Shown here: positions 1 through 64,000 of the stretch, one piece after another
Numbering within the stretch: the first letter of the stretch is position 1
Layout of the letters: every line of letters begins with the position of its first letter
From: a virus
Virus record (IMG/VR): IMGVR_UViG_3300030117_007605
Coordinates: 21,286-85,285 of that record
Length of the DNA: 64,000 bases
Strand: one strand, 5' to 3'
Program-made: the position numbers and the translations under genes
The notes under the pieces: generated by a model
The model's database searches: none
The model's input: the letters and a program-made list of their open reading frames with translations, nothing else
Told to the model about the DNA's origin: nothing

Positions 1-2925
1 CAGGAAGATATTGTAAAGCTTGTTACTGACAATCCATTATTAAAAGGAGTCTCAGCCGCTTCTGAGCCAACAAAAGAAGCAGATAGAGGCGCATTCGCAA
101 GCTATACACCAGAACAACTTAAAGCTGCTCAAGCAGTTTACCGTGCCTCTGGCATCGGTGGTGGAATTCTATTAGACCCAAAAACAAGAAAAAAAGTTGG
201 AGTTGAAGAACCTAAGACAAAATCATATAAGCTTACCCGTAAAAAAACTGAAAAAGAAATTGAACGCGAAATTGAGATCGCCAAAATAGTATCCAGACCT
301 GGCGCAATACAAAATCCAGCAGCTACTAAGTCTGTTGATTTGCCACCAGAATTAATTAAAAAGTTCTCAGATTACTACTCCAAAAGTCCTAAGCAGGATG
401 CAAAGAGTTTAGATACGAAAGCCAGAGAAATTTACTCTGTATCACCATTCACCTACAAATCGGATGTTGCGAACAAAGAAGAACAAGAAGAAAGAGATCA
501 AGTTTTAAACTTAATAATGTTAGCAAGTTTAGTTCCGCTTCCGTATGTGGCTGTTCTTGACGCATTTTTAGCCCTATATCATGTTACCAAATATCTTGAA
601 AAGGGTCGAAACTTTACCGATTTGCCAGGTGACATTGTTGATGACACTGACCTGCAAATGGCTTTGTTACAAACATTCATAACCGCCGTTGGTACGAAAG
701 GCATTTTTGATGCAAGGGCGGTGGCAAGTGGTTCCGAATTATTCGGAACTAAGGCAAAACTTGACACCTTAATTGATAAAATTAAAAAAGGTGCAATGGA
801 GAAGGATGCAATAAATAATTTTGTAACAACTGCAAACAGATTGCTTAACGGATTATCAAAGTTCGGCAAGAAAGTAAAAATTGGCAGTGCTGAAGCTGCA
901 AAAACCAAAGGTGGGTTTTCCGACGTAATCAATAAAAGAGTTATTGATCCCGCGTTAGATGCCCTTAAAAAACTTGATGATATTAGTGGAGTTACTAAAG
1001 GTGCGGGTGAAGTAGCCCGTGAGATTGACGCTGTGGCGCGTCAAAACCTGATGTTTAGAATGCAAGATATTGCAACTGAACTTTATCCTTTATTTGTTGG
1101 TCGCTCAACAGATTTAGCAAGGGCGGCGCTTAAAGGAATTGATGTAGGTTCCATTCTAAAAGCAACCAAAGACAGCCGCCTTGGAAAAGAGTTCCGAGAA
1201 CTATTGACAACAAATCTTTCAAATGTAAAAAGAACTTTAAATCAACTAGCAGAGTCTGGTGATGATTTCATAGTATATTTAAAAGAACAAAACCCAGGGT
1301 TACATAACAAAATTTTTACAGAGTTGGGGAGGGTCACAGGCGCTGACGGCGGGTTTCGTGTTGCTTTTAAAGCGAACAAAGCATCGGTAGATGATATCCT
1401 AGAAGCATTCATAATTTATATGAAAAGGGCTGCGGAAACAAATCCAAGACTTTCAAAGAGACTTCAAGCGCGAATTTTTAGTTCACTCACAGATGGCAAA
1501 AATGCTGCTAAACTTGGAATAGAATCCTTGACAGATCTTCTTATTGAACCAATTGCTGCTGGCGGCAAGATAAGTGCAAAAAAAGCAGAAAAAATAAATA
1601 AATTATTAAAAGAGTTGTTGGAGGGTGAAAAAGTTCTTCCAGACGGGAGAACAGTACAACTAAGTCAAGATATGATAGCTTCAACGGTAAAAGAAATCCT
1701 TGAATTGAAACTTTTTTTAAGAAATGGTAAACTTTCAAATTCGGGCATTGCTCGTATTGCTAAGAAGACTAATGAAAAAATAAAAAATATTGTTTCAGGC
1801 GATGGAACATTATCTATGGCAGAAGGTCCGATCCAAAAAGCATTTATTGAAGTACAAGATAGAGTTGTTGAACTGTTTTTAAGTTCTGCTTTGCGTAAGT
1901 TTGGAGCTTTCACAGGCGTTAAAGGTGCCGGTCTTGGGCGTCAAGTCTCAAAGCTTGCTGATAGAGTATTGAGCCCTGATGCGTTTTACATGACTGGTGT
2001 TGGTAATAGAGCGTGGGTTCGATATATGATGGGGAATCGTTTTCTGAAATCTTGGGCAAAACAAAAAGGAATCGGGTACGAGATCAGTGAAAGGGTTTTG
2101 TCTGGTGTAATATTCAAATCCTTAATACCAATTATGTTTTATACCAAAGTTTATGGACCAAATTGTAAAATATCATTTCAACAATATATGGATTTTTTCT
2201 TAAAATCATTTTTTTCAAGTATCGGGTCAAAATTTTCAAGTACTAAATATGATGTTTCAACAGCCAGGAAAGAACTTAATGCCGAGCTAGATAAGTTCTT
2301 TGATGTATCTGAACCAAAAGTTAGTATACAAAAAATATTTGGTTTAAGCGGGTGTAAACATGTTAGAGATTTGGTCCAGACCGGTAAAGTAACAGATAAA
2401 GAATTGTCACAAAAACTTGAAAAGATGAAAAAAGACATGAAAAGAAGGGCTCTCAAGGCTGAGCAGCAGGCAAAAATTGCAGCTAAAAAAGTTAAAGAAG
2501 AATATGAAAAAGCGGTGAAAAGTCAACTTGGTGCAGATTACGAAGAAAGAATTGAATCAATTAAAAATAAAATAAAAAATAGAAAACAGTTGACAGACGA
2601 AGACAGAAAATACATCAAAAAAGTAAAAAAACTTCAAGGGGAACAATTTAAAAAGTTGTCTAAAACCTTTGACGAAACAATAGAGAAGCTTGGCAATGCT
2701 TACAAGGCAGGCGCTAATAATGTTTTGCCCGATGCTAAAACTGTCAATGCAACGATTGAAAAAGCAAAAGATTTTATAGGCAAACCCAAAAAGAAAGACA
2801 GTCTTGAAGGCGAACTTGAAGAACAAAAATTGGATGATCTTGAAGATGAACTTGAAGAAGAAATAATGAATGAAAACTTATTAGCAGAAAGATTAATTAA
2901 AGTTTCAATAGGATTAATTAAATGA
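1..2925 (+). CDS. Large unknown protein with charged coiled-coil C-terminus (5' end outside window)
   Basis: The reading frame is open from the first base of the window, so the gene starts upstream; an in-frame TTG at 340 is not a convincing start because the same frame runs through it without a stop. 974 residues are visible. A hydrophobic stretch (codons at about 510-590, with LASLVPLPYVAVLDAFLALY) could be a membrane or buried helix. The middle is mostly helical in composition, and the last about 170 residues are a lysine/glutamate-rich probable coiled coil ending in an acidic tail. The stop overlaps the next ATG (ATGA at 2922). No family is recognised. Its place beside a LamG-type virion gene suggests a virion or injected protein, which is inference only. 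Confidence 0.7.
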   Translation, partial: QEDIVKLVTDNPLLKGVSAASEPTKEADRGAFASYTPEQLKAAQAVYRASGIGGGILLDPKTRKKVGVEEPKTKSYKLTRKKTEKEIEREIEIAKIVSRPGAIQNPAATKSVDLPPELIKKFSDYYSKSPKQDAKSLDTKAREIYSVSPFTYKSDVANKEEQEERDQVLNLIMLASLVPLPYVAVLDAFLALYHVTKYLEKGRNFTDLPGDIVDDTDLQMALLQTFITAVGTKGIFDARAVASGSELFGTKAKLDTLIDKIKKGAMEKDAINNFVTTANRLLNGLSKFGKKVKIGSAEAAKTKGGFSDVINKRVIDPALDALKKLDDISGVTKGAGEVAREIDAVARQNLMFRMQDIATELYPLFVGRSTDLARAALKGIDVGSILKATKDSRLGKEFRELLTTNLSNVKRTLNQLAESGDDFIVYLKEQNPGLHNKIFTELGRVTGADGGFRVAFKANKASVDDILEAFIIYMKRAAETNPRLSKRLQARIFSSLTDGKNAAKLGIESLTDLLIEPIAAGGKISAKKAEKINKLLKELLEGEKVLPDGRTVQLSQDMIASTVKEILELKLFLRNGKLSNSGIARIAKKTNEKIKNIVSGDGTLSMAEGPIQKAFIEVQDRVVELFLSSALRKFGAFTGVKGAGLGRQVSKLADRVLSPDAFYMTGVGNRAWVRYMMGNRFLKSWAKQKGIGYEISERVLSGVIFKSLIPIMFYTKVYGPNCKISFQQYMDFFLKSFFSSIGSKFSSTKYDVSTARKELNAELDKFFDVSEPKVSIQKIFGLSGCKHVRDLVQTGKVTDKELSQKLEKMKKDMKRRALKAEQQAKIAAKKVKEEYEKAVKSQLGADYEERIESIKNKIKNRKQLTDEDRKYIKKVKKLQGEQFKKLSKTFDETIEKLGNAYKAGANNVLPDAKTVNATIEKAKDFIGKPKKKDSLEGELEEQKLDDLEDELEEEIMNENLLAERLIKVSIGLIK

Positions 2926-4073
2926 GTGCAGCAGCTAAATATGGTTCAGATAATGTGTCTTTGTGGACACCATCAGCCACTGGAAGCAACCCTTTAAATT
3001 CTGATATTGTTGCTTGGATTGATGCGGAAGATACTAGTGAGATGACAACTTTTACCGATTCCGGTCACTCCTATGTTGATGTCATAAAAGATAAAATTAA
3101 TGATATTAGTTTTGGTGCTCCCGCGAATTACCAACGTCCAAGATTTTCTAATGGTACAGACTCGTTGTTGATTAATAATAGAAATACTTTACATTTCTGG
3201 GAAGCCAGCTTACAAAGCACGCCAGACACAGCATTGACTGCGACTTTAGATGCGTTCGATGGACACTTAGCAGAAATTAATGATCCAAGATATGCGTTTA
3301 TGGTTTATAAACCAATAGATTATTATGGTGATGCCAATTTTCTTTATCATTATGGTGATAGTTTGACTGGTAAAGCTTATGGATTAGCCATGTGGGTCAC
3401 CGGCTCAGGGACTCTTACAAATACTAGTCATTACTATTACATGGCATCTTACGGCGGCGGCAAGAGATATTACCCAGATGAGTCTGACACAAATAGCAAA
3501 TATTACAACAAGGGCGGTGTGCCCAATCTTGTTTATCACCAACACTCTGGCACTGGCGGATATCTAAGTAACGATGGTAATCAGACTGCCGCCAGTTATT
3601 CTGGTCTGACTTTAACTACAAATAACTTTAATCGGGATATGCAATTTTGGATTGGTGAAGAAATTGGCGGCGGTGGTCGCGGCATAGAGTTCCTCTTGGC
3701 TGAAATGATTATGATCACTGGTAGCTCGTTATCCGACGCAGACCGTCAAAGGGTCGAGGGATATTTAGCACATAAGTGGGGACTAACTGGAGATTTAGCC
3801 GGTGATCATCCTTATAAAAGTGCTGCACCAACAAACGGAATCTCCGTTGGTCCTACAGTGTATTTTGGTGATGATGATAAAGGCAGAATAAAAAACATAG
3901 ATCCAGGTGGTTCACATAATGGACCTGTTTCTAATAGATTTAAAGCAATTAATTGTAACTATGGAAAAATTGGTGTTGATCAAGTCCCTTTCACACTACA
4001 ACAACCTGGAGTTTTTTCTTTGAAAAGAAGAACAACTGCTTATCAAGTAACTCGTGGAGAGTCAAATGAATAA
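2922..4073 (+). CDS. LamG/concanavalin-like virion surface protein
   Basis: 383 residues. The N-terminal part has the pattern of a concanavalin A-like (LamG) fold, starting with an 'IVAWIDAED' type strand. The C-terminal half carries the signature seen in many marine phage and bacterial LamG proteins: a 'LAEMIMITG' strand, 'DRQRVEGYLAHKWGL' and then 'HPYKSAAP'. Such domains bind carbohydrate or act as virion decorations. The start is the ATG overlapping the previous stop (ATGA). The final about 75 residues after the LamG signature are unassigned. A decoration or adhesin role is inferred from the fold and the phage context; the actual ligand is unknown. Confidence 0.75.
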   Translation: MSAAAKYGSDNVSLWTPSATGSNPLNSDIVAWIDAEDTSEMTTFTDSGHSYVDVIKDKINDISFGAPANYQRPRFSNGTDSLLINNRNTLHFWEASLQSTPDTALTATLDAFDGHLAEINDPRYAFMVYKPIDYYGDANFLYHYGDSLTGKAYGLAMWVTGSGTLTNTSHYYYMASYGGGKRYYPDESDTNSKYYNKGGVPNLVYHQHSGTGGYLSNDGNQTAASYSGLTLTTNNFNRDMQFWIGEEIGGGGRGIEFLLAEMIMITGSSLSDADRQRVEGYLAHKWGLTGDLAGDHPYKSAAPTNGISVGPTVYFGDDDKGRIKNIDPGGSHNGPVSNRFKAINCNYGKIGVDQVPFTLQQPGVFSLKRRTTAYQVTRGESNE

Positions 4074-7000
4074 AATTTTAAAAGAAGGCGGTAACATCTT
4101 CAAAAATATTGATGGTTATGCTGAAACAGTTCGTATTAAAAGAGAAGATGTAGATCCAACACTTGAGTGGCTTGAAGATATTTTAGGTGTGGACCTTGTT
4201 AACTTTAAATTGGGCACCACCGGCAGAAAAGAAACTTCCGGCGATTTGGATGTGGCGATTGATCAAGAAAAAGTCAATAAAGATGATTTAATTAAAAAAT
4301 TAATGAAATGGTTAAATGAAACCCATCCAGAACTTGAACTTGCTAATGCAGATACAAAAGAATTAAAGAAAAAAGTCAGACAGTGGATCGCTAAGTCAGG
4401 TACGTCTGTTCATTTCAAAACACCAATTCGTGGTGATGAATCCAACGGTTTTGTTCAAACAGACTTGATGTTTGGCGATCCCGATTTCATGCTTTGGGCT
4501 GTTAAAGGTGAATCAGGTCCAAGCGAATATCGTGGTGGAGATAGACAGAATTTATTAAATGCCATTGCAACGCAGCGTGGATACGCTTGGAGCGCCTTTT
4601 TCGGTTTAAAGGATAGAGAGACAGGTGAAAGGACATATGACCCTCAGACGGTCGTAGACCGCGTTCTAGGGGCAGGTCACAAGCCAGAAGATTTTGATAG
4701 CATTTATACTCTATTTGATATTCTTGCTGATAAAGAAAAATACCCTGACGACGTTTACGAGGCAATCCGTGAAAAAGCAGGTTTTGATTTTCCTCATCGG
4801 GATGAAAGTTTAGAGGAAGCAAAGAAGATTGAACCGCGCATTCAACACGCTGAAGATTTAATTTTCTTTGAGGGTGCTGCGGGTGCTTTGAGAGCATTGC
4901 GTGCTCTTCAGAAGATGAACGATCCAGAGGGTCGTCCTGAGACATCCGTCAAATGGGATGGTTCCCCGGCTGTTATTTTTGGTCGCGATGTGGATGGAAA
5001 CTTTATTTTTACTGATAAAAGTGGTTTTGGTGTAAAATCTTATAAAGGGAAGGTTGGTTCTGAAGAAGAAATGGAACAAATGTACCGTTCCCGTGCTGCT
5101 CGTGCTGCTAAAAAGATGGGTATGACACCAGATGAAGTTTTTGAAAAGAGATATTCCAAGATTTCACCTTTAATGCAAAAAGCATTTAGACTTGCAGAAA
5201 AATCAGTTGATCCTGACCATAGAGGTTATTTCTTTGGTGAAGTTCTATACTTTGACAAACCAGAGATTGAAGATGATAAGTTTGTCTTCAAACCAAATAT
5301 GGTAAAGTATAAGGTTAATAAAGACTCAGAAATGGGTAAAAAGATTGAAAAATCAGATGTAGGCATTGTGCTGCACTTGAAGAAAGATGTTGAAACTCTT
5401 GAAAATCAGCCACTAAATTTTGACGGTATGTCACCAGATCCAGACATTTTGTTTTTTGGTAAAACCTTTGTTGAGAAGCCCGTCGCCGTTAATGATGGCG
5501 AGATTGAAGCAATTATTAATTTAGTTGAACAAAATATGTCAAAATTAGATGAGTTTTTTAATGCTGGGCGTCTAAAGAAGCTCGGCATTTCAGATTTACC
5601 AAACTTATTCTATGGATACTTAAACAGCAAAGTTGACACAGGCTTAGAAAACTTGGGTGAAGACTTTAATGATTGGCTTGTCAGCAAAGGCAGTGTCTCA
5701 GATAGCAAAAAACTAAACGTAAAAAATTACATTTCTGAAAATCTTCAAACATACACTTTAATTTGGGATGTTGTCACCAGAATAATGCAGATTAAAGACG
5801 GCATTATTGGAAGCATTGACACTCAAGGAGGCTTGCCATTTAGTCAATCCCTCGGTGGTGAAGAAGTTGGTGAAGGTTATGTTCTATCTGATGATGGTAA
5901 ATTAATCAAATTGGTTGATAGATCTAAATTCACAAAAGCAAATCGTTCTGCGGTAAGAGAACAGGGCGAACTTGATCCTGATTATGAAGATGATTTAAGC
6001 GATCAGATCGATGATATTGAGGACGCAGAGACCCATGTATTTATTCCCGGTGGCTTTAAACCACCACACAAAGGGCACTTATCTTTACTTCTTCAAGCCG
6101 TCAAAGAATATCCAGATGCTATTGTCCATATTACAAGCGGACCAACAAAAAGAACCGCTGGTGATTTAGAAGTAAGTGCTGAACAAGCAAAGCAAGTTTG
6201 GGAAAAATATATTAAAGCTTATGGAATTAATAATAAAGTAGAACTTGACTATTTTGATCGTTTCAAGACGAATAGAAAGAAGAAAGACGGTTCAGTCATA
6301 ACATCTTCAAGCCCTTTCTTAAGAATTGGTCTCAGGATGGAAAACGAAATAACACCAACCTCAAAGATTGTCGCTGTTTCATCTGAAGATGAACATATAA
6401 ATTTTGTAAAAAATGCAGTAGATTATCTAAATGATAATAAAGGTAAAGATTTTGAGTTTGAGCCATTAAAGGCTGGTAAGGTTGAAGTTGAACCCGGCGT
6501 TAAATTTTCTGCCACTCAAATGAGAAAGGCGATTAGCGAAGGCGACTTTGATACATTTAAGGCTTTTATGCCAGAAAAACTTTCTGATGATGAAGCAAAA
6601 GAAGTATTTGAAATGCTTGGGGGCGTTATGGGTGAAGCATCTGCAATGGGTGCTGGCGATGTCAGCGGTGGATTTGTCCCCCCTTTTTCTTCGGATGAAA
6701 ATCAAAACGAACAAACTATTTATAAGGAACAATTACGTCAAACAATAAAACGTCTTGTCAATAAAGAGAGAAACAATATGCTAAATGAAGAAAAACAATT
6801 AAGAGAACTTATCAGACAAATCATTAAGGAAAATGATACACCAACCAAGTCAACTGGGTTGAATAAATTAATTCAAGCATTAAAGATTATTCTTCCAACT
6901 GTTGAATCTGGTTATAAATCACTAACCACTGATAAAGAACAGAGAGACTCTTTCAAACAACACTACCTTAAGGCTATTATTGATACACTCTCTCCTCAAG

Positions 7001-7539
7001 ATGCGATTAGAGCCGCATCTGGTGGTGAGTCCACCGGCATGCTTGGTGGTTCTGCTCTTGAAGAACAAGATGATATTGAAGTCAACGTCACAGAAAATCC
7101 CGCTGATCTAAGTGATAAAATTGAAGATGTCGAAGATGAATTGGACACTCAAATTAATAAAGACGCTGGAGTTACACTTAAAGATATTGAAGGTAAAAAA
7201 ACAGATATCCCACTACCACAAATTCCTGGTTTAGACGAAACTGGTAGAGATGAATCCGTTGATGTGTATAAGAAAACTGTAGATGCTGTAACTAGAAACT
7301 ATAGAACACTTCACAATGAAGAAGATAGGAAAGAATTTAAAGAATTTTTAGTAACTAATCTTTTATTATATTTTGATAAATTTGAAAATGATATTTCAGC
7401 AGAGTTAACACCTGTTACAACACCTGAGTATGAAAAACAAACAGCAGAGAAAGCTCAGTTTGCTGCTAAAGGTGAAGAAACAGTAAATGAAAGAATTGAA
7501 AAAGCAGTTAGAGAGACATTAAAGAATAGTTTATTCTAA
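4066..7539 (+). CDS. Three-domain nucleotidyltransferase-like protein (Pol-beta-type + KxDG ligase-type + HxGH adenylyltransferase)
   Basis: 1157 residues from the ATG at 4066, which has a GGAG upstream and overlaps the previous stop by 8 bases; a GTG at 4054 is also possible. Domain 1 (about residues 40-160) has a Pol-beta-type nucleotidyltransferase pattern: GTTGRKETSGDLDVAI at about 49 and a later acidic 'QTDLMF'. Domain 2 (about 270-500) has KWDG at K296, 'GYFFGEVLYF' and 'DVGIVLHL', resembling motifs I, III and IV of covalent (lysine-adenylate) DNA/RNA ligases. Domain 3 (about 655-830) has GGFKPPHKGH with H668/H671 and 'FSATQMRKAI' (S815-R820), the HxGH and SSTxxR motifs of NMN/pantetheine-phosphate adenylyltransferases. 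The C-terminus has two short amphipathic motifs at about 888 and 912, then an acidic tail. Substrates are unknown; NAD metabolism, RNA-end processing or nucleotidylation of a protein are all possible. Confidence 0.75.
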   Translation: MNKILKEGGNIFKNIDGYAETVRIKREDVDPTLEWLEDILGVDLVNFKLGTTGRKETSGDLDVAIDQEKVNKDDLIKKLMKWLNETHPELELANADTKELKKKVRQWIAKSGTSVHFKTPIRGDESNGFVQTDLMFGDPDFMLWAVKGESGPSEYRGGDRQNLLNAIATQRGYAWSAFFGLKDRETGERTYDPQTVVDRVLGAGHKPEDFDSIYTLFDILADKEKYPDDVYEAIREKAGFDFPHRDESLEEAKKIEPRIQHAEDLIFFEGAAGALRALRALQKMNDPEGRPETSVKWDGSPAVIFGRDVDGNFIFTDKSGFGVKSYKGKVGSEEEMEQMYRSRAARAAKKMGMTPDEVFEKRYSKISPLMQKAFRLAEKSVDPDHRGYFFGEVLYFDKPEIEDDKFVFKPNMVKYKVNKDSEMGKKIEKSDVGIVLHLKKDVETLENQPLNFDGMSPDPDILFFGKTFVEKPVAVNDGEIEAIINLVEQNMSKLDEFFNAGRLKKLGISDLPNLFYGYLNSKVDTGLENLGEDFNDWLVSKGSVSDSKKLNVKNYISENLQTYTLIWDVVTRIMQIKDGIIGSIDTQGGLPFSQSLGGEEVGEGYVLSDDGKLIKLVDRSKFTKANRSAVREQGELDPDYEDDLSDQIDDIEDAETHVFIPGGFKPPHKGHLSLLLQAVKEYPDAIVHITSGPTKRTAGDLEVSAEQAKQVWEKYIKAYGINNKVELDYFDRFKTNRKKKDGSVITSSSPFLRIGLRMENEITPTSKIVAVSSEDEHINFVKNAVDYLNDNKGKDFEFEPLKAGKVEVEPGVKFSATQMRKAISEGDFDTFKAFMPEKLSDDEAKEVFEMLGGVMGEASAMGAGDVSGGFVPPFSSDENQNEQTIYKEQLRQTIKRLVNKERNNMLNEEKQLRELIRQIIKENDTPTKSTGLNKLIQALKIILPTVESGYKSLTTDKEQRDSFKQHYLKAIIDTLSPQDAIRAASGGESTGMLGGSALEEQDDIEVNVTENPADLSDKIEDVEDELDTQINKDAGVTLKDIEGKKTDIPLPQIPGLDETGRDESVDVYKKTVDAVTRNYRTLHNEEDRKEFKEFLVTNLLLYFDKFENDISAELTPVTTPEYEKQTAEKAQFAAKGEETVNERIEKAVRETLKNSLF

Positions 7540-7907
7540 TGAAGAAAGATCTTAAAAAGAATTATTCAATAAAAAAGAAACTCATAATAGAAAAGAAAAT
7601 AGATGAAGACTTTGAGATGAGATTAAACAATCTTACTCTAGAAGATATTATAGCTCTTAAGTTGGAGTTGTCAAGTAAAAACTTTAAAGGTAAATTTTAT
7701 GGACTTCAGTTGTATAAATATATTCAAGACATTGCTAGAGATGCAGTTGTAAAGTTTGCTATCGCTGCTACAAATTCTAAAATTAAAGCTTCTTATATTT
7801 TAGGGATATCGTACAAACAGCTTAAATATATTCAGAAAGGTTATGACTATGAAGCCTACTTTGACACTACCCACTTAACAGATAAGCCTTATGATGATAC
7901 AATCTGA
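7539..7907 (+). CDS. Small basic protein, possible helix-turn-helix
   Basis: 122 residues; the ATG overlaps the upstream stop by one base (TAATG). The N-terminus is very lysine-rich. Residues about 75-105 ('AATNSKIKASYILGISYKQL') resemble a helix-turn-helix of the kind found in Fis- or Trp-repressor-like DNA-binding proteins. No family can be named. A regulatory or structural DNA-binding role is a guess from this motif. Confidence 0.55.
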   Translation: MKKDLKKNYSIKKKLIIEKKIDEDFEMRLNNLTLEDIIALKLELSSKNFKGKFYGLQLYKYIQDIARDAVVKFAIAATNSKIKASYILGISYKQLKYIQKGYDYEAYFDTTHLTDKPYDDTI

Positions 7908-7909
7908 TT

Positions 7910-8221
7910 ATGAAGATTTCAGATCTAGTAGTAGGTGAATTCTATGTTATTAAACCAACTACTAAGAAACAAGTAGTAGTAAAAGAAGGTAGACTAACCC
8001 TAGGTGGTTTCTCTCCAGTTTACAAAGAAAATTTATATTATAAACAATCTCTTTTCATCTATGCTGGTCAGATTACAGAAAGAATAATAAAAAAGGTTGA
8101 CAGTAAGAGAGAAGAGGTTTATACTTATAAACCACATATTATGATTTGTATTAAAACAGGTGAAAAGTTCAAAGTAGCTGGTTATTACATTCAAACATAT
8201 TTTATTAAGCCAAAGAAATAG
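7910..8221 (+). CDS. Unknown small beta-rich protein
   Basis: 103 residues, starting 2 bases after the previous stop. The sequence opens with 'MKISDLVVGEFYVIKP', a pattern typical of small SH3-like beta barrels, and stays strand-rich and basic to the end. No cysteines form a metal site and no membrane segment is present. Function is not recognised. It lies in a run of small genes between the large nucleotidyltransferase and the purine synthetase. Confidence 0.55.
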   Translation: MKISDLVVGEFYVIKPTTKKQVVVKEGRLTLGGFSPVYKENLYYKQSLFIYAGQITERIIKKVDSKREEVYTYKPHIMICIKTGEKFKVAGYYIQTYFIKPKK

Positions 8222-8226
8222 GAGGT
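8221..8226 (+). promoter_or_regulatory. Strong ribosome binding site
   Basis: GGAGGT lies 3 bases before the ATG at 8230 and shares its first base with the upstream TAG stop. It is one of the few full-length Shine-Dalgarno matches in the window; most genes here have AGGA, GGAG or rely on stop-start overlap. Confidence 0.7.
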
Positions 8227-8229
8227 ACT

Positions 8230-8457
8230 ATGGAGGCAAATCCATTATTCGGACGACCATGGAAAACAGTTGGTCGTTTTGACACTTTTGAGGGTGCTGA
8301 TAAGAAGAGAAAACAGCTTTCCTCAGAAAAAAATTTACAAGTTAAAGTTAAGAAACAATTAAAAGGTTTTGTGGTAAAAACCAGATTGATTGAAGAAGAT
8401 AAACCAAAGCGTCTGAGCCGGAAGAAGCAACGTAAGGAGATGATGAATGATCGCTGA
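8230..8457 (+). CDS. Unknown small basic protein
   Basis: 75 residues, preceded by a perfect GGAGGT ribosome binding site. The protein has a short globular part ('WKTVGRFDTFEGADKKRKQL', similar in look to small phage SPOR-like or beta-alpha repeats) and a basic tail rich in KKR that could bind nucleic acid. The stop overlaps the start of the purine synthetase gene, so the two are probably co-translated. No function is assigned. Confidence 0.55.
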   Translation: MEANPLFGRPWKTVGRFDTFEGADKKRKQLSSEKNLQVKVKKQLKGFVVKTRLIEEDKPKRLSRKKQRKEMMNDR

Positions 8458-9457
8458 TGTCGTTGTTGGTCTTCAGTATGGTGATGAAGGCAAAGGAAAA
8501 GTTACTCACCATCTATGTAAGACAGGAGGTTATACACATGTCTTACGCTACAATGGTGGCTGCAATGCTGGTCATACTATTTTTCATGAAGGTCAGAAAT
8601 TTGTTACACATCACATTCCAGCAGGGGTTTTCTTTGGAATTAAAAGCATCATTGGTAATGGTTGTGTTCTTGACCCTGCACAATTTTTCCGAGAATTAGA
8701 GGAACTTAAATCAGGTGGAATCAATACTGAGGGGCTTATTTATGTCGCGAACAATTGTCATGTGATCACAGATGAACACAAAGAAGAAGACGGTAAAGAC
8801 AAAAAGATTGGCACAACCAAACGAGGCAATGGTCCCGCATACAGAGATAAATACGCTAGAACAGGTATCATGGCAAAGGATATTCCAGAGCTTAAACCAT
8901 ACTTGATTGATCTACACGATGAGTTCTGGAATCAGCCTGACGTTAAAATCCTCTGTGAAGGCGCACAAGGCTTCGGATTGGATATTGACTGGGGAGACTA
9001 CCCTTTCGTCACTTCAAGCCATTGTCTGACATCCTCGGTGCTTTTAAACGCCATTCCTCATTATGCTATCCGTGATGTATGGGGAGTTGCCAAAGCTTAC
9101 GAGACTTATGTTGGCACAAAGCAATTCCAACCACCACATAATAAAGTTTTTGCTCATATCCAAGAGGCAGGGCAGGAATTTGGTGCTACTACTGGAAGAG
9201 TTAGACAGTGTAACTGGATTAGCCTTCCGTTTCTCAAGAAATCAGTTCAACTGAATGGTGTAAATCGTGTTGTGATCAATAAGATGGATATTATGCGACA
9301 GGTTGGAAACTGGAGTCTTAGAAACAATGATGGTAAATCAGACTTCTTTGAGTATTTTTCAACAGAAGAAGAATTTACTAACAGAATTGAAGAATTCTTG
9401 GCTGGGACTGGGAAGGATATGGATATTTTCTTTTCAGACAGTCCACACAAAATTTAG
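8447..9457 (+). CDS. Short-form adenylosuccinate synthetase family protein (PurA/PurZ-like)
   Basis: 336 residues. Known family reaction: GTP-dependent joining of aspartate to IMP (PurA), or to dGMP in the phage PurZ branch that makes 2-aminoadenine (Z) DNA. Visible motifs: the P-loop-like QYGDEGKGK with Asp13, GGCNAGHT at 37-44, 'IIGNG', GTTKRGNGPAYRDK, 'GAQGFGLD' and 'TTGRVRQCNW'. The length matches the short archaeal-type PurA and PurZ proteins rather than bacterial PurA (about 430). The catalytic Asp13 is kept; PurZ enzymes first described carry Ser there, whereas a PurZ0 clade is reported to keep Asp. The position of the catalytic His41 of E. coli PurA is Cys39 here, and archaeal short forms also lack that His. 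IMP versus dGMP cannot be decided from sequence. No MazZ, DatZ or DpoZ is seen in this window. Confidence 0.88.
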   Translation: MIADVVVGLQYGDEGKGKVTHHLCKTGGYTHVLRYNGGCNAGHTIFHEGQKFVTHHIPAGVFFGIKSIIGNGCVLDPAQFFRELEELKSGGINTEGLIYVANNCHVITDEHKEEDGKDKKIGTTKRGNGPAYRDKYARTGIMAKDIPELKPYLIDLHDEFWNQPDVKILCEGAQGFGLDIDWGDYPFVTSSHCLTSSVLLNAIPHYAIRDVWGVAKAYETYVGTKQFQPPHNKVFAHIQEAGQEFGATTGRVRQCNWISLPFLKKSVQLNGVNRVVINKMDIMRQVGNWSLRNNDGKSDFFEYFSTEEEFTNRIEEFLAGTGKDMDIFFSDSPHKI

Positions 9458-9467
9458 GGAGAATAAA

Positions 9468-9692
9468 ATGAACAATAAATTTTTTAAATTTCATTTTAAA
9501 AATGATAAAACTAAGCGAGGCACAAGTTGTCACAAAAATTTTGATAATTTTACAGATGCAATGAACTTTGCTTATGATTATCTAGATAAGCTTAATGACA
9601 AGCCTAAAAAAGAGGTTGGTCAGTATAGAATAATTGGTGTATACGAAATTTTATACACACATGATATTCCAGTTCCTAGTGAACTAAACTAA
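9468..9692 (+). CDS. Unknown small protein
   Basis: 74 residues from the ATG at 9468, which has AGGGAGA upstream. The open frame extends back to 9303 inside the synthetase gene, but that extension has no ribosome site and would overlap by over 150 bases. The protein is basic, aromatic-rich and soluble. Function is unknown. It lies between the purine synthetase and the ClpP-like protease. Confidence 0.6.
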   Translation: MNNKFFKFHFKNDKTKRGTSCHKNFDNFTDAMNFAYDYLDKLNDKPKKEVGQYRIIGVYEILYTHDIPVPSELN

Positions 9693-9709
9693 TTAAAAAA
9701 GGAAACAAG

Positions 9710-10375
9710 ATGACAAGATATTATTGGTGCGACGATAAGACCAAAGAGAAAATCGAAGAAGAAGATGCTCATGATGAAGGTGTAACACCAATCATTCTAA
9801 TGGGTGGTGACGGCGGCGGACCACAAATACCAGACTCTGTAGATGTGATGGATAATGTAATCATGTTTTATGGAGAAGTTAGTGAAAAAAATGCGAAACT
9901 TTTAAATAAAGCACTCAGAACAGTTGATAAAGATTTGCAAGTATTTAAAGTTAAATATGATTCAGATCCACCACCAATTAAATTACATATCAGTTCATAT
10001 GGTGGTTCTGTTTTTGCAGGATTCTCAACAGTCGATGTGATTTTAAACTGTAAAACTCCGGTCCATACTTATATTGATGGTTCTGCTGCTTCGGCAGCGA
10101 CCTTAATCAGTGTTGTAGGAGATAAAAGATTTATTTACGAGCATTCACACATGCTCATTCATCAACTTTCCTCCGGTATGTGGGGTAAATTTGAAGACTT
10201 TAAAGACGAGATGGAAAACCTTGACATGATTATGTCTATGATCAAAAAGCTCTACAAGGAAAGAACTAATTTGTCTACACGACAGATTACAGAAATCCTC
10301 AAAAGAGATAAATGGTTCAATGCAGAAAAATGTCTTGAGATCGGACTCGTTGACGAGATCGTGGAAAATGGCTAA
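9710..10375 (+). CDS. ClpP-family serine protease
   Basis: 221 residues. The core matches ClpP: 'SYGGSVFAGFSTVDVI' (the SPGGS-like oxyanion strand), GSAASAA with nucleophile Ser128, 'MLIHQ' with His151 and 'RDKWFNAEKCLEIGLVDEI' with Asp200. The 23- and 49-residue spacings agree with the family triad. The N-terminal about 60 residues are acidic and glycine-rich ('GGDGGGPQIPD') and not typical of cellular ClpP. No Clp ATPase gene lies nearby. In other phages ClpP-like proteases act in head maturation, or they may work with host ClpA/X; which applies here is not shown. AAGGA precedes the ATG. Confidence 0.9.
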   Translation: MTRYYWCDDKTKEKIEEEDAHDEGVTPIILMGGDGGGPQIPDSVDVMDNVIMFYGEVSEKNAKLLNKALRTVDKDLQVFKVKYDSDPPPIKLHISSYGGSVFAGFSTVDVILNCKTPVHTYIDGSAASAATLISVVGDKRFIYEHSHMLIHQLSSGMWGKFEDFKDEMENLDMIMSMIKKLYKERTNLSTRQITEILKRDKWFNAEKCLEIGLVDEIVENG

Positions 10376-11684
10376 GAAAACTTATATTTTAGATACAAAT
10401 GTTTACCTTTCAGACCCAACGGCTTTTAAAAACTTTGGAAGAAATGATGTTGTTATTCCATTAAAAGTTTTAGAAGAGATTGATAAACATAAAAAGAGGC
10501 AAGATGGTGTGGGGGCTAATGCTCGCCACACCATTCGTCTTTTAGATGAATACCGTGGTAAGGGATCGGTACAGAAAGGGGTTCGGATCGAAAAAGGTAA
10601 AGGTCTTTTAAGAGCAAGAGTTTCAGATGTATCATCCCTCCCGCCAGAGTCTAACAGACGAGACCCAGACAATATTATTTTAGCTTGTGCTCTCAATGAG
10701 AAGGCAGAGGGTAAAAGAGTTGTTGTTGTATCCCGAGATATTAACCTCAGAGTCCGCTGTGACGCCCTTGGAATCCCTTGTGAGGGCTATGACATAAATC
10801 AAGTCGTTAATGACCGTAGCGAGCTTTACACGGGCTTTGAGAGGCACTTGGTAGATGACCAAACAATTGATCATTTCTACTCCGGTGAGAAAATTTTTAT
10901 TGAAAAAGAAGAAAAGTTATTATTACCCAACCAATTTGTTATGCTGATCTCTAATTCTAATGAAAAGAAAACTGCACTAGCAAGATTCTTAGCATACAAC
11001 AAACCGCTTATTAAAGCAGGAATCCACAAACATGGAGTCTGGGACATTACCGCAAGAAATAAAGAACAATCATTTGCAATTGATTTGTTACTTGATCCAA
11101 ACGTGCCAATCGTATCCCTCATTGGTGCCGCTGGTTGCGGTAAAACTTTACTGGCTGTGGCTGCTGGACTGGAACAAGTTTTAGATGAAGGTTCATTAGA
11201 ACCAATTTATAATAAACTTGTAGTATCAAGACCAGTGATGCCAATGGGCAGAGATATTGGTTTTCTGCCGGGTACATTAGAGGAAAAAATGGCTCCTTGG
11301 CTTGCTCCGGTACAAGATAACTTACAATTTCTTATGGGAAATGATAAAGTAGCACTAGAAATGTATTCGGAAAGAGGAATTATTGAAATTGAGGCTTTAA
11401 CTTATATTCGCGGTCGTTCTATCGCGAAAGCGTTCATTATTATTGATGAGGCACAGAACTTATCAACACATGAATTAAAGACTATCATTACTCGTGTTGG
11501 GGAAGGCACAAAAATTGTTTTAACCGGGGACATTGAACAGATTGATACAGTCTATTTGGATGCTACAAGTAATGGGTTGTCCTACGCCGTTGAAAAATTT
11601 AAAAATCATGGTTTAGCAGGTCATATTTCATTACAAAAAGGTGAAAGATCTAAGGTAGCAACATTAGCAGCAAAGGTTTTATAA
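10368..11684 (+). CDS. PIN-PhoH fusion protein (PhoH2-like RNase/ATPase)
   Basis: 438 residues from the ATG at 10368, which overlaps the ClpP stop by 8 bases; the open frame extends further upstream but without support. The N-terminal PIN nuclease domain (about 1-145) shows 'LDTNVYLSD' and 'RDPDNIILACAL' acidic residues and 'VVVVSRDINLRVRC'. The C-terminal PhoH ATPase has Walker A GAAGCGKT at 253-260 and Walker B 'FIIIDEAQN' with Asp360-Glu361. This is the arrangement of bacterial PhoH2 proteins, reported as RNA-unwinding ribonucleases. PhoH genes are common in marine phages; their benefit to the phage is unsettled. Coupling to ClpP suggests a shared expression unit. Confidence 0.92.
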   Translation: MAKKTYILDTNVYLSDPTAFKNFGRNDVVIPLKVLEEIDKHKKRQDGVGANARHTIRLLDEYRGKGSVQKGVRIEKGKGLLRARVSDVSSLPPESNRRDPDNIILACALNEKAEGKRVVVVSRDINLRVRCDALGIPCEGYDINQVVNDRSELYTGFERHLVDDQTIDHFYSGEKIFIEKEEKLLLPNQFVMLISNSNEKKTALARFLAYNKPLIKAGIHKHGVWDITARNKEQSFAIDLLLDPNVPIVSLIGAAGCGKTLLAVAAGLEQVLDEGSLEPIYNKLVVSRPVMPMGRDIGFLPGTLEEKMAPWLAPVQDNLQFLMGNDKVALEMYSERGIIEIEALTYIRGRSIAKAFIIIDEAQNLSTHELKTIITRVGEGTKIVLTGDIEQIDTVYLDATSNGLSYAVEKFKNHGLAGHISLQKGERSKVATLAAKVL

Positions 11685-11932
11685 TGAATTTAAAAGAATA
11701 TATGATTGATTATGTTGGAAATAAATATGATCCAGATACTGATGAGGTAACCGTTGAGATGGTTATAGAGACTCTAGCAGAAGAGTTTCCTGAGTTTCTA
11801 CTTATGGTGGCAGAGGAAAATTACATTAGAGGGTATGAACAAGCTCTTGATGATGTAAACAGCGTTAAACAAAAATATGGACAGCAAACAACAGTACATA
11901 AAAAGAAAAGTAAAAAAAGCAAAAATAAATAA
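11684..11932 (+). CDS. Unknown small acidic protein with basic tail
   Basis: 82 residues, starting in a TAATG overlap with the PhoH gene. The N-terminal two thirds are acidic and helical ('VEMVIETLAEEFPEFLLMVAEENYIRGYEQALDDV'-like, shown here in part only), and the last 15 residues are almost all Lys and Ser. The tail could bind nucleic acid. No family is recognised. Confidence 0.55.
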   Translation: MNLKEYMIDYVGNKYDPDTDEVTVEMVIETLAEEFPEFLLMVAEENYIRGYEQALDDVNSVKQKYGQQTTVHKKKSKKSKNK

Positions 11933-12524
11933 TGGGTTTGTTGTTGATGGGGTTCAAATACAAATTACCGAACCACCTGTTATCGACATTGAAAAATTTT
12001 TAAAAAATAATTTTGCTAAGCTTCCTGATGATCTAATCAATTCTGTTAACAAAATTATTATTGGTGATTTTTACATAAGCCCCGGTTCTTCGGGCAAGGC
12101 TATTAATGATGTTATTTATTTGAGGAATAAAACAAGTGAGGAGGACCTTTTCTCAGACCTTGTTCATGAGTTGGCTCACACTTATATTGGAAAAAATTAC
12201 AATAAAATTTTTGGTGATGGGAAATTAAAAAAAGAATTTATTTCTAAAAGAAATAAGTTATACCACCGGATGAGATCAAGCGGGATAGACCTGATGCCTC
12301 ATCAATATTTTGAGAATCCAAATTTTGATACAAGTTTTGATGATTATCTTGGCAAAACAATTGGCTATGAACTTTTAAGTCAGTTGATTTCAGGGATATT
12401 CCCAACCTGTTATAGTGCTAGTTCCTTAGAAGAGTATTATTCAGTGGGTTTGGATCTACTATTTACTAATAGAGGTAGGATGCTTGAAAGGTGCCCTGCG
12501 TTAAAACAGAAGGTATCAATATGA
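11877..12524 (+). CDS. Putative zinc metallopeptidase (HExxH)
   Basis: 215 residues. The zinc-binding motif is HELAH (His97, Glu98, His101) followed by 'TYIGKNY'. A later 'LEEYYSVGLDLLF' could supply the third ligand, as in gluzincin-type peptidases. The ATG at 11877 overlaps the previous gene by 56 bases and has no clear ribosome site; no alternative start codon is seen in the next 20 codons. No signal peptide or membrane segment is visible, so it would act in the cytoplasm or virion. The substrate is unknown. Protease identity rests on the motif alone. Confidence 0.65.
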   Translation: MDSKQQYIKRKVKKAKINNGFVVDGVQIQITEPPVIDIEKFLKNNFAKLPDDLINSVNKIIIGDFYISPGSSGKAINDVIYLRNKTSEEDLFSDLVHELAHTYIGKNYNKIFGDGKLKKEFISKRNKLYHRMRSSGIDLMPHQYFENPNFDTSFDDYLGKTIGYELLSQLISGIFPTCYSASSLEEYYSVGLDLLFTNRGRMLERCPALKQKVSI

Positions 12525-12775
12525 GGAAACCAAGAATTCTTTTTGAACAGGCAATGATTGAAAAAATGCAAGACCTGCAAGAAAAAGTTAAAAGAAAAAA
12601 TTTAGAAAAAGAAAAGCGCAAAGAAAACGAAAAGAAAAAAGGGTTTGAAAAACTCTTCAAGATGAGTTATAATGAAGTACGCCAAGAAGCAAAGAAAATG
12701 AAAATAACAACTTGGCGAAAAACAAAAGAGGAACTGATTGAAGAACTCATCAAAGAATACAAAAGACTACATTAG
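12521..12775 (+). CDS. Small basic protein with SAP/Rho_N-like domain
   Basis: 84 residues from the ATG at 12521 (ATGA overlap with the previous stop). Residues 10-45 form a lysine/glutamate-rich helix. The C-terminal part (MSYNEVRQEAKKMKI, then TTWRKTKEELIEELIKEY) has the two-helix pattern of SAP/HeH/Rho N-terminal domains, which bind nucleic acid. It overlaps the start of the downstream nuclease, so the two may be co-expressed. The exact role is unknown. Confidence 0.6.
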   Translation: MRKPRILFEQAMIEKMQDLQEKVKRKNLEKEKRKENEKKKGFEKLFKMSYNEVRQEAKKMKITTWRKTKEELIEELIKEYKRLH

Positions 12776-13514
12776 CTATTCCCGTTATAAGATGTGGAGC
12801 GAATGCGGCTGGCGCTACCGGTTAGTTTATAAAGATAAGATCCCATTTTATTCTAGCAACGAATTCACTGCATTTGGTACTGCAATTCACGCTACATGTG
12901 AAAATGTTTTGTTTGGGAACAAAGATTCTAAACCAGAAGATTACTTTATTGAACAGTTTGCAGAGAGTCGTAAAGAAATCGAAAAGCCCAATGATGATTT
13001 AGCAAACGAGATGCTATCGCAAGGTAAAACAATACTCCCACAGGTCCAAGGCGCAGTGAAAGATTATTTTGGCGATTACGAAGTAATCTCTACTGAAGAA
13101 GAATTATTAGAACCAGTTAAAGAAGACTTGGATTTTAAAGGGTACATTGATATGGTGTTAAAGACACCAGATGGTAAGTATCACATCTTAGACTGGAAAA
13201 CGTGTTCATGGGGCTGGAATGCACAAAAGAAATCAAGTAAACTTATGACTTACCAGTTAACCTTATACAAAAAATATTTTTGTGAGAAGTATAATATTGA
13301 TCCAACAAACGTTGAAACATACTTCGGGTTGTTAAAGAGAACAGCCAAAAAAAACAACGTTGAAATCTTCCGTGTAACAAGCGGTAACAAAAAAACTGAA
13401 AATGCACTTAAATCCTTGAACAATTTTATCTATAATGTTGAAAAAGGTCTTTATTTTAAGAATAGGTTGTCATGTAGATACTGTTCTTTTTACAAGACTG
13501 AACATTGTAGGTAA
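12738..13514 (+). CDS. PD-(D/E)XK nuclease, RecB/Cas4-like, with probable Fe-S cluster
   Basis: 258 residues, starting at TTG 12738 with AGAGGA five bases upstream; no better in-frame start is seen. Motifs: 'GTAIHATCE' (His51, the RecB-family H motif), 'KGYIDMV' with Asp138, 'YHILDWKTC' with Asp152 and Lys154, and 'YQLTLYKKYF' (QxxxY). Cys23 near the N-terminus and Cys246, Cys249, Cys257 at the C-terminus match the 1+3 cysteine layout of AddB/Cas4-type iron-sulfur nucleases, though the last spacing is x7. Related exonucleases occur in T4-like cyanophages. It probably trims DNA ends in recombination or replication. Confidence 0.85.
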   Translation: MKNSSKNTKDYISYSRYKMWSECGWRYRLVYKDKIPFYSSNEFTAFGTAIHATCENVLFGNKDSKPEDYFIEQFAESRKEIEKPNDDLANEMLSQGKTILPQVQGAVKDYFGDYEVISTEEELLEPVKEDLDFKGYIDMVLKTPDGKYHILDWKTCSWGWNAQKKSSKLMTYQLTLYKKYFCEKYNIDPTNVETYFGLLKRTAKKNNVEIFRVTSGNKKTENALKSLNNFIYNVEKGLYFKNRLSCRYCSFYKTEHCR

Positions 13515-13519
13515 ATTTA

Positions 13520-14791
13520 ATGGAAGAAAAAAGAATAAAGATTCTCACTTTGGGGGATATGCCCTTAGCCACGTCTGGCGTCGGCAACCAAACCAAATAT
13601 ATAATTGAAGCATTGCTGGCGACTGGGAAGTTTGAAGTCTTCAGTCTTGGTGGTGCAATGAAACACCCTCGGTATCAGATGCTAAAAACAGAAAAGTGGG
13701 GAGATCTTTGGACAATCTTGCCAGTGGACCAGTTTGGCACAAAAGACATGGTGCGTTCAATTATTTCGCGAGAAAAGCCAGACATTCTTTGGTTTATGAC
13801 CGATCCTCGTTTTTGGGGATGGTTGTGGGAAATGGACAACGAAATCCGTCAGAATATCCCAATGGTTTATTATCATGTATGGGACAACTATCCATATCCA
13901 AAATTCAATAAGAAATACTATGAAAGTAATGATGTGATTGTTTCAATCTCAAAACTGACAGATGATATTGTTAAAACAGTTGCACCAGATGTCGAATCAC
14001 ATTATATTCCTCATGCTGTGGACACAAACATATTTAAAAAGTTGGATGATGAAATTGTGGATAACCTACGAGCAGAAAACAAGGGTCCATATGGTCAAGC
14101 CCTCACTGATCGTTTTGTAGTACTTTTTAATAGTAGGAACGCTCGCCGCAAACACAGCGGCACTTTAATATTTTGGTTTAAGGAGTTCCTTGAAAGAGTG
14201 GGGGAGGATAAAGCTGTCCTTCTGATGCACACAGAGCCAACAGATCCCAATGGTCCCGATCTACTACAAATTGTAGAAGACCTTGAACTGGATACGGGAC
14301 AGGTCCTTTTTTCAAGAGACAAATTAGATGAAAAAAAGGTTGCAACACTTTACAATATCGCTGATGTGACAGTGAATATTTCTGATGCAGAGGGGTTTGG
14401 ATTATCATGCTTAGAATCACTTGCTTGTGAAACTCCAGTGGTTGGAGTCCGTACAGGTGGTTTGCAAGACCAATTAACCGATGGGAAGGAGGTCTTTGGT
14501 GTTATGATTGAACCCTCATCGTCTGAAGTTGTTGGTTCTCAATTGGTTCCTTATGTACATGAAGACAGAATTGCGAAAGAAGACTTTATCAATGGTCTAT
14601 ATGATATGTATTTTGCTGCCAAATCCGGCAGAGCCAAAATTGGCAAGAAGGCAAGAAAACATGTTATGAAGAATTTTAATTTTAAAGACTTTAACGAATC
14701 TTGGATTAACTTGATGCTTGAAATCCATGAGAAATACGGCTCTTGGGAAAATAGGAAGCTTTATCAAAACTGGAGAAATGAATCATTATGA
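13520..14791 (+). CDS. GT-B glycosyltransferase, GT4-like
   Basis: 423 residues. The N-terminal half opens with 'LTLGDMPLATSGVGNQTKYI', the acceptor-domain start of GT4-type enzymes. The C-terminal half has 'LFNSRNARRKHSGTL' (sugar-phosphate contact region), 'LYNIADVTVNISDAEGFGLS' with the EGFGLSCLE E-x7-E motif, and 'ETPVVGVRTGG'. It is the first gene of the carbohydrate cluster. The donor sugar cannot be told. The next gene is a likely paralogue. No membrane segment is visible, so the enzyme is cytoplasmic. Confidence 0.88.
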   Translation: MEEKRIKILTLGDMPLATSGVGNQTKYIIEALLATGKFEVFSLGGAMKHPRYQMLKTEKWGDLWTILPVDQFGTKDMVRSIISREKPDILWFMTDPRFWGWLWEMDNEIRQNIPMVYYHVWDNYPYPKFNKKYYESNDVIVSISKLTDDIVKTVAPDVESHYIPHAVDTNIFKKLDDEIVDNLRAENKGPYGQALTDRFVVLFNSRNARRKHSGTLIFWFKEFLERVGEDKAVLLMHTEPTDPNGPDLLQIVEDLELDTGQVLFSRDKLDEKKVATLYNIADVTVNISDAEGFGLSCLESLACETPVVGVRTGGLQDQLTDGKEVFGVMIEPSSSEVVGSQLVPYVHEDRIAKEDFINGLYDMYFAAKSGRAKIGKKARKHVMKNFNFKDFNESWINLMLEIHEKYGSWENRKLYQNWRNESL

Positions 14792-16071
14792 AAAAGAAAG
14801 TATTATTAGTAGGTCCAATTTTAACTCAATCTGGATATGGAGAACATGCCAGGATGGTTTATCGAGCTTTAAAGAGTCGTGAAGACATATTTGATATTTA
14901 TGTTAATCCGGTAAACTGGGGTGCGACAAGCTGGATTACAGAAAGAACACCTGAACGCGAAGAAATCAATGTTTTAATTCAAAAGACTTTTCAACACCTT
15001 CAGGAAAAGCTACCATTTGATACAACCATAATGGTTACAATTCCATCAGAATGGAAACAATATCGTGCAGCCCCTGAAAATATCGGTGTTTGTGCGGGAA
15101 TTGAAACTGATAGAGTTTCACCACACTGGCTGGAAGCAGCTAATCTTTTTGTCGATAAGGTCATTGTCCCCGCAGAATTTTCGAAAGAAGGCTTTGTAAA
15201 CGCTGCTTGGGATGTGAAAGATCAAGCGGGGAATGATTTGAAGTTAACTCTTGCTAAACCAATTGAAGTTGTAAATTACCCAGTCGAAAAAGAGTTTTGT
15301 AATCCTTCAGATTGTTTACATGAGAAGCTAAAATTTGAACACGACTTTAATTTTCTTTGTGTTGCACAATGGGGCATTAGAAAAAACATCGATGGGACGC
15401 TTAAATACTTTTTAGATGAATTCAAAGATGAAGAAGTAGGGCTTGTTTTGAAGTTATCTATAAAAGATAGTTCAACAATAGACTTTTATCAAACTAAGAA
15501 GAGAATCAATAATATATTAAAGGCATATCCTGATAGAAAGTGCTCTGTTCGACTCTTACATGGATATTTTTCAAAAGAAGAGTTAAGTTCTCTTTATACT
15601 CACCCTCAAATTAAAGCGATGGTTAATTTTGGGCATGGTGAAGGCTATGGATTGCCTCTTTTTGAAGCGGCATCTGTTGGTTTACCAGTGCTTACTCATG
15701 ATTGGGGCGGTCAGAAAGACTTTCTATATGCTCCCAAAAAAGATAAGAAGGGTAGAGAAAAGATGAGACCGCATTTTTCTAAGGTTTCTTATGACTTAAA
15801 ACCAATACAGAAAGAAGCAGTTTGGGACAGCGTGCTACAACCAGAAAGCCAATGGGCATATCCTCACTGGGGATCTTGTCAAATTAGCATGAGACAATGT
15901 TTTGAAAACTACGGATTATATTCAGGGCAAGCGAAGAAACTAAAAACTTGGGTTCTTAAAAATTTCCATGAGGATAAAATTAATAAAGAAATGGTTGACT
16001 TATTACACGACGAGGAAGCATTCGAAGTAGAAAATTGGTTGACGTCACTTGGCGATATTGATGAAGGATAA
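14788..16071 (+). CDS. GT-B glycosyltransferase, GT4-like
   Basis: 427 residues, ATG overlapping the previous stop (ATGA). It has the same plan as the upstream gene: 'VGPILTQSGYGEHARMVYRAL' at the N-terminus, then 'VAQWGIRKNIDGTLKYFLDEF', 'FGHGEGYGLPLFEAASVGLPVL' (E-x7-E) and 'THDWGGQKDFL'. An about 50-residue insertion with charged residues follows the motif. Donor and acceptor are unknown. Two similar enzymes in tandem suggest successive transfers in the same glycan. Confidence 0.87.
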   Translation: MKKKVLLVGPILTQSGYGEHARMVYRALKSREDIFDIYVNPVNWGATSWITERTPEREEINVLIQKTFQHLQEKLPFDTTIMVTIPSEWKQYRAAPENIGVCAGIETDRVSPHWLEAANLFVDKVIVPAEFSKEGFVNAAWDVKDQAGNDLKLTLAKPIEVVNYPVEKEFCNPSDCLHEKLKFEHDFNFLCVAQWGIRKNIDGTLKYFLDEFKDEEVGLVLKLSIKDSSTIDFYQTKKRINNILKAYPDRKCSVRLLHGYFSKEELSSLYTHPQIKAMVNFGHGEGYGLPLFEAASVGLPVLTHDWGGQKDFLYAPKKDKKGREKMRPHFSKVSYDLKPIQKEAVWDSVLQPESQWAYPHWGSCQISMRQCFENYGLYSGQAKKLKTWVLKNFHEDKINKEMVDLLHDEEAFEVENWLTSLGDIDEG

Positions 16072-16927
16072 GACGGCAAAGATTGTTTTAATCTCTGATT
16101 ACTTTTTGAAAGACCTTCCCTACGGTGGCGGTGCCGAGTATAACGATGAGATTGTTAACAACTTGTTGTCGGACAGAGGCTATTCGGTCATTAGAAAAAA
16201 GTCCCATCAGGCAGACGTCAAATTTTTAACAAGTTTGCCTGATGGAACAAAATTGATAGTATCAAATTTTATAAATCTATCTGAAGAAAGCAAACAATAT
16301 ATTGCAAAAAATCTTGATTATATAATTTATGAGCACGATCATAAATATTTAAGACTTAGGATACCATCTCTATTTTATAATTTCAAAGCACCAGATCACG
16401 AGATAGTAAATTATAATTTTTATAAGTCTGCAAAAACTGTTCTTGCACAAACTAGTTTTCACAAAAAAATTATAGATCTGAACATTAATACCGAGAATGT
16501 CATTAGTTTGTCGGGCAATTTATGGACTGATGAAGATTTTGAGCAATTCAAGGAGAACCTTTCGATGGCAAAGACAGAACAATGTTCTGTTTTAAATTCC
16601 CCGCTTATCAATAAAGGGACTGCCAAGGCAGTTAAACACTGTGAAGAAAATAATATTGATTATGAATTGATCGCTGACAAAAATTATTATAAATTCTTAA
16701 AAAAGATCGCTTCGAACCAAAAATTAATATTTTTGCCAACAATCCCTGAGACGTTAAGCAGAATTTGTGTTGAAGCTAAGATGATGGGATGCTCAGTTAT
16801 AACGAACGGCATGGTTGGTGCGAAATATGAAGACTGGTATAAACTTAGGGGAGAAGAGTTGATCGAGCACATGAAGAAGACCCGAGATGAAATAGTTGAA
16901 TTGATTTTGGAGCAATTAAGTGGATAG
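16061..16927 (+). CDS. Probable GT-B glycosyltransferase, divergent
   Basis: 288 residues from ATG 16061, which overlaps the previous stop; a TTG at 16049 is less likely. The N-terminus ('IVLISDYFLKDLPYGGGAEYNDEIV') resembles the acceptor domain of GT4 enzymes. The C-terminal part 'LIFLPTIPETLSRICVEAKMMGCSVITN' is a shortened version of the GT-B donor site with E-x6/7-E. It is shorter than usual for the family (about 350-420). Substrate is unknown. Confidence 0.7.
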   Translation: MKDKTAKIVLISDYFLKDLPYGGGAEYNDEIVNNLLSDRGYSVIRKKSHQADVKFLTSLPDGTKLIVSNFINLSEESKQYIAKNLDYIIYEHDHKYLRLRIPSLFYNFKAPDHEIVNYNFYKSAKTVLAQTSFHKKIIDLNINTENVISLSGNLWTDEDFEQFKENLSMAKTEQCSVLNSPLINKGTAKAVKHCEENNIDYELIADKNYYKFLKKIASNQKLIFLPTIPETLSRICVEAKMMGCSVITNGMVGAKYEDWYKLRGEELIEHMKKTRDEIVELILEQLSG

Positions 16928-17654
16928 TCTTAAGTTTACAATAATAATTCCGTGTTTTAACAGTGAAAACTGGATTAAAGAAAGTCTATTATCTGCCTTA
17001 AACCAGACTTACAAGAATTTAGAAGTTATCTTTGTTGATAACGAGAGCACGGATACATCCGTTGAGATCACAAAAGAAATTAAAGGACAATATCCAAATT
17101 TAATAACGGCTTCAGCAAAAAACATATATAAACATTCGTATCAAGAACCTGTTGAAAAGGGATTAGAAATTGCTACTGGTGATTATTTCACAATATTAGG
17201 ATCAGATGACTACTTGCATGAGGACTATGTAAAAAATATTGTTGACATTCTGTCAAAAACTGATAAAATCGCTGTTATGCAAAGCCCCTTGCACTGTGTA
17301 AAGGAAAGCGATGCTCAGGTGGTGAATAAAATAAAACATAAATATAGAAATATCGGAGAATTTAAGCGGTTACTGCTTGAAGGGTGTCCGGTCACCACGC
17401 CCACATTGGTTATCAAGAAAGAATTATATGACAATGGGGCTATAACTTGGAGGTCTGATAAGTTTTTAGGGGCTTCAGATTATGATCTTTATTTTTCGTT
17501 AGCAGATCAGGGCATCTTCATTTACCCTTTGCCCAAATGGCTGGGATATTATTATCGCTGGAATCCAGAACAATCTACATGGGGGATGCATCGCGAAGAA
17601 ACAAACTATGATAAACTTATAAAGGATGAATGGACAGAAAAATGGCAGAATTAA
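16920..17654 (+). CDS. GT-A family 2 glycosyltransferase
   Basis: 244 residues, GTG start at 16920 overlapping the previous stop. The N-terminus 'TIIIPCFNSENWIKESLLSA' and 'LEVIFVDNESTDTSVEI' are classical GT2 strands. The metal-binding DxD-like site is 'ILGSDDYLH', and 'ASDYDLYFSLADQG' follows the catalytic region. There is no membrane segment. The donor is a nucleotide sugar; its identity is not visible. The gene overlaps the start of the transketolase gene. Confidence 0.88.
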   Translation: MDSLKFTIIIPCFNSENWIKESLLSALNQTYKNLEVIFVDNESTDTSVEITKEIKGQYPNLITASAKNIYKHSYQEPVEKGLEIATGDYFTILGSDDYLHEDYVKNIVDILSKTDKIAVMQSPLHCVKESDAQVVNKIKHKYRNIGEFKRLLLEGCPVTTPTLVIKKELYDNGAITWRSDKFLGASDYDLYFSLADQGIFIYPLPKWLGYYYRWNPEQSTWGMHREETNYDKLIKDEWTEKWQN

Positions 17655-18280
17655 AAGAACGAATACTCGATATTTGCTTTAAACACAAACTATCGCACAT
17701 GGGATCCTACTTCTCCAGTGTAGGAATTATCGATGATATTTATTCAAAAATGACGGACGATGATATCTTTATCTTGTCACCAGGGCATTGCGCGGTCGCA
17801 TTGTATGCCGTTCTAGAAAAATATAAAGGTGTTGATGCTGATAAACTTTTTGAAAAGCATGGAGGGCACCCTCACCGTGATGAACAAAACCATATTTTTT
17901 GTTCGACGGGTAGTCTTGGAATGGGATTACTTGTTGCGATAGGTAGGGCAATGGCGAACCCTAAAAGAAAAGTATATTGTCTGATAAGTGACGGTGAGTG
18001 CGCCGAGGGGTCTATCTGGGAAGGGCTCAAATTCATCTATGAGAATAATATTCAAAATATAGAGGTATATGCTAATATAAATGGATATGCAGCATATGAT
18101 TCTGTAGATGTGGATTACCTTTGCAGGCGTTTGAAAACATTTTTACCTAAAATAAACTTAGTTTTTACCAAAGTAAACCATTTTGATTTTTTGAATGGGC
18201 TCAATGCCCATTACCACATTATGAGCAAAGAAGATTACGATCTTGCAAAAAAGGAGTTGAGGCTTGAGAAAAGAGTTTAG
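17642..18280 (+). CDS. Transketolase, N-terminal (TPP-binding) subunit
   Basis: 212 residues from ATG 17642 (an ATG at 17630 is an alternative; both overlap the previous gene). It matches the TPP-pyrophosphate domain of transketolase: 'KLSHMGSYFSSV', 'DDIFILSPGHCAVALYAVL', 'GGHPHRDEQNHIFCSTGSLGMGL' and 'SDGECAEGSIWEGLKFI' (the GDGE motif with Ser first), then 'ANINGYAAYDSV' in place of the usual NN. It is shorter than cellular half-transketolases (about 270-280). Together with the next gene it would form a two-subunit enzyme moving two-carbon units to make a branched or rearranged sugar. Confidence 0.87.
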   Translation: MAELKERILDICFKHKLSHMGSYFSSVGIIDDIYSKMTDDDIFILSPGHCAVALYAVLEKYKGVDADKLFEKHGGHPHRDEQNHIFCSTGSLGMGLLVAIGRAMANPKRKVYCLISDGECAEGSIWEGLKFIYENNIQNIEVYANINGYAAYDSVDVDYLCRRLKTFLPKINLVFTKVNHFDFLNGLNAHYHIMSKEDYDLAKKELRLEKRV

Positions 18281-18740
18281 TAAATTTTTATATAAAGAAA
18301 TGGGTAAAAATGAGAATATAGTTCTTTTAACTGGAGATCTTGGATATGGACTCTGGGATAAAATCAGAATGGATTATCCCGATAGGTTCTGGAATGTGGG
18401 CTCGTCAGAACAACTCCTGATCTGTGCTGCTACAGGTTTAGCAATGGAAGGCAAAATTCCGTTTGTTTATTCTATAACTCCTTTTTTACTTTATCGACCA
18501 TTTGAAGCAATTAGAAATTACGTTGATCATGAAAAGATCCCAATCAAATTAATCGGAGGTGGTAGAGACCGCGATTATGGGTATTTAGGATTTTCACACT
18601 GGGCAGAGGAAGACAAAAAGGTGATGAGTTGTTTTGATAATATTATTATGTCACATCCAGCTTCCGCAGAAGAAGCAAAAAAAGTTTTGGTAGAAAGCAT
18701 TCATAACAATAAACCTTATTATATAAACTTAAAAAGATGA
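18264..18740 (+). CDS. Transketolase, pyrimidine-binding subunit, short
   Basis: 158 residues, TTG start at 18264 with GGAG about 8 bases upstream, overlapping the previous gene by 17 bases. It matches the transketolase Pyr domain: 'NIVLLTGDLGYGLWD', 'DRFWNVGSSEQLLICAATGLAMEG' (with the catalytic Glu that activates TPP) and 'IPFVYSITPFLLYRPFEAIRN'. The usual C-terminal transketolase domain (about 130 residues) is absent. Split transketolases are known in O-antigen gene clusters; their sugar product here is unknown. Confidence 0.87.
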   Translation: MRKEFSKFLYKEMGKNENIVLLTGDLGYGLWDKIRMDYPDRFWNVGSSEQLLICAATGLAMEGKIPFVYSITPFLLYRPFEAIRNYVDHEKIPIKLIGGGRDRDYGYLGFSHWAEEDKKVMSCFDNIIMSHPASAEEAKKVLVESIHNNKPYYINLKR

Positions 18741-19564
18741 AAAAGATATTAGTAATCGCTAAAAACAGCTTTTTAGCAAAACAAATAAATGATTTTTTTG
18801 CCAACAGTGAATATTCTTTATATTTCACAACAAGAAAGGATTTTGATGCCACATCGCCTTCGCAGGTGAGAAGTTATTTTATAAACAAATATTATGATGT
18901 GGTGATTAATTGTGCAATCAACGGAGGGATCCGAGGAAGAAAAGACACATTAACTGACTTTATTAATAACATCGCAATGTTTAATAATCTTTTAGACAAT
19001 AAAAGTCATTATGGGAAGTTAATAAACTTTGGCTCCGGTGCAGAGTTTGACAGAAGACATGGAATTGATGAGTGCAAAGAAGACGAAGTGTTCACAAAGA
19101 CCCCTGTTGATTACTATGGAATGTCAAAGAACATAATAACTAAAGAGATCTACAGCCAAAACGAAGTTTTCAACATTAGAATCTTTGGTTGTTTTGGACC
19201 TCATGAAAAGCAATCTAGATTTTTAAAATCAAATATTAATAATGTGTTGGCAAACAAAGATATTATAATTCACCAAAACAAATATATGGATTTTATTTCT
19301 GCTGACGATCTGTGTAGGATAATAAAATACTATATTGATAACGATGCAAAATTACTTCCAAAAGATATTAATGCTGTCTATGATACCAAATACACCTTAA
19401 AACAATTTGCAGAAATGTTAAAATTATATATGAACAGCGAAAGTTCCATTGTGGTGAACAAAGAAGGTTTGTCAAATTCATATACTGGTTGTGGCAAGAG
19501 ATTAAAACAAATGGGGATTCCCCTCAATGGACTTGAATTAGAAATAAAAAATATTTTAAAATAG
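18737..19564 (+). CDS. NAD-dependent epimerase/dehydratase-like (extended SDR), atypical cofactor loop
   Basis: 275 residues. The SDR catalytic pair is Tyr127-x3-Lys131 in 'DYYGMSK', and 'YDVVINCAINGGIRGR' and 'KLINFGSGAEFDRRHGI' resemble GDP-fucose synthase and RmlD-type enzymes. 'RIFGCFGPHEKQSRFL' matches the later substrate region. The glycine-rich NAD(P) loop is not conserved: the first strand reads 'ILVIAKNSFLAKQI' where GxxGFxG is expected. It could still bind cofactor, or may have lost oxidoreductase activity. Gmd further downstream makes the substrate of GDP-fucose synthase-like enzymes, but the pairing is inferred. Confidence 0.75.
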   Translation: MKKILVIAKNSFLAKQINDFFANSEYSLYFTTRKDFDATSPSQVRSYFINKYYDVVINCAINGGIRGRKDTLTDFINNIAMFNNLLDNKSHYGKLINFGSGAEFDRRHGIDECKEDEVFTKTPVDYYGMSKNIITKEIYSQNEVFNIRIFGCFGPHEKQSRFLKSNINNVLANKDIIIHQNKYMDFISADDLCRIIKYYIDNDAKLLPKDINAVYDTKYTLKQFAEMLKLYMNSESSIVVNKEGLSNSYTGCGKRLKQMGIPLNGLELEIKNILK

Positions 19565-19573
19565 TGGGTGATA

Positions 19574-20914
19574 ATGCTTTTGGAAAAGAAAGAACAAATA
19601 TTAAAGCTTGTAAAAGAATACATTTCAGAAAAAAACGAGCAAAAAACTTGGACCGAGGGGGAAGATTGGGTAACTTATTCTGGTCCTCATTTAGATGAAA
19701 AAGAATTTGTCGATGCTGTAGATGTGTTGATTGATGGTTGGATGATTTTTGGAAAAAACAACCGTGAATTCGAAAAACGTTTTCCTAAACATTTGGGCAG
19801 AAGATTTGGTGTTTTAACAAACTCTGGTAGTTCCGCAAACCTATTGGCTATGTCATGCCTTAAATCAAAGAGCACATTTAATTTAAAGCCAGGAGCTAAA
19901 TTTATCACCCCGGTTGTTTGTTTCCCAACAACCATCAACCCAATAATTCAAAATGGGTTTAAACCAGTTTTTGTTGATGTAACGTTGCCAAATCTTAATT
20001 TAAATCTAGATCATGTTGAGAAAAAGTTGCAAGAAGACCCTGAAATTAAGGGCATTGTTTTTGCTCACGTCTTGGGCAACCCTCCCGACATGGATAGGTT
20101 AATGGGGTTGGTAGAAAAGTACAATTTAATTTTCATTGAAGACGCTTGTGATGCTCTAGGTTCTACCTACGACGGAAAAAAACTTGGATCTTATGGGCAC
20201 ATTTCAACTTGTTCTTTTTTTCCGGCACACCATATGACGACTGGAGAGGGGGGCTTTGTTGCCACCAATGATTACAAAATTAGAAAGTCACTATCAAGCT
20301 TTAGAGACTGGGGTCGAGCTTGCTATTGCAACGATGCCAAACCGGGTAACGTAACCGCAGGCACAGCATGTGGCAACAGATTTAAATCGTGGTTACCAAA
20401 ACTACCAGAAGCAATTTATGATCATAGATATGTCTTTGACGAAATTGGCTACAATATTAAGCCTCTCGATTTACAGGGAGCGATTGGGCTACAACAATTG
20501 AAAAAATTGCCTGAAATGGACGCCGCACGGAGAAAAAATTTCGATCGTTTGATTAAGATTTTTTCAAAATATGAAAAATACTTTTGGTTACCCAAAGCAA
20601 CAGAGAAAGCTGATCCTTGTTGGTTCGGTTTCTTATTAACGGTTAAAGATTCCGCTCCATTTTCAAAACAAAGATTTGTTCAACACATGGAAGACAACAA
20701 AATTCAAACCAGAAGCTATTTTACAGGAAACGCCTTGGCTCACCCAGCATATGAGGATTTTGCGAATGAATATAAAAACATAAGAACGGCATTCCCAGTC
20801 GCAACCTATGTAACAAGCAACACTTTGTTTTTAGGAACTTTTATAGGAATCACAGATGAGAAGATGGATTATATTGAAAAGGTAGTAGATTCTTTTTTTG
20901 CGGAGGCAGAATGA
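19574..20914 (+). CDS. rfbH: RfbH/E1-type NDP-4-keto-6-deoxyhexose 3-dehydrase (PLP + [2Fe-2S])
   Basis: 446 residues from ATG 19574 (GTG 19568 also possible). It is a DegT/DnrJ/EryC1-fold enzyme, but the PLP lysine is replaced by His219 in 'SFFPAHHMTTGEGG', the hallmark of the E1/RfbH 3-dehydrases and of ColD. Four cysteines (Cys192, Cys250, Cys252, Cys266) give C-x57-C-x1-C-x13-C; E1 has C-x57-C-x1-C-x7-C for its [2Fe-2S] cluster, so the first three positions match exactly and the last loop is six residues longer. Family reaction: PMP-dependent removal of the C3 hydroxyl from a nucleotide-bound 4-keto-6-deoxyhexose on the way to 3,6-dideoxyhexoses. The E3 reductase partner is not in this window. 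Whether CDP- or GDP-linked sugar is used is open, because Gmd lies in the cluster. Confidence 0.9.
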   Translation: MLLEKKEQILKLVKEYISEKNEQKTWTEGEDWVTYSGPHLDEKEFVDAVDVLIDGWMIFGKNNREFEKRFPKHLGRRFGVLTNSGSSANLLAMSCLKSKSTFNLKPGAKFITPVVCFPTTINPIIQNGFKPVFVDVTLPNLNLNLDHVEKKLQEDPEIKGIVFAHVLGNPPDMDRLMGLVEKYNLIFIEDACDALGSTYDGKKLGSYGHISTCSFFPAHHMTTGEGGFVATNDYKIRKSLSSFRDWGRACYCNDAKPGNVTAGTACGNRFKSWLPKLPEAIYDHRYVFDEIGYNIKPLDLQGAIGLQQLKKLPEMDAARRKNFDRLIKIFSKYEKYFWLPKATEKADPCWFGFLLTVKDSAPFSKQRFVQHMEDNKIQTRSYFTGNALAHPAYEDFANEYKNIRTAFPVATYVTSNTLFLGTFIGITDEKMDYIEKVVDSFFAEAE

Positions 20915-21870
20915 AGGTTGTATACATTACTGGCTGTTTAGGCTTTATAGGCTCCTATGTGACCCGCAGATGCCTTGAAAAAGGCTGGATGGTATATGGA
21001 GTCGATAAATGCACTTACGCAGCTAGTATCGAATCCTTGAAGGAGTTTGAGAAATATAAAAACTTCACTTTTGAAAAAATTGACATTAAGGATATGACTC
21101 ACCTATATGATTGCGATTATATTATTAACCTTGCTGCGGAGTCACATGTCGGTAATAGTATCGTCGATAGTAAGAAGTTTTTGGACAGCAATGTCGCTGG
21201 TACACAAAATTTATTGGAATTGGTTAGGCATAAGCAAGAAAATTGTAACGAGAGACCGATTTTCTTCCATTTTAGCACTGATGAAGTGTATGGAGATATT
21301 GAGTCCGGTGCTCATATAGAGGATGATCTTCTTAAACCAAGCAACCCTTATTCGGCTGCAAAAGCAGCAGCAGATATGCTAGTAAACGCCTGGGCAAGAA
21401 CTTATGGCGTCAATTATATAATACTGAGACCAACAAATAATTATGGGATTGGTCAATATCCTGAAAAGTTGATTCCTCTATCTGTTAAAAACTTAGTTAG
21501 AAATAAAAAAATTAGACTCCACGATGGTGGGAAGCCTGTAAGAACTTGGTTACATGCCGATGATACAGCTTTGGCAGTTATAAAAATTATTGAGTCCGGT
21601 AATATTAATAAAATATATAATGTTTCAGGCGGGTTCGAAAGAGACAATCTAACGATTGTTAATAAAATATTAGAAAGCTTTTTCAAAAATAAAGTTACAG
21701 AACAAACATACGTTGATCATATTGACTTCTCATACAATAGAGAAGGTCAGGATGTCCGGTATTCTTTAAATGACGATTCTTTAAGATCTATTGGCTGGTC
21801 CCCTCAAAGAAAATTCGATGAAGAAATAGAAAATATTGTAGAATATTATAAGAACAACTTCATTTGGTAG
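20911..21870 (+). CDS. rmlB: dTDP-glucose 4,6-dehydratase-like protein
   Basis: 319 residues, ATGA overlap with the previous gene. Extended SDR with the cofactor loop 'ITGCLGFIGSYV', 'NLAAESHVGNSI', catalytic 'FSTDEVYGDI' (Asp-Glu of the dehydratase type), Tyr-x3-Lys in 'NPYSAAKAAAD', 'RPTNNYGIGQYPEKLIP' and 'RTWLHADD'. These match RmlB rather than the CDP-glucose enzyme RfbG. Reaction: NDP-glucose to NDP-4-keto-6-deoxyglucose. It would supply the RmlC-like epimerase (28.8 kb). No RmlA or RmlD lies here. Confidence 0.9.
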   Translation: MKVVYITGCLGFIGSYVTRRCLEKGWMVYGVDKCTYAASIESLKEFEKYKNFTFEKIDIKDMTHLYDCDYIINLAAESHVGNSIVDSKKFLDSNVAGTQNLLELVRHKQENCNERPIFFHFSTDEVYGDIESGAHIEDDLLKPSNPYSAAKAAADMLVNAWARTYGVNYIILRPTNNYGIGQYPEKLIPLSVKNLVRNKKIRLHDGGKPVRTWLHADDTALAVIKIIESGNINKIYNVSGGFERDNLTIVNKILESFFKNKVTEQTYVDHIDFSYNREGQDVRYSLNDDSLRSIGWSPQRKFDEEIENIVEYYKNNFIW

Positions 21871-21874
21871 GTAC

Positions 21875-22744
21875 ATGAGAAAACTAAAATTTGACGATGT
21901 GTTAGATGTACATAAAGATATTCCTTGCGTGGTTGCTTGCCATGGTCCTTCATTGGATGATCACAAAGAAAAAATAGAAAAATTACAAAAGCAAAAGAAA
22001 ATAATAAGATTATCAACAAATAATTGGTATGATTTCTTTTCACATCCTCCAAATTACTGGATTACATCAAATACAGAATTTACTATAGAGAACAAAATTG
22101 AAAAATTGAATCAGTACAAGGTGCCCGTTTTTTATGCATCAAGTTCCGATTTAACAAGTCAAAAATTTATCGATAAAAACCTACTATGTGATTACCTTCC
22201 CTACGATCAAAGACATTTTAAAGGTCTTAGTTGTGTGGAAATCGTTAAATTGTTCAAGGAACACTGTGAAACCAATAAGAACTTAAATTTTAAAGGTATT
22301 GGTAATAATTCCTCCATGTGGGCACACCCAAGGTATCTTGATGGTGCAGGATTTTCGGGGATACTTAGGCATGGGTGGACGGCTTACGGTAAATGTTGTC
22401 AAAAAATTGTTCATGGGACTCCAACTTTGCAAGAGTTTTTACAAAAAATAAGCGGCACTGAACAACATTGCAGCACTGCTGATACTGTAGCTATAGAATT
22501 GTTGTCTTTTGCGATTGTCATGGGATGTAACCCAATCTACATTGCTGGGATGGATCTTGATTATACAAAAGGATATAGTGGGGGTAAAAGAGCACCCTTA
22601 AACAATGATTGGCAACGGTTACAAAAAAATCTGATTAATGATCTAGAAATAATCAAGGACTCCGCTCAAAAGCGTGGAATAAAAATTATAAATTTAAACA
22701 ACGATAATTGGTATAAAACCTTTGAAAGTGGAGAACTACCATGA
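21875..22744 (+). CDS. DUF115/Maf-like glycosyltransferase-type protein
   Basis: 289 residues. The N-terminal 'PCVVACHGPSLDDHK' resembles the nucleotide-loop 'GxGPSL' of the DUF115 family (MptE-like/Maf flagellin glycosyltransferases), and 'MGCNPIYIAGMDLDYTKGY' is the second family landmark. Maf-type proteins transfer nonulosonic acids. It directly precedes CMP-sugar synthetase and NeuB-like genes, which fits a nonulosonate transferase. Acceptor is unknown. Family call is moderate because the motifs are short. Confidence 0.65.
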   Translation: MRKLKFDDVLDVHKDIPCVVACHGPSLDDHKEKIEKLQKQKKIIRLSTNNWYDFFSHPPNYWITSNTEFTIENKIEKLNQYKVPVFYASSSDLTSQKFIDKNLLCDYLPYDQRHFKGLSCVEIVKLFKEHCETNKNLNFKGIGNNSSMWAHPRYLDGAGFSGILRHGWTAYGKCCQKIVHGTPTLQEFLQKISGTEQHCSTADTVAIELLSFAIVMGCNPIYIAGMDLDYTKGYSGGKRAPLNNDWQRLQKNLINDLEIIKDSAQKRGIKIINLNNDNWYKTFESGELP

Positions 22745-23412
22745 GTAAGGTATGGTATGTAATTCCAGCTAGAAGAAACTCAAAGGGATTAAAGTTCAAA
22801 AACAGAAAACTGCTGGAGTACACGCTAAGTACTATCCCTTCGGTTCTTAAAAAACAGGTTATAGTAACAACAGACGACGAAAAAATATTGGATGAGTGTT
22901 TGCAGCAAGATATTAGTTGTATAAACAGGAAGACTCATCTTGCAGCAGACACCACCGACATAAAATCTGTAATGAGGGATGTTGTAGAGACAAAATCAAT
23001 TTCTGAGGAAGACATTATTGTGATGCTTTATTTGACGTACCCTGAAAGAAGCTGGCGTCATATCCATGATACTTTAAATTTTTTTGTAAGAAACAACTCT
23101 AGTTCTTTGCTTTGTGCTAAAGAGGTTAAAAGTCATCCATATCTGTGTGTTTATGAAGAAAGTGGACAACAGATAGTTGAACACAATTTATATAGAAGAC
23201 AAGACTACCCAAAGTGCCTAGAGATCAGCCATTATGTCTGTATTTTTTTTGTGAGCGAGATTAAAAAATTAAACAAAAATATGTATAATGAGGATACGAC
23301 ATATTACAGAATAGACCAAGTAATAGACGTTGATCACAAAAAGGATTTTGACTCCTTTATAGAAAGAAAAAAACATGACAAAAATAATAGCAGAAATTGG
23401 GATCAACCATAA
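22741..23412 (+). CDS. CMP-nonulosonate cytidylyltransferase-like (NeuA/PseF/LegF type)
   Basis: 223 residues, ATGA overlap with the previous gene. The N-terminal signature 'VIPARRNSKGLKFKNRKLL' is the CTP-binding motif of CMP-sialic acid and KDO synthetases; 'VIVTTDDEKILDEC', 'LAADTTDIKSVMRDVV', 'LYLTYPERSWRHI' and 'VIDVDHKKDF' follow family order. Reaction: CTP plus a nonulosonic acid gives the CMP-sugar. The gene overlaps neuB-like downstream. Sugar specificity (Neu, Leg, Pse or other) is not decided. Confidence 0.85.
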   Translation: MSKVWYVIPARRNSKGLKFKNRKLLEYTLSTIPSVLKKQVIVTTDDEKILDECLQQDISCINRKTHLAADTTDIKSVMRDVVETKSISEEDIIVMLYLTYPERSWRHIHDTLNFFVRNNSSSLLCAKEVKSHPYLCVYEESGQQIVEHNLYRRQDYPKCLEISHYVCIFFVSEIKKLNKNMYNEDTTYYRIDQVIDVDHKKDFDSFIERKKHDKNNSRNWDQP

Positions 23413-24190
23413 TGGTTCCATAGAAACCACTAAGAGACTAATTGATGTCGCAGCCGTTGCAGGTTGTGATTATGTTAAGTTCCAAAAAAGAACACCGGAC
23501 CTTTGTGTCCCAGAACATCAGAAAAACAAGATCCGTGAGACTCCTTGGGGGTCTATTCCTTACATAGAATACAAAAAGAAGATAGAATTCGAAAAAGAGG
23601 AATATGACGAGATTTCTGCATATTGCAAAGATAAAGACATCGAATGGTTTGCATCCGTCTGGGACCTGCCATCAGTTGATTTTATGGCACAGTATACAAC
23701 GATTGGCAAGATTCCATCTGCACTAATAAACGATAATGAATTATTGAGCTACGCTCGTAAAAATTTCAAAACATTGTTGATTTCAACGGGGATGTCAACT
23801 GAAGAAGAAGTGGTTGAGGCAGTTCGCGTTGGCAATCCTGATGTGATTTTTCATACAAATTCGTCATATCCATCTAACATTGATGAACTCAATTTAAACT
23901 ATATTAGTCATTTAAAAGAATTATACCCAGACAAACAAATTGGTTATAGTGGTCACGAATTCGGTTTGATTACAACATTCGCAACAATCCCAATGGGAGC
24001 AGAATGGATTGAAAGACACATTACGCTGGACAGAACAATGTGGGGCTCGGATCAAATGGCGTCCGTAGAACCTCATGGGCTTATTAAATTAGTTAAAGGT
24101 ATTCGCGATATAGAAAAGTCTTTGGGCTCCAAGGGACCACGAAGACTGCTTAAATCAGAACTTAAGAAAAGAGACTCATTAAGGAAGTGA
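23375..24190 (+). CDS. NeuB-family nonulosonate synthase, lacking SAF domain
   Basis: 271 residues, ATG inside the end of the previous gene. TIM-barrel motifs of sialic acid synthase: 'IIAEIGINHNGSIE', 'DYVKFQKRTPD', 'WFASVWD', 'LLISTGMSTEEEV', 'HTNSSYPSNIDELNL', 'IGYSGHEFGLI' and 'IERHITLDRTMWGSDQ'. Family reaction: PEP plus an N-acylated hexose (or its phosphate) gives a nonulosonic acid. The usual C-terminal antifreeze-like (SAF) domain, about 60-70 residues, is absent. That domain normally reaches across a dimer to the partner's active site, so activity or substrate size may differ. Confidence 0.9.
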   Translation: MTKIIAEIGINHNGSIETTKRLIDVAAVAGCDYVKFQKRTPDLCVPEHQKNKIRETPWGSIPYIEYKKKIEFEKEEYDEISAYCKDKDIEWFASVWDLPSVDFMAQYTTIGKIPSALINDNELLSYARKNFKTLLISTGMSTEEEVVEAVRVGNPDVIFHTNSSYPSNIDELNLNYISHLKELYPDKQIGYSGHEFGLITTFATIPMGAEWIERHITLDRTMWGSDQMASVEPHGLIKLVKGIRDIEKSLGSKGPRRLLKSELKKRDSLRK

Positions 24191-24191
24191 T

Positions 24192-24494
24192 ATGAAAATC
24201 TATGTTGATATTGATGAAACAATTTGTCAATCTCCAGAAAGCAGAGATTACAACGAAGCTGTCCCAATCATTAAAAATATTGCAAAAATTAATGAATTGT
24301 TTGATTCCGGTCATGAAATCGTTTATTGGACGGCTAGAGGGACAGGTTCAGGCATAGACTGGAGACTAGTTACTGAAAAACAATTCGAAGATTGGGGTGT
24401 CAAATACCACGATTTAAAGTTTGGCAAGCCCATATACGATCTTTTTATCGATGATAAAAATGTAAGCGCAAGGATGTTTTTTAAACATGAATAA
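24192..24494 (+). CDS. Small HAD-family phosphatase
   Basis: 100 residues. The nucleophile motif is 'YVDIDETIC' (Asp6, Asp8); 'VYWTARGTG' is the motif II Thr strand; 'HDLKFGKPIYDLFIDDK' gives the Lys and the Asp pair of motifs III/IV. Such minimal capless HADs are common in capsule and LPS clusters. Next to NeuB it may remove phosphate from a nonulosonate-phosphate, but other sugar phosphates are as likely. Confidence 0.8.
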   Translation: MKIYVDIDETICQSPESRDYNEAVPIIKNIAKINELFDSGHEIVYWTARGTGSGIDWRLVTEKQFEDWGVKYHDLKFGKPIYDLFIDDKNVSARMFFKHE

Positions 24495-26505
24495 AAAGTA
24501 TAAAATAAGCTCTGCACAATTCAATTATCAATATGGCGATCAGATTCACTTTCCATATAGTATCGCATCAATACTTGCTTATGCACTAGAAGATGAAGAC
24601 ATAAAAAAAAGTTTTTCGCTTGAAAAAACTTTTGTATTCCGTGATAAGATCGATGAGTATGTTGAGAGATGCGCAGATAGTGATATTCTTTTATGTTCTT
24701 GCTATGTTTGGAACTGGAACATAACCACTTACTTGGCAAAAAGAGTCAAAGAAATCAATCCTAAGTGTTTAGTAATCTTTGGTGGTCCTCAAGTCCCTGG
24801 TTTAAAACGAACTACGTCACACGCAAGTTCCGATACGTTTTTTGAAGAACACGGTTACGTTGACATTGTAGTCCATGGTGAAGGAGAACTGACATTAAAA
24901 GACCTTCTACTTGAATTTATAGGCAATAAAAATTATAAAAACATAAAAGGCATCCAAACAAAAGACTTCACATCCCCTCCTCAAGAGAGGATAAAGGATC
25001 TTGAGATGCTTCCCTCCCCATACTTAACAGAGTTGGTCTGGCACCTATCTGAGCCGCAGGAAGGGGTAAAATACATTGCCTCTTGGGAAACAAATCGCGG
25101 GTGTCCATTCAAATGTACCTTTTGTGATTGGGGAAGCGCAACCAACGCTAGTGTTAGAAAAAATTCTGTAGATAGATTATATAAAGAAATAGAATGGTTT
25201 TCAGATAATAAAATACCATATGTGGATTGTTGTGACGCCAATTTTGGTATTTACAAAAATAGAGATCACGGCTTGGCGAAAAAGTTAAAAGAGGAGAAAC
25301 TTAGAACGGGCTATCCAGAAAAGATTAGACCGGCGTGGGTGAAAGCATCCTCTGAAAGAATTATACCAATCGCAAAAGAGCTACAGTCTGCTGATCTTTT
25401 ACGCGCTGTGACATTAGCGGTCCAATCTCTAGACACAAATGTATTAAAGATTATTGAAAGAAAAAATATTAAATTTGATAAATTTTCGGATTTAGCAAAA
25501 AAATTTAGAGACAACGATATAACCACATACACTGAATTTATCCTGGGGCTACCCGGTGAAACCGTAGAGTCGTTTAAAAACAACATGGAGGAAATTGCTT
25601 CTCTCTTCCCCAGACCAGCCGTTTACATCTATAATTGTGGTGTTTTCCCAAACGCCCCAATGAATGCTAATGAATATAAAGAAAAATATGATATAAAAAT
25701 GATTAAATCTCCAATTTTTTTGGCGCATTCTTCGATTCATGATCGTGGTATGGTTGAATATGAAGATATTGTAGTTGGTGCAAGCAGTTTTACAAAAGAG
25801 GACTTAATCCAAAAGTATCTTTATGGGTGGATGATACAAAGTTTTCATAGCCTAGGCATTTTTGAGTTTATATCTAAATTTTATAACAAAAAATACGGTC
25901 TGGAATATGTTAATTTTTACTCAAGCTTTTTAGATTATTGTAAGCAGGACGAAACAGGCTTGTTCAGTGAAGAATATAAAAAAATTACGGAATACATTGA
26001 AAATGGATACAATGGTGGAGGATGGAATCATCACGATCCCGACCTGGGAGATATATATTTCCCCTTTGAAGAGGCAACTTGGCTCCGTTTTACAAAAAAC
26101 AAGGAGACCCTGTTTAACGAAACCTCAAAGTTCTTAAACTTTGTAGAAAAGCAAAATGATTTTAACACTGAAAGCCAAATATTGACTGAGTTAATAAACT
26201 TTCAGTTGTTCATTCTAACAATGCAGGATGACGAAAGACAAGTAAAATCAGAAAAATTTAAATATGATTGGAAGAATTACTACTCCAATGAGGAAGAAAC
26301 CCAATTAAAAAATTATAATAAGAAATATTTTTATAAGAATCAAGTAATTGAAGAAGACAAAATTTTAAAAGGTTACAAAATCGTTTGGTACGGTAGAGGA
26401 TCTAAAAAATATAAAATAGACCCGGTTGATTTGTCTGAGAAGACTACTATGATAGATAAACAAGAAAAAATTGAGTTAATTTCTGTCGGCGCAGGAGGCG
26501 TTTAA
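24487..26505 (+). CDS. B12-binding-domain radical SAM protein
   Basis: 672 residues, overlapping the previous stop. The N-terminal about 170 residues fit the cobalamin-binding Rossmann-like domain ('DILLCSCYVWNWN', 'CLVIFGGPQVPGL', 'DIVVHGEGELTLKDLLLEF'), though the DxHxxG base-on motif is not evident. The radical SAM CxxxCxxC is Cys206, Cys210, Cys213 in 'RGCPFKCTFCDWG'. Then come 'VDCCDANFGIY' and 'FILGLPGETVESFKNNM' typical of the class. The about 200 C-terminal residues are unassigned. Family members methylate unactivated carbons or rearrange substrates. In this setting a sugar or lipid-sugar is the likely substrate (inference). Confidence 0.88.
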   Translation: MNKKYKISSAQFNYQYGDQIHFPYSIASILAYALEDEDIKKSFSLEKTFVFRDKIDEYVERCADSDILLCSCYVWNWNITTYLAKRVKEINPKCLVIFGGPQVPGLKRTTSHASSDTFFEEHGYVDIVVHGEGELTLKDLLLEFIGNKNYKNIKGIQTKDFTSPPQERIKDLEMLPSPYLTELVWHLSEPQEGVKYIASWETNRGCPFKCTFCDWGSATNASVRKNSVDRLYKEIEWFSDNKIPYVDCCDANFGIYKNRDHGLAKKLKEEKLRTGYPEKIRPAWVKASSERIIPIAKELQSADLLRAVTLAVQSLDTNVLKIIERKNIKFDKFSDLAKKFRDNDITTYTEFILGLPGETVESFKNNMEEIASLFPRPAVYIYNCGVFPNAPMNANEYKEKYDIKMIKSPIFLAHSSIHDRGMVEYEDIVVGASSFTKEDLIQKYLYGWMIQSFHSLGIFEFISKFYNKKYGLEYVNFYSSFLDYCKQDETGLFSEEYKKITEYIENGYNGGGWNHHDPDLGDIYFPFEEATWLRFTKNKETLFNETSKFLNFVEKQNDFNTESQILTELINFQLFILTMQDDERQVKSEKFKYDWKNYYSNEEETQLKNYNKKYFYKNQVIEEDKILKGYKIVWYGRGSKKYKIDPVDLSEKTTMIDKQEKIELISVGAGGV

Positions 26506-27426
26506 GTGAAAATTTACATTAAGAAACAAAGAAACTATGGTGCATGGCACTGGATTTATAATGGTTATCAGGCAGCTTGGGAAAAAAAGGGTTATGAAGT
26601 TGTAAGATATGACAATTTAGACGAAATAGATACTTCGGAAGATTATGATCTAATGGTTTATGATATTGAGATCCATGACAACAATCATTTGCAAGTATTG
26701 AAATCTGCCAACCGTGCCTATATGTTTGTAAGCCCCAATCAATTTACCCTTCCATGGGGAGGACACCCAAATTGGTTAACCCCTCTTAGCGATGAAGTCA
26801 TTAAAAAAGTAAATTCAATGGACAATGTTCATCTTTGGGCGTTTATACATGCGGATAGGTATGCTGATAGTTATTTTTACAAGTGGAAGAAAATTAACAG
26901 AGTTTCAACAGCATTTGATGATTTGAATTATTTAAAAGAAGATTTATATGATGAGAAATACAACTACGATATTTGTTTCGTCGGAAGTTGGGCAAACAAT
27001 GGATTGAACGAGAAGAAGAAAATCATGATAGACCATTTTTTAAAATTTAAAAAAATGGATATTAGATGTGGAATTTTTGTACATCAAGGAATCAACAATC
27101 TATCAATTGAGACCGAAGCTAAGATATTATATAATACAAAAATACCAATTAATTTACATGATAATTATCAAAGAATCCTTGGGCTGGAGCACAATGAAAG
27201 AACTTATAAAAGTTTGGGGGTCAATGGATTTATTGTGAGTGACGAGACTAAAATAATGAAAGAAGATTTTGGTCACGTTCCAATGGCAAAAACATCCGAT
27301 GATATGGTCAAGCTAATTGAAAAATATCTCAATGAGGACTTGTCAGAAATAAAAGAACAGAACAGAAGTATGATTCTTGGGAACCACACCTACAAGAATA
27401 GGGTAGAACAGCTTTTAAAACTTTAA
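26506..27426 (+). CDS. CgeB-like GT-B glycosyltransferase
   Basis: 306 residues, GTG start directly after the previous stop. 'YDICFVGSWANNGLNEKKKIM' and 'ILYNTKIPINLHDNYQRI', then 'ERTYKSLGVNGFIVSDET', match the glycosyltransferase group found in CgeB (spore maturation) proteins. The N-terminus is divergent. It is cytoplasmic by sequence. Donor and acceptor are unknown. It sits between the radical SAM protein and an aminotransferase. Confidence 0.75.
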   Translation: MKIYIKKQRNYGAWHWIYNGYQAAWEKKGYEVVRYDNLDEIDTSEDYDLMVYDIEIHDNNHLQVLKSANRAYMFVSPNQFTLPWGGHPNWLTPLSDEVIKKVNSMDNVHLWAFIHADRYADSYFYKWKKINRVSTAFDDLNYLKEDLYDEKYNYDICFVGSWANNGLNEKKKIMIDHFLKFKKMDIRCGIFVHQGINNLSIETEAKILYNTKIPINLHDNYQRILGLEHNERTYKSLGVNGFIVSDETKIMKEDFGHVPMAKTSDDMVKLIEKYLNEDLSEIKEQNRSMILGNHTYKNRVEQLLKL

Positions 27427-27436
27427 TTGAAACACT

Positions 27437-28780
27437 ATGTATAAATTTAAATTAACACCGCAGAAGACGGTTAGGAAGGAAACAGAACATGTAAAAATAT
27501 GCACTGATATCCCTTCTCCACAAACTATAGAGATAATAAAAGAAGGCTTCAAAAATGAACCGACGTCAATGAACAATCAGCTTCCAATCGTTTGGGATCG
27601 TGCCATAGACTATCAAGTGTTTGACAAATCTGGTAATTGTTGGATTGACTTTACATCAACAATTTTTGTTGCAAACGTAGGACATTCAAATCCAGAAGTT
27701 TGTGAGGCGATTAAGAAAACAGTAGATAGCCAACTTCTAAATTCTTATTATTATCCAACAAAAATTAGACAAGAGTTCGTAAGAGAGTTACTTAAACAAT
27801 GTTCCCCAAATTTAAACAAGGCTTTTTTGTTGACAACTGGATCAGAATCGACAGAGGCAGCAATAAAAATTTCAAAAAAGTATGGTAGGAAGAAGGGCAA
27901 GAAATATATAATTTCATACAATCAGTCTTTCCATGGAAAAACTATGGGTGCCCAAATGTTAGGTGGAAAGCCGCTTTCAAAAGAGTGGATAGACTTTCAA
28001 CATCCCCATATTATAAATGTAAAATTCCCATACCCCTGGGAAAAAATTACTTTTGAAGACACCCTGGAAGAATTGAGAGAACTCAATATCCCGCTAGAGG
28101 AGATTTGTGCCTTTATTACTGAGTCATATCTAGGATGGTGCTCCTGCTTACTGCCAAAAAAGTATGTTCAGGATATGCGAGCATGGTGTGATCAAAATGA
28201 GGCACTTTTAGTATTTGATGAGGTCCAATCAGGGTTCGGAAGAACCGGCAAATTTTTTGCTTTTGAACATTACGACGTAGAGGCAGATATTATTTGTTGT
28301 GGAAAAGGAATATCATCTAGTTTACCCCTCTCTGCCGTTCTTACATCCGATAAAATTATTGAGCCAGAACAAAGTTATAATAGTACCCACGGGTCGAACC
28401 CGGTGTGCTGTGCTGCATCATTAGCATCTTTAAAATATATCATTAATAACAACCTTGTCGATGAAGCAGCTAGAAAAGGTCGAATAATTGAAAAAATGTT
28501 ATTGGCATGGAAACAGGAACGTCCAGACTTGATTGAGAGGATTGTATGTTCTGGGATGGCAGCAAGTATATTTATAACTTCTAAATCAAAAAATAATACA
28601 GTATTTTTGGACAAGGTTATAGAAGAAGCAATGCGGAGAGGTTTACTATGTATTCGATCTCCAATTGGAACAATAAAGTTGGGTCCTCCATTAACAATTC
28701 CAGATTCGGCTCTTGTCGAGGGTCTTGAAATACTGAAGAACTCCGTATATGAATGTGAAAAAAAAGAAGGAATACGATAG
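27437..28780 (+). CDS. Class III PLP-dependent aminotransferase
   Basis: 447 residues. Fold type I motifs: 'GNCWIDFTSTIFVANVGHSNPEV', 'TTGSESTEAAIKISKKYG', 'FHGKTMGAQML', 'LLVFDEVQSGFGRTGKFFAFEH' and the PLP lysine Lys290 in 'ICCGKGISSSLPLSAVL'. These fit the omega-amino acid/glutamate-1-semialdehyde family. Unlike DegT enzymes it is not usually a nucleotide-sugar aminotransferase, so its substrate in this cluster is unclear; it may make an amino component attached to the glycan. No ribosome site is obvious before ATG 27437. Confidence 0.88.
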   Translation: MYKFKLTPQKTVRKETEHVKICTDIPSPQTIEIIKEGFKNEPTSMNNQLPIVWDRAIDYQVFDKSGNCWIDFTSTIFVANVGHSNPEVCEAIKKTVDSQLLNSYYYPTKIRQEFVRELLKQCSPNLNKAFLLTTGSESTEAAIKISKKYGRKKGKKYIISYNQSFHGKTMGAQMLGGKPLSKEWIDFQHPHIINVKFPYPWEKITFEDTLEELRELNIPLEEICAFITESYLGWCSCLLPKKYVQDMRAWCDQNEALLVFDEVQSGFGRTGKFFAFEHYDVEADIICCGKGISSSLPLSAVLTSDKIIEPEQSYNSTHGSNPVCCAASLASLKYIINNNLVDEAARKGRIIEKMLLAWKQERPDLIERIVCSGMAASIFITSKSKNNTVFLDKVIEEAMRRGLLCIRSPIGTIKLGPPLTIPDSALVEGLEILKNSVYECEKKEGIR

Positions 28781-28819
28781 GCTGTTAGGCTTAAGAAACA
28801 ATCGGAAGTGTGTTAATAT

Positions 28820-28825
28820 TATAAT
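28820..28825 (+). promoter_or_regulatory. Possible -10 element in a 51-base gap
   Basis: TATAAT occurs in the only gap above 20 bases inside the glycan cluster (28781-28831), just before the RmlC-like gene. No convincing -35 is seen, and a start 7 bases downstream would make the transcript almost leaderless. A perfect hexamer in AT-rich DNA can be chance. Confidence 0.25.
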
Positions 28826-28831
28826 CAAGGG

Positions 28832-29323
28832 ATGAAGTTTAAAGAAGTTAAGGTACATAGACCTAGTATTTTTAGGGATTACAGAGGCGATTATTGGACC
28901 CTGTGGCGAGCAGGGCACGATGAAGGATCAAGCTTAGACTTTAATCACGACAAGGTTTCAACCTCTAGAAAAAATGTTTTAAGAGGCATTCATGGAGATT
29001 CAAAGGCTCACAAGCTATTGACCTGCTTATCAGGCGAGGTGTATTGCGTAGTAGTCGATAACAGACAAGACTCACCAACTTATTTAGAGTGGGATTGGAT
29101 AATACTGGATGATAAAAGCAGAGACCGCATTCTATTACCCCCAGGTTTTGGTAATGGATATTTGATTCTTAGTGATAGCGCGGTTATGCATTATAAATGG
29201 GCATATGATGGTGAATACCCCGATGTCGATCAACAATTTTCTTTAAAATGGAATGATCCTAGGCTTAACATTAATTGGGCTATTAACAACCCTATCTTAT
29301 CTAAGAGAGACGGTGCAACATGA
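28832..29323 (+). CDS. rmlC: dTDP-4-dehydrorhamnose 3,5-epimerase-like protein
   Basis: 163 residues. RmlC cupin motifs: 'FRDYRGDYWTLW', 'KNVLRGIHGDSKAHKL' (with the catalytic His), 'GEVYCVVVDNRQDSPTYLEW', 'ILLPPGFGNGYLILSD' and 'VMHYKWAYDGEYPDVDQ', then 'ILSKRD'. Length is slightly below RmlC (about 180). Reaction: epimerisation of an NDP-4-keto-6-deoxyhexose at C3 and/or C5. Works on the product of RmlB-like or Gmd enzymes in this cluster; related phage and bacterial homologues act on several nucleotide sugars. Confidence 0.87.
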   Translation: MKFKEVKVHRPSIFRDYRGDYWTLWRAGHDEGSSLDFNHDKVSTSRKNVLRGIHGDSKAHKLLTCLSGEVYCVVVDNRQDSPTYLEWDWIILDDKSRDRILLPPGFGNGYLILSDSAVMHYKWAYDGEYPDVDQQFSLKWNDPRLNINWAINNPILSKRDGAT

Positions 29324-30315
29324 AAACAGCAATGATAAGTGGTGTAACTGGTCAAGATGGTTCTTATCTAGCGGAACTTCTTCTTCGCAAAGGGTATTTT
29401 GTAATAGGTCTTAAGAGAAGAACATCTCTGATATGTACAGACAGGGTTGATAAAATTTTAAATTCTAATAAAAATTTCAAAATGGAATACTGGGATTTAA
29501 ATGATGCGTCAGCAACCTATCGATTACTTTTAAAATATAAACCTGATGAATTCTATAATTTGGCGGCACAATCCCATGTAAGAGTGTCTTTTGAAGTCCC
29601 AGAAGATACTGTTCTTGGAATTGCTAACGGAACTCTTCGCATTTTAGAGGCTATAAGAAACGTAAAACCAGATTGTCGTTTTTATCAAGCTAGTTCGTCA
29701 GAAATGTTTGGTGACAATCCAAATATACCAGAAATGGGATATACTGAAGAATCTCGCCTCATGCCTGCGTCACCATACGCCTGTGCAAAGGTTTTCGCTC
29801 ATAATTTAATACGCAATTATCGTGTGTCTTATGGTCTTCATGCCTCAAGCGGTATTTTATTCAATCACGAATCCCCACGCCGTGGAGAAACCTTTGTAAC
29901 AAGAAAAATTACATTAGCGGCAGCCAATATTAGATTAGGTCATCAAGATCACGTTGAGCTAGGCAACCTTTCAGCGAAGAGGGATTGGGGTCATGCTAAA
30001 GACTATGTAAGGGCTATGTGGCTTATGCTTCAACAGGACAAACCAGATGATTATATAATTGCTACGGGAGAAACATATTCGGTTGAAGAATTTCTAAAAG
30101 AGGTCTGGTCGATCGCAGAATTGGGGAACGTGACAGCACATTTAAAGATAAATCAAAAATATTTTAGACCCCATGAGGTCCCTTATCTACTTGGCAATGC
30201 CAGTAAGGCTAAAGAGATACTTGGATGGACTCCAAAATATAATTTAAAACTTTTAGCACAAGACATGTATTTGAGCGATTTCAATCGCACAGTTTCAGAA
30301 AAAGGATGGAAATAA
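29320..30315 (+). CDS. gmd: GDP-mannose 4,6-dehydratase
   Basis: 331 residues, overlapping the RmlC stop. Motifs: cofactor loop 'ISGVTGQDGSYLAELLL', 'LKRRTS', 'YNLAAQSHVRVSFEVP', 'YQASSSEMFGDNP', 'SPYACAKVFAHNL', 'NHESPRRGETFVTRKI' and 'LGNLSAKRDWGHAKDYV'. These are diagnostic for Gmd. Reaction: GDP-D-mannose to GDP-4-keto-6-deoxymannose. It could feed the SDR at 18.7 kb or the RfbH-type dehydrase. GDP-mannose itself must come from the host, perhaps helped by the cupin just downstream. Confidence 0.95.
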   Translation: MKTAMISGVTGQDGSYLAELLLRKGYFVIGLKRRTSLICTDRVDKILNSNKNFKMEYWDLNDASATYRLLLKYKPDEFYNLAAQSHVRVSFEVPEDTVLGIANGTLRILEAIRNVKPDCRFYQASSSEMFGDNPNIPEMGYTEESRLMPASPYACAKVFAHNLIRNYRVSYGLHASSGILFNHESPRRGETFVTRKITLAAANIRLGHQDHVELGNLSAKRDWGHAKDYVRAMWLMLQQDKPDDYIIATGETYSVEEFLKEVWSIAELGNVTAHLKINQKYFRPHEVPYLLGNASKAKEILGWTPKYNLKLLAQDMYLSDFNRTVSEKGWK

Positions 30316-30316
30316 A

Positions 30317-30508
30317 ATGAAATTAGCAGATCAAGCATTAGGAGCAGTTATGATGGCTCTACAAAAATCATTACTAGAACAAACGGACATTGTACCAGTC
30401 TTGAAAGAATTCAACTTTGTTGTAAGTGGAGATTCACAAGATGAATTAGTAGTTACAAATCCACCAACATTTAAATTAGACGAGTTTGACGATGCCGAAA
30501 ATAGTTGA
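30317..30508 (+). CDS. Unknown small conserved-looking phage protein
   Basis: 63 residues, ATG one base after the previous stop with GGA upstream. It has a helical N-terminus (DQALGAVMMALQKSLLEQ) and an acidic C-terminus. I do not recognise a function. It separates Gmd from the mannose-isomerase-like cupin and its end overlaps that gene's start. Confidence 0.6.
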   Translation: MKLADQALGAVMMALQKSLLEQTDIVPVLKEFNFVVSGDSQDELVVTNPPTFKLDEFDDAENS

Positions 30509-30854
30509 AAAGCCTTGGGGGCATGAAGAAATAATCGTACATGCTGATAAGTATGTAATGAAAAAACTTTTTATAAAGGCGGGTCAGCGTTTATCGAGGC
30601 AGTTCCATGTTAAAAAGGACGAGACAATATATGTAGCTAATGGGTTGCTTCTGTTGGATCTATCAACAGATGATCACGAAAGCAACATTATACGACTTGG
30701 GGAAGGAGAATCTTGGAGGATTGTTCCAAAGACAATCCATAGATTCACAGCGCCAGATGAGCAAGATGTGACACTGTTTGAGGTGTCAACTCCCGAGTTG
30801 GACGATGTAGTTCGACTTTCAGACGACTATGGACGTGTCGATGCCAAAGTATAG
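30492..30854 (+). CDS. Stand-alone cupin of mannose-6-phosphate isomerase type II family
   Basis: 120 residues from ATG 30492 (TTG 30486 possible). Motifs: 'KPWGHEEII', 'KAGQRLSRQFHVKKDETIYV', 'LGEGESWRIVPKTIHRF' and 'FEVSTPELDDVVRLSDDYGR', which match the C-terminal isomerase cupin of bifunctional mannose-1-phosphate guanylyltransferase proteins. The guanylyltransferase domain is absent. It may convert fructose-6-P and mannose-6-P to feed GDP-mannose for the adjacent Gmd, or act on another sugar. Confidence 0.8.
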   Translation: MPKIVEKPWGHEEIIVHADKYVMKKLFIKAGQRLSRQFHVKKDETIYVANGLLLLDLSTDDHESNIIRLGEGESWRIVPKTIHRFTAPDEQDVTLFEVSTPELDDVVRLSDDYGRVDAKV

Positions 30855-31104
30855 ATATGGATGTAGTGAATGTGAGAGAGAATGGTGGCAATGGGGAGCT
30901 ATAGCCGATAAAATGGATAGTTGTCCTCATTGCGACGTTGGGATCCCAGAAAAGCTTCCTGTCACCTTTGCCTATATGAGCAGTGCCGATAGCAAAGAAA
31001 AAACTGCCAAAGAAAATGTGGTAGATCATATTGAAGAAAATCGACAGATCCTTAAAAAGATGAGAGAGACTTCAAAAGAAAAGGATGTATTTAATGATGA
31101 TTGA
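30841..31104 (+). CDS. Zinc-ribbon protein, FmdB-like
   Basis: 87 residues from ATG 30841, overlapping the cupin gene by 14 bases. CSEC near the N-terminus and CPHC about 20 residues later form a CxxC...CxxC zinc ribbon as in FmdB-type small proteins. The C-terminal 35 residues are charged and helical. Possible nucleic-acid or protein adapter; role unknown. It marks the end of the sugar cluster. Confidence 0.7.
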   Translation: MPKYRYGCSECEREWWQWGAIADKMDSCPHCDVGIPEKLPVTFAYMSSADSKEKTAKENVVDHIEENRQILKKMRETSKEKDVFNDD

Positions 31105-31369
31105 GAGTATAGCATTAATCGGAACAATAATTTTTATAGGTTTATTTTTTGTTTCAGTATGGTTTAATTTGTTTTTAATCAGGAAATTACTCTATTTTAA
31201 TGAAAACTTTGATGAAGTTAATTTATCAATTGATAGTTTTTCAAAGCATCTAGAAGATTTATATGAATTGCCAGCGTTTTATGGCGATGATAACTTAGAA
31301 AAGCTATTGCAGCATTCAAGAGAGTTAAACAGAGATTTAGGGGAATTTAAAAACAAGTATTCACAATGA
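31094..31369 (+). CDS. Small single-pass membrane protein
   Basis: 91 residues from ATG 31094 with AAGGA eight bases upstream; ATG 31085 and 31097 are alternatives. Residues about 4-30 are a strong transmembrane helix ('IALIGTIIFIGLFFVSVWF'), followed by a soluble helical, acidic C-terminal part. Function is unknown. It lies directly upstream of the late sigma factor gene and overlaps it by 4 bases. Confidence 0.65.
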   Translation: MMIESIALIGTIIFIGLFFVSVWFNLFLIRKLLYFNENFDEVNLSIDSFSKHLEDLYELPAFYGDDNLEKLLQHSRELNRDLGEFKNKYSQ

Positions 31370-32055
31370 GAAAAAGAAAGAAAAGAACAAAAAACATGTA
31401 TTTTACAAAAATACATGAAGAAGCAATAATAGAATATGCGAAATCAGATGATAATGTAGTAAAGACAAAATTATATTCTTCACTAATCCAGCCAGCTTTT
31501 AGTGAACTCGTTGATAAAATTGTTTATACATATAAATTTAACAATCTGCCAAATATTGATTACTTAAAAGATGATTGTAAAGTTTGGTTGACGACCATTT
31601 TAAATAAATACGATCCAAATAGAGGATCAAAGGCGTTTTCATATTTCAGTGTTATCACAAAAAACTGGTTCATTCACAAGGTGAAAAAGAACTCGCAAGC
31701 GGCAAGAAGAGAAATCAATATTGATGATGCTGTCAAAACATCACAAAATCAGTTTATCATGACGAACAACCCATATGAGCGTGACCGTGAAAAACGTGAA
31801 TTTTGGGAGGCTTTAATGACTTTTGTCAAACAATTAGAGAATGACAATACCGTAATAAAGAATGATAATGATCGGAAGGTGATTTCTTCTGTAGAATACA
31901 TGTTAGAAAATATGGAAAAATTGGAAATCTTAAATAAAAAGGCGATTTATCTTTACTTAAGAGAGATGACTGGTATGACAACAAAACAGTTGGCTCCAAC
32001 ACTTAGAAAAATTAAGGTTGAGTATAAATATTTCATAAAGCAATGGAATAAATAA
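31366..32055 (+). CDS. 55: T4 gp55-like late sigma factor
   Basis: 229 residues. 'LTTILNKYDPNRGSKAFSYFSVITKNWFIHKVKK' (read as adjoining short motifs NKYDPNRG, SKAFSYFSV and KNWFIHKVKK) is the sigma region 2-like core of T4 gp55 homologues, and 'YLYLREMTGMTTKQLAPTL' is the C-terminal helix-turn-helix-like part. Gp55 directs host RNA polymerase to late promoters together with the sliding clamp and gp33. It sits immediately upstream of the virion gene block, which is the expected target set. Confidence 0.85.
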   Translation: MRKRKKRTKNMYFTKIHEEAIIEYAKSDDNVVKTKLYSSLIQPAFSELVDKIVYTYKFNNLPNIDYLKDDCKVWLTTILNKYDPNRGSKAFSYFSVITKNWFIHKVKKNSQAARREINIDDAVKTSQNQFIMTNNPYERDREKREFWEALMTFVKQLENDNTVIKNDNDRKVISSVEYMLENMEKLEILNKKAIYLYLREMTGMTTKQLAPTLRKIKVEYKYFIKQWNK

Positions 32056-32068
32056 TTTTAGCCACTGG

Positions 32069-32080
32069 TCTAATTATCTA
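32069..32080 (+). promoter_or_regulatory. Repeated 12-mer TCTAATTATCTA, copy 1 (candidate late promoter element)
   Basis: This exact 12-mer lies in the 39-base gap after the sigma factor gene, 14 bases before ATG 32095. The same 12-mer recurs in the gap at 48550. It is AT-rich and in the position expected for a -10-only late promoter, but differs from the T4 consensus TATAAATA. Confidence 0.35.
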
Positions 32081-32094
32081 AGAGGCGGTACCCA

Positions 32095-32406
32095 ATGGAC
32101 AAAAAAAAATTAATTGAAGAAGCTCTTGATAACATTAGAACAGATAGAACTACAACAGAGAGTCTATTAATCGACCTACAGCAAGAAATTCAACAAAATC
32201 AAGTTGAAAATGTAAGGGCTGGCTTGGTCGCTGCCAAATATGTTGAAACTCTACAGAGATCAAATGAACAACTAGTAAAAGTGCTGCATCTTATCCAAAA
32301 AGCTGAACAACAAAACGGCAGTGTTGAATTGTCGGACAATGAAAAAGATAACCTTTTTGAATTAATTCAAGACAATATGAATGAAAGGGCAGTAGGAGAA
32401 GATTAG
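32095..32406 (+). CDS. Unknown helical protein
   Basis: 103 residues; AGAGGCGG lies upstream of the ATG. It is almost entirely helical, glutamine- and acid-rich, with 'AAKYVETLQRSNEQLVKVLHLI' in the middle. Its size and place beside gp55 invite comparison with the late co-activator gp33, but no specific gp33 motif is visible, so this is only a possibility. Its stop overlaps the next start by one base (TAGTG). Confidence 0.6.
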   Translation: MDKKKLIEEALDNIRTDRTTTESLLIDLQQEIQQNQVENVRAGLVAAKYVETLQRSNEQLVKVLHLIQKAEQQNGSVELSDNEKDNLFELIQDNMNERAVGED

Positions 32407-32954
32407 TGTTAGGTGAGTTTTCATTAAACAATAAAATAGCTGAATCAGTTGTAAGAAATGGCACCAAGGTTAGTATTCGTGGTGCCACAGCATTATATTT
32501 GAACCAAGAGTTCATGAAAATAACTAATGTAGATGAACTCCCATTTCCGAACTTTGGAACTGTTAGAAAGGCTGAAACAATAGCAAAAGGCGATGGCAAT
32601 ACCTCATATATAAAATATGGCTTACCAGATGATTTGGCAAGAAAGGGCGGGTTTACTTTGCTTTATTTAGAAATCGAAGGGGTTTCTAAACAATATGAAG
32701 ACTATGTTAATAAAAAGGTCAGCCCTCAAATATTTCACTCAAGATTGGTTGTGGTGTATGTTAGAGATCAAGAATATTCAAGACTTCCCAGAAATGCGGA
32801 AGTAGTCTTTGTTGATTACGAAGACCCCACAGATATAAATACTATTTTTTTTAATGGGTTTGTAAATAACTCTGTGACTTTGAACCCTAACACAAGTGCG
32901 TATAAAAAGAGAAAACAAAAAGGTGCTAGAAATAATTTTGCGAGCGGAGAATAA
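32406..32954 (+). CDS. Unknown virion-region protein
   Basis: 182 residues, GTG start overlapping the previous stop. The sequence is mixed alpha/beta with 'LVVVYVRDQEYSRLPRNAEVVFVDYEDP' in the C-terminal half (two strands) and a basic tail. It is the first gene of the structural block that leads to gp25 and gp6. A baseplate or tail role is inferred from position only. Confidence 0.6.
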   Translation: MLGEFSLNNKIAESVVRNGTKVSIRGATALYLNQEFMKITNVDELPFPNFGTVRKAETIAKGDGNTSYIKYGLPDDLARKGGFTLLYLEIEGVSKQYEDYVNKKVSPQIFHSRLVVVYVRDQEYSRLPRNAEVVFVDYEDPTDINTIFFNGFVNNSVTLNPNTSAYKKRKQKGARNNFASGE

Positions 32955-32956
32955 CA

Positions 32957-34030
32957 ATGGGTAATAAGGTTGCTAACAGAATTAATGATAATTTAGTCCC
33001 AGAAAGAGCAGATGAGGCGAAAGCTCTATCAACTGCACCTGATCGTGCAGAAAAGAGTTTACAAAAGCCCAATTTTATTAAAAACAAGGCTCTTGGCGGT
33101 GTGATCACTCCTGGGGAGTCTGATTCTGCCCTGGCACAAGTTCAAGATGCCAGGTATGGCACTGTATTAAACGGCGGTGGTTCAGGTGGAGACTTTGCGA
33201 GTAAAATAGTTATTGGCACCGGATTTTTAAATGATGGGAAGCAAGATAACGCCGAGATAGATTTGACGGACCCGAATTTAAGATATTCTGCCGGAATAAC
33301 AATTTATCAGAGAACTGATACGGGTAAAGAAAACACTTATAATAAGGACTTAGATGAAGACATTGATTTCTTTTCTGATTTTGTTATAAACGAAAATGAC
33401 CCAAACGATGAAGAAGCACAAATAATCAAAGACCGTGAAAAACTTAAAAAAGAAAGAATACTAAGGAAAGCTACAACCCCGAATCCGCAAACTAGTGTGT
33501 CAGTTGTTGAGGTTACCGCCGATACAGTACAAATAAAAGCAAGAAACGGTGGTATTGACATTATTGCCGGTTATGACAATAAACTACCCCGATTCGGCGG
33601 TCAGTCCGATGTTAAAAACCTTCAATATGTAGGTGTAAATCTTATTGGTGGTGGGAATCCTGACACTGACATACTGAATGACCCACAAGATGATAGAGGT
33701 CTACAGCCAATACCTAAAGGGGATAATTTGGCAGAAGCTCTCCAACAGATGATGAACAGGATCAACGATCAATCTAAGTTAATAAAAAGTTTAATTACAG
33801 GTCAACAACTTCTTCAAGGAGTTCTTGCTTTACACACCCACGGTGTCGCACCAGGATTTGCGTTTCCTAGTATTGAATTGGCAACAACAACTGCAATTGT
33901 TAAGACCCCTATAGACATTGTTAATTTTTTAAAGACCTTGACCACAGCATACAACAATGCCGCCCAAAAAGTGAACATGTCCGTTGTTTCTGAGGGCTTT
34001 ATCAACAGTAGATGGAATAAAACAAACTAA
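32957..34030 (+). CDS. Probable baseplate-region virion protein
   Basis: 357 residues. The middle is beta-rich with 'VEVTADTVQIKARNGGIDIIAGYD', repeated short strands like those of spike or needle proteins. Near the C-terminus 'QQLLQGVLALHTHGVAPGF' is a His-Thr-His element after a helix. N-terminal residues are charged and probably disordered. The histidines could bind a metal. Position upstream of gp25/gp6 suggests a hub or spike component; not proven. Confidence 0.65.
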   Translation: MGNKVANRINDNLVPERADEAKALSTAPDRAEKSLQKPNFIKNKALGGVITPGESDSALAQVQDARYGTVLNGGGSGGDFASKIVIGTGFLNDGKQDNAEIDLTDPNLRYSAGITIYQRTDTGKENTYNKDLDEDIDFFSDFVINENDPNDEEAQIIKDREKLKKERILRKATTPNPQTSVSVVEVTADTVQIKARNGGIDIIAGYDNKLPRFGGQSDVKNLQYVGVNLIGGGNPDTDILNDPQDDRGLQPIPKGDNLAEALQQMMNRINDQSKLIKSLITGQQLLQGVLALHTHGVAPGFAFPSIELATTTAIVKTPIDIVNFLKTLTTAYNNAAQKVNMSVVSEGFINSRWNKTN

Positions 34031-34031
34031 A

Positions 34032-35855
34032 ATGACATCAGAAAATAAAAAAAAGCAGCTAGCGGTAAAAGAAGAACAGAAAAAAGTTACAAAAACAGAT
34101 GGAACTTATAGTTTTTCTAATTTTGCTGGGGATGTTTCTGCTTTAAGTGAATGGATCAACGTCGGCATCGGTGGTGCAACACAACTTACCAACCTTTATA
34201 ACCAGATAGATTCTGTGCTAGCTGATCTAGCTAAATTAGACTTAGATGGGAACTGTAAGGGCACGACACCATCTGTTAAGGACACTGATGGTGATTTTGG
34301 TGAGTTTGGCGAAGCCGCAAGTCGTTGTAACCCGTTTAAGAACTTACCAGCGTTCAAAGATAAAAAGAATGGGGAAGAAGTAAAAGCTTCAGAAGTTGTC
34401 GCAACAATCATAAAAATTATTGAAAAGTTGTTAGGTCCATCAAACTTCCCAGGTTGCGTTGCTGAACAATATAAAAACTTTTTGAGTGTTGTCCCAGTCC
34501 AGTATTATCTTTTAAATCTTTTAAAGATTGCAGCAGACAAATTGGAAGACCCTGTTAAACAATTAGAAGGCATCGCTGTTTGCAAAGACCAAGATGTGGC
34601 TTCCCAAATACAAAATTTAGATGATGCAATGCCTGACAATTTTATTAGAACATTGCCTAGGCTACCTTACATCCCAATTCCTGATTTAATCCAACTAGTA
34701 GTTAATTTAATTTTAGAGTTCGTTTGTTTTGGCTTGTGTGCCTCTTTAACACCATTAATCGAAAAGGTTGGCGAAGCAATGCTTGTTGAATTTGGGGAGG
34801 AAGATAAAAAGTCTTTAGCGTTACAACCTAATCAATCTCTACAAAAGATTTCAATTGAGCCTTTTCTTAATGATGACGTTCTAGCAGAAATAAAATCTTT
34901 TGTGGATAAAAACATTCCAGACTCCCAAAATATAACAAAAGAAAATATAAAAGAATATATTATAAAAGTCCAGGCTGATGCGAGTTTGAGTCAGGAAGAG
35001 TTTGTTTTCTTACTTTTTGGCAAAATTGACTGTAAAGTATATGATAACGTTACTAAAATTGAGGAAACACTTAGTATTTTTGATTTAGATACAGAACAAA
35101 AGGTAACAACTTTCTTTTCTTTTGTAGGGAGCAGCATAAATCTATTTGGATTTGTAAAAGACTCAAAATCTGAAGTATGCCCACCAGACCCTTGCGAACT
35201 TAAAGACGAACAGTTGGTTGTTGCGGGTATTGCCAATTTGTGCGATCTTCTAAGTCCGCAAGCACCAATTAACATTCCTGTTGATAGTTTGCTAGATGCA
35301 GTAGGTGCCTTTGATTTTATCGCAGAAGCACTAGAAAAGACTTTTAATGCAATTGCAACTTTTAGTGGAGTTTACAACCCACAATTTGACTTTAGTGATC
35401 CAAAGTCGGGTGACAAATCTTATATTAGTGTGTACAATACCATCTTTAATAATTTTAATATACAAAAGGTTCTACCAGCTTACATCAAAACTGTAGAAAA
35501 TCCAGAGCCTCTTCTTTTAGACCAAGTAATCCCAATGGTGCTAGTCGAATACAGGCAGTTTTATTATTCGAACGTATTCGCCTTTGCCGATGTTCGTGAA
35601 GGATTTGATATGATTAAAAAAGATTATACGCTCTTAGCATCTTCAAAAGATTTTACCGTTGATGGAATCCCTCGTCCTGGGCTTGCTAACGAATCTAAAG
35701 TAAAATTTAATGTTTATAACAAATTTTCTAAGGATGACATTCGAAAAACTATGAAGCAGATTTCACAACAGTCTCCAACCAACGCTGATGAAACTGAAGC
35801 AGATATGATTAATTTTCAACAATTAAAGCAAAAATACAACATTGGGGTTGAATAG
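34032..35855 (+). CDS. Large virion-region protein of unknown function
   Basis: 607 residues from ATG 34032, which starts right after the previous stop; the open frame extends upstream but overlaps the earlier gene. The first 35 residues are lysine-rich. There are several cysteines (in 'LEFVCFGLCASLTPL' and 'CPPDPCELKDEQLV'), unusual for a virion protein, and a moderately hydrophobic segment around 'LVVNLILEFVCFGLC'. No family is recognised. Confidence 0.65.
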   Translation: MTSENKKKQLAVKEEQKKVTKTDGTYSFSNFAGDVSALSEWINVGIGGATQLTNLYNQIDSVLADLAKLDLDGNCKGTTPSVKDTDGDFGEFGEAASRCNPFKNLPAFKDKKNGEEVKASEVVATIIKIIEKLLGPSNFPGCVAEQYKNFLSVVPVQYYLLNLLKIAADKLEDPVKQLEGIAVCKDQDVASQIQNLDDAMPDNFIRTLPRLPYIPIPDLIQLVVNLILEFVCFGLCASLTPLIEKVGEAMLVEFGEEDKKSLALQPNQSLQKISIEPFLNDDVLAEIKSFVDKNIPDSQNITKENIKEYIIKVQADASLSQEEFVFLLFGKIDCKVYDNVTKIEETLSIFDLDTEQKVTTFFSFVGSSINLFGFVKDSKSEVCPPDPCELKDEQLVVAGIANLCDLLSPQAPINIPVDSLLDAVGAFDFIAEALEKTFNAIATFSGVYNPQFDFSDPKSGDKSYISVYNTIFNNFNIQKVLPAYIKTVENPEPLLLDQVIPMVLVEYRQFYYSNVFAFADVREGFDMIKKDYTLLASSKDFTVDGIPRPGLANESKVKFNVYNKFSKDDIRKTMKQISQQSPTNADETEADMINFQQLKQKYNIGVE

Positions 35856-35864
35856 GTAAACAAA

Positions 35865-36533
35865 ATGATAGGTTTTAAACAATATCTTTTAACTTCTTTC
35901 TCTCTTCTCATCGAAGAAAGAATAAACAGTTATCTCTTACAAGTAATAGGCGAGAATTTGCTATTGTTTGCGGAAGAGGAAAGCTTTTTTAAAGAAAATG
36001 GAATAGATCTAAGTCTAGAGGAGGGCGCTAAAAAGACATACAATTTATATGGAGTTTCAGGTTCCCCATACAAAAATTTAGTATTGTTTGATGAAACACT
36101 AAATCTTGGGTTCAAGGATGCTCTTGAGTTTGGGCAGGATACCACTACGGCAGATTATGGTTTAAAACAGAAAAAATCTTATAAATATTATGAATTAGCG
36201 GCAGATTATCTTAAGCAAAACAATCTTGTTGCGTTTGATAGTCCCTTTTTAACTACACTAGGGGAGTTGTTTTATCAAAGGTTGTATTTATTCAAAAAAG
36301 AGTTAAGCCTAACAACGGACATGCTTCAGAGCGACAGTTTTTTAGGTTATCTCAACTATTGTAAAGAAGTTACAGAGTCGAATAAGACTCTTTATGAGGA
36401 AAAGTTTTCTAAAGATATTATTCTAGGAGGAACTTTCAGATCTTATGTGGAAAAAAATTTAGTACCTAAAATCGAAGAACTTAACGATATTATAGATAAA
36501 AACCTAATTAGTGTAGTAGAAGGAGCGCAATAA
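35865..36533 (+). CDS. Unknown baseplate-region protein
   Basis: 222 residues, helical and acidic, aromatic-rich. No motif is recognised. It immediately precedes gp25, with its stop one base before the next ATG, so it is probably a baseplate or assembly protein. This rests on context alone. Confidence 0.6.
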   Translation: MIGFKQYLLTSFSLLIEERINSYLLQVIGENLLLFAEEESFFKENGIDLSLEEGAKKTYNLYGVSGSPYKNLVLFDETLNLGFKDALEFGQDTTTADYGLKQKKSYKYYELAADYLKQNNLVAFDSPFLTTLGELFYQRLYLFKKELSLTTDMLQSDSFLGYLNYCKEVTESNKTLYEEKFSKDIILGGTFRSYVEKNLVPKIEELNDIIDKNLISVVEGAQ

Positions 36534-36534
36534 A

Positions 36535-36915
36535 ATGCCAAAAGGGTTTTCAGCCAAACTCCCATTATCTTATAGTGAAACAGACGGACCATATTTGCTC
36601 ACAAAATCACTTGAAGAAAATGCGAGACAAAATTTGAAAAACTTAATTTTCACCATCCCTGGGGAGAGAGTGATGAATTCTGATTTTGGTGTTGGATTCA
36701 GCACCCTCCTTTTTGAAAACGCAAACAACCAAACGGTTGAAGATTTAAGAGAAAGGCTTATAAGACAGGTGGAAAAATATCTGCCATTTATAATCATTTT
36801 AAACGTTGAGGCAGACATTGAAGAGAACACGGCATTCTTAAGAGTAGATTACAACATACCAAACATTTCAGTTAGCAGCACTTTAGAACTAGATATAAAA
36901 AATAACTTTGGGTAG
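36535..36915 (+). CDS. 25: Baseplate wedge protein, gp25/GPW family
   Basis: 126 residues with GGAG before the ATG. The family hallmark is present: 'ARQNLKNLIFTIPGERVMNSDFGVGFSTLLFE', read as 'NLIFTIPGERVM' and 'DFGVGFSTLLFE', followed by 'LRERLIRQVEKYLPFIII'. Gp25 is the wedge core component of contractile-tail baseplates and of related injection systems. It is followed directly by the gp6-like wedge gene, the same pairing as in many myoviruses. Confidence 0.93.
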   Translation: MPKGFSAKLPLSYSETDGPYLLTKSLEENARQNLKNLIFTIPGERVMNSDFGVGFSTLLFENANNQTVEDLRERLIRQVEKYLPFIIILNVEADIEENTAFLRVDYNIPNISVSSTLELDIKNNFG

Positions 36916-36923
36916 GAAAATAC

Positions 36924-38720
36924 ATGGCAGGCAAAAAAACAAAACCAGTTCGATATGCTAGTAGAGAATTTAATGACATAAAATCTCAGCTAGTTGAATA
37001 TGCTAAAACATATTATCCTGAAACATACAAGGACTTCAACGAGGCTTCATTTGGCTCGTTAATGCTTGACACGGTTGCTTACATTGGCGATGTGTTGTCT
37101 TTCTATGTTGATTATCAGGCGAACGAGTCATTTATTGATAGTTCAATTGAGACTGGAAACTTACTAAAATTAGCTAAACAATTTGGTTATAAAAATCCTC
37201 AAGCTTTTTCGGCAACCGGCAAGGCTGCTTTTTATGTAGAGGTTCCAGCCCAGGCTGATGGTAGTCAAAACACTGATCTGATCCCAACTTTAAAGGAAGG
37301 TACTTCTTTGTCAAGCACAACGGGGACAAGCCTCATCCTGATATCCGACGTGGATTTTCGTAAGACTGATGTTGAAGTCGTCGTTGCTAAGACAAACACG
37401 GATGGACTACCTACAAGCTATGCCTATAAAGCTTATGGGGATGTTATTACTGGCGTTATAGAGACTGAAAATTTAACTGTCGGATCATATCAGAAATTTC
37501 TGAAAATTGAACTTGAAGCCAATAATATTACAGAAATTATATCAGTTGTGGACAGTGAAGGTAACGAATATTTTGAAGTCCCATATCTTTCACACAATGT
37601 TACATTACAACCAGTTCGCAATCCAAACTACCAAGGTGGTGAAGATGTCCCATACATTTTAAGAGAAAAATTAGCAGCAAGAAGATTTACAGTTGATGTT
37701 GATGAGAATGGTAAAACTTCTTTACAATTTGGGTATGGCTCGGAAAATAGTATAAAAAATAATGAATATCCAGAACCCTCAACGGCTGCGGTCCAAAGAT
37801 ATGCAAGAAACTACTATTCTGATGATAGCTTTGACCCATCAGTTTTATTGAAAAATGATAAATTTGGCGTTGTACCACCATCTGGAGATTTAGTCGTCAC
37901 TTTTAGAAAAAATGACGGTGAAACCATTAATCTTCCTGTGAATTCTGTAGATTCTATTGATGATGCAGTGATCAGTTTTCCTACGAATGCATTTCCAGCA
38001 TCGGTAAACAGACAATTCATAATCAACTCCTTAGATGTTGAAAATGAAGAACCTGTTCTTGGTCAAGTTGACAATCTATCACAGGAAGAAATAAGAGTTC
38101 GGGCAATAAACGCTTATTCTGCACAAAATAGAGCAGTCACAAAACAAGACTATATTAGCTTAATTTATAGAATGCCATCAAAATTTGGCGCTGTTAAAAG
38201 AGCTAACATTGTTCAAGACAAAGATTCTTTTAAAAGAAATCTAAACATGTATGTTTTGGCTGAAGACACTGATGGGAATTTAACAACTGCGACTTCAACA
38301 GTAAAAGAAAATGTCAAAACCTGGATAAGTCAGTATAAAATGATTAATGATACGGTCGATATTTTAGATGGGCAGGTGGTCAATTTTTATATTGAATATA
38401 AAGTCCTCGGATCATTGGAGTACAATCAGTCTGAAGTGTTAGAGCGTTGCAACACGGCGGTTAAAAATCTATTTGCCTCCAAGCTTTTATTCGGAACTCC
38501 ATTATACATTTCTGAGATTTTCAAAACATTAAACGATTTAGATTCGGTAGTAGATACTCAGGATGTGGAGATCAAACAGAGATTCGGAACTCAATATGGG
38601 ACCTACTTTTTTGATATTGAGGGTGCGACAACACCAGACAATAGAGCAATCATTGTACCAGAAAATGTAATTATGGAATTGAAATTTCCCGATCAAGATA
38701 TTATTGGAGTAGTAGTCTAA
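36924..38720 (+). CDS. 6: Baseplate wedge protein, gp6/baseplate J-like
   Basis: 598 residues. 'YYPETYKDFNEASFGSLMLDTVAYIGDVLSFYVDYQANESF' is seen as 'DTVAYIGDVLSFYVDYQ' and 'NLLKLAKQFGYK', the N-terminal helical core of gp6/J proteins. 'VRAINAYSAQNRAVTKQDY' marks the later conserved repeat, and the C-terminus has 'FKTLNDLDSVVDTQDVEI'. The protein forms the ring that joins baseplate wedges. It is close to T4 gp6 in length (660). Confidence 0.9.
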   Translation: MAGKKTKPVRYASREFNDIKSQLVEYAKTYYPETYKDFNEASFGSLMLDTVAYIGDVLSFYVDYQANESFIDSSIETGNLLKLAKQFGYKNPQAFSATGKAAFYVEVPAQADGSQNTDLIPTLKEGTSLSSTTGTSLILISDVDFRKTDVEVVVAKTNTDGLPTSYAYKAYGDVITGVIETENLTVGSYQKFLKIELEANNITEIISVVDSEGNEYFEVPYLSHNVTLQPVRNPNYQGGEDVPYILREKLAARRFTVDVDENGKTSLQFGYGSENSIKNNEYPEPSTAAVQRYARNYYSDDSFDPSVLLKNDKFGVVPPSGDLVVTFRKNDGETINLPVNSVDSIDDAVISFPTNAFPASVNRQFIINSLDVENEEPVLGQVDNLSQEEIRVRAINAYSAQNRAVTKQDYISLIYRMPSKFGAVKRANIVQDKDSFKRNLNMYVLAEDTDGNLTTATSTVKENVKTWISQYKMINDTVDILDGQVVNFYIEYKVLGSLEYNQSEVLERCNTAVKNLFASKLLFGTPLYISEIFKTLNDLDSVVDTQDVEIKQRFGTQYGTYFFDIEGATTPDNRAIIVPENVIMELKFPDQDIIGVVV

Positions 38721-40213
38721 TGGCAATTAGAAGATTTAAAGCAACTAAAGACAACACAATCACGAATGCGTATAAAGACAACCTTACGACTCGTGGCACT
38801 GGTTCCAACATGGGAGAGGCTGATGTGCTTGAAGTTTTTAGTCTTTATGCTCAGGAATCAACGTCCTCCAGTGAATTATCAAGAGTATTGATTGAATTTG
38901 ATATTGACACTTTATCAGCTTCAAGAGATTCAGGCAACATTCCAGCATCAGGATCTGTAGAATTTTACTTAAGAATGTTTAATGCGGAACATTCTTCTAC
39001 AACTCCAACCAGCTTTACCTTAACTGTCGCAGCTATTTCACAATCATGGAACGAGGGAATCGGCTTAGATATGGATGATTATTCAGATCCCGGCGTTTCA
39101 AATTGGATAAGTTCCAGTAACCTCACCAAGTGGACAACCTTTCACGGCGATATAGAAGGTGGCTCTTTTCATACTGGCTCAGCGGCAGTAACATCAAGTC
39201 AATTTTTTACAAATGGGACAGAGGATTTAGAGGTAGACGTTACAAGACATGTCGAGGAATGGCTTAATAATAAAACTGGCAGCTATGGGTTTGGAGTCTT
39301 TTTAACTTCATCTCTAGAAAATGCAGAATCATCTTATTACACAAAGAAATTTTTTGCTAGGGATAGTCAGTATTTCTTGAAGCGACCAGTGTTGGAAGCA
39401 CGTTGGAGCGATGCAAGATTTGATGATTCTTCTAATTTTTACTTAAGTTCTTCCAGGGTGCCAGCAGCAGACAACCTCAATAAAATATATCTTTACAACT
39501 ATGTTAGAGGTCAATTACAGGACATCCCAGGACTTGGTACTGATAATAAAATATATGTCAGCATTTATTCCGGCTCTGATTCTGCCCCAGCAGGCAGCAA
39601 AATTACTTTACCGATCGGTGGTGGAGTGGTCACCAATCTTGATAATAATGTTACTGGCAGCAAAGTTACAACAGGAATTTATTCAGCATCATTTGCTTAT
39701 ACTAGTTCCGCTATTACAGAAATTTATCCAGTATGGCACAGTGCTTCAACTGAATATTTAACTGCTTCTGCAATCACAGTTAATTCGTTTGAGACCCAAA
39801 CATCTTATCCGATTAATTCTTATAAGACAAGCATAACTAATTTACAAGCTGAGTACGGGGAAACAGATGTTGCCCACTTTAGAGTGTTTGTACAAAATAA
39901 GAATTTTGAAGCGACTGTTTATACAGTTGCCTCAACGGCAGTTGAGCCAACGATAATCGAGCAAATGTTTTACAAGGTTCAGAGATATGTTGATGAAGAG
40001 GTAGTAATCAATTATGGAACAGGTTCAGGCGAAGGCGCGTACACACAACTTTCTTATGACTCTGCTGGAAACTATTTTGATTTAGATATGAGTGTGTTGG
40101 AACCAGACTTTTCATATCAAATTAGTTTTTTAATTAATGACGCGGGTAATTACTATGAGCTTAAAGACAAATTTAAGTTTAGAGTAATTGATGAAAATGA
40201 CCTACCGGGTTAA
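38720..40213 (+). CDS. DNRLRE-like tail/baseplate surface protein
   Basis: 497 residues, TAATG overlap. The N-terminal about 230 residues resemble the DNRLRE domain of secreted and virion proteins: 'SRVLIEFDIDTLSAS', 'GSVEFYLRMFNAEHS', 'TVAAISQSWNEG' and 'EVDVTRHVEEWLN'. The rest is Ser/Thr-rich beta sequence. Such domains are structural stalks or adhesins. Placed after gp6, it may be a baseplate-attached fibre. Receptor binding is inference. Confidence 0.7.
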   Translation: MAIRRFKATKDNTITNAYKDNLTTRGTGSNMGEADVLEVFSLYAQESTSSSELSRVLIEFDIDTLSASRDSGNIPASGSVEFYLRMFNAEHSSTTPTSFTLTVAAISQSWNEGIGLDMDDYSDPGVSNWISSSNLTKWTTFHGDIEGGSFHTGSAAVTSSQFFTNGTEDLEVDVTRHVEEWLNNKTGSYGFGVFLTSSLENAESSYYTKKFFARDSQYFLKRPVLEARWSDARFDDSSNFYLSSSRVPAADNLNKIYLYNYVRGQLQDIPGLGTDNKIYVSIYSGSDSAPAGSKITLPIGGGVVTNLDNNVTGSKVTTGIYSASFAYTSSAITEIYPVWHSASTEYLTASAITVNSFETQTSYPINSYKTSITNLQAEYGETDVAHFRVFVQNKNFEATVYTVASTAVEPTIIEQMFYKVQRYVDEEVVINYGTGSGEGAYTQLSYDSAGNYFDLDMSVLEPDFSYQISFLINDAGNYYELKDKFKFRVIDENDLPG

Positions 40214-40245
40214 TGAATTTCTAATAACAAAATAATTATAAAGAT

Positions 40246-43200
40246 ATGGGTACAAAAAGTTTTTTTAATAAGCAAAAGTCACAAGAAGTAAAACTTCGCG
40301 GACAAGAAAAGTCAACAATCGATGAAGTTTCACAAAACGTTGAGTCAATTGAGTATTTGAAAGAGTATTCTGAGAGCAAATTTGATTTTGTTCCTCAACT
40401 AGATTTCCAAGATCCAGCTAATTTTGTCAAGTATGGTTCGGCTAAAGATTATTATGTTGACCTCGTTGACAGTGTAGTTCAATCTTATCCTTATGACGGC
40501 TCTTTGGCAGAAAGATTAAAATATTATAATAGTCTGGTTGCGATTCAAAAACACGAGTTTGATAAAAATTACCCTAGATCGGTTGGTTACGCTGATTTTA
40601 CTGATAGTTCATATAGTAACACTATTAATGATCCGTTTGCAGTCGGTACCGTTGTTTTTGGATTGGGTGAGAGCACCACACAACATTATGTGATAACCGA
40701 CAACTATTCAAACAAACTTGTTTATAACACCAGTTCTAACCAAGTTGGTAGTCTAGAGCTTGATTTTTCAACTGGCGCAACGGTTGAATTTTGGATGAAA
40801 AAAGATGCATTCCCAGTCGCCGCTCAAACACAAAATGAGGTAATTTTTTCAATTAGCAATGAAGAAAGTGATGTTTTTCAAGTTGTAACTGATGTTACAG
40901 CATCTAGTAAAATTATTGCCTGCTTTGCAAAACAGTCTTCATCGGCTGAGTTTTTATATGAATTTAATACAAACTTAACTCGCCTTGATGATTCAACTTG
41001 GCACCATTATGCCTTGGCGTTTTCTACAAGCTCTACTGGATATGTTGGTGAAATTTATGTTGATGGAGCATTTCAAGAGAAGAAATTTTACACAAATGGA
41101 AGTCCAAAACTTGTTCTTACGGGAACTTTAGATGCAACTGTTGCAGCCTCCTCTCTTCCTTTAAAATTGGGAGATGGAAAATTATCTGGCTCAATTGACG
41201 AAGTTCGCCTTTGGAAAACTACGAGAGATGCAAAACAAGTAGGTGTAAATTATTTCTTTGACGTCGGCGGCGGCGGTAATACTGATACCGCGAAAGTAAA
41301 TAATGACAATCCATTGGGTCTATCATTATATTACAGATTCAATGAAGGCAATACCGGGATCACTGCGGTAGATAATATCGTTCTTGACTATTCTGGTCGT
41401 TTAACAGATGGCGTTTGGGTTGGTTATAACACCACAGGACATACTTCGCGCCCCACCGGTAGTGCGATTATAGAATCAGGAGTTGCGACTGAAGTTGGTT
41501 CACCTATTATTTATTCTACTCACCCAACAGTTGTATCATACAAAGCAGATAAGACTGTATCAGGATCCGCATACGACGTAGAAAACCTAGGCAGCATGTA
41601 CAACATGTTACCATCGTGGATTTCCGACGAGGATGCCGCTAATGGGCTTCTAATTCGTAAGATGGTGCAGATTATGTCTAGCTACCTAGACACGCTTCAC
41701 GCGCAGATTACGGCGATTTCACAACTACAAGATGGTTCTTATGTTAGCGGCTCAAACGCAAAGCCCAATCCATTCTCAAAAAGAAACTTAATCTCGTATG
41801 GATTTGACATCCCAGACGTTTTTATTGATTCTGGAGTTATAGAAGAAATATATTTTAAAGATGAGAAAAGAATCTATGAAGATAAGCTTTTTAATCTAAA
41901 GAATTTAATCTTTCAAAACATTTTTAATAATTTAAATTACATTAATAAAACGAAGGGAACCGAAAAATCTTTTAGAAATCTCTTTAGATGCTTTGGTGTG
42001 GATGACGAATTAGTTCGCTTAAATATGTATGCGGACAATCAGGAATACGAAATCCGTGAGAACTACCAAACGTCTCAAGCAAAGAGAAATGTTATTGATT
42101 TCTCTGGTTATAAAGATGGTCAAAACAGAGAGGGTGTGGTATATACATTTGCCGACTCATCAAAATCAATCGCGGAGACCGGAGATTCTGGTTATATCCC
42201 GTCATCATCAAATCAAAATATTCCTTTGACTTTTGAATCGCAGTTCCAATTCCCTAAGTTTATTAATTTTGCAAATGGGCATTTAGACAGTCTTAGTAGA
42301 GCATCACTTTTTGGTGTTCACAGTGCAAGTAAAGATACTACGGTAACAACATTCGGAAATAATGATCTAAATTTTAAAGTATACGCTGACACAAATAGTA
42401 ATAACAGCACTAAATTTGTTTTAGAAACAAATATTGGTTCAGTGTCCTCTCTAGAATCTTCTTTTTATGAGAATGTATACGACAATACTGAGTGGACCTT
42501 CGCAGTTAGGACTAAGCCTAGAGAATATCCATATTCGCAAGAGGTCACATCTTCTGATGTTATTGATCTAGAGTTTTATGGCGTAAATTATGCAGCAGGC
42601 TACAAAGTACACGAATTTAGTGCTTCGGCAGAAGTTAATTTATCTGATGAGATCGGACAGTTTTTAACTGGTTCTGATAAAAGAATGTACGTTGGTGCAG
42701 ATAGAACTAATATTACTGGCTCTTTAAACAACAAATCAAATGTTAGAGCACTTTCATCAAGAGTTTGGTTTGATTATGTTGAAAACGAAGAGTTGAGAAG
42801 CCATGCTAGAGATATAACAACTTTTGGTAGGTTAAATCCATACCGCAATTCATTTATTTACGAGAATGGTGAGTCTGGTAGCTATATCCCAAGGATAAAC
42901 ACACTAGCCTTACACTGGAATTTTGAGAATATTACAGGCTCAGATTCAACAGGCAAGTTTTTAGTACAGGATATCACATCTGGTTCTAGCTACGCAGTAG
43001 ATCCAAGATTTGCGGGTGGAGAATACTCCAAATATGTCGGTCCAAACTATAGTGGACAAGGTGCTTTATTCTCTAATAGTTCTACAAAGGTTGTAGACTT
43101 CCTATTTTCCGACACGGCAGAACAACAATTGCCAGAAAATTTATATAGTTCTGACTTGGTAGAGATTAGAGAAGGAGATGATACCCTTTTCACTAGAGAA

Positions 43201-46200
43201 AGCCGCCCAAGCAAATACTACTTTGCAGTTGAAACTAGTTTATATGATACAATTTCACGAGAAATGCTAGGTTTCTTTGCTTCGATTAAAGACTTTAACA
43301 GTTTAATCGGATCACCAGAGAACTTATTCCGAACAGAATACAAGTCAATTAATAAATTAAGAGAATTGTTTTTTGAGAATATCGAAAATGAGCCCGATCT
43401 AGATAAATTTATTAATCTTTATAAGTGGTTGGATGGAGCACTCGATAGTGTTTTATCTAATTTAATCCCAGCTTCAGCACAAACTTCAGACAAAGTTAGA
43501 AATATAGTTGAGAGCCACATTTTAGAGAGAAGTAAATACCAACACAAATATTTACAGTTCAAAGAGTTTTCACTAGAGGACAAAGTTAAATCAGAACCAC
43601 AGCAACTACCGCCAGGAGCCGGAACAGTTGAATTTATTACCATTGGTGGAGACGTACAAGACGGCGGTGGTGGTCCAGATGTTATCCCAATGGGGAACAC
43701 TACTGTTTTTAATAGAAACATTCCCTCCAGAGCAGCTTCAGTGCTGAGAAACAATAGATCAGCCGGTCTTCGTACAGATCGACCTGCATCAGAACTGGTA
43801 GTCAAAACAACAGATTTTCTAACTCCAGCCCCAGGAACATTTTTTGGTTCACCTCTGGACCAAGGGACTAAGCCATTATGGTATCTGTTGAAGGTAGATA
43901 GAGAACCTGGTGGTCTGATGACCACAGGTGATATTTCTGCGGACTTTTCAAGAGTCCAGTCTCAAGTTAATCAAACTCAAACAACTACTGGGTCTCGTCA
44001 AGAGTTTTATGCGTTTGCAGTTGATGCAAAAAGATCAATTGGCAAACACACAACGTATGCAGGTGAGAACAGAGAAAACTATTTTCCAGTATCTTTTAAA
44101 GGATCACAGGACTCTCTAGAAGATGGTATAAAAATAGAGATTCGCACAGATGTTGAGAACAGATATGGTGATCCTTACTACCAATACGAAGGTGGAAGAG
44201 ACACAACATTTAATGATGAAAAACTAACCCCTGTAACAGTTACTGATTTATCAAATCAAAAAATATTAGCAGGACAAAATTATTTACCATTTGTTATTAT
44301 AAGCTCATCAGCTACACCGCAATCTGATTACCAAAAAGTTTTCACAGACTTAGGGATGAATATTGACATTAAGATGTCCCATCAAGACTTTGTAGTCGAA
44401 GGCGGCGGCTTGCAAGGAATTTTCACCGATGATCACGTCGGTGGGTGGATGTATCGTCACGACAATCTTTTTGTGACTGATGAAAACTTAAGGAAGGAAG
44501 GCTATGCGTTAGTTCCATCTGGCAGTAACACAATCTACTTGGTAAGCCCGAGATTCCGTAGTGCAAGTTCGGGTCCGGCTTATGACGAGAATCAGCCATA
44601 TGGTGCTTATTTAAAAGATGGCGCGGCACAAAGACCAGTTAACATTAAGAATTTAAGTGGCTCAAACTTTTTCAAAGATTATGAAATAATTCAGACAACT
44701 GGACGCAGGATCAACAATAGATACTACGTTAAATCAAGTGGATTTACTGGCTCAGTGAATGCTACAAGTAGTATTTCTTTTGATGAAGATGGTGTATTCT
44801 TTTATAAAGATTTTACAGTTTTAGATAGAACTAACACGGGCAGCAATGATTATATTATTGTTAATAGATTTAGTGCCCCAGGTGGACCGGAAGTGAATTC
44901 TTTCGCATTCTTAGATGTTGAGTCCGCAGAACTTTCAGTTTATAACAATTTAAATTATAGGAACCTTGTTGTTCGAATCGATAACAATGAACTATTAACA
45001 CGTCACGCCCTCACGGGCGGTTATGATTCAGTACTTCTACAACCAACAGGCGCTTACTACAAGTCTTATAGGAATGGGGTATACAAAATATCAGCATCCT
45101 TAGAAACACCAGAACCAATCTTTGACAACTCTTATGTTGGCAATGGTATTCCTAGAACTGATGTTCAATACTCTTGGATTGCTAGTTCATGGAGAGCGAG
45201 AAAAACAGGATATCCAAACAGCACTACATTAACGAATGGATTATTAACTGCTAGTGGTAAAAACCCCGTCTATGGACAAAATGAAAGTAATTTTGATTAT
45301 AATATTTCATCAAGCGATTATTCACCAATTTATGGCTTTGAGTATTCAGATAATATCACAGGAGCTTCAGAAGGTCATATAGAATATGGAGTTGGCAGTG
45401 GTGTCCCTGTCTCTGTTGCGTTCAATGCTACCAACTATATTATTGTTGGCGATGTCGATTTAAGTAAAAACCTTTTTACTACAGCTTCTGCTGCCCCTGG
45501 CAATTATTATAACTTGCCTGATTTTGATGCTCCAACTGCTCCATTTATATTAAATGGGCTTCTTTTAAGCAACAACGGACCTTATCAGTACCCATCTTTC
45601 AAACAGATTAGAGGTGGCGAGCATAGAGTTGGTAGAGAATTTTGGCAGCAAAATTTATATGTCAATAATCGTGACAAGGTTTTTGTTGACGAAAACTCTG
45701 ACAGATTAAGAAGAATAAAACTGGGTGATAAGATTTCTATTACACAGGCACCAGTGACAAACAAATATAAACCTATTACACAACTAATTGACAGCACAAC
45801 TGGTTCTGTAGAATATGCTCTGGGCAATGATCTAGATTACTACGCAAAAACTTATAATAGCGCATCTAATTTTATTGAAAATTTAAATGAAGACTTAAAT
45901 GCTCCAACAAGAGATATCTTTACAACTGACTTCTATAAGTTTAGTAGTAAATTCGGAATGATCAACTATGCTGAGACGGTTTACCCACGACAACAAAATC
46001 AATATCTAGGAAATACTAGAGAAAGAAATAACTATGTATCGTTCTGGGTGAGTGACGAGTTGTCTGATAGAACAAATCAAACAATTGTAAATTCACAAGG
46101 CTACTCGATCGATGCTAGTAACTGGGCTATGGATGTAAGTTTAACAGGCGCAGCTTTGAATTATCAGCCAGAAAGATCTGGTGAATTGATGCGTAATACT

Positions 46201-48543
46201 GGATCTACTGGTGTGGGCGAAGGACTTGGCGAAGTCAATGCAAGGTACAGCTTTAATATGGGTGAGTGCCGCCCGAACAATCTTGTTCAGCAGCAAGCAG
46301 GAACAGGAGCTTTCTACACTACATATGGTGAATTCGCAGTAGACACAAGATTGGTAGGACAAGACGAAACTTTAATTCCAGAGTTCGCAATTTCGGACTT
46401 CATTAACACAGTTATCACAGAAAATAATGGGGATTTCTTAAATAAAGAAATCTATGGTTTTACTCTAACTGGTAGTGAAAGTTTGGTTGGAAATAGTTTT
46501 GCGGAAAGATACGGTCGTACAGAGCAGATAACATATTTAAAACAGCTAAAAGATTTTTATGGACAGCCAACAGGCATCAAATTAACATTTAATGCAACTA
46601 AAAAACTATTACCCAGAGAAGGTTTTTACCCTCAACAAAGAGTTATACAACTTGCACAACAATTCTCTGCTTCTTATAAAGATTCAACAATCACAATTGG
46701 GCAGACGAACTTCACAAACCCAACAGGACCAGACAAAACATGGTCAACTGCACTTATGCCCTTCTGGGCTCCAGGGGTAGGCTTAAATTCTATTAAAGCA
46801 GGGTTTGCTGTAGACTTTGCTTATAAATCAACGGGCAGTGCCCATTCTTCAGGTGGCATTAATTATCAATTCGATGCGACTGCACCATTTGAATCAATTT
46901 TAAGTCCAAGTGAGCACGTTAGTCTTGTATACCATATTCAAAACAGTGGCTCAACCTCATTAAAAAGTACAGCATCTGTGAATAAAACGGATGGTGTGTA
47001 CGAAATGATGTCACACAACTTCTTTGCAGAGGTCCCTGACTTCTTTTTAGAGGATCTGGTCTCATTTAAATCAGCCCCTCAGAGAAGCTGGACATTTGAA
47101 GGTCCACTTTCTTCAAGTGCAGGTGTTAAAAAATTCGCTATGGATGTTTACATTGAAGACCCAGTTGACTTCTTAATGTATGGTAATGGTGCAGCTTTTG
47201 GACCGTTCCCATACAATAATCACGCACCTCCTGGGTACTATTGGAACTCCTCTGGTGTCTTACCAGGAGATTACTGTACATTTTTAACTAATCTAGGTGG
47301 TAATAGAGCCGGATATACAAGGGCAACTATAGTTTTTGACCCAACAAAACTTCTATCTTCTGACGCCAAAACTGGTCAAACTTCTTTCTCATTACAAGAT
47401 ATTGCTGCAAATTCTACAATTGTCAATGCAAACTTCTTAGTTGAAAGAGACGGAGTATCACCAGCAGACACTGTGTTTATGACATTGACTTCAAGTCTAG
47501 ACTTCTTTGTTCAGGATGAAGAAGACAGATGGACAATTAGAAGTAAGTGGGAGTGCCCGATCTTAAACTTCAGTGATGTACCAGCAGAAACAGGTGGCTC
47601 AGATACCGCTGTTGAAGGAATGTGGCATCAGTATGGCAATCTAGCAGGGTCCAATGCGAGAAAAAGACTCAATGTTAGAATCGAAGACTCAGAATACATT
47701 GGTAGTGACTTGACGGGCTCTCTATTGAGTGCTGTTGGATTTGAACAAAGTTCGAAGGCATTTGGCAAGATGAAACCAAAAGCTATTGTAGAAGAATCTG
47801 TATGCTGTATCCCATTTGTTGTTGACCCCAAAAGCGGTAAGGAAATCTTTTTTGAAATTCCAATTGAACAATTTGAAAAATCCTATCGAAAAGTTCGTAA
47901 TGGAGAGGTTACAGAAGACTCATTGATGGATATGATTAGAAAAATGGATAAATATGTAGTTCCACCAGTATATGATTTTGTTAATATTAGAGACGCTGCC
48001 GACAGGACTTTAAACACAAAAACAGATTTTGAACCAGGAACGGCTCCTTTTTCTATGTACTTGTTTGAGTTCACAAGTGAGTTGACAAGACAAGACTTGG
48101 CAAACATTTGGCAGGGTGTGATGCCTAGCATCGCAACTTCGGCAGAAAAAGAAACTGTTTCAATAGAGCACCCTATTGAGGAAGGAGAGTTACTTTCACC
48201 ATCGATCTTCTTGTACAATGGATTTCCAGAAGGGTTTATGCCCAATAATATTCGTTGGAAGATCTTTAAGGTTAAGAAGAGAGCTAAGTATGATTATTAC
48301 GAGATGCTTTCACAGAAAACTAACAGCCCAGTCTATAAAAATTCAAATATTTCAAAGGCAGGAAGGTTCTCTTTCAACTACCCATATGATCAATTTAGTC
48401 TAGTTGAGCTTGGTAAGCTGGATGCTGAATTCCAAGTGGTTAATGAAAAACCGGATGTTATAAAAAATGTTCCCTTGGGTTATTTGAATGAGGAAAGCCC
48501 GTTATCTGAAAATCCACTTCCAGAAGAGACGACAGAAGAATAA
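40246..48543 (+). CDS. Giant virion protein (2765 aa) with LamG-like domains
   Basis: One uninterrupted frame. After a charged N-terminus, residues about 165-375 form a LamG/concanavalin-like domain: 'TVEFWMKKDAFPVA', 'DDSTWHHYALAFS', 'GEIYVDGAFQEKKF' and 'GSIDEVRLWKTTRD'. A second, weaker LamG-like segment lies at about 670-900 ('NTEWTFAVRTKP', 'LSSRVWFDYVENEEL'). Between them is a helical segment with 'LRNLFRCFGVDDELV'-like sequence. The rest is long Ser/Gly/Thr-rich beta sequence and the end is acidic. The gene has its own 32-base upstream gap. It is probably a baseplate-attached fibre or wedge extension involved in host glycan contact; exact role unknown. Confidence 0.75.
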   Translation: MGTKSFFNKQKSQEVKLRGQEKSTIDEVSQNVESIEYLKEYSESKFDFVPQLDFQDPANFVKYGSAKDYYVDLVDSVVQSYPYDGSLAERLKYYNSLVAIQKHEFDKNYPRSVGYADFTDSSYSNTINDPFAVGTVVFGLGESTTQHYVITDNYSNKLVYNTSSNQVGSLELDFSTGATVEFWMKKDAFPVAAQTQNEVIFSISNEESDVFQVVTDVTASSKIIACFAKQSSSAEFLYEFNTNLTRLDDSTWHHYALAFSTSSTGYVGEIYVDGAFQEKKFYTNGSPKLVLTGTLDATVAASSLPLKLGDGKLSGSIDEVRLWKTTRDAKQVGVNYFFDVGGGGNTDTAKVNNDNPLGLSLYYRFNEGNTGITAVDNIVLDYSGRLTDGVWVGYNTTGHTSRPTGSAIIESGVATEVGSPIIYSTHPTVVSYKADKTVSGSAYDVENLGSMYNMLPSWISDEDAANGLLIRKMVQIMSSYLDTLHAQITAISQLQDGSYVSGSNAKPNPFSKRNLISYGFDIPDVFIDSGVIEEIYFKDEKRIYEDKLFNLKNLIFQNIFNNLNYINKTKGTEKSFRNLFRCFGVDDELVRLNMYADNQEYEIRENYQTSQAKRNVIDFSGYKDGQNREGVVYTFADSSKSIAETGDSGYIPSSSNQNIPLTFESQFQFPKFINFANGHLDSLSRASLFGVHSASKDTTVTTFGNNDLNFKVYADTNSNNSTKFVLETNIGSVSSLESSFYENVYDNTEWTFAVRTKPREYPYSQEVTSSDVIDLEFYGVNYAAGYKVHEFSASAEVNLSDEIGQFLTGSDKRMYVGADRTNITGSLNNKSNVRALSSRVWFDYVENEELRSHARDITTFGRLNPYRNSFIYENGESGSYIPRINTLALHWNFENITGSDSTGKFLVQDITSGSSYAVDPRFAGGEYSKYVGPNYSGQGALFSNSSTKVVDFLFSDTAEQQLPENLYSSDLVEIREGDDTLFTRESRPSKYYFAVETSLYDTISREMLGFFASIKDFNSLIGSPENLFRTEYKSINKLRELFFENIENEPDLDKFINLYKWLDGALDSVLSNLIPASAQTSDKVRNIVESHILERSKYQHKYLQFKEFSLEDKVKSEPQQLPPGAGTVEFITIGGDVQDGGGGPDVIPMGNTTVFNRNIPSRAASVLRNNRSAGLRTDRPASELVVKTTDFLTPAPGTFFGSPLDQGTKPLWYLLKVDREPGGLMTTGDISADFSRVQSQVNQTQTTTGSRQEFYAFAVDAKRSIGKHTTYAGENRENYFPVSFKGSQDSLEDGIKIEIRTDVENRYGDPYYQYEGGRDTTFNDEKLTPVTVTDLSNQKILAGQNYLPFVIISSSATPQSDYQKVFTDLGMNIDIKMSHQDFVVEGGGLQGIFTDDHVGGWMYRHDNLFVTDENLRKEGYALVPSGSNTIYLVSPRFRSASSGPAYDENQPYGAYLKDGAAQRPVNIKNLSGSNFFKDYEIIQTTGRRINNRYYVKSSGFTGSVNATSSISFDEDGVFFYKDFTVLDRTNTGSNDYIIVNRFSAPGGPEVNSFAFLDVESAELSVYNNLNYRNLVVRIDNNELLTRHALTGGYDSVLLQPTGAYYKSYRNGVYKISASLETPEPIFDNSYVGNGIPRTDVQYSWIASSWRARKTGYPNSTTLTNGLLTASGKNPVYGQNESNFDYNISSSDYSPIYGFEYSDNITGASEGHIEYGVGSGVPVSVAFNATNYIIVGDVDLSKNLFTTASAAPGNYYNLPDFDAPTAPFILNGLLLSNNGPYQYPSFKQIRGGEHRVGREFWQQNLYVNNRDKVFVDENSDRLRRIKLGDKISITQAPVTNKYKPITQLIDSTTGSVEYALGNDLDYYAKTYNSASNFIENLNEDLNAPTRDIFTTDFYKFSSKFGMINYAETVYPRQQNQYLGNTRERNNYVSFWVSDELSDRTNQTIVNSQGYSIDASNWAMDVSLTGAALNYQPERSGELMRNTGSTGVGEGLGEVNARYSFNMGECRPNNLVQQQAGTGAFYTTYGEFAVDTRLVGQDETLIPEFAISDFINTVITENNGDFLNKEIYGFTLTGSESLVGNSFAERYGRTEQITYLKQLKDFYGQPTGIKLTFNATKKLLPREGFYPQQRVIQLAQQFSASYKDSTITIGQTNFTNPTGPDKTWSTALMPFWAPGVGLNSIKAGFAVDFAYKSTGSAHSSGGINYQFDATAPFESILSPSEHVSLVYHIQNSGSTSLKSTASVNKTDGVYEMMSHNFFAEVPDFFLEDLVSFKSAPQRSWTFEGPLSSSAGVKKFAMDVYIEDPVDFLMYGNGAAFGPFPYNNHAPPGYYWNSSGVLPGDYCTFLTNLGGNRAGYTRATIVFDPTKLLSSDAKTGQTSFSLQDIAANSTIVNANFLVERDGVSPADTVFMTLTSSLDFFVQDEEDRWTIRSKWECPILNFSDVPAETGGSDTAVEGMWHQYGNLAGSNARKRLNVRIEDSEYIGSDLTGSLLSAVGFEQSSKAFGKMKPKAIVEESVCCIPFVVDPKSGKEIFFEIPIEQFEKSYRKVRNGEVTEDSLMDMIRKMDKYVVPPVYDFVNIRDAADRTLNTKTDFEPGTAPFSMYLFEFTSELTRQDLANIWQGVMPSIATSAEKETVSIEHPIEEGELLSPSIFLYNGFPEGFMPNNIRWKIFKVKKRAKYDYYEMLSQKTNSPVYKNSNISKAGRFSFNYPYDQFSLVELGKLDAEFQVVNEKPDVIKNVPLGYLNEESPLSENPLPEETTEE

Positions 48544-48549
48544 TTCCCA

Positions 48550-48561
48550 TCTAATTATCTA
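48550..48561 (+). promoter_or_regulatory. Repeated 12-mer TCTAATTATCTA, copy 2 (candidate late promoter element)
   Basis: The same 12 bases as at 32069, in the 29-base gap before ATG 48573 (11 bases to the start codon). A shorter relative, TAATTATAAAG, lies at 40233 before the giant gene. Placement in gaps of an otherwise gapless gene array supports a regulatory role; the sequence alone does not prove one. Confidence 0.35.
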
Positions 48562-48572
48562 GAGTATAAAAC

Positions 48573-49451
48573 ATGACATTTTTTAATAAAAAAGAAGAGG
48601 TTATACAATTAGAACTGACAAGAGTAGGTAGAGAGAAACTATCTAAGGGTCAGTTTATACCAGATCATTATGAATTTTTGGATGAAGATATTCTTTACGA
48701 TCGTAAAAATGCAAATTCGGATACGCAAGAAGAACAAAACGAAGTAAAACAAAGAATTAAGAAAAAACTAAGCTTAAGATCTCTAACTGCGAAGCAATCA
48801 GTTCCAATTCAGACAGCGGTCACAAAAAAGGAGAATAGACTCCAAGAAAGTTTAGGCACCTTTATCCCGTACTCAAATTATAGACCAGCATGGGATGTTG
48901 TGGCACAGGACGGTGAAGTTTTCACAGGATCTGGAGATGTTTTATTTTCTGCAAGAGAAGTTTCCAACGGTTTGACAGTTGGTCCATCTTATGAGAAAGT
49001 CCCACAGTTGGATTTAGAATGTAGTTACAATTATAATAGTTACGTCAAAATAGACAGAGAAGATAAAGAAATAAAAGATATCGTTAAGGAAAACATATAC
49101 ATTGATATGAGTGATCTGTTACCAAGAGAAGAGGATGACTCTTTTATTCTATTTGAGAAAGACTTTAATGATTTTACAATTACATTTGAGGAGTTGAACA
49201 CTCTTCAAGAAAAGGACGAATACACGTTAGAAGTTTTTCAATACGAATACACTACAGTAGATGGCGTTGAGAAAGTAACTGTTAATCCACTATTTTTTGA
49301 TGATGAAGAAGAGAATGTTGATAAACAGTCTGTATACTGGTACTTTAATTTAACTACTGACAAGGAAGCTGATGTGGCAAGAGAGGGATTTACATTTGTC
49401 AATGAAGAGGTTGTTATTGAAGGTGTCGAAGATGAGTGTGCTGATGTATAG
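48573..49451 (+). CDS. Virion protein with LTxxGR N-terminal motif
   Basis: 292 residues. The N-terminus 'QLELTRVGREKLSKGQFIPDHYEFLDEDILY' (motif parts LTRVGREKLSKGQF and FLDEDILY) matches the start of the protein at 55870 ('LTDVGRQRLARADGSF' and 'FSFGDDEINY'). This motif recurs in structural proteins of large marine phages. The C-terminal two thirds are acidic beta sequence. Function in the tail or baseplate is not known. Confidence 0.65.
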   Translation: MTFFNKKEEVIQLELTRVGREKLSKGQFIPDHYEFLDEDILYDRKNANSDTQEEQNEVKQRIKKKLSLRSLTAKQSVPIQTAVTKKENRLQESLGTFIPYSNYRPAWDVVAQDGEVFTGSGDVLFSAREVSNGLTVGPSYEKVPQLDLECSYNYNSYVKIDREDKEIKDIVKENIYIDMSDLLPREEDDSFILFEKDFNDFTITFEELNTLQEKDEYTLEVFQYEYTTVDGVEKVTVNPLFFDDEEENVDKQSVYWYFNLTTDKEADVAREGFTFVNEEVVIEGVEDECADV

Positions 49452-49460
49452 GAGTTTAAA

Positions 49461-51185
49461 ATGAGTATTTCTTTAGAATTGTTGAATAAACAAAACTCAA
49501 AAATAACATCATCTTCATCTCCGATTAGATTATTTCCAGAATCAGAGGAAGAGGGAGATATAATCGTCAATGATATATCGATCGTTGACAATAAATTAAA
49601 ATTTGATTTAGATTTAAGCAACTTGGCAGAAATTGATTTTACTTCAGTTAAAATAATGCAACTCACCCCAGATTTGGCTTTAGAACTAGGAGCTACTGGG
49701 TTTCCTAGCAAACTGTCATTAAAATCTCAAAAAATAATCTTTTCTAATGACAAGCATACAGTCGCCTATAAACCAAGCGATGTTATAGAGGGCATTAATG
49801 TCACAATCCCTAATTTGGATGCTAACCTTTATAGCGTATTAATTATTTTAGAAGACTTCCCTCTTGTAACATCAGAGATTTTTCTGTTGCAGGTACCGAA
49901 GGAAGAATTATTGCTTCAACCAAAACAACAAACTCTTTCATATGAAACAATATTTTCAAAATCAGATCTGCAAAGAACTTCACTTAAAATAAAAGAAGGT
50001 AATACCTACACATCAAATCTATTATATTCTTACAAAGAGAATGGAGACTTTACGGGATTATATTGTTTAGACCTGGAAAAATTTATTGTTGATTTTACAA
50101 AATTCCCTAATTTATTATTTGGCAAGCAAAAAGCTCTTATAAATGATTTTATTTATAAAACGGAAGCTTATATTTACAAGTATGATAAACAGAACGCAGG
50201 ATATAATTTTTCTGATTTTGTGCTGAGTGCTAATGCAACCCCTGTTGATGATTTAGCGGTCTTAAACGGCGCACCTTATAGATTTTATGAGTTTACAGCG
50301 CCTCTTAAAGATCAGGTGTCTCAACTACAAGTATCACTTAAAATATACTTTAACGATATAACAATAAATGCTGCCAAGCAAGCTTTAAAACTTTTAATCC
50401 AAGCTAGAAACAGCAATGACCGGAGCCTAGCGAATGATGTCATATTTGACATTTATGAAGAAGATTTCTCAGGAAAATTTAATTTTGAATTAAAAAATAT
50501 ATTTAAGATTTCTAATCTTGATTATGATGAATTGCTAGGAACAATAATTCAGGATTTTTCGAAAGAAATAAACAATGCATCTCAGAAAGTTGTTGTCAAT
50601 ACAAATGCTGCTTCCCAATACACCTTCCCTTATCCCTCCTTTTCGGATCATTACTTAGGGATGTTTGAACAGAAATTCGATCAAAAAATATTTTTAGGTG
50701 AATTAGCGACAGTCGAATCCATGATGGGTCAAATCAACGCCGATGGCAACTCTTTAGCCTCTGTTCTTATTGATAATATACTTGATACAAAAGTTGTTGC
50801 GACATCAAAAAAGCAAGAATTTCAAATTAAACAAAACTTATCAAAAATAAATAAGTTTGTAGAAAATAGTGAAAAAGATACTTTGATTACGAATGTGGGA
50901 TTGCAGGAAAAGATTAATATTAGTGATAGCGAAGAAAAGTCTTTAAATAACTTGGCAGATTTACCTCAAGCAAAATTTGTTGAGTTCTCATCCTCTAATG
51001 ACCGAGAAATTAAATTATATTATTTGGCAGCGGTTGGGAATAGATCCCCAGTTCTATTGTTTGATGAGGTGGGAGAAAATTTGAACGATATTCTAAATGA
51101 AAACAATAAAATTTTAGTTAGAGTTGATAATTATGAAGAGTTCTATAATTCTTATTTTTATGTAACAGTAGGCACAGGACAATAA
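49461..51185 (+). CDS. Unknown large virion-region protein
   Basis: 574 residues; GGAG lies before the ATG. The first about 150 residues look like an immunoglobulin-type beta domain (SIVDNKLKFDLDLSNLAEI). The remainder is mixed and Asn/Lys-rich. No cysteine cluster or membrane helix. No family is recognised; context is structural. Confidence 0.6.
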   Translation: MSISLELLNKQNSKITSSSSPIRLFPESEEEGDIIVNDISIVDNKLKFDLDLSNLAEIDFTSVKIMQLTPDLALELGATGFPSKLSLKSQKIIFSNDKHTVAYKPSDVIEGINVTIPNLDANLYSVLIILEDFPLVTSEIFLLQVPKEELLLQPKQQTLSYETIFSKSDLQRTSLKIKEGNTYTSNLLYSYKENGDFTGLYCLDLEKFIVDFTKFPNLLFGKQKALINDFIYKTEAYIYKYDKQNAGYNFSDFVLSANATPVDDLAVLNGAPYRFYEFTAPLKDQVSQLQVSLKIYFNDITINAAKQALKLLIQARNSNDRSLANDVIFDIYEEDFSGKFNFELKNIFKISNLDYDELLGTIIQDFSKEINNASQKVVVNTNAASQYTFPYPSFSDHYLGMFEQKFDQKIFLGELATVESMMGQINADGNSLASVLIDNILDTKVVATSKKQEFQIKQNLSKINKFVENSEKDTLITNVGLQEKINISDSEEKSLNNLADLPQAKFVEFSSSNDREIKLYYLAAVGNRSPVLLFDEVGENLNDILNENNKILVRVDNYEEFYNSYFYVTVGTGQ

Positions 51186-54100
51186 ATGAGTTTTACAAAT
51201 CCCCCAGGTGGACCTTTCGGTACAGATCCTTTAGTAGACAAGGTAGACAGTCTTGTCAATAGTGGTAAGACCGATACTAATACAACTGGTAAAAAAGCTA
51301 GTAGTTCAAAACCTTTAACAAAAAAAGAGTTAGAAGAAAGTCTCAAAACCGCAGAGAACAATCTTGCATCAGCCGAGAGCCAAAAATCATTTTTGGAACA
51401 AATACAAAAAAGCATTGATGGGATTAAGAAAGACATTGCCAAGGCTAACTTTGATCTTGGTGTAGAAGAAAAGAAAATCCCAAATGGCTATATTGCAGCC
51501 GATGGGACATTAAAACTTGGAGAAGTCCCTCCTGGTCAGACAGGTCAGCTTGCATTAATCGAATCGAGCAGGGGTAAGCTAGTATTGATTTCAAAGCCAA
51601 CCACGAATGCCTCTGACAGTGCCAGAGCAAAAATTAAGTTTTTGAAAACGGAACTTTCGAAACTCAGCGGGTTGCTTAACGGTAATGAGCAAAAATATAA
51701 ACTTAATGGCGGTGATCAAAAGTATCAAAGCATTCTTCAAAGAATCAAAGATGAAAAGCAACTTATTCAGAATTTGAAAACTTTAATCTCAAAATCTGCT
51801 GCGGACATAGACAAAACACAAGAAGTGTTAGGACTTACAGGTCAACTTACAGGTGGCGGCGATGCGGGACTCTCAGCCGCTGCAAATGCTAGTAAAGTTG
51901 GTTCAACTGTAACGGACACTGATGAAAAAACAAATGAAGTCCTCACTGCCATTGAGAACGATAAAGAAGAGATCACTAAAGGACAATTTAATACTGACAA
52001 GATTAAGGAAGAGTTGGCAGCGGCTATAGAAGGAAAATCAGTCAACGACGGCAAAACAATCATTGAGAACGTTGACAATTATGATATTAGCATGCTCAGG
52101 GGCACTTTCAACACCTTTAAAATGCTTCAAGATCCGATTGCATATATGGGAAACCTTGTTTGGAACTATGACATAAACAATCCAACAACACTAGTGTTTA
52201 GATATGCGTTGCCACAAAACATAATAACTTCTATAAATAAAACAACAGAACAGTTTTTAAATGAAACAATTGTCCAATTGGCAGATCGAAATAATGATCA
52301 GTTGACGACTTCTTATGCAAAAGGCATTGCCTCTGAGATAGGGCAGTCTACAAGTGAAGTATATTCAAAATTAAGAGACTACTATTTTATTAGTATCTTC
52401 ACTCGGAAAATAAGAGATTACTTTAAAAAAGAATTAGGACCTGAGAAATTTAATGCCTTAGATAAGAGACTTACAAACAAATTAGGTCTTACAACATTAG
52501 AAGAACAAGCAGATGGCAGCGTGATTGTCAAAGCCCCTACAAAGAATGATATTGCATTCACATATAGCTTTAAATATATTCGATATTTTTGGTTGTGGTG
52601 GAGCCAAGTATTTTATGTCAACGTGCCGCTAAAAGAAAATTCTCTTAATTTCCTCATTGATGAAAATAATGTCTTACCAGTACACGCTGGCTTGTACTTT
52701 CTTGAAAGATATTACAGCCTAGGTAATCCAAATACCAATGCGGTTGAAAGACTGATTAATATTAAAAAAGCCCGCGACGACAATGGTATAATTATTTTTG
52801 GAGCCCAAAATGATGATTTCTACCCTGATGGCTTTTTATTGGGTGGTTATTTAAATTATGTTGAAACTTTTAAGAACACTAACAATTACATAAATAAGAA
52901 AAACAAACCAACTTTAGAGTATACAAATGTTGTTAACATCGCGGGTTCACCATTTTTTAATGGCGATGAAGAGTTACTAACTCCATCTGAGAAGAAGAGT
53001 CTCTCAAATGCAAAAAAAGTAAAAACTTGTAAACAATCCGCAAAAAACTCCATAAAGGAAGAAACATCTTTAAAACTTTTTTACAAAGAAGGGAATGATA
53101 ATGTCCTAGACAAAGAGCCACCAGAGCCGGGTCTTGGTTGTGACCCATTGTCTTCATTAGAATGGGACCAAGCTCAAAATATATTTTTCAAAAAGGAAAC
53201 AATTAAGGCATCAGTTCCAAGGGTCAACTTCTCAATTCCTTATTACAATGTTCTTGGTGTAAAAACAAACAATATGATTCCAGCAGAGCTTGATATCTTT
53301 GCACGCGGACTTGAAACCTCAAATGGACAAGGCTCAGCCGAATTTAAATATAGATCTGCGTTTACTGGACTATCAACTAGATTGATGTTAAATGTCGCAG
53401 ATAAAAGACTTGGTGATGTTTTAGTTGACAATGATTTAATCCCAAGTTTCAAAGGGAGTCCTTCAACAAAATTGGCAGGCTCATTTTTTGATAAAGAACC
53501 AAACTGGGGACCTCAGTACATTATTGATAAAATTCCCTTTTTCAATCCTGAGCAAACACCGTATTTTCAACTTGCTCTTCTACCATATATTGGTGCATAC
53601 AATGTTGGTTACCAAGTTAATAAAACTCGTCGTAATGCAACTAATGATGGAAAAAAGGTTCAGACATTCTATATTAACGCAGTTGATGGGGCATTAACTT
53701 CCTATCTTGAAGGCGCGGACTCTCTGTCTATTTACGATTCGCAAGTAAGGTATGGAACAGGATATGCTTACGATATTAAACAAATCATATCTTTTGTTGA
53801 TATTGAATACAAATATAAAAATGTTGATTTGGTCTTACTCCCAACTAAAAAAGAAGCTGATACCCTATTAAATTTAGGGTTTAACCTGGGTAATAGTTTA
53901 TATAGTGAAAAAACCGAACTACAAAAGGCAAAAGACGATTTAGCCGAGGTTAATAAAGAACTATTGAGCGCAAATTTTGCTGACGCACCAAAATTACAAT
54001 TAAAGAAAGCACAATTAACAGCAAAAATTATAGGATTGGAAGCGAAAGAAGCGGCTGAAAAACTCAAAGAAGACAATACTACTGGGCGTGATGACGCCGA

Positions 54101-55802
54101 GGTAACTACTAAAATTGCTCCTAGGACAGCAATATTGAACTTTGAATATTCTGATATCATTTATCGAAATAATATTAAAGTTGTAAAAACAGGTGAAGTT
54201 GAAAATTCAATTAGTTATATCGATCTACCGCCACCAGCACCATATCTTAGATTGTTTCCGAAGCGCGGTGTCTCTAATAAGCTAATCTTCTCTTTTGGTA
54301 GCTTTTCACAAGCAAAAAGGGTAGAATCAAAAAGTGTGCCTAAGAAATATTGGACTGAGGGTTGGTCGGATGCTAAAAAGTTTTATTTAGAACTTTCAGA
54401 AGCTTCGCCAGAAACTGTAGAACTCTTAGGTTCACCCGGCGTTGGCGAAGTTCCTTTACAGGAAATGTACTTTGCCAAAGGACCAGTAAAGAAAATTAAG
54501 CTCTATGCATCTAAAGGTAAAAAACCTAAAGACCTTTTAGAGATGAAAGAGTTCAAAGAAATAGACATACTTAGAGATGGATTTACTAAAGAATTAACAA
54601 TTGAATCAAACGTGCCTTATTATTTTGCAGCAAAAGCAGTTTCCTTAACGGATTTAGAATCATATTATAGTGAGGTATATGAGGTCCAATTGCTTGACGA
54701 CGGGGGTACAGTATTCCCTCTAATAAATGTTGTTGAATTAGAAAGCGAAACAAACAGAAAAAGTAAAATAACTTTATCAAACAAGTTTAGGATCGAACCT
54801 GCTATTTTACAACAAGCTCCCAACCCAAGCAAAGATGATGTTGGATACTTAACTCCAAGCGTATTCCTTGCACCAGGGGAGACGAAGCCGCGATTCAAAG
54901 TTCGCCTAACTTCTAATAAAACTGGCAGAAAGATAGACTTTAACGTTATATACAAAAAATTCTTTAATAAGAAATCCACTACTGCCGGAAATTTGAATTT
55001 AGACGTAGTGGACGAAAGTAAGATCTTGGTGAGCTACAAAACAAGTTTTGAGCCTCCAGCAGCACCAGAGGATGAAGAGGACATTGATTTTTTCAACGAA
55101 AAACCACCGGCTGACAATCTAGAGCTTGGAGTCAGACCAACATTGACAGCGGAAGTAAATCAAACTGTAACGGCAGGTTTAACTGCTCCAACTCAGAAAA
55201 CGACAAGCCAGACTATCACCCCAAGCCAGAAACCTGCCAATCCATGTTGTAAGTTTTTCACAAAACCACCACTTTTTCCTACCACCAAAACTAAAGGGCA
55301 AAGCACTTGGGCAATCATCGAACCACCAATAAGCGAGGCATCCCCCGCCGTTAATGAATTAAATGCAAAACTCTTAAAGTTGAATGTTGCTTTGGCTAAA
55401 ATAGATGACGATGAAGATACAATTTATAAAGTCTTGGAATCGATGACATTAGAAGAAAAATGTTATATCTGCAAAAGAAATAAAGAATATGCAGGTCCTA
55501 GATCAATGCTCGCGACCATACAAGACCAATTGACAGCATCAGAATTCAGGAAAGTTCTAAAAATATTAGAGTGTGAATTTAATTTCGGGTTTTCAGAACC
55601 ATCTGGGGGCAACCCAAAATCTAGCTCTGGTATCGAGTTGAATGTTGGTTTGGCAGCAAAAAAATGCAATCAAACAATCACAGAAACAACATTAGAACCT
55701 GAAGAGGAATCAGGGGCAGAAACCCAGGCATTACCAACTCCGATCTTAGACGAAAGTGGCACGCCAAAAAATTCCCCATATGGAAAAAAGACCCCAATAT
55801 AA
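51186..55802 (+). CDS. Very large virion-region protein (1538 aa)
   Basis: The ATG follows the previous stop directly. Residues about 35-130 are coiled coil ('ELEESLKTAENNLASAES'). A second coiled coil lies near 905-960 ('LQKAKDDLAEVNKELLSA'). Between about 1100 and 1200 there are fibronectin-like beta strands ('VPYYFAAKAVSLTDLESYYSEVY'). The C-terminal part has a CC-containing stretch ('PANPCCKFFTKPP') and 'EEKCYICKRNKEYAG', a CxxC. The end is Pro/Glu-rich. Too large and composite for a named family. Tail tube, tape or baseplate role is not established; it does not look like a tape measure because it lacks long membrane-like helices. Confidence 0.65.
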   Translation: MSFTNPPGGPFGTDPLVDKVDSLVNSGKTDTNTTGKKASSSKPLTKKELEESLKTAENNLASAESQKSFLEQIQKSIDGIKKDIAKANFDLGVEEKKIPNGYIAADGTLKLGEVPPGQTGQLALIESSRGKLVLISKPTTNASDSARAKIKFLKTELSKLSGLLNGNEQKYKLNGGDQKYQSILQRIKDEKQLIQNLKTLISKSAADIDKTQEVLGLTGQLTGGGDAGLSAAANASKVGSTVTDTDEKTNEVLTAIENDKEEITKGQFNTDKIKEELAAAIEGKSVNDGKTIIENVDNYDISMLRGTFNTFKMLQDPIAYMGNLVWNYDINNPTTLVFRYALPQNIITSINKTTEQFLNETIVQLADRNNDQLTTSYAKGIASEIGQSTSEVYSKLRDYYFISIFTRKIRDYFKKELGPEKFNALDKRLTNKLGLTTLEEQADGSVIVKAPTKNDIAFTYSFKYIRYFWLWWSQVFYVNVPLKENSLNFLIDENNVLPVHAGLYFLERYYSLGNPNTNAVERLINIKKARDDNGIIIFGAQNDDFYPDGFLLGGYLNYVETFKNTNNYINKKNKPTLEYTNVVNIAGSPFFNGDEELLTPSEKKSLSNAKKVKTCKQSAKNSIKEETSLKLFYKEGNDNVLDKEPPEPGLGCDPLSSLEWDQAQNIFFKKETIKASVPRVNFSIPYYNVLGVKTNNMIPAELDIFARGLETSNGQGSAEFKYRSAFTGLSTRLMLNVADKRLGDVLVDNDLIPSFKGSPSTKLAGSFFDKEPNWGPQYIIDKIPFFNPEQTPYFQLALLPYIGAYNVGYQVNKTRRNATNDGKKVQTFYINAVDGALTSYLEGADSLSIYDSQVRYGTGYAYDIKQIISFVDIEYKYKNVDLVLLPTKKEADTLLNLGFNLGNSLYSEKTELQKAKDDLAEVNKELLSANFADAPKLQLKKAQLTAKIIGLEAKEAAEKLKEDNTTGRDDAEVTTKIAPRTAILNFEYSDIIYRNNIKVVKTGEVENSISYIDLPPPAPYLRLFPKRGVSNKLIFSFGSFSQAKRVESKSVPKKYWTEGWSDAKKFYLELSEASPETVELLGSPGVGEVPLQEMYFAKGPVKKIKLYASKGKKPKDLLEMKEFKEIDILRDGFTKELTIESNVPYYFAAKAVSLTDLESYYSEVYEVQLLDDGGTVFPLINVVELESETNRKSKITLSNKFRIEPAILQQAPNPSKDDVGYLTPSVFLAPGETKPRFKVRLTSNKTGRKIDFNVIYKKFFNKKSTTAGNLNLDVVDESKILVSYKTSFEPPAAPEDEEDIDFFNEKPPADNLELGVRPTLTAEVNQTVTAGLTAPTQKTTSQTITPSQKPANPCCKFFTKPPLFPTTKTKGQSTWAIIEPPISEASPAVNELNAKLLKLNVALAKIDDDEDTIYKVLESMTLEEKCYICKRNKEYAGPRSMLATIQDQLTASEFRKVLKILECEFNFGFSEPSGGNPKSSSGIELNVGLAAKKCNQTITETTLEPEEESGAETQALPTPILDESGTPKNSPYGKKTPI

Positions 55803-55869
55803 CAACAAAAATGAAAATAGAACATTTTATAAAACAAACAACTATTTATAATGATTAGAGGTAAATCAC

Positions 55870-56838
55870 ATGGCAAGTTTTTTAGATAACAGTGGAGACA
55901 TCATTTTAGACGCAGTTCTAACTGATGTTGGTAGACAAAGATTAGCAAGAGCAGACGGCTCCTTTACAATCACCGCTTTTTCATTTGGCGATGATGAAAT
56001 TAATTATAAGCTTTATGACTCATCAGCTTCTACAGCCCAGAAAGATTTAAATATTTTAAAGACACCAGTGTTCGAAGCATTCACAAATGCCGCCACTGGC
56101 TTACAATACAACCTTTTAACTTTGCAAGGTAAAGACTTATCACTGTTCTTACCAGTCGCGAAATTAAACACAAACACTCCAACTGGTCCGTTCCCTGGCT
56201 TCCCATATGCTTCATCTACTGATAATGGCGGTACCGCCAATCAATTTGTAATGTTGGCTAACCAGTTAGCAGTAGACAAGTATATTGGTGCGAATACAAC
56301 CGGTTCAGGTTTACCTAACGGATTTATCAACGGTGTAACTCCTGTCGAAGCCGCAACAGATAGAATTACTATTGATCAAGGCTTGGATACTACCCAACTA
56401 TCGTTTAAAACACTTATCGATCAAGATCTAAACGAAGATACCTTTTTGGCTGAAATCGATGATCGACTAATGAAGGTGGTTGCCCCAGGTGGAACCCCCG
56501 CTGTTGAGAGCTTCATTGACACAGATAACATCGCCACTTACGTTTTATCAAACCAAGGTGCCACACAATACTTTAGCGGTGGAGCAAGCGGTCAATCTGC
56601 ACAGTTTGGTCAGAGCCCAATCAAGGGACCAAGAGGATCAGTGTTCAAACTATCCTTTTACGCATCTCCAACGGTGGCATCAAGTGATTATTTGTTTGAT
56701 CAGTTTGGTCAAACAAAGAGTGCATACTTCCCCGATTCTACAAACGCAAAAGTTATCGACGCCGTTGTAAGATTAAGAGGAAATAAGACTGGTATAACAA
56801 TCGATGTCCCAGTTAGAATTGTAAGAGCCATAAGCTAA
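55870..56838 (+). CDS. Virion protein with LTxxGR/GDDEIxY N-terminal motif
   Basis: 322 residues, with AGAGG before the ATG and a 67-base AT-rich gap upstream (55803-55869) that contains TTTATAATGA. The N-terminal motif 'ILDAVLTDVGRQRLARADG' plus 'FSFGDDEINYKLYD' is shared with the 48573 gene product. The remainder is Ser/Thr/Gly beta-rich, ending in 'IDVPVRIVRAIS'. It begins a run of three related-looking tail or surface proteins. Precise role unknown. Confidence 0.7.
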   Translation: MASFLDNSGDIILDAVLTDVGRQRLARADGSFTITAFSFGDDEINYKLYDSSASTAQKDLNILKTPVFEAFTNAATGLQYNLLTLQGKDLSLFLPVAKLNTNTPTGPFPGFPYASSTDNGGTANQFVMLANQLAVDKYIGANTTGSGLPNGFINGVTPVEAATDRITIDQGLDTTQLSFKTLIDQDLNEDTFLAEIDDRLMKVVAPGGTPAVESFIDTDNIATYVLSNQGATQYFSGGASGQSAQFGQSPIKGPRGSVFKLSFYASPTVASSDYLFDQFGQTKSAYFPDSTNAKVIDAVVRLRGNKTGITIDVPVRIVRAIS

Positions 56839-56850
56839 TAGGAAAAAAGA

Positions 56851-57990
56851 ATGAGTACAATTAAAAAATTAAAAACTGAAGACGTATCATCAACCAGGAC
56901 TTTACTACACGAATCAATTCCAGTAACGGGTAGTTTAATTTCTGGTACTTATGGCACGAATGCACTAGCACGAGGGTTGAACATCAAAACATACGACCAT
57001 GGAATGTTCCAGTCTGTTTTTGATTACCCATTCTTAAGTTCTTCTGCAAACCACATCTTTGATATAACTACTGGTTTCCGCGAAGGAGAGCACTTTTCAG
57101 GTCTAGCAACATTGGCTTCTGGTAACACTGATAAACGCAACATCTATCACGAAATGGCACAGATGCTATACGGATTTGACTCAACTGCTTCAGTCGAGCC
57201 ATTTAAAGTGTCAGGTTCTTATGACTCCGCAGGAACTGTGGTCCCGACACCAACTTTTATTAACTTTTCAAGATTATTAGCAAAAGATGAGATCCAAAAA
57301 GGAACATTTAGATTGTCTTTAGGCATGTCCGCTTCATACATTGGATGGGACAAACCATTTGGTTACCTACAACACATCGGTGATTACGGCGCGTCAGCTT
57401 CTTTTAACGATACAAATTCACCAGCAGGAGAGTTTGGCATCCTTAGAAGTGGTTCATCTACAGGAGATCCAACGGATGGAAAGACAGGAGCCGCAGTAGG
57501 TATCATCTATTATCAGGCTGGTCTTGTGATGCTTGATTTGTCACAAAGTATTGATTTGGCAGCAGCTAAACAAACAGCAGCCCCTAACCAAACTTCAGAC
57601 GGAATATACTGGGTGAGCAGTTCAGCCACTACTCCACAACAAATGACCTTTACCGGTAGCATGGAGTCTGGCTCAATTGATCAGTTGGCTGATGCACTTA
57701 GACGTAGAATCTACAATATCCAGTTCAACAACACAACTGAGTTGAACTCTACCATTTATTTCTGTCGTGCAGGCGCTAATGAATTCAATTTTAGTTCTAA
57801 CCCAACTTACTTATCAGAAAGCCAAATTAGAGTGAAGGAAAACAACCCACAAAATCCACCTCACTCATATATCACAACTGTTGGTCTCTACGCTAACGAT
57901 GGTGCTCTAGTCGCCACTGCTAAGCTTAGTGAGCCAATTAAGAAGACTACTTCAAATGATTTGACTATTCGTGTAAGATTGGATTACTAA
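56851..57990 (+). CDS. Virion structural protein, paralogue of the next gene
   Basis: 379 residues; AGGAAAA lies before the ATG. The C-terminus 'NEFNFSSNPTYLSESQI' followed by 'ITTVGLYANDGALVATAKLSEPIKK' is homologous to the end of the next protein. The N-terminal half has 'YDHGMFQSVFDYPFLSSSANHIFD', a pattern seen in marine phage virion proteins. Probably a repeated tail or surface component. Confidence 0.7.
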   Translation: MSTIKKLKTEDVSSTRTLLHESIPVTGSLISGTYGTNALARGLNIKTYDHGMFQSVFDYPFLSSSANHIFDITTGFREGEHFSGLATLASGNTDKRNIYHEMAQMLYGFDSTASVEPFKVSGSYDSAGTVVPTPTFINFSRLLAKDEIQKGTFRLSLGMSASYIGWDKPFGYLQHIGDYGASASFNDTNSPAGEFGILRSGSSTGDPTDGKTGAAVGIIYYQAGLVMLDLSQSIDLAAAKQTAAPNQTSDGIYWVSSSATTPQQMTFTGSMESGSIDQLADALRRRIYNIQFNNTTELNSTIYFCRAGANEFNFSSNPTYLSESQIRVKENNPQNPPHSYITTVGLYANDGALVATAKLSEPIKKTTSNDLTIRVRLDY

Positions 57991-58000
57991 GAGATGAAAC

Positions 58001-59359
58001 ATGCCAAAAAAGAAATTTGGACCAGATGATGTATTTTATAACACGTTAAAAACGTATCCACAATTCACACTTGAAAGATACTTTAATCAGTCTTATATAA
58101 ATAATCGACAAACACAAGGAAATAGAGTCCAGAGTGGTTCTATTTCTTTATATGAGTTAAATGTTGATAGAGAATATGGTGATGAACTTGCAACACCTTT
58201 TATTACAAAAGGCGAGAATGTCAATGATTTTGTTTTTACTAACACGACTGGTTTGACCACGGCTCCTGAATATGTCCAAGCGTCACAGGGGACAAACATT
58301 TCATCCTCATATCCTATGACTTCATCAGTCTCTAGAGAATTACTTGTCGGTAATGGTTCAAGTGCCCCATTCAGTGGGTTCGCTGAAATTGCAGGTGTGG
58401 CTGAAACAGGATCAATAAGAAAAATTATTGCCTTAGAGAATGCTTTAAATGCTAATAAAATTTTTAGTCAAAAGTTTGATTTTAGCGAATATTATGTTTC
58501 AGGAATAATTAGTGGCGACGGCGCAGTGGCAAGCGGTGATATTAAAAATGCTGCTTCACCAGTCCATAAATACATGTCATTATTTGTTGTTCCTCAAGTG
58601 TTCAAGTACCAAAAAATAAATCCAGGGTCAGTTGAATTAAATTTTTATGTAACTGGCACTCTAGCAGCATCAGCGAAAGATTCTAAAAGAAATGGAGAAC
58701 TGGTGGAGACATTTGGTCCAAGAGTTGGTGGTACAATAGGCACCGTCTCATATACTGATGGAGTCCTGGTTTTAACTGGAAACTATAGTTTAGATAACAC
58801 AGTTAGTGATGGTTACTTATGTCCAATCACAGGGACTTCAGCAACAACCCCAGGACCAGGGAAAGTAACGCTTCAAACAGCATGGAAAGATAGACCAAAA
58901 TGGGTCCACTTTGGAGCATATCAGTCTTTCATCAGGTCGTCTGATTCCGTACTTTCTCAGAGTTATGGTCCAGTTTCCTCTTCATATGAGTTCAAATTCG
59001 AAGGAACTAACACGATCCCAACACTTACTATGTTTGCCCATGCTGATAAGAATGAATTTAATTGGAGCAACAATTTAACTTATCTTGATAGAGATGTTGC
59101 AACTGGTTCAATTTATCAACACATTGTTGTTGCACAAACTGGTTCAAGCTTCTATAAAGAAAAAGAATATTTACCAGTCAAAAACACGATATCAAGCTCC
59201 TTTGCCAACTATTCTGCGTCATATGAGGATCAAACTTTCATATCAAAGATTAATATTTTCGATAAAGATGGTAATATAATAGCAGTGGCTAAATTAGCCA
59301 AGCCTGTGACTAAAACAAATAGCACAGATTACACCTTTAAGTTAAAAATAGATATATGA
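58001..59359 (+). CDS. Virion structural protein, paralogue of the previous gene
   Basis: 452 residues. It shares the C-terminal block: 'NEFNWSNNLTYLDRD', then 'ISKINIFDKDGNIIAVAKLAKPVTK'. An additional about 25 residues are inserted between the two parts compared with the upstream paralogue, and the N-terminal half is less similar. The stop overlaps the resolvase ATG (ATGA), joining the structural block to the recombination genes. Confidence 0.7.
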   Translation: MPKKKFGPDDVFYNTLKTYPQFTLERYFNQSYINNRQTQGNRVQSGSISLYELNVDREYGDELATPFITKGENVNDFVFTNTTGLTTAPEYVQASQGTNISSSYPMTSSVSRELLVGNGSSAPFSGFAEIAGVAETGSIRKIIALENALNANKIFSQKFDFSEYYVSGIISGDGAVASGDIKNAASPVHKYMSLFVVPQVFKYQKINPGSVELNFYVTGTLAASAKDSKRNGELVETFGPRVGGTIGTVSYTDGVLVLTGNYSLDNTVSDGYLCPITGTSATTPGPGKVTLQTAWKDRPKWVHFGAYQSFIRSSDSVLSQSYGPVSSSYEFKFEGTNTIPTLTMFAHADKNEFNWSNNLTYLDRDVATGSIYQHIVVAQTGSSFYKEKEYLPVKNTISSSFANYSASYEDQTFISKINIFDKDGNIIAVAKLAKPVTKTNSTDYTFKLKIDI

Positions 59360-59886
59360 TATTAGGATTAGATATTTCAACCAGCATCACAGGATACACA
59401 GTCCTTGATAGTGCTGGAAAGCTCGTAGAGTACGGCTCTATTGACACAAGAAAGTACAAAAACTTTTTTACCAAAGTAGGAGTGGTTGAGGAGAAATTAA
59501 TCGCTCTGAGACAATCCTACGCGGTTCAAGAGATATACATAGAACAGTCTTTGCAGTCGTTTAGATCGGGATTTTCATCTGCACAAACTCTTTCAACGCT
59601 TTCACGCTTTAATGGTGTGGTTAGTTGGATTTGTTTTACTTTATTTAAATTGGAACCAGAGTACCTTGCTGCGGTCTCAGCTAGGCGAATTTGTGGGATA
59701 AAAGTGCCAAGAGGTACTAAAGCCAAACCAGTTGTACTTCAATTTGTACTTGACAACGAGCCACAGTTTGTAGTAGAATATACCAACAAAGGTAATCCAC
59801 GCCCAGACAGTTATGATAAGGCAGATAGTTGGGTGATTGCCAAAGCTGGTTTTGATACATGGCAACAAAAGAACAAAAAATCTTAA
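59356..59886 (+). CDS. RuvC-like Holliday junction resolvase
   Basis: 176 residues. The RNase H-fold acidic residues are visible: Asp6 in 'ILGLDISTSITGY', Glu63 in 'EIYIEQSL', and Asp153/Asp157 in 'DSYDKADSWVIA'. Length matches RuvC (about 170). It would resolve branched DNA before packaging. T4 itself uses the unrelated endonuclease VII (gp49) for that job, so a RuvC-type enzyme here is a replacement. The gene overlaps the primase gene by 28 bases. Confidence 0.87.
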   Translation: MILGLDISTSITGYTVLDSAGKLVEYGSIDTRKYKNFFTKVGVVEEKLIALRQSYAVQEIYIEQSLQSFRSGFSSAQTLSTLSRFNGVVSWICFTLFKLEPEYLAAVSARRICGIKVPRGTKAKPVVLQFVLDNEPQFVVEYTNKGNPRPDSYDKADSWVIAKAGFDTWQQKNKKS

Positions 59887-60797
59887 AAAAATTATTGGGC
59901 GATTATTATGAGAGCAGCAAAGAAATGCTGTTCTCTTGTCCTTTTTGCAATCACCATAAAAAGAAACTATCTGTCAACCTTGATAAAAACGTATGGAAAT
60001 GCTGGGTGTGTGACACATCTGGTAGATCTGTTGATTTTTTGGTTAAAAAGTTTGGTTCAGCCGCAGATTTAAAAGATTGGGGTCTGGATAAAGAGCTAAA
60101 CTTTGAGAACATCGAGTTTATTCTTTTTGGTCAAAAAGTAGAGGTAAAGAAAGAAACATTATCTTTGCCTGAAGGATTTATCCCACTTTTTGCTAAAGGG
60201 CGTTCTTATCATAAGGGCAGAGCATTAAAATATATGCGTAAGCGCGGGTTCACAGATGAACAAATCTTTAGGATGAAAGTTGGGGTATGCACAAAAGGCG
60301 AATACAAAAATAGAGTTATTATTCCATCCTTTGATGAACAGGGTGATTTAAATTATTTTATTGCCAGAACTTATGCTAATGACTTCCCAAAATACAAAAA
60401 TCCAAAAGTTTCAAAGTCAGAGATGATTTTTAATGAGTTGACAATTAACTTCAAACGCCCTATAATAATAGTTGAGGGTGCTTTTGATGCAATGCGAGCA
60501 GGTGACAATGCTATACCAATTTTAGGTTCAACAATTAAATCAGATCACTTGTTATTCCAGAGAATTGTTGAAAACAGGACACCAGTTTACATTGCATTGG
60601 ATGAAGATGCACACAAAAAAGAGAAAAGAATAATTGAATTGTTTTTAAAATACGGTATCGATGTTAAAAAGGTAGACACGACTGGTTATGAAGACATTGG
60701 GGAAATGCCCAGAGAAGTAGTAGAAGAGAGAGTACAAAACGCAACTGATATGGGGGGATTAAATTTCTTATATCAGTTAATAGAAGAGGTTGCATGA
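59859..60797 (+). CDS. 61: DNA primase, gp61/DnaG-like
   Basis: 312 residues. N-terminal zinc ribbon: Cys27, Cys30, Cys48, Cys51. TOPRIM catalytic core: 'IIIVEGAFDAMRAG' with Glu206 and 'YIALDEDAHKK' with Asp248/Asp250. Makes RNA primers for lagging-strand synthesis with the phage helicase, which is not in this window. The start lies inside the resolvase gene; the stop overlaps the downstream ATG. Confidence 0.9.
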   Translation: MATKEQKILKKLLGDYYESSKEMLFSCPFCNHHKKKLSVNLDKNVWKCWVCDTSGRSVDFLVKKFGSAADLKDWGLDKELNFENIEFILFGQKVEVKKETLSLPEGFIPLFAKGRSYHKGRALKYMRKRGFTDEQIFRMKVGVCTKGEYKNRVIIPSFDEQGDLNYFIARTYANDFPKYKNPKVSKSEMIFNELTINFKRPIIIVEGAFDAMRAGDNAIPILGSTIKSDHLLFQRIVENRTPVYIALDEDAHKKEKRIIELFLKYGIDVKKVDTTGYEDIGEMPREVVEERVQNATDMGGLNFLYQLIEEVA

Positions 60798-63700
60798 AAT
60801 TTGCACACATAGCAGACACACATATAAAAAATTTAAAATATCACAAGGAATATAAGGCTGTTTTTCAGCAGTTGTACCAAACTTTGAGGGATCAGAAGGT
60901 CGATTATATCATCCATTGCGGTGATATTGCCCATACAAAGACACAAATTTCACCAGAATTTGTCGAATTATGCTCTGATTTTCTCAAAAATCTAGCAGAT
61001 ATTGCCCCAACTTACGTTATTTTGGGCAATCACGATGGTAATTTGCGTAATTCTTACCGTCAAGATGCCATTACACCTATTGTCGATGCTTTGGGGCATA
61101 AGAATCTACACTTATTGAAGTATGCTGGCGAAACTCACTTGAATGATGAATTTTGTCTTAACACTTTATCAGTATTTGACGAAGATAATTGGGTTAAACC
61201 AAGCAATCCTGATAAAATTAACATTGGACTTTATCACGGTGCGATTAAATATAGTCGAACAGACATTGGCTTTGTCATGGAACACGGTGATCACGGAGTT
61301 GATATCTTCGATGACTGTGATTATTCAATGCTGGGTGATATTCACAAGACTCAGATCCTTAACAAAGAGGGTACGATTGCATATGCTGGTTCAACTATCC
61401 AACAAAACTTTGGCGAAACCCAAGACAAGGGTATTTTTATCTGGGATATTAAGTCTAAGACAGAATTCACAAGAGAAAAGTTTAATTTTGTAAACCCAAA
61501 ACCCTTTGTAACAATCAACTTAACAAAGACAGGCAGAATCCCAAAAGGTTTTAAATGTCCAGATGGTGCGAGACTAAGATTGGTATCCAAGTCTAACATA
61601 GCCTTAGAACGGCTGAGAAGGGCTGTAGACATCGCGAAGCATCGATTTAAGCCCGAGAGTATCACTTTCTTAAATAAAGCCAACAGCGGCGATTTGTCGG
61701 TGGAAGATCGTGTAAGTTCTGAGCTATTTGAAAATCTACGAGACGAGAAGACACAACAAGATCTAATTAAAGAGTACCTTAAAGATTATAATGTCGAGGA
61801 GGATACACTAAATGAAGTCTTCGCTCTTAATTCAAAGTACAACAAAGTTGTTGAAGAGAGTGAAGATATTTCCCGCAACGTTCATTGGCGCATTAAAAAG
61901 TTTAGTTGGGACAATTTATTTAATTACGGAGAAGGTAATTCTCTTGATTTTGATAAGCTGTCTGGCACTGTCGGAATTTTTGGTAAGAACTTCAGTGGAA
62001 AATCTAGCGTTATTGATGCATTACTCTACACAATTTATAATAATACTTCTAAGAACATTAGAAAGACATACAACATTATTAACCAGAACAAAGATTATGG
62101 ATCTGGTGTGGTGGAGATTGAAGCTAACAACAAGACTTACAAGATTAGTCGCAGATCGGATAAATACACTAAGAAGCTTAAAGGCAAGGTCACAAACGAG
62201 GCTAAAACGCAAGCGGACTTTGACTATGTGGACCAAGTATCGGGAGAAGTAGGTTCTTTAAATCAGACAGCCAGAGGCAGTACAGACAAAGCGATTCGTA
62301 ATGTTTTTGGAGATCTAGATGATTTTCTAAACACATCAATGTCTTCTCAGCTTGGTGCTTTATCTTTTATTAACGAAGGTTCGACTCGTCGTAAAGAAAT
62401 CTTAGCTAAGTTCCTTGATTTGGAATTCTTTGAGAGAAAATTTAAATTAGCAAAAGAAGATGCTTCTGATTTAAGAGGTGCCCTGCGCAGGATTCAAGAC
62501 GTGGATTATGATGAGGGCATCAAAAAGACAAAAAATGATATCTTTAGAGCCGGTGCAGCAGTAGCCAAACAAAAAAACCACTGTGTCACTTTAAAGGAAG
62601 ATTTAGGTTTTGTAGAAAAAGACATCGCAGCTTTAGAAAATAGCTTATCACAAATATTAGAAAAACCAATTTCTATCCGTAAAGTTAGAAAAGATTTGGA
62701 GAAGGCTGGAGAAAATAAAAAAGTTTTAAAAAATAAAGTTAGGGATCTAACAAAACAAATCACAAGTAAAGAAGATTTCTTACAAAAAGGTGGTGCTTTA
62801 TTAGAGTCAATCGACATCCTGAGCTTGAGCCAGCAAAAAGAAGAGGCTGACGAGTTACAAGATAAAGTAGAAAAACTACTCCGAGAACAAGAGAAGCAAG
62901 AGCGAGAGAAGGAGACAAGCCTTCGACAGATTAAGATACTAACTGACATCCCGTGTGGTGACAAGTATCTAACTTCTTGTAAGTTTATTAAAGATGCTCA
63001 TGGAGCCAAACAAGATCTAACAATCACTCAAAAGGTGTTGGCAGAGGTTGAAAATAAATTAGAGTTGAATTCCGGTGAATTATCTGATATCGATGTTGAT
63101 AAGGTTAGCAAAACAATTAATAACTGGAATCAGTTAACTCAAAAAATAAAAGATGAGCAAAGCAACATTGCCAATCTAAATTTAGAATTAGAGAGAACCA
63201 ACACGGCTATTCAAAAGTTGGAGGGCGAAATAGAACAACTAAATGAAACGGCAGATTATTATGAAGAACATAAAGAAGTGTTAGAAAATATGGAGAAAGT
63301 CGTTTCAGAGTTAGAATTAGCTAGAACTAATAAAGAAAGAACTGAACAAGAACTACAAGATTGTGAAGACCGAATCTACCAACTTGTTGGCAAAGAAGGT
63401 GCTTTAGAACAAAAATTACAAAATTTAAAAGATCTTAAAGAAGAAAGATTTAGGTTAAATGCTGAATACTCGGCTTATGACCTCTTCATGCGATGCATGC
63501 ACTCTAATGGTATTGCTTTTGATGTTATCAAGAAGGCTTTACCAGTCATCAACACAGAGGTTGCTAAAGTACTGTCAAATATTGTTGACTTTGAGGTTTT
63601 CTTTGAGAATAGTGAGAATAAATTAAACATATTGATCAAACACCCAAAACATGACCCTCGCCAACTTGAAACTTGTTCGGGAGCAGAAAAAACACTTGCT

Positions 63701-63949
63701 GCCGTTGCTATTAGAATCGCTTTGCTAAATGTAAGTAATATGCCAAAGAGCAACTTGTTTATCCTTGATGAACCGGGCACTGCTTTGGACGCTGAAAACA
63801 TGGAAGGCTTTGTCAGAATCTTAGACCTTGTAAAAGGATATTTTGATGTTACTTTACTAATTACTCACATAGAGAGTTTGAAAGATATTGTCGATATGAC
63901 AGTTGAAATCTCTAAAACAGATGACGGATATGCATTTGTTAATCAATGA
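60794..63949 (+). CDS. 47-46: Fused gp47-gp46 (Mre11/SbcD-Rad50/SbcC) recombination protein
   Basis: 1051 residues. The N-terminal half is a metallophosphoesterase nuclease: 'FAHIADTHIKNL', 'YIIHCGDIAHTK', 'VILGNHDGNLRN' and 'GDIHKTQIL'. After a linker (about 340-375) comes the SMC-type ATPase: Walker A 'GIFGKNFSGKSS' at 394-405, a coiled coil with a possible hook Cys721/Cys729 ('PCGDKYLTSC'), a returning coil, signature 'ETCSGAEKTLAAVAIR' and Walker B 'LFILDEPGTALDAEN' with Asp992. In T4 these are two genes, gp47 and gp46, that process DNA ends and degrade host DNA. Here both activities are in one chain with a short coil. The hook spacing is Cx7C, not CxxC. Confidence 0.92.
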   Translation: MKFAHIADTHIKNLKYHKEYKAVFQQLYQTLRDQKVDYIIHCGDIAHTKTQISPEFVELCSDFLKNLADIAPTYVILGNHDGNLRNSYRQDAITPIVDALGHKNLHLLKYAGETHLNDEFCLNTLSVFDEDNWVKPSNPDKINIGLYHGAIKYSRTDIGFVMEHGDHGVDIFDDCDYSMLGDIHKTQILNKEGTIAYAGSTIQQNFGETQDKGIFIWDIKSKTEFTREKFNFVNPKPFVTINLTKTGRIPKGFKCPDGARLRLVSKSNIALERLRRAVDIAKHRFKPESITFLNKANSGDLSVEDRVSSELFENLRDEKTQQDLIKEYLKDYNVEEDTLNEVFALNSKYNKVVEESEDISRNVHWRIKKFSWDNLFNYGEGNSLDFDKLSGTVGIFGKNFSGKSSVIDALLYTIYNNTSKNIRKTYNIINQNKDYGSGVVEIEANNKTYKISRRSDKYTKKLKGKVTNEAKTQADFDYVDQVSGEVGSLNQTARGSTDKAIRNVFGDLDDFLNTSMSSQLGALSFINEGSTRRKEILAKFLDLEFFERKFKLAKEDASDLRGALRRIQDVDYDEGIKKTKNDIFRAGAAVAKQKNHCVTLKEDLGFVEKDIAALENSLSQILEKPISIRKVRKDLEKAGENKKVLKNKVRDLTKQITSKEDFLQKGGALLESIDILSLSQQKEEADELQDKVEKLLREQEKQEREKETSLRQIKILTDIPCGDKYLTSCKFIKDAHGAKQDLTITQKVLAEVENKLELNSGELSDIDVDKVSKTINNWNQLTQKIKDEQSNIANLNLELERTNTAIQKLEGEIEQLNETADYYEEHKEVLENMEKVVSELELARTNKERTEQELQDCEDRIYQLVGKEGALEQKLQNLKDLKEERFRLNAEYSAYDLFMRCMHSNGIAFDVIKKALPVINTEVAKVLSNIVDFEVFFENSENKLNILIKHPKHDPRQLETCSGAEKTLAAVAIRIALLNVSNMPKSNLFILDEPGTALDAENMEGFVRILDLVKGYFDVTLLITHIESLKDIVDMTVEISKTDDGYAFVNQ

Positions 63950-63958
63950 GGATAAAAA

Positions 63959-64000
63959 ATGTGTGGATGTGATAATTGTAAATGTGAAAAGAACTGCGGC
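63959..64000 (+). CDS. Cysteine-rich small protein (3' end outside window)
   Basis: A new ATG 9 bases after the previous stop, with GAGGA upstream, opens a frame whose first 14 residues are MCGCDNCKCEKNCG: five cysteines in a CxCxxCxC pattern. The window ends here. This may be a metallothionein-like or metal-binding peptide; it cannot be judged further. Confidence 0.5.
   Translation, partial: MCGCDNCKCEKNCG

Follow-up and report, generated by a model that had tools for sequence, protein, structure and literature searches.

A phage Mre11-Rad50 enzyme encoded as one polypeptide, with widely spaced cysteines at its hook

Our analysis of the window, the whole stretch of 64,000 nucleotides studied here (positions 21,286 to 85,285 of the IMG/VR virus record IMGVR_UViG_3300030117_007605), indicates that one of its genes very probably encodes a phage Mre11-Rad50 enzyme (SbcCD, gp47/gp46-type) as a single polypeptide that would process DNA ends, judging from sequence and structural modelling. 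Both halves lie in one frame of 1051 codons with zero internal stops, and a large phage family keeps the fusion as a stable trait. Fusion as such has been known since 2011; the one unusual part of this protein is the odd spacing of the cysteines at its tip. The gene, its parts and its two upstream neighbours are listed below.

59356..59886, +, RuvC-like Holliday-junction resolvase, 176 aa (phrog_827, E 2.7e-6)
59859..60797, +, DnaG-type primase, 312 aa (phrog_47, E 4.7e-51; CHC2 zinc finger)
60794..63949, +, fused Mre11-Rad50 gene, single open frame, 1051 aa, ATG to TGA
60794..61483, +, Mre11-like phosphodiesterase domain, residues ~1-230 (Pfam PF00149, Foldseek, motif columns)
61334..61345, +, GDIH motif, residues 181-184, whose Asp replaces the His of the split Mre11/SbcD examined (P. 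furiosus H206)
61496..61678, +, Mre11 capping-like domain, residues ~235-295 (AlphaFold2 secondary structure; boundaries by eye)
61745..61861, +, two-helix (HLH-like) element, residues 318-356 (AlphaFold2 helices 318-332 and 336-356)
61862..61882, +, short linker, residues 357-363 (AlphaFold2 model)
61883..62422, +, Rad50 N-lobe, residues 364-543, with Walker A GKNFSGKSS and Q-loop Q519 (conserved columns, model)
62423..62947, +, coiled coil, outward arm, residues 544-718 (AlphaFold2 helices)
62948..62980, +, hook loop, residues 719-729, with C721 and C729 (Cx7C), midway between the coil arms in the AlphaFold2 model
62981..63499, +, coiled coil, return arm, residues 730-902 (AlphaFold2 helices)
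63500..63946, +, Rad50 C-lobe with signature CSGAEKT, Walker B LFILDE, D-loop D999 and H1025 (conserved columns)

A single frame conserved across relatives

The first-pass annotation had described Mre11-like and Rad50-like halves, both complete and in one frame, a description borne out by the open reading frame, Pfam, AlphaFold2, Foldseek and the relatives. Its suggestion to look for other fused homologues proved fruitful, yielding 13 cultured phages (see below) and 63 relatives in viral contigs that span the junction between the halves, at ~39-96% identity. All 63 are in one frame and 58 of them are complete. They come from 78 viral-contig loci, some bearing identical genes; the other 15 are cut by contig ends and were left out of the junction count, and none of the 78 is split. 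The fusion would fix the ratio of the two halves at 1:1; nothing in our results calls for the changed dimer geometry that the first-pass annotation thought possible. The 85-kb record contains only one SbcC-family match, and as it is a fragment (85,285 bases), another Mre11 or Rad50 may lie elsewhere in the genome. Within residues 300-403 the only in-frame starts are TTG 301 and GTG 303, neither showing an obvious ribosome site by eye, and residues 179 to 516 enclose no ATG in this frame, which makes a separately started Rad50 unlikely; we therefore rejected an internal start.

Nuclease half, junction and ATPase half

The nuclease half has a calcineurin-like fold and carries the DxH, GD, GNHD, H and GxH elements of the Mre11/SbcD family, with one ligand Asp in place of His. 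Pfam Metallophos matches residues 1-167 (E 6.8e-13), the motif residues are D8, H10, D44, N79, H80, H148, D182 and H184, and Foldseek searches with the AlphaFold2 model retrieved SbcD/Mre11 structures (7dog, 4lty, 3thn). The claim that all catalytic motifs are present thus holds for the others, and fails for the GHxH usual in Mre11, which reads GDIH here (D182). Asp occupies this site, equivalent to P. furiosus H206, in 46/46 distinct full-length family rows, and His in all 11 split rows of the tree set. Among split XacN1-like contigs, some of them near-identical, none of the 16 with the motif visible has Asp, and a 17th is cut short at that place. No split pair examined has Asp at the metal site. 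The converse rule, that fusion implies Asp, was rejected, as the fused proteins of XacN1, Carin-5, GN1 and contigs L213-L215 have His. Substitution of D182 for a metal-ligand histidine could alter the activity. The His of GDxxH (H47) is likewise present in 46/46 family rows, yet H47 alone is not specific because it also occurs in the split phages Grass and A511. The full L031 sequence has D8 and H10; the GN1 row has gaps at the first motifs, probably owing to a late annotated start.

The ATPase half comprises two lobes and an antiparallel coiled coil, with the Walker A, Q-loop, signature, Walker B, D-loop and His switch of the Rad50/SbcC family. K403, Q519, S962, G963, E965, D992, E993, D999 and H1025 are identical in 46/46 distinct rows. 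PHROGs phrog_77 (SbcC-like) matches residues 208-1045 (E 1.2e-50), and Pfam SMC_N matches residues 367-1043 (E 2.8e-8) at 33.9 bits, below its curated cut-off of 40. PDB profiles matched both Rad50 and Mre11/SbcD, and Foldseek found Rad50 structures (7zr1, 5dny, 3auy). The AlphaFold2 model has a mean pLDDT of 81.3 and a pTM of only 0.47, so that the two halves are placed relative to each other without confidence.

Between the halves, the HLH-like element occupies the position at which the helix-loop-helix of Mre11 binds the root of the Rad50 coil, and would play the same role by analogy with PMC3175470. The linker, earlier called normal, is indeed an ordinary short one, given the AlphaFold2 model and the conserved junction. 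The structural argument made in PMC3175470 fits the domain order and the linker seen here; that paper estimates the gap to be spanned by 9-12 residues, as compared with 7 in our model if the flanking elements do not contribute their ends.

A hook with widely spaced cysteines

The cysteines of the window's hook are spaced as Cx7C and not as the CxxC of the Rad50 zinc hook, which is treated as the standard motif in the literature (PMC6969161). The earlier suggestion of a missing or altered zinc hook survives in part: the spacing is altered as described, whereas absence is contradicted by the presence of at least two cysteines at the apex of 67/67 distinct proteins of the family and its near kin that include the apex, despite variation in the surrounding residues. 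Cx6C/Cx7C is the commonest form in the window's family, and the 67 proteins divide into 45 with Cx6C/Cx7C, 20 with CxxC and 2 with CxC (after merging of identical proteins; the hook stretch is absent from 3 of the 70 distinct ones). Genome contigs supplied 73 Rad50 frames, 14 of which fell below 600 aa and were left out of the hook count as too short. On the hook tree, built without L081, L083, L084 and L085, about six switches separate wide from other forms.

Repeated switching between wide and CxxC forms in an otherwise fixed enzyme would mean that hook geometry is freely interchangeable. The wide-cysteine hook might be a natural second type of Rad50 hook, forming a metal clasp between chains, which phages swap repeatedly with CxxC, and Asp-for-His might perhaps mark older fused lineages; drawn from sequence comparison, this proposal seems to us plausible but somewhat likelier to be wrong than right.

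Phylogeny and other fusions

On a tree of 35 rows, the window protein belongs to a strongly supported clade in which each of the 16 rows sampled is fused, and well-supported branches separate it from T4, so that it does not group with the T4-type pairs. Listeria phage LMTA-57 (L083) and LR756508 (L081) were left out of this fused/split tree. A single clade of all fusions (24 fused rows, XacN1 included) was rejected (AU p 0.0026), also without the two longest rows (AU p 0.0025), while the other two fused clades taken together were not (p 0.51). XacN1 is placed next to T4-type genes that are split, away from the remaining fused rows. The simplest reading is that fusion happened at least twice, on a tree whose root was not inferred and whose counts alone fit the splitting of an old fusion as well as a new one.

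Besides Microcystis phage Mel-JY01, the cultured phages with a fusion in one frame are Rhizobium RHph_TM30, Vibrio 1.031.O, Vibrio Va2, E. coli IME392, Acinetobacter 3098, Acinetobacter Ab1-TPeters, Cobetia Carin-5, Yersinia GN1, Thermus phiLo, Xanthomonas XacN1, Xanthomonas phiXF1 and Tenacibaculum pT24. In contrast to the Cx7C of the window, the hooks of all twelve are CxxC. Only 3 loci each came from scans with two alignments of the other fused groups, and a scan of viral contigs for relatives of Moorella Rad50 found none.

Gene neighbourhood and proposed mechanism

In a conserved cassette, RuvC-like resolvase and primase genes precede the fusion, and terminase and portal genes follow it; the stop of the primase overlaps the ATG of the fusion (ATGA). 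Among the 48 relatives holding 1.5 kb upstream, the primase is found in 47 and the RuvC-like gene in 46; among 60 loci with 4 kb downstream (L056, cut inside the gene, left out), terminase is found in 53 and portal in 40.

We propose that two copies of the polypeptide would pair through their Mre11 cores, ATP-bound Rad50 heads and apex hook to yield the usual machine with two nucleases and two ATPases. The HLH-like element would sit at the coil root, the seven-residue linker leading into Rad50. Acting together with the adjacent primase and RuvC-like resolvase, the enzyme would act on DNA ends before packaging, processing and tethering them in recombination-dependent replication and in the formation of concatemers. 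We know of no experiments on the window's family, and found none in the literature searched.

Alternative explanations

Two neighbouring genes joined through an assembly or sequencing error may mimic a fusion elsewhere: of the 40 rows among the matches listed in one search, the two of Listeria phage LMTA-57 gave a match in a single piece and the other 38 in two or three, and the lengths of LMTA-57 and A511 at that place differ by one base. For the window the chance of such an error is next to negligible, because the junction is kept in one frame by every spanning relative down to ~39% identity and the cultured Mel-JY01 carries it in one annotated gene. Cutting of the polypeptide after translation into separate Mre11 and Rad50 has in its favour only that many phages use two proteins; with the junction conserved as a helical element and short linker, it appears most improbable.

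The nuclease half might instead have been inactivated by the Asp of GDIH, leaving a Rad50-type tether or clamp, as the fixed Asp in the family against His in split rows could suggest. The other listed catalytic positions are kept, however, a pattern one would not expect if the enzyme were dead. Asp is itself a common metal ligand. Mimivirus R555 bears the same change (PMC3175470), and we regard inactivation as quite unlikely. Loss of the hook, with a Cx7C pair that binds no zinc and coil tips that are unlinked or joined by a disulfide, is unlikely too, if a little less so: the spacing departs from the CxxC of the literature (PMC6969161) and the model is only moderately confident at the tip (block means 73 and 67), but the retention of apex cysteines amid varying neighbours, together with the switches on the tree, fits interchangeable metal-binding tips better than decay.

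Comparison with known systems

Fused Mre11/Rad50 proteins were already described by Yoshida, Claverie and Ogata in 2011 (PMC3175470), who reported Mimivirus R555, with Asp at the H206 site, and aquatic viral fusions near phage primases. The window's family resembles this R555 type, with which we group it by shared residues and context, in its one frame with Mre11 N-terminal and Rad50 C-terminal, in the Asp at the H206 site and the His in GDxxH, and in its aquatic viral origin on scaffolds with phage primases. Unlike R555, a protein of 1351 aa from a virus of amoebae with a coil as long as that of cellular homologues, its members have ~1050 aa and lie on contigs with tailed-phage genes. The words hook, zinc and cysteine do not occur in the main text of PMC3175470. 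In 2011 the abundant aquatic Mre11/Rad50 fusions were proposed to belong to phages; complete genes and gene neighbourhoods now flesh out that proposal.

Mel-JY01 (PP395634, WWT39521.1) shares with the window the one-frame fusion, the upstream primase and GDIH (30% identity over 99% of the query), but it has a CxxC hook and is annotated only as 'AAA domain containing protein'. T4 gp47 (Mre11) and gp46 (Rad50) are the same two enzymes, with a presumed role in recombination-dependent replication; they differ in their separate genes, GHxH motif, CxxC hook and distant place on the tree. The first-pass annotation was right that T4 keeps genes 47 and 46 apart (the small genes 46.2 and 46.1 lie between them), whereas the window protein did not prove close to T4. 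E. coli SbcCD and archaeal and eukaryotic Mre11-Rad50 have the same folds but consist of two proteins, with CxxC the hook that the literature treats as standard (PMC6969161). A compact, naturally fused enzyme would offer a convenient single-gene target for structure and mechanism, and the exchange of wide and CxxC hooks amounts to a natural experiment on the requirements of a Rad50 hook, a question that others have approached by replacing the hook with an SMC hinge (PMC6969161).

Nine plasmid records matched, none covering >80% of the query, and an Rfam scan at gathering score of the window and three loci returned no matches. An out-of-frame ATG at 61812, preceded by GAGGAGG, begins a 146-aa ORF in the +1 frame, which we take as chance: in a comparison of 15 rows (the window and 14 relatives, two identical), the three most distant have many stops, and among the 12 closer ones a single row (L010) has one stop and L056 is ended by the contig end. 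Apparent cellular homologues were rejected as such, the WOR-3 'chromosome' match (L097) being a phage-like piece beside runs of N and the Halobacteriovorax, Acidiferrobacteraceae and Flavobacteriales matches (L094-L096) being surrounded by the same phage genes; all four are taken as phage DNA in metagenome bins.

One reading frame for nuclease and ATPase

The Mre11-like and Rad50-like halves, which T4 encodes separately as gp47 and gp46, were placed in one frame by the first-pass annotation, and they indeed occupy a single open reading frame with the following parts:

60794-63949, + strand: fused Mre11-Rad50 open reading frame, 1051 codons, no internal stops
Residues 1-167: Metallophos (Pfam)
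Residues 208-1045: phrog_77, SbcC-like (PHROGs, E 1.2e-50)
Residues 367-1043: SMC_N (Pfam, score under the curated cut-off)
N-terminal to the helices at residue 318: phosphodiesterase and capping fold (AlphaFold2 model, as are all following)
Residues 318-356: two helices
Between helix pair and Rad50 N-lobe: 7-residue link
From residue 364: Rad50 N-lobe
Residues 544-718 and 730-902: coil arms, ~175 residues each
Residues 719-729: loop between the arms
After the return arm: Rad50 C-lobe

The model (mean pLDDT 81.3, pTM 0.47) retrieved both Rad50 (7zr1, 5dny, 3auy) and SbcD/Mre11 (7dog, 4lty, 3thn) with Foldseek, and a profile built from 38 family members hit Rad50 heads of solved structure (E 6.7e-17) as well as SbcD (E 8.5e-11).

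The junction was checked for a stop or frameshift on the sequences of relatives, in place of raw reads. Peptide patterns from the window protein retrieved 78 viral-contig loci, a set therefore biased to close relatives and including some contigs with identical genes. The junction is spanned in 63, always in a single frame without stop or frameshift (58 of these genes are complete); the other 15 break off at contig ends, and none of the 78 has split genes. At 30% identity, the protein of the cultured Microcystis phage Mel-JY01 is likewise encoded by one gene, and between residues 179 and 516 the window frame lacks any in-frame ATG. Judged from these sequences, the fusion is real and conserved. 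Within the gene, GAGGAGG and an out-of-frame ATG (61796-61812) start a 146-aa +1-frame ORF, open in most close relatives, closed in distant ones and probably due to chance.

Catalytic residues

The presence of all catalytic motifs, also claimed at first pass, holds with one substitution. Across 46 distinct full-length family rows, D44, H47, N79, H80, H148, D182 and H184 are invariant, as are K403, Q519, S962, G963, E965, D992, E993, D999 and H1025 in the Rad50 part; position 404 is a Ser (45 rows) or, once, a Thr, and D8 and H10 are seen in 45, the remaining row having been trimmed in processing. However, D182 replaces the His found at this site (H206) in P. furiosus Mre11. In a wider set of 35 rows, His occupies it in all 11 split pairs and in three of the 24 fused rows (XacN1, Carin-5, GN1), the other 21 having Asp. 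Asp also occurs in the fused phages Va2, Ab1-TPeters and phiXF1 and in fused contigs (L200-L209) where the preceding Gly varies, and His in others (L213-L215). According to PMC3175470, the Mimivirus fusion protein R555 has the same Asp, together with His in GDxxH, as in the window family.

Distribution and history of the fusion

Such fusions are a kind already described, here forming a well-populated phage family. Yoshida, Claverie and Ogata 2011 (PMC3175470) reported R555 and twelve further Mre11/Rad50 fusions, one in a Bacillus phage, gave a structural rationale for the Mre11-Rad50 order, and argued that R555-like genes of aquatic metagenomes, whose scaffolds also bear phage primases, are possibly largely phage-owned. 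The window family matches this description, the comparison with R555 resting on its published features. A search of titles and abstract openings found no other papers on fused phage Mre11-Rad50; according to a review (PMC7824862), SbcC and SbcD are “practically universal” among jumbo phages.

A tblastn query with the Rhizobium phage RHph_TM30 fusion hit 37 phage records; in 19 of them a single place covers >80% of the query. Reading the regions confirmed one-frame fusions in 13 cultured phages (Mel-JY01, XacN1, pT24, RHph_TM30, IME392, 3098, 1.031.O, Carin-5, GN1, phiLo, Va2, Ab1-TPeters and phiXF1). On an unrooted tree of the 35 rows (555 columns), the fused/split label needs three changes, two forced by starred branches. 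One common clade of all fused rows was rejected (AU p 0.0026), and XacN1 falls next to split genes of T4 type; two genes are present in each of its 17 viral-contig relatives, which were left off the tree. Holding the window and Rhizobium-Vibrio clades together gave p 0.51, and these may share one fusion. At least two fusions would be the simplest reading, although the unrooted counts alone are also compatible with later splits.

Gene form also differs between the records of two pairs of phages. Yersinia phages YerA41 and GN1 share an identical hook stretch, yet the gene is a single fusion in one record and broken in two within the Rad50 C-lobe in the other. Listeria phage LMTA-57 reads as a single fused gene, whereas A511 carries two; since the stretches differ in length by 1 base, a sequencing slip is possible.

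An altered hook

A missing or altered zinc hook had been proposed from the Cx7C spacing of the window cysteines (C721, C729). The spacing is altered, but the hook is not missing: 85 loci of the family and near kin gave 70 distinct proteins, 67 with the hook stretch, and all 67 have at least two cysteines there. Spacing is Cx7 in 19, Cx6 in 26 (a third Cys in 10), CxxC in 20 (an extra Cys in 10) and CxC in two; several proteins share identical hook letters, and in the Cx7 rows all seven intervening residues vary. On a 51-row tree (coil columns excluded, simpler model, with a warning of mutual joining among some long rows), the split between wide (Cx6C/Cx7C) and other hooks takes six changes, each of them required by starred branches.

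Elsewhere, CxxC occurs in all 59 Rad50 frames of at least 600 aa from genome contigs, mostly Chloroflexota, and in the named phages examined, save Moorella phage MTATph1, whose split Rad50 (L090, 2995-5124) has the window's Cx7C. Among the sequences examined, wide hooks are thus rare outside the window family and its near kin, and this survey, MTATph1 included, indicates that they are neither caused by fusion nor required for it. On the likely reading, the wide hook would still clasp metal. That an SMC hinge can stand in for the Rad50 hook, as reported in PMC6969161, fits a tolerant dimerisation tip. Wide Rad50 hooks are the subject of none of the titles and abstract openings listed by searches on phage hooks and hook variants. 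The fusion itself is of low interest, the hook of moderate interest if zinc binding is shown.

Neighbourhood and apparent insertions

The window stops 51 bases past the fused gene's stop codon, so that downstream neighbours are known from relatives alone. Where at least 1.5 kb of upstream sequence is available (48 relatives), a primase is present in 47 and a RuvC-like resolvase in 46; where the downstream side reaches at least 4 kb (60 relatives), 53 have a terminase and 40 a portal, counted as relatives of those named by eye in one homologous locus (L096). Gene order, with the gp46/gp47 role as given in PMC3175470, suggests a cassette in which replication and recombination would feed packaging. 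The 85,285-base record, of which the window covers 21286-85285, has one SbcC-type match, and a baseplate-wedge match (phrog_219, E 3.9e-20) suggests a contractile-tailed phage.

Apparent insertions interrupt or follow the gene in some relatives. In two loci (L005, 5277-6178; likewise L067), an ORF directly behind the fused gene is itself followed by a second version of the gene's 3' end, as though the element had swapped out this end, leaving the old one behind; the L005 ORF (5338-6042) resembles by eye a GIY-YIG homing endonuclease at its beginning. In LR756508 (L081), a 484-kb uncultured phage, ~1 kb (3570-4635) interrupts the fused gene near the GDIH motif and holds a Cys-rich, by eye endonuclease-like reading frame; Rfam at gathering score gave no match. 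CP070664.1, titled as a WOR-3 bin chromosome, contains a phage-like fragment with a partial fused gene beside runs of N, possibly a scaffolding artefact, although those runs could also have arisen in some other way.

Sugar-related matches at window 4054-30312 (a cytidyltransferase, two glycosyltransferases, two aminotransferases and a nucleotide-sugar epimerase) suggest a phage-borne glycan pathway, and one ORF of 2765 codons lies at 40246-48543.
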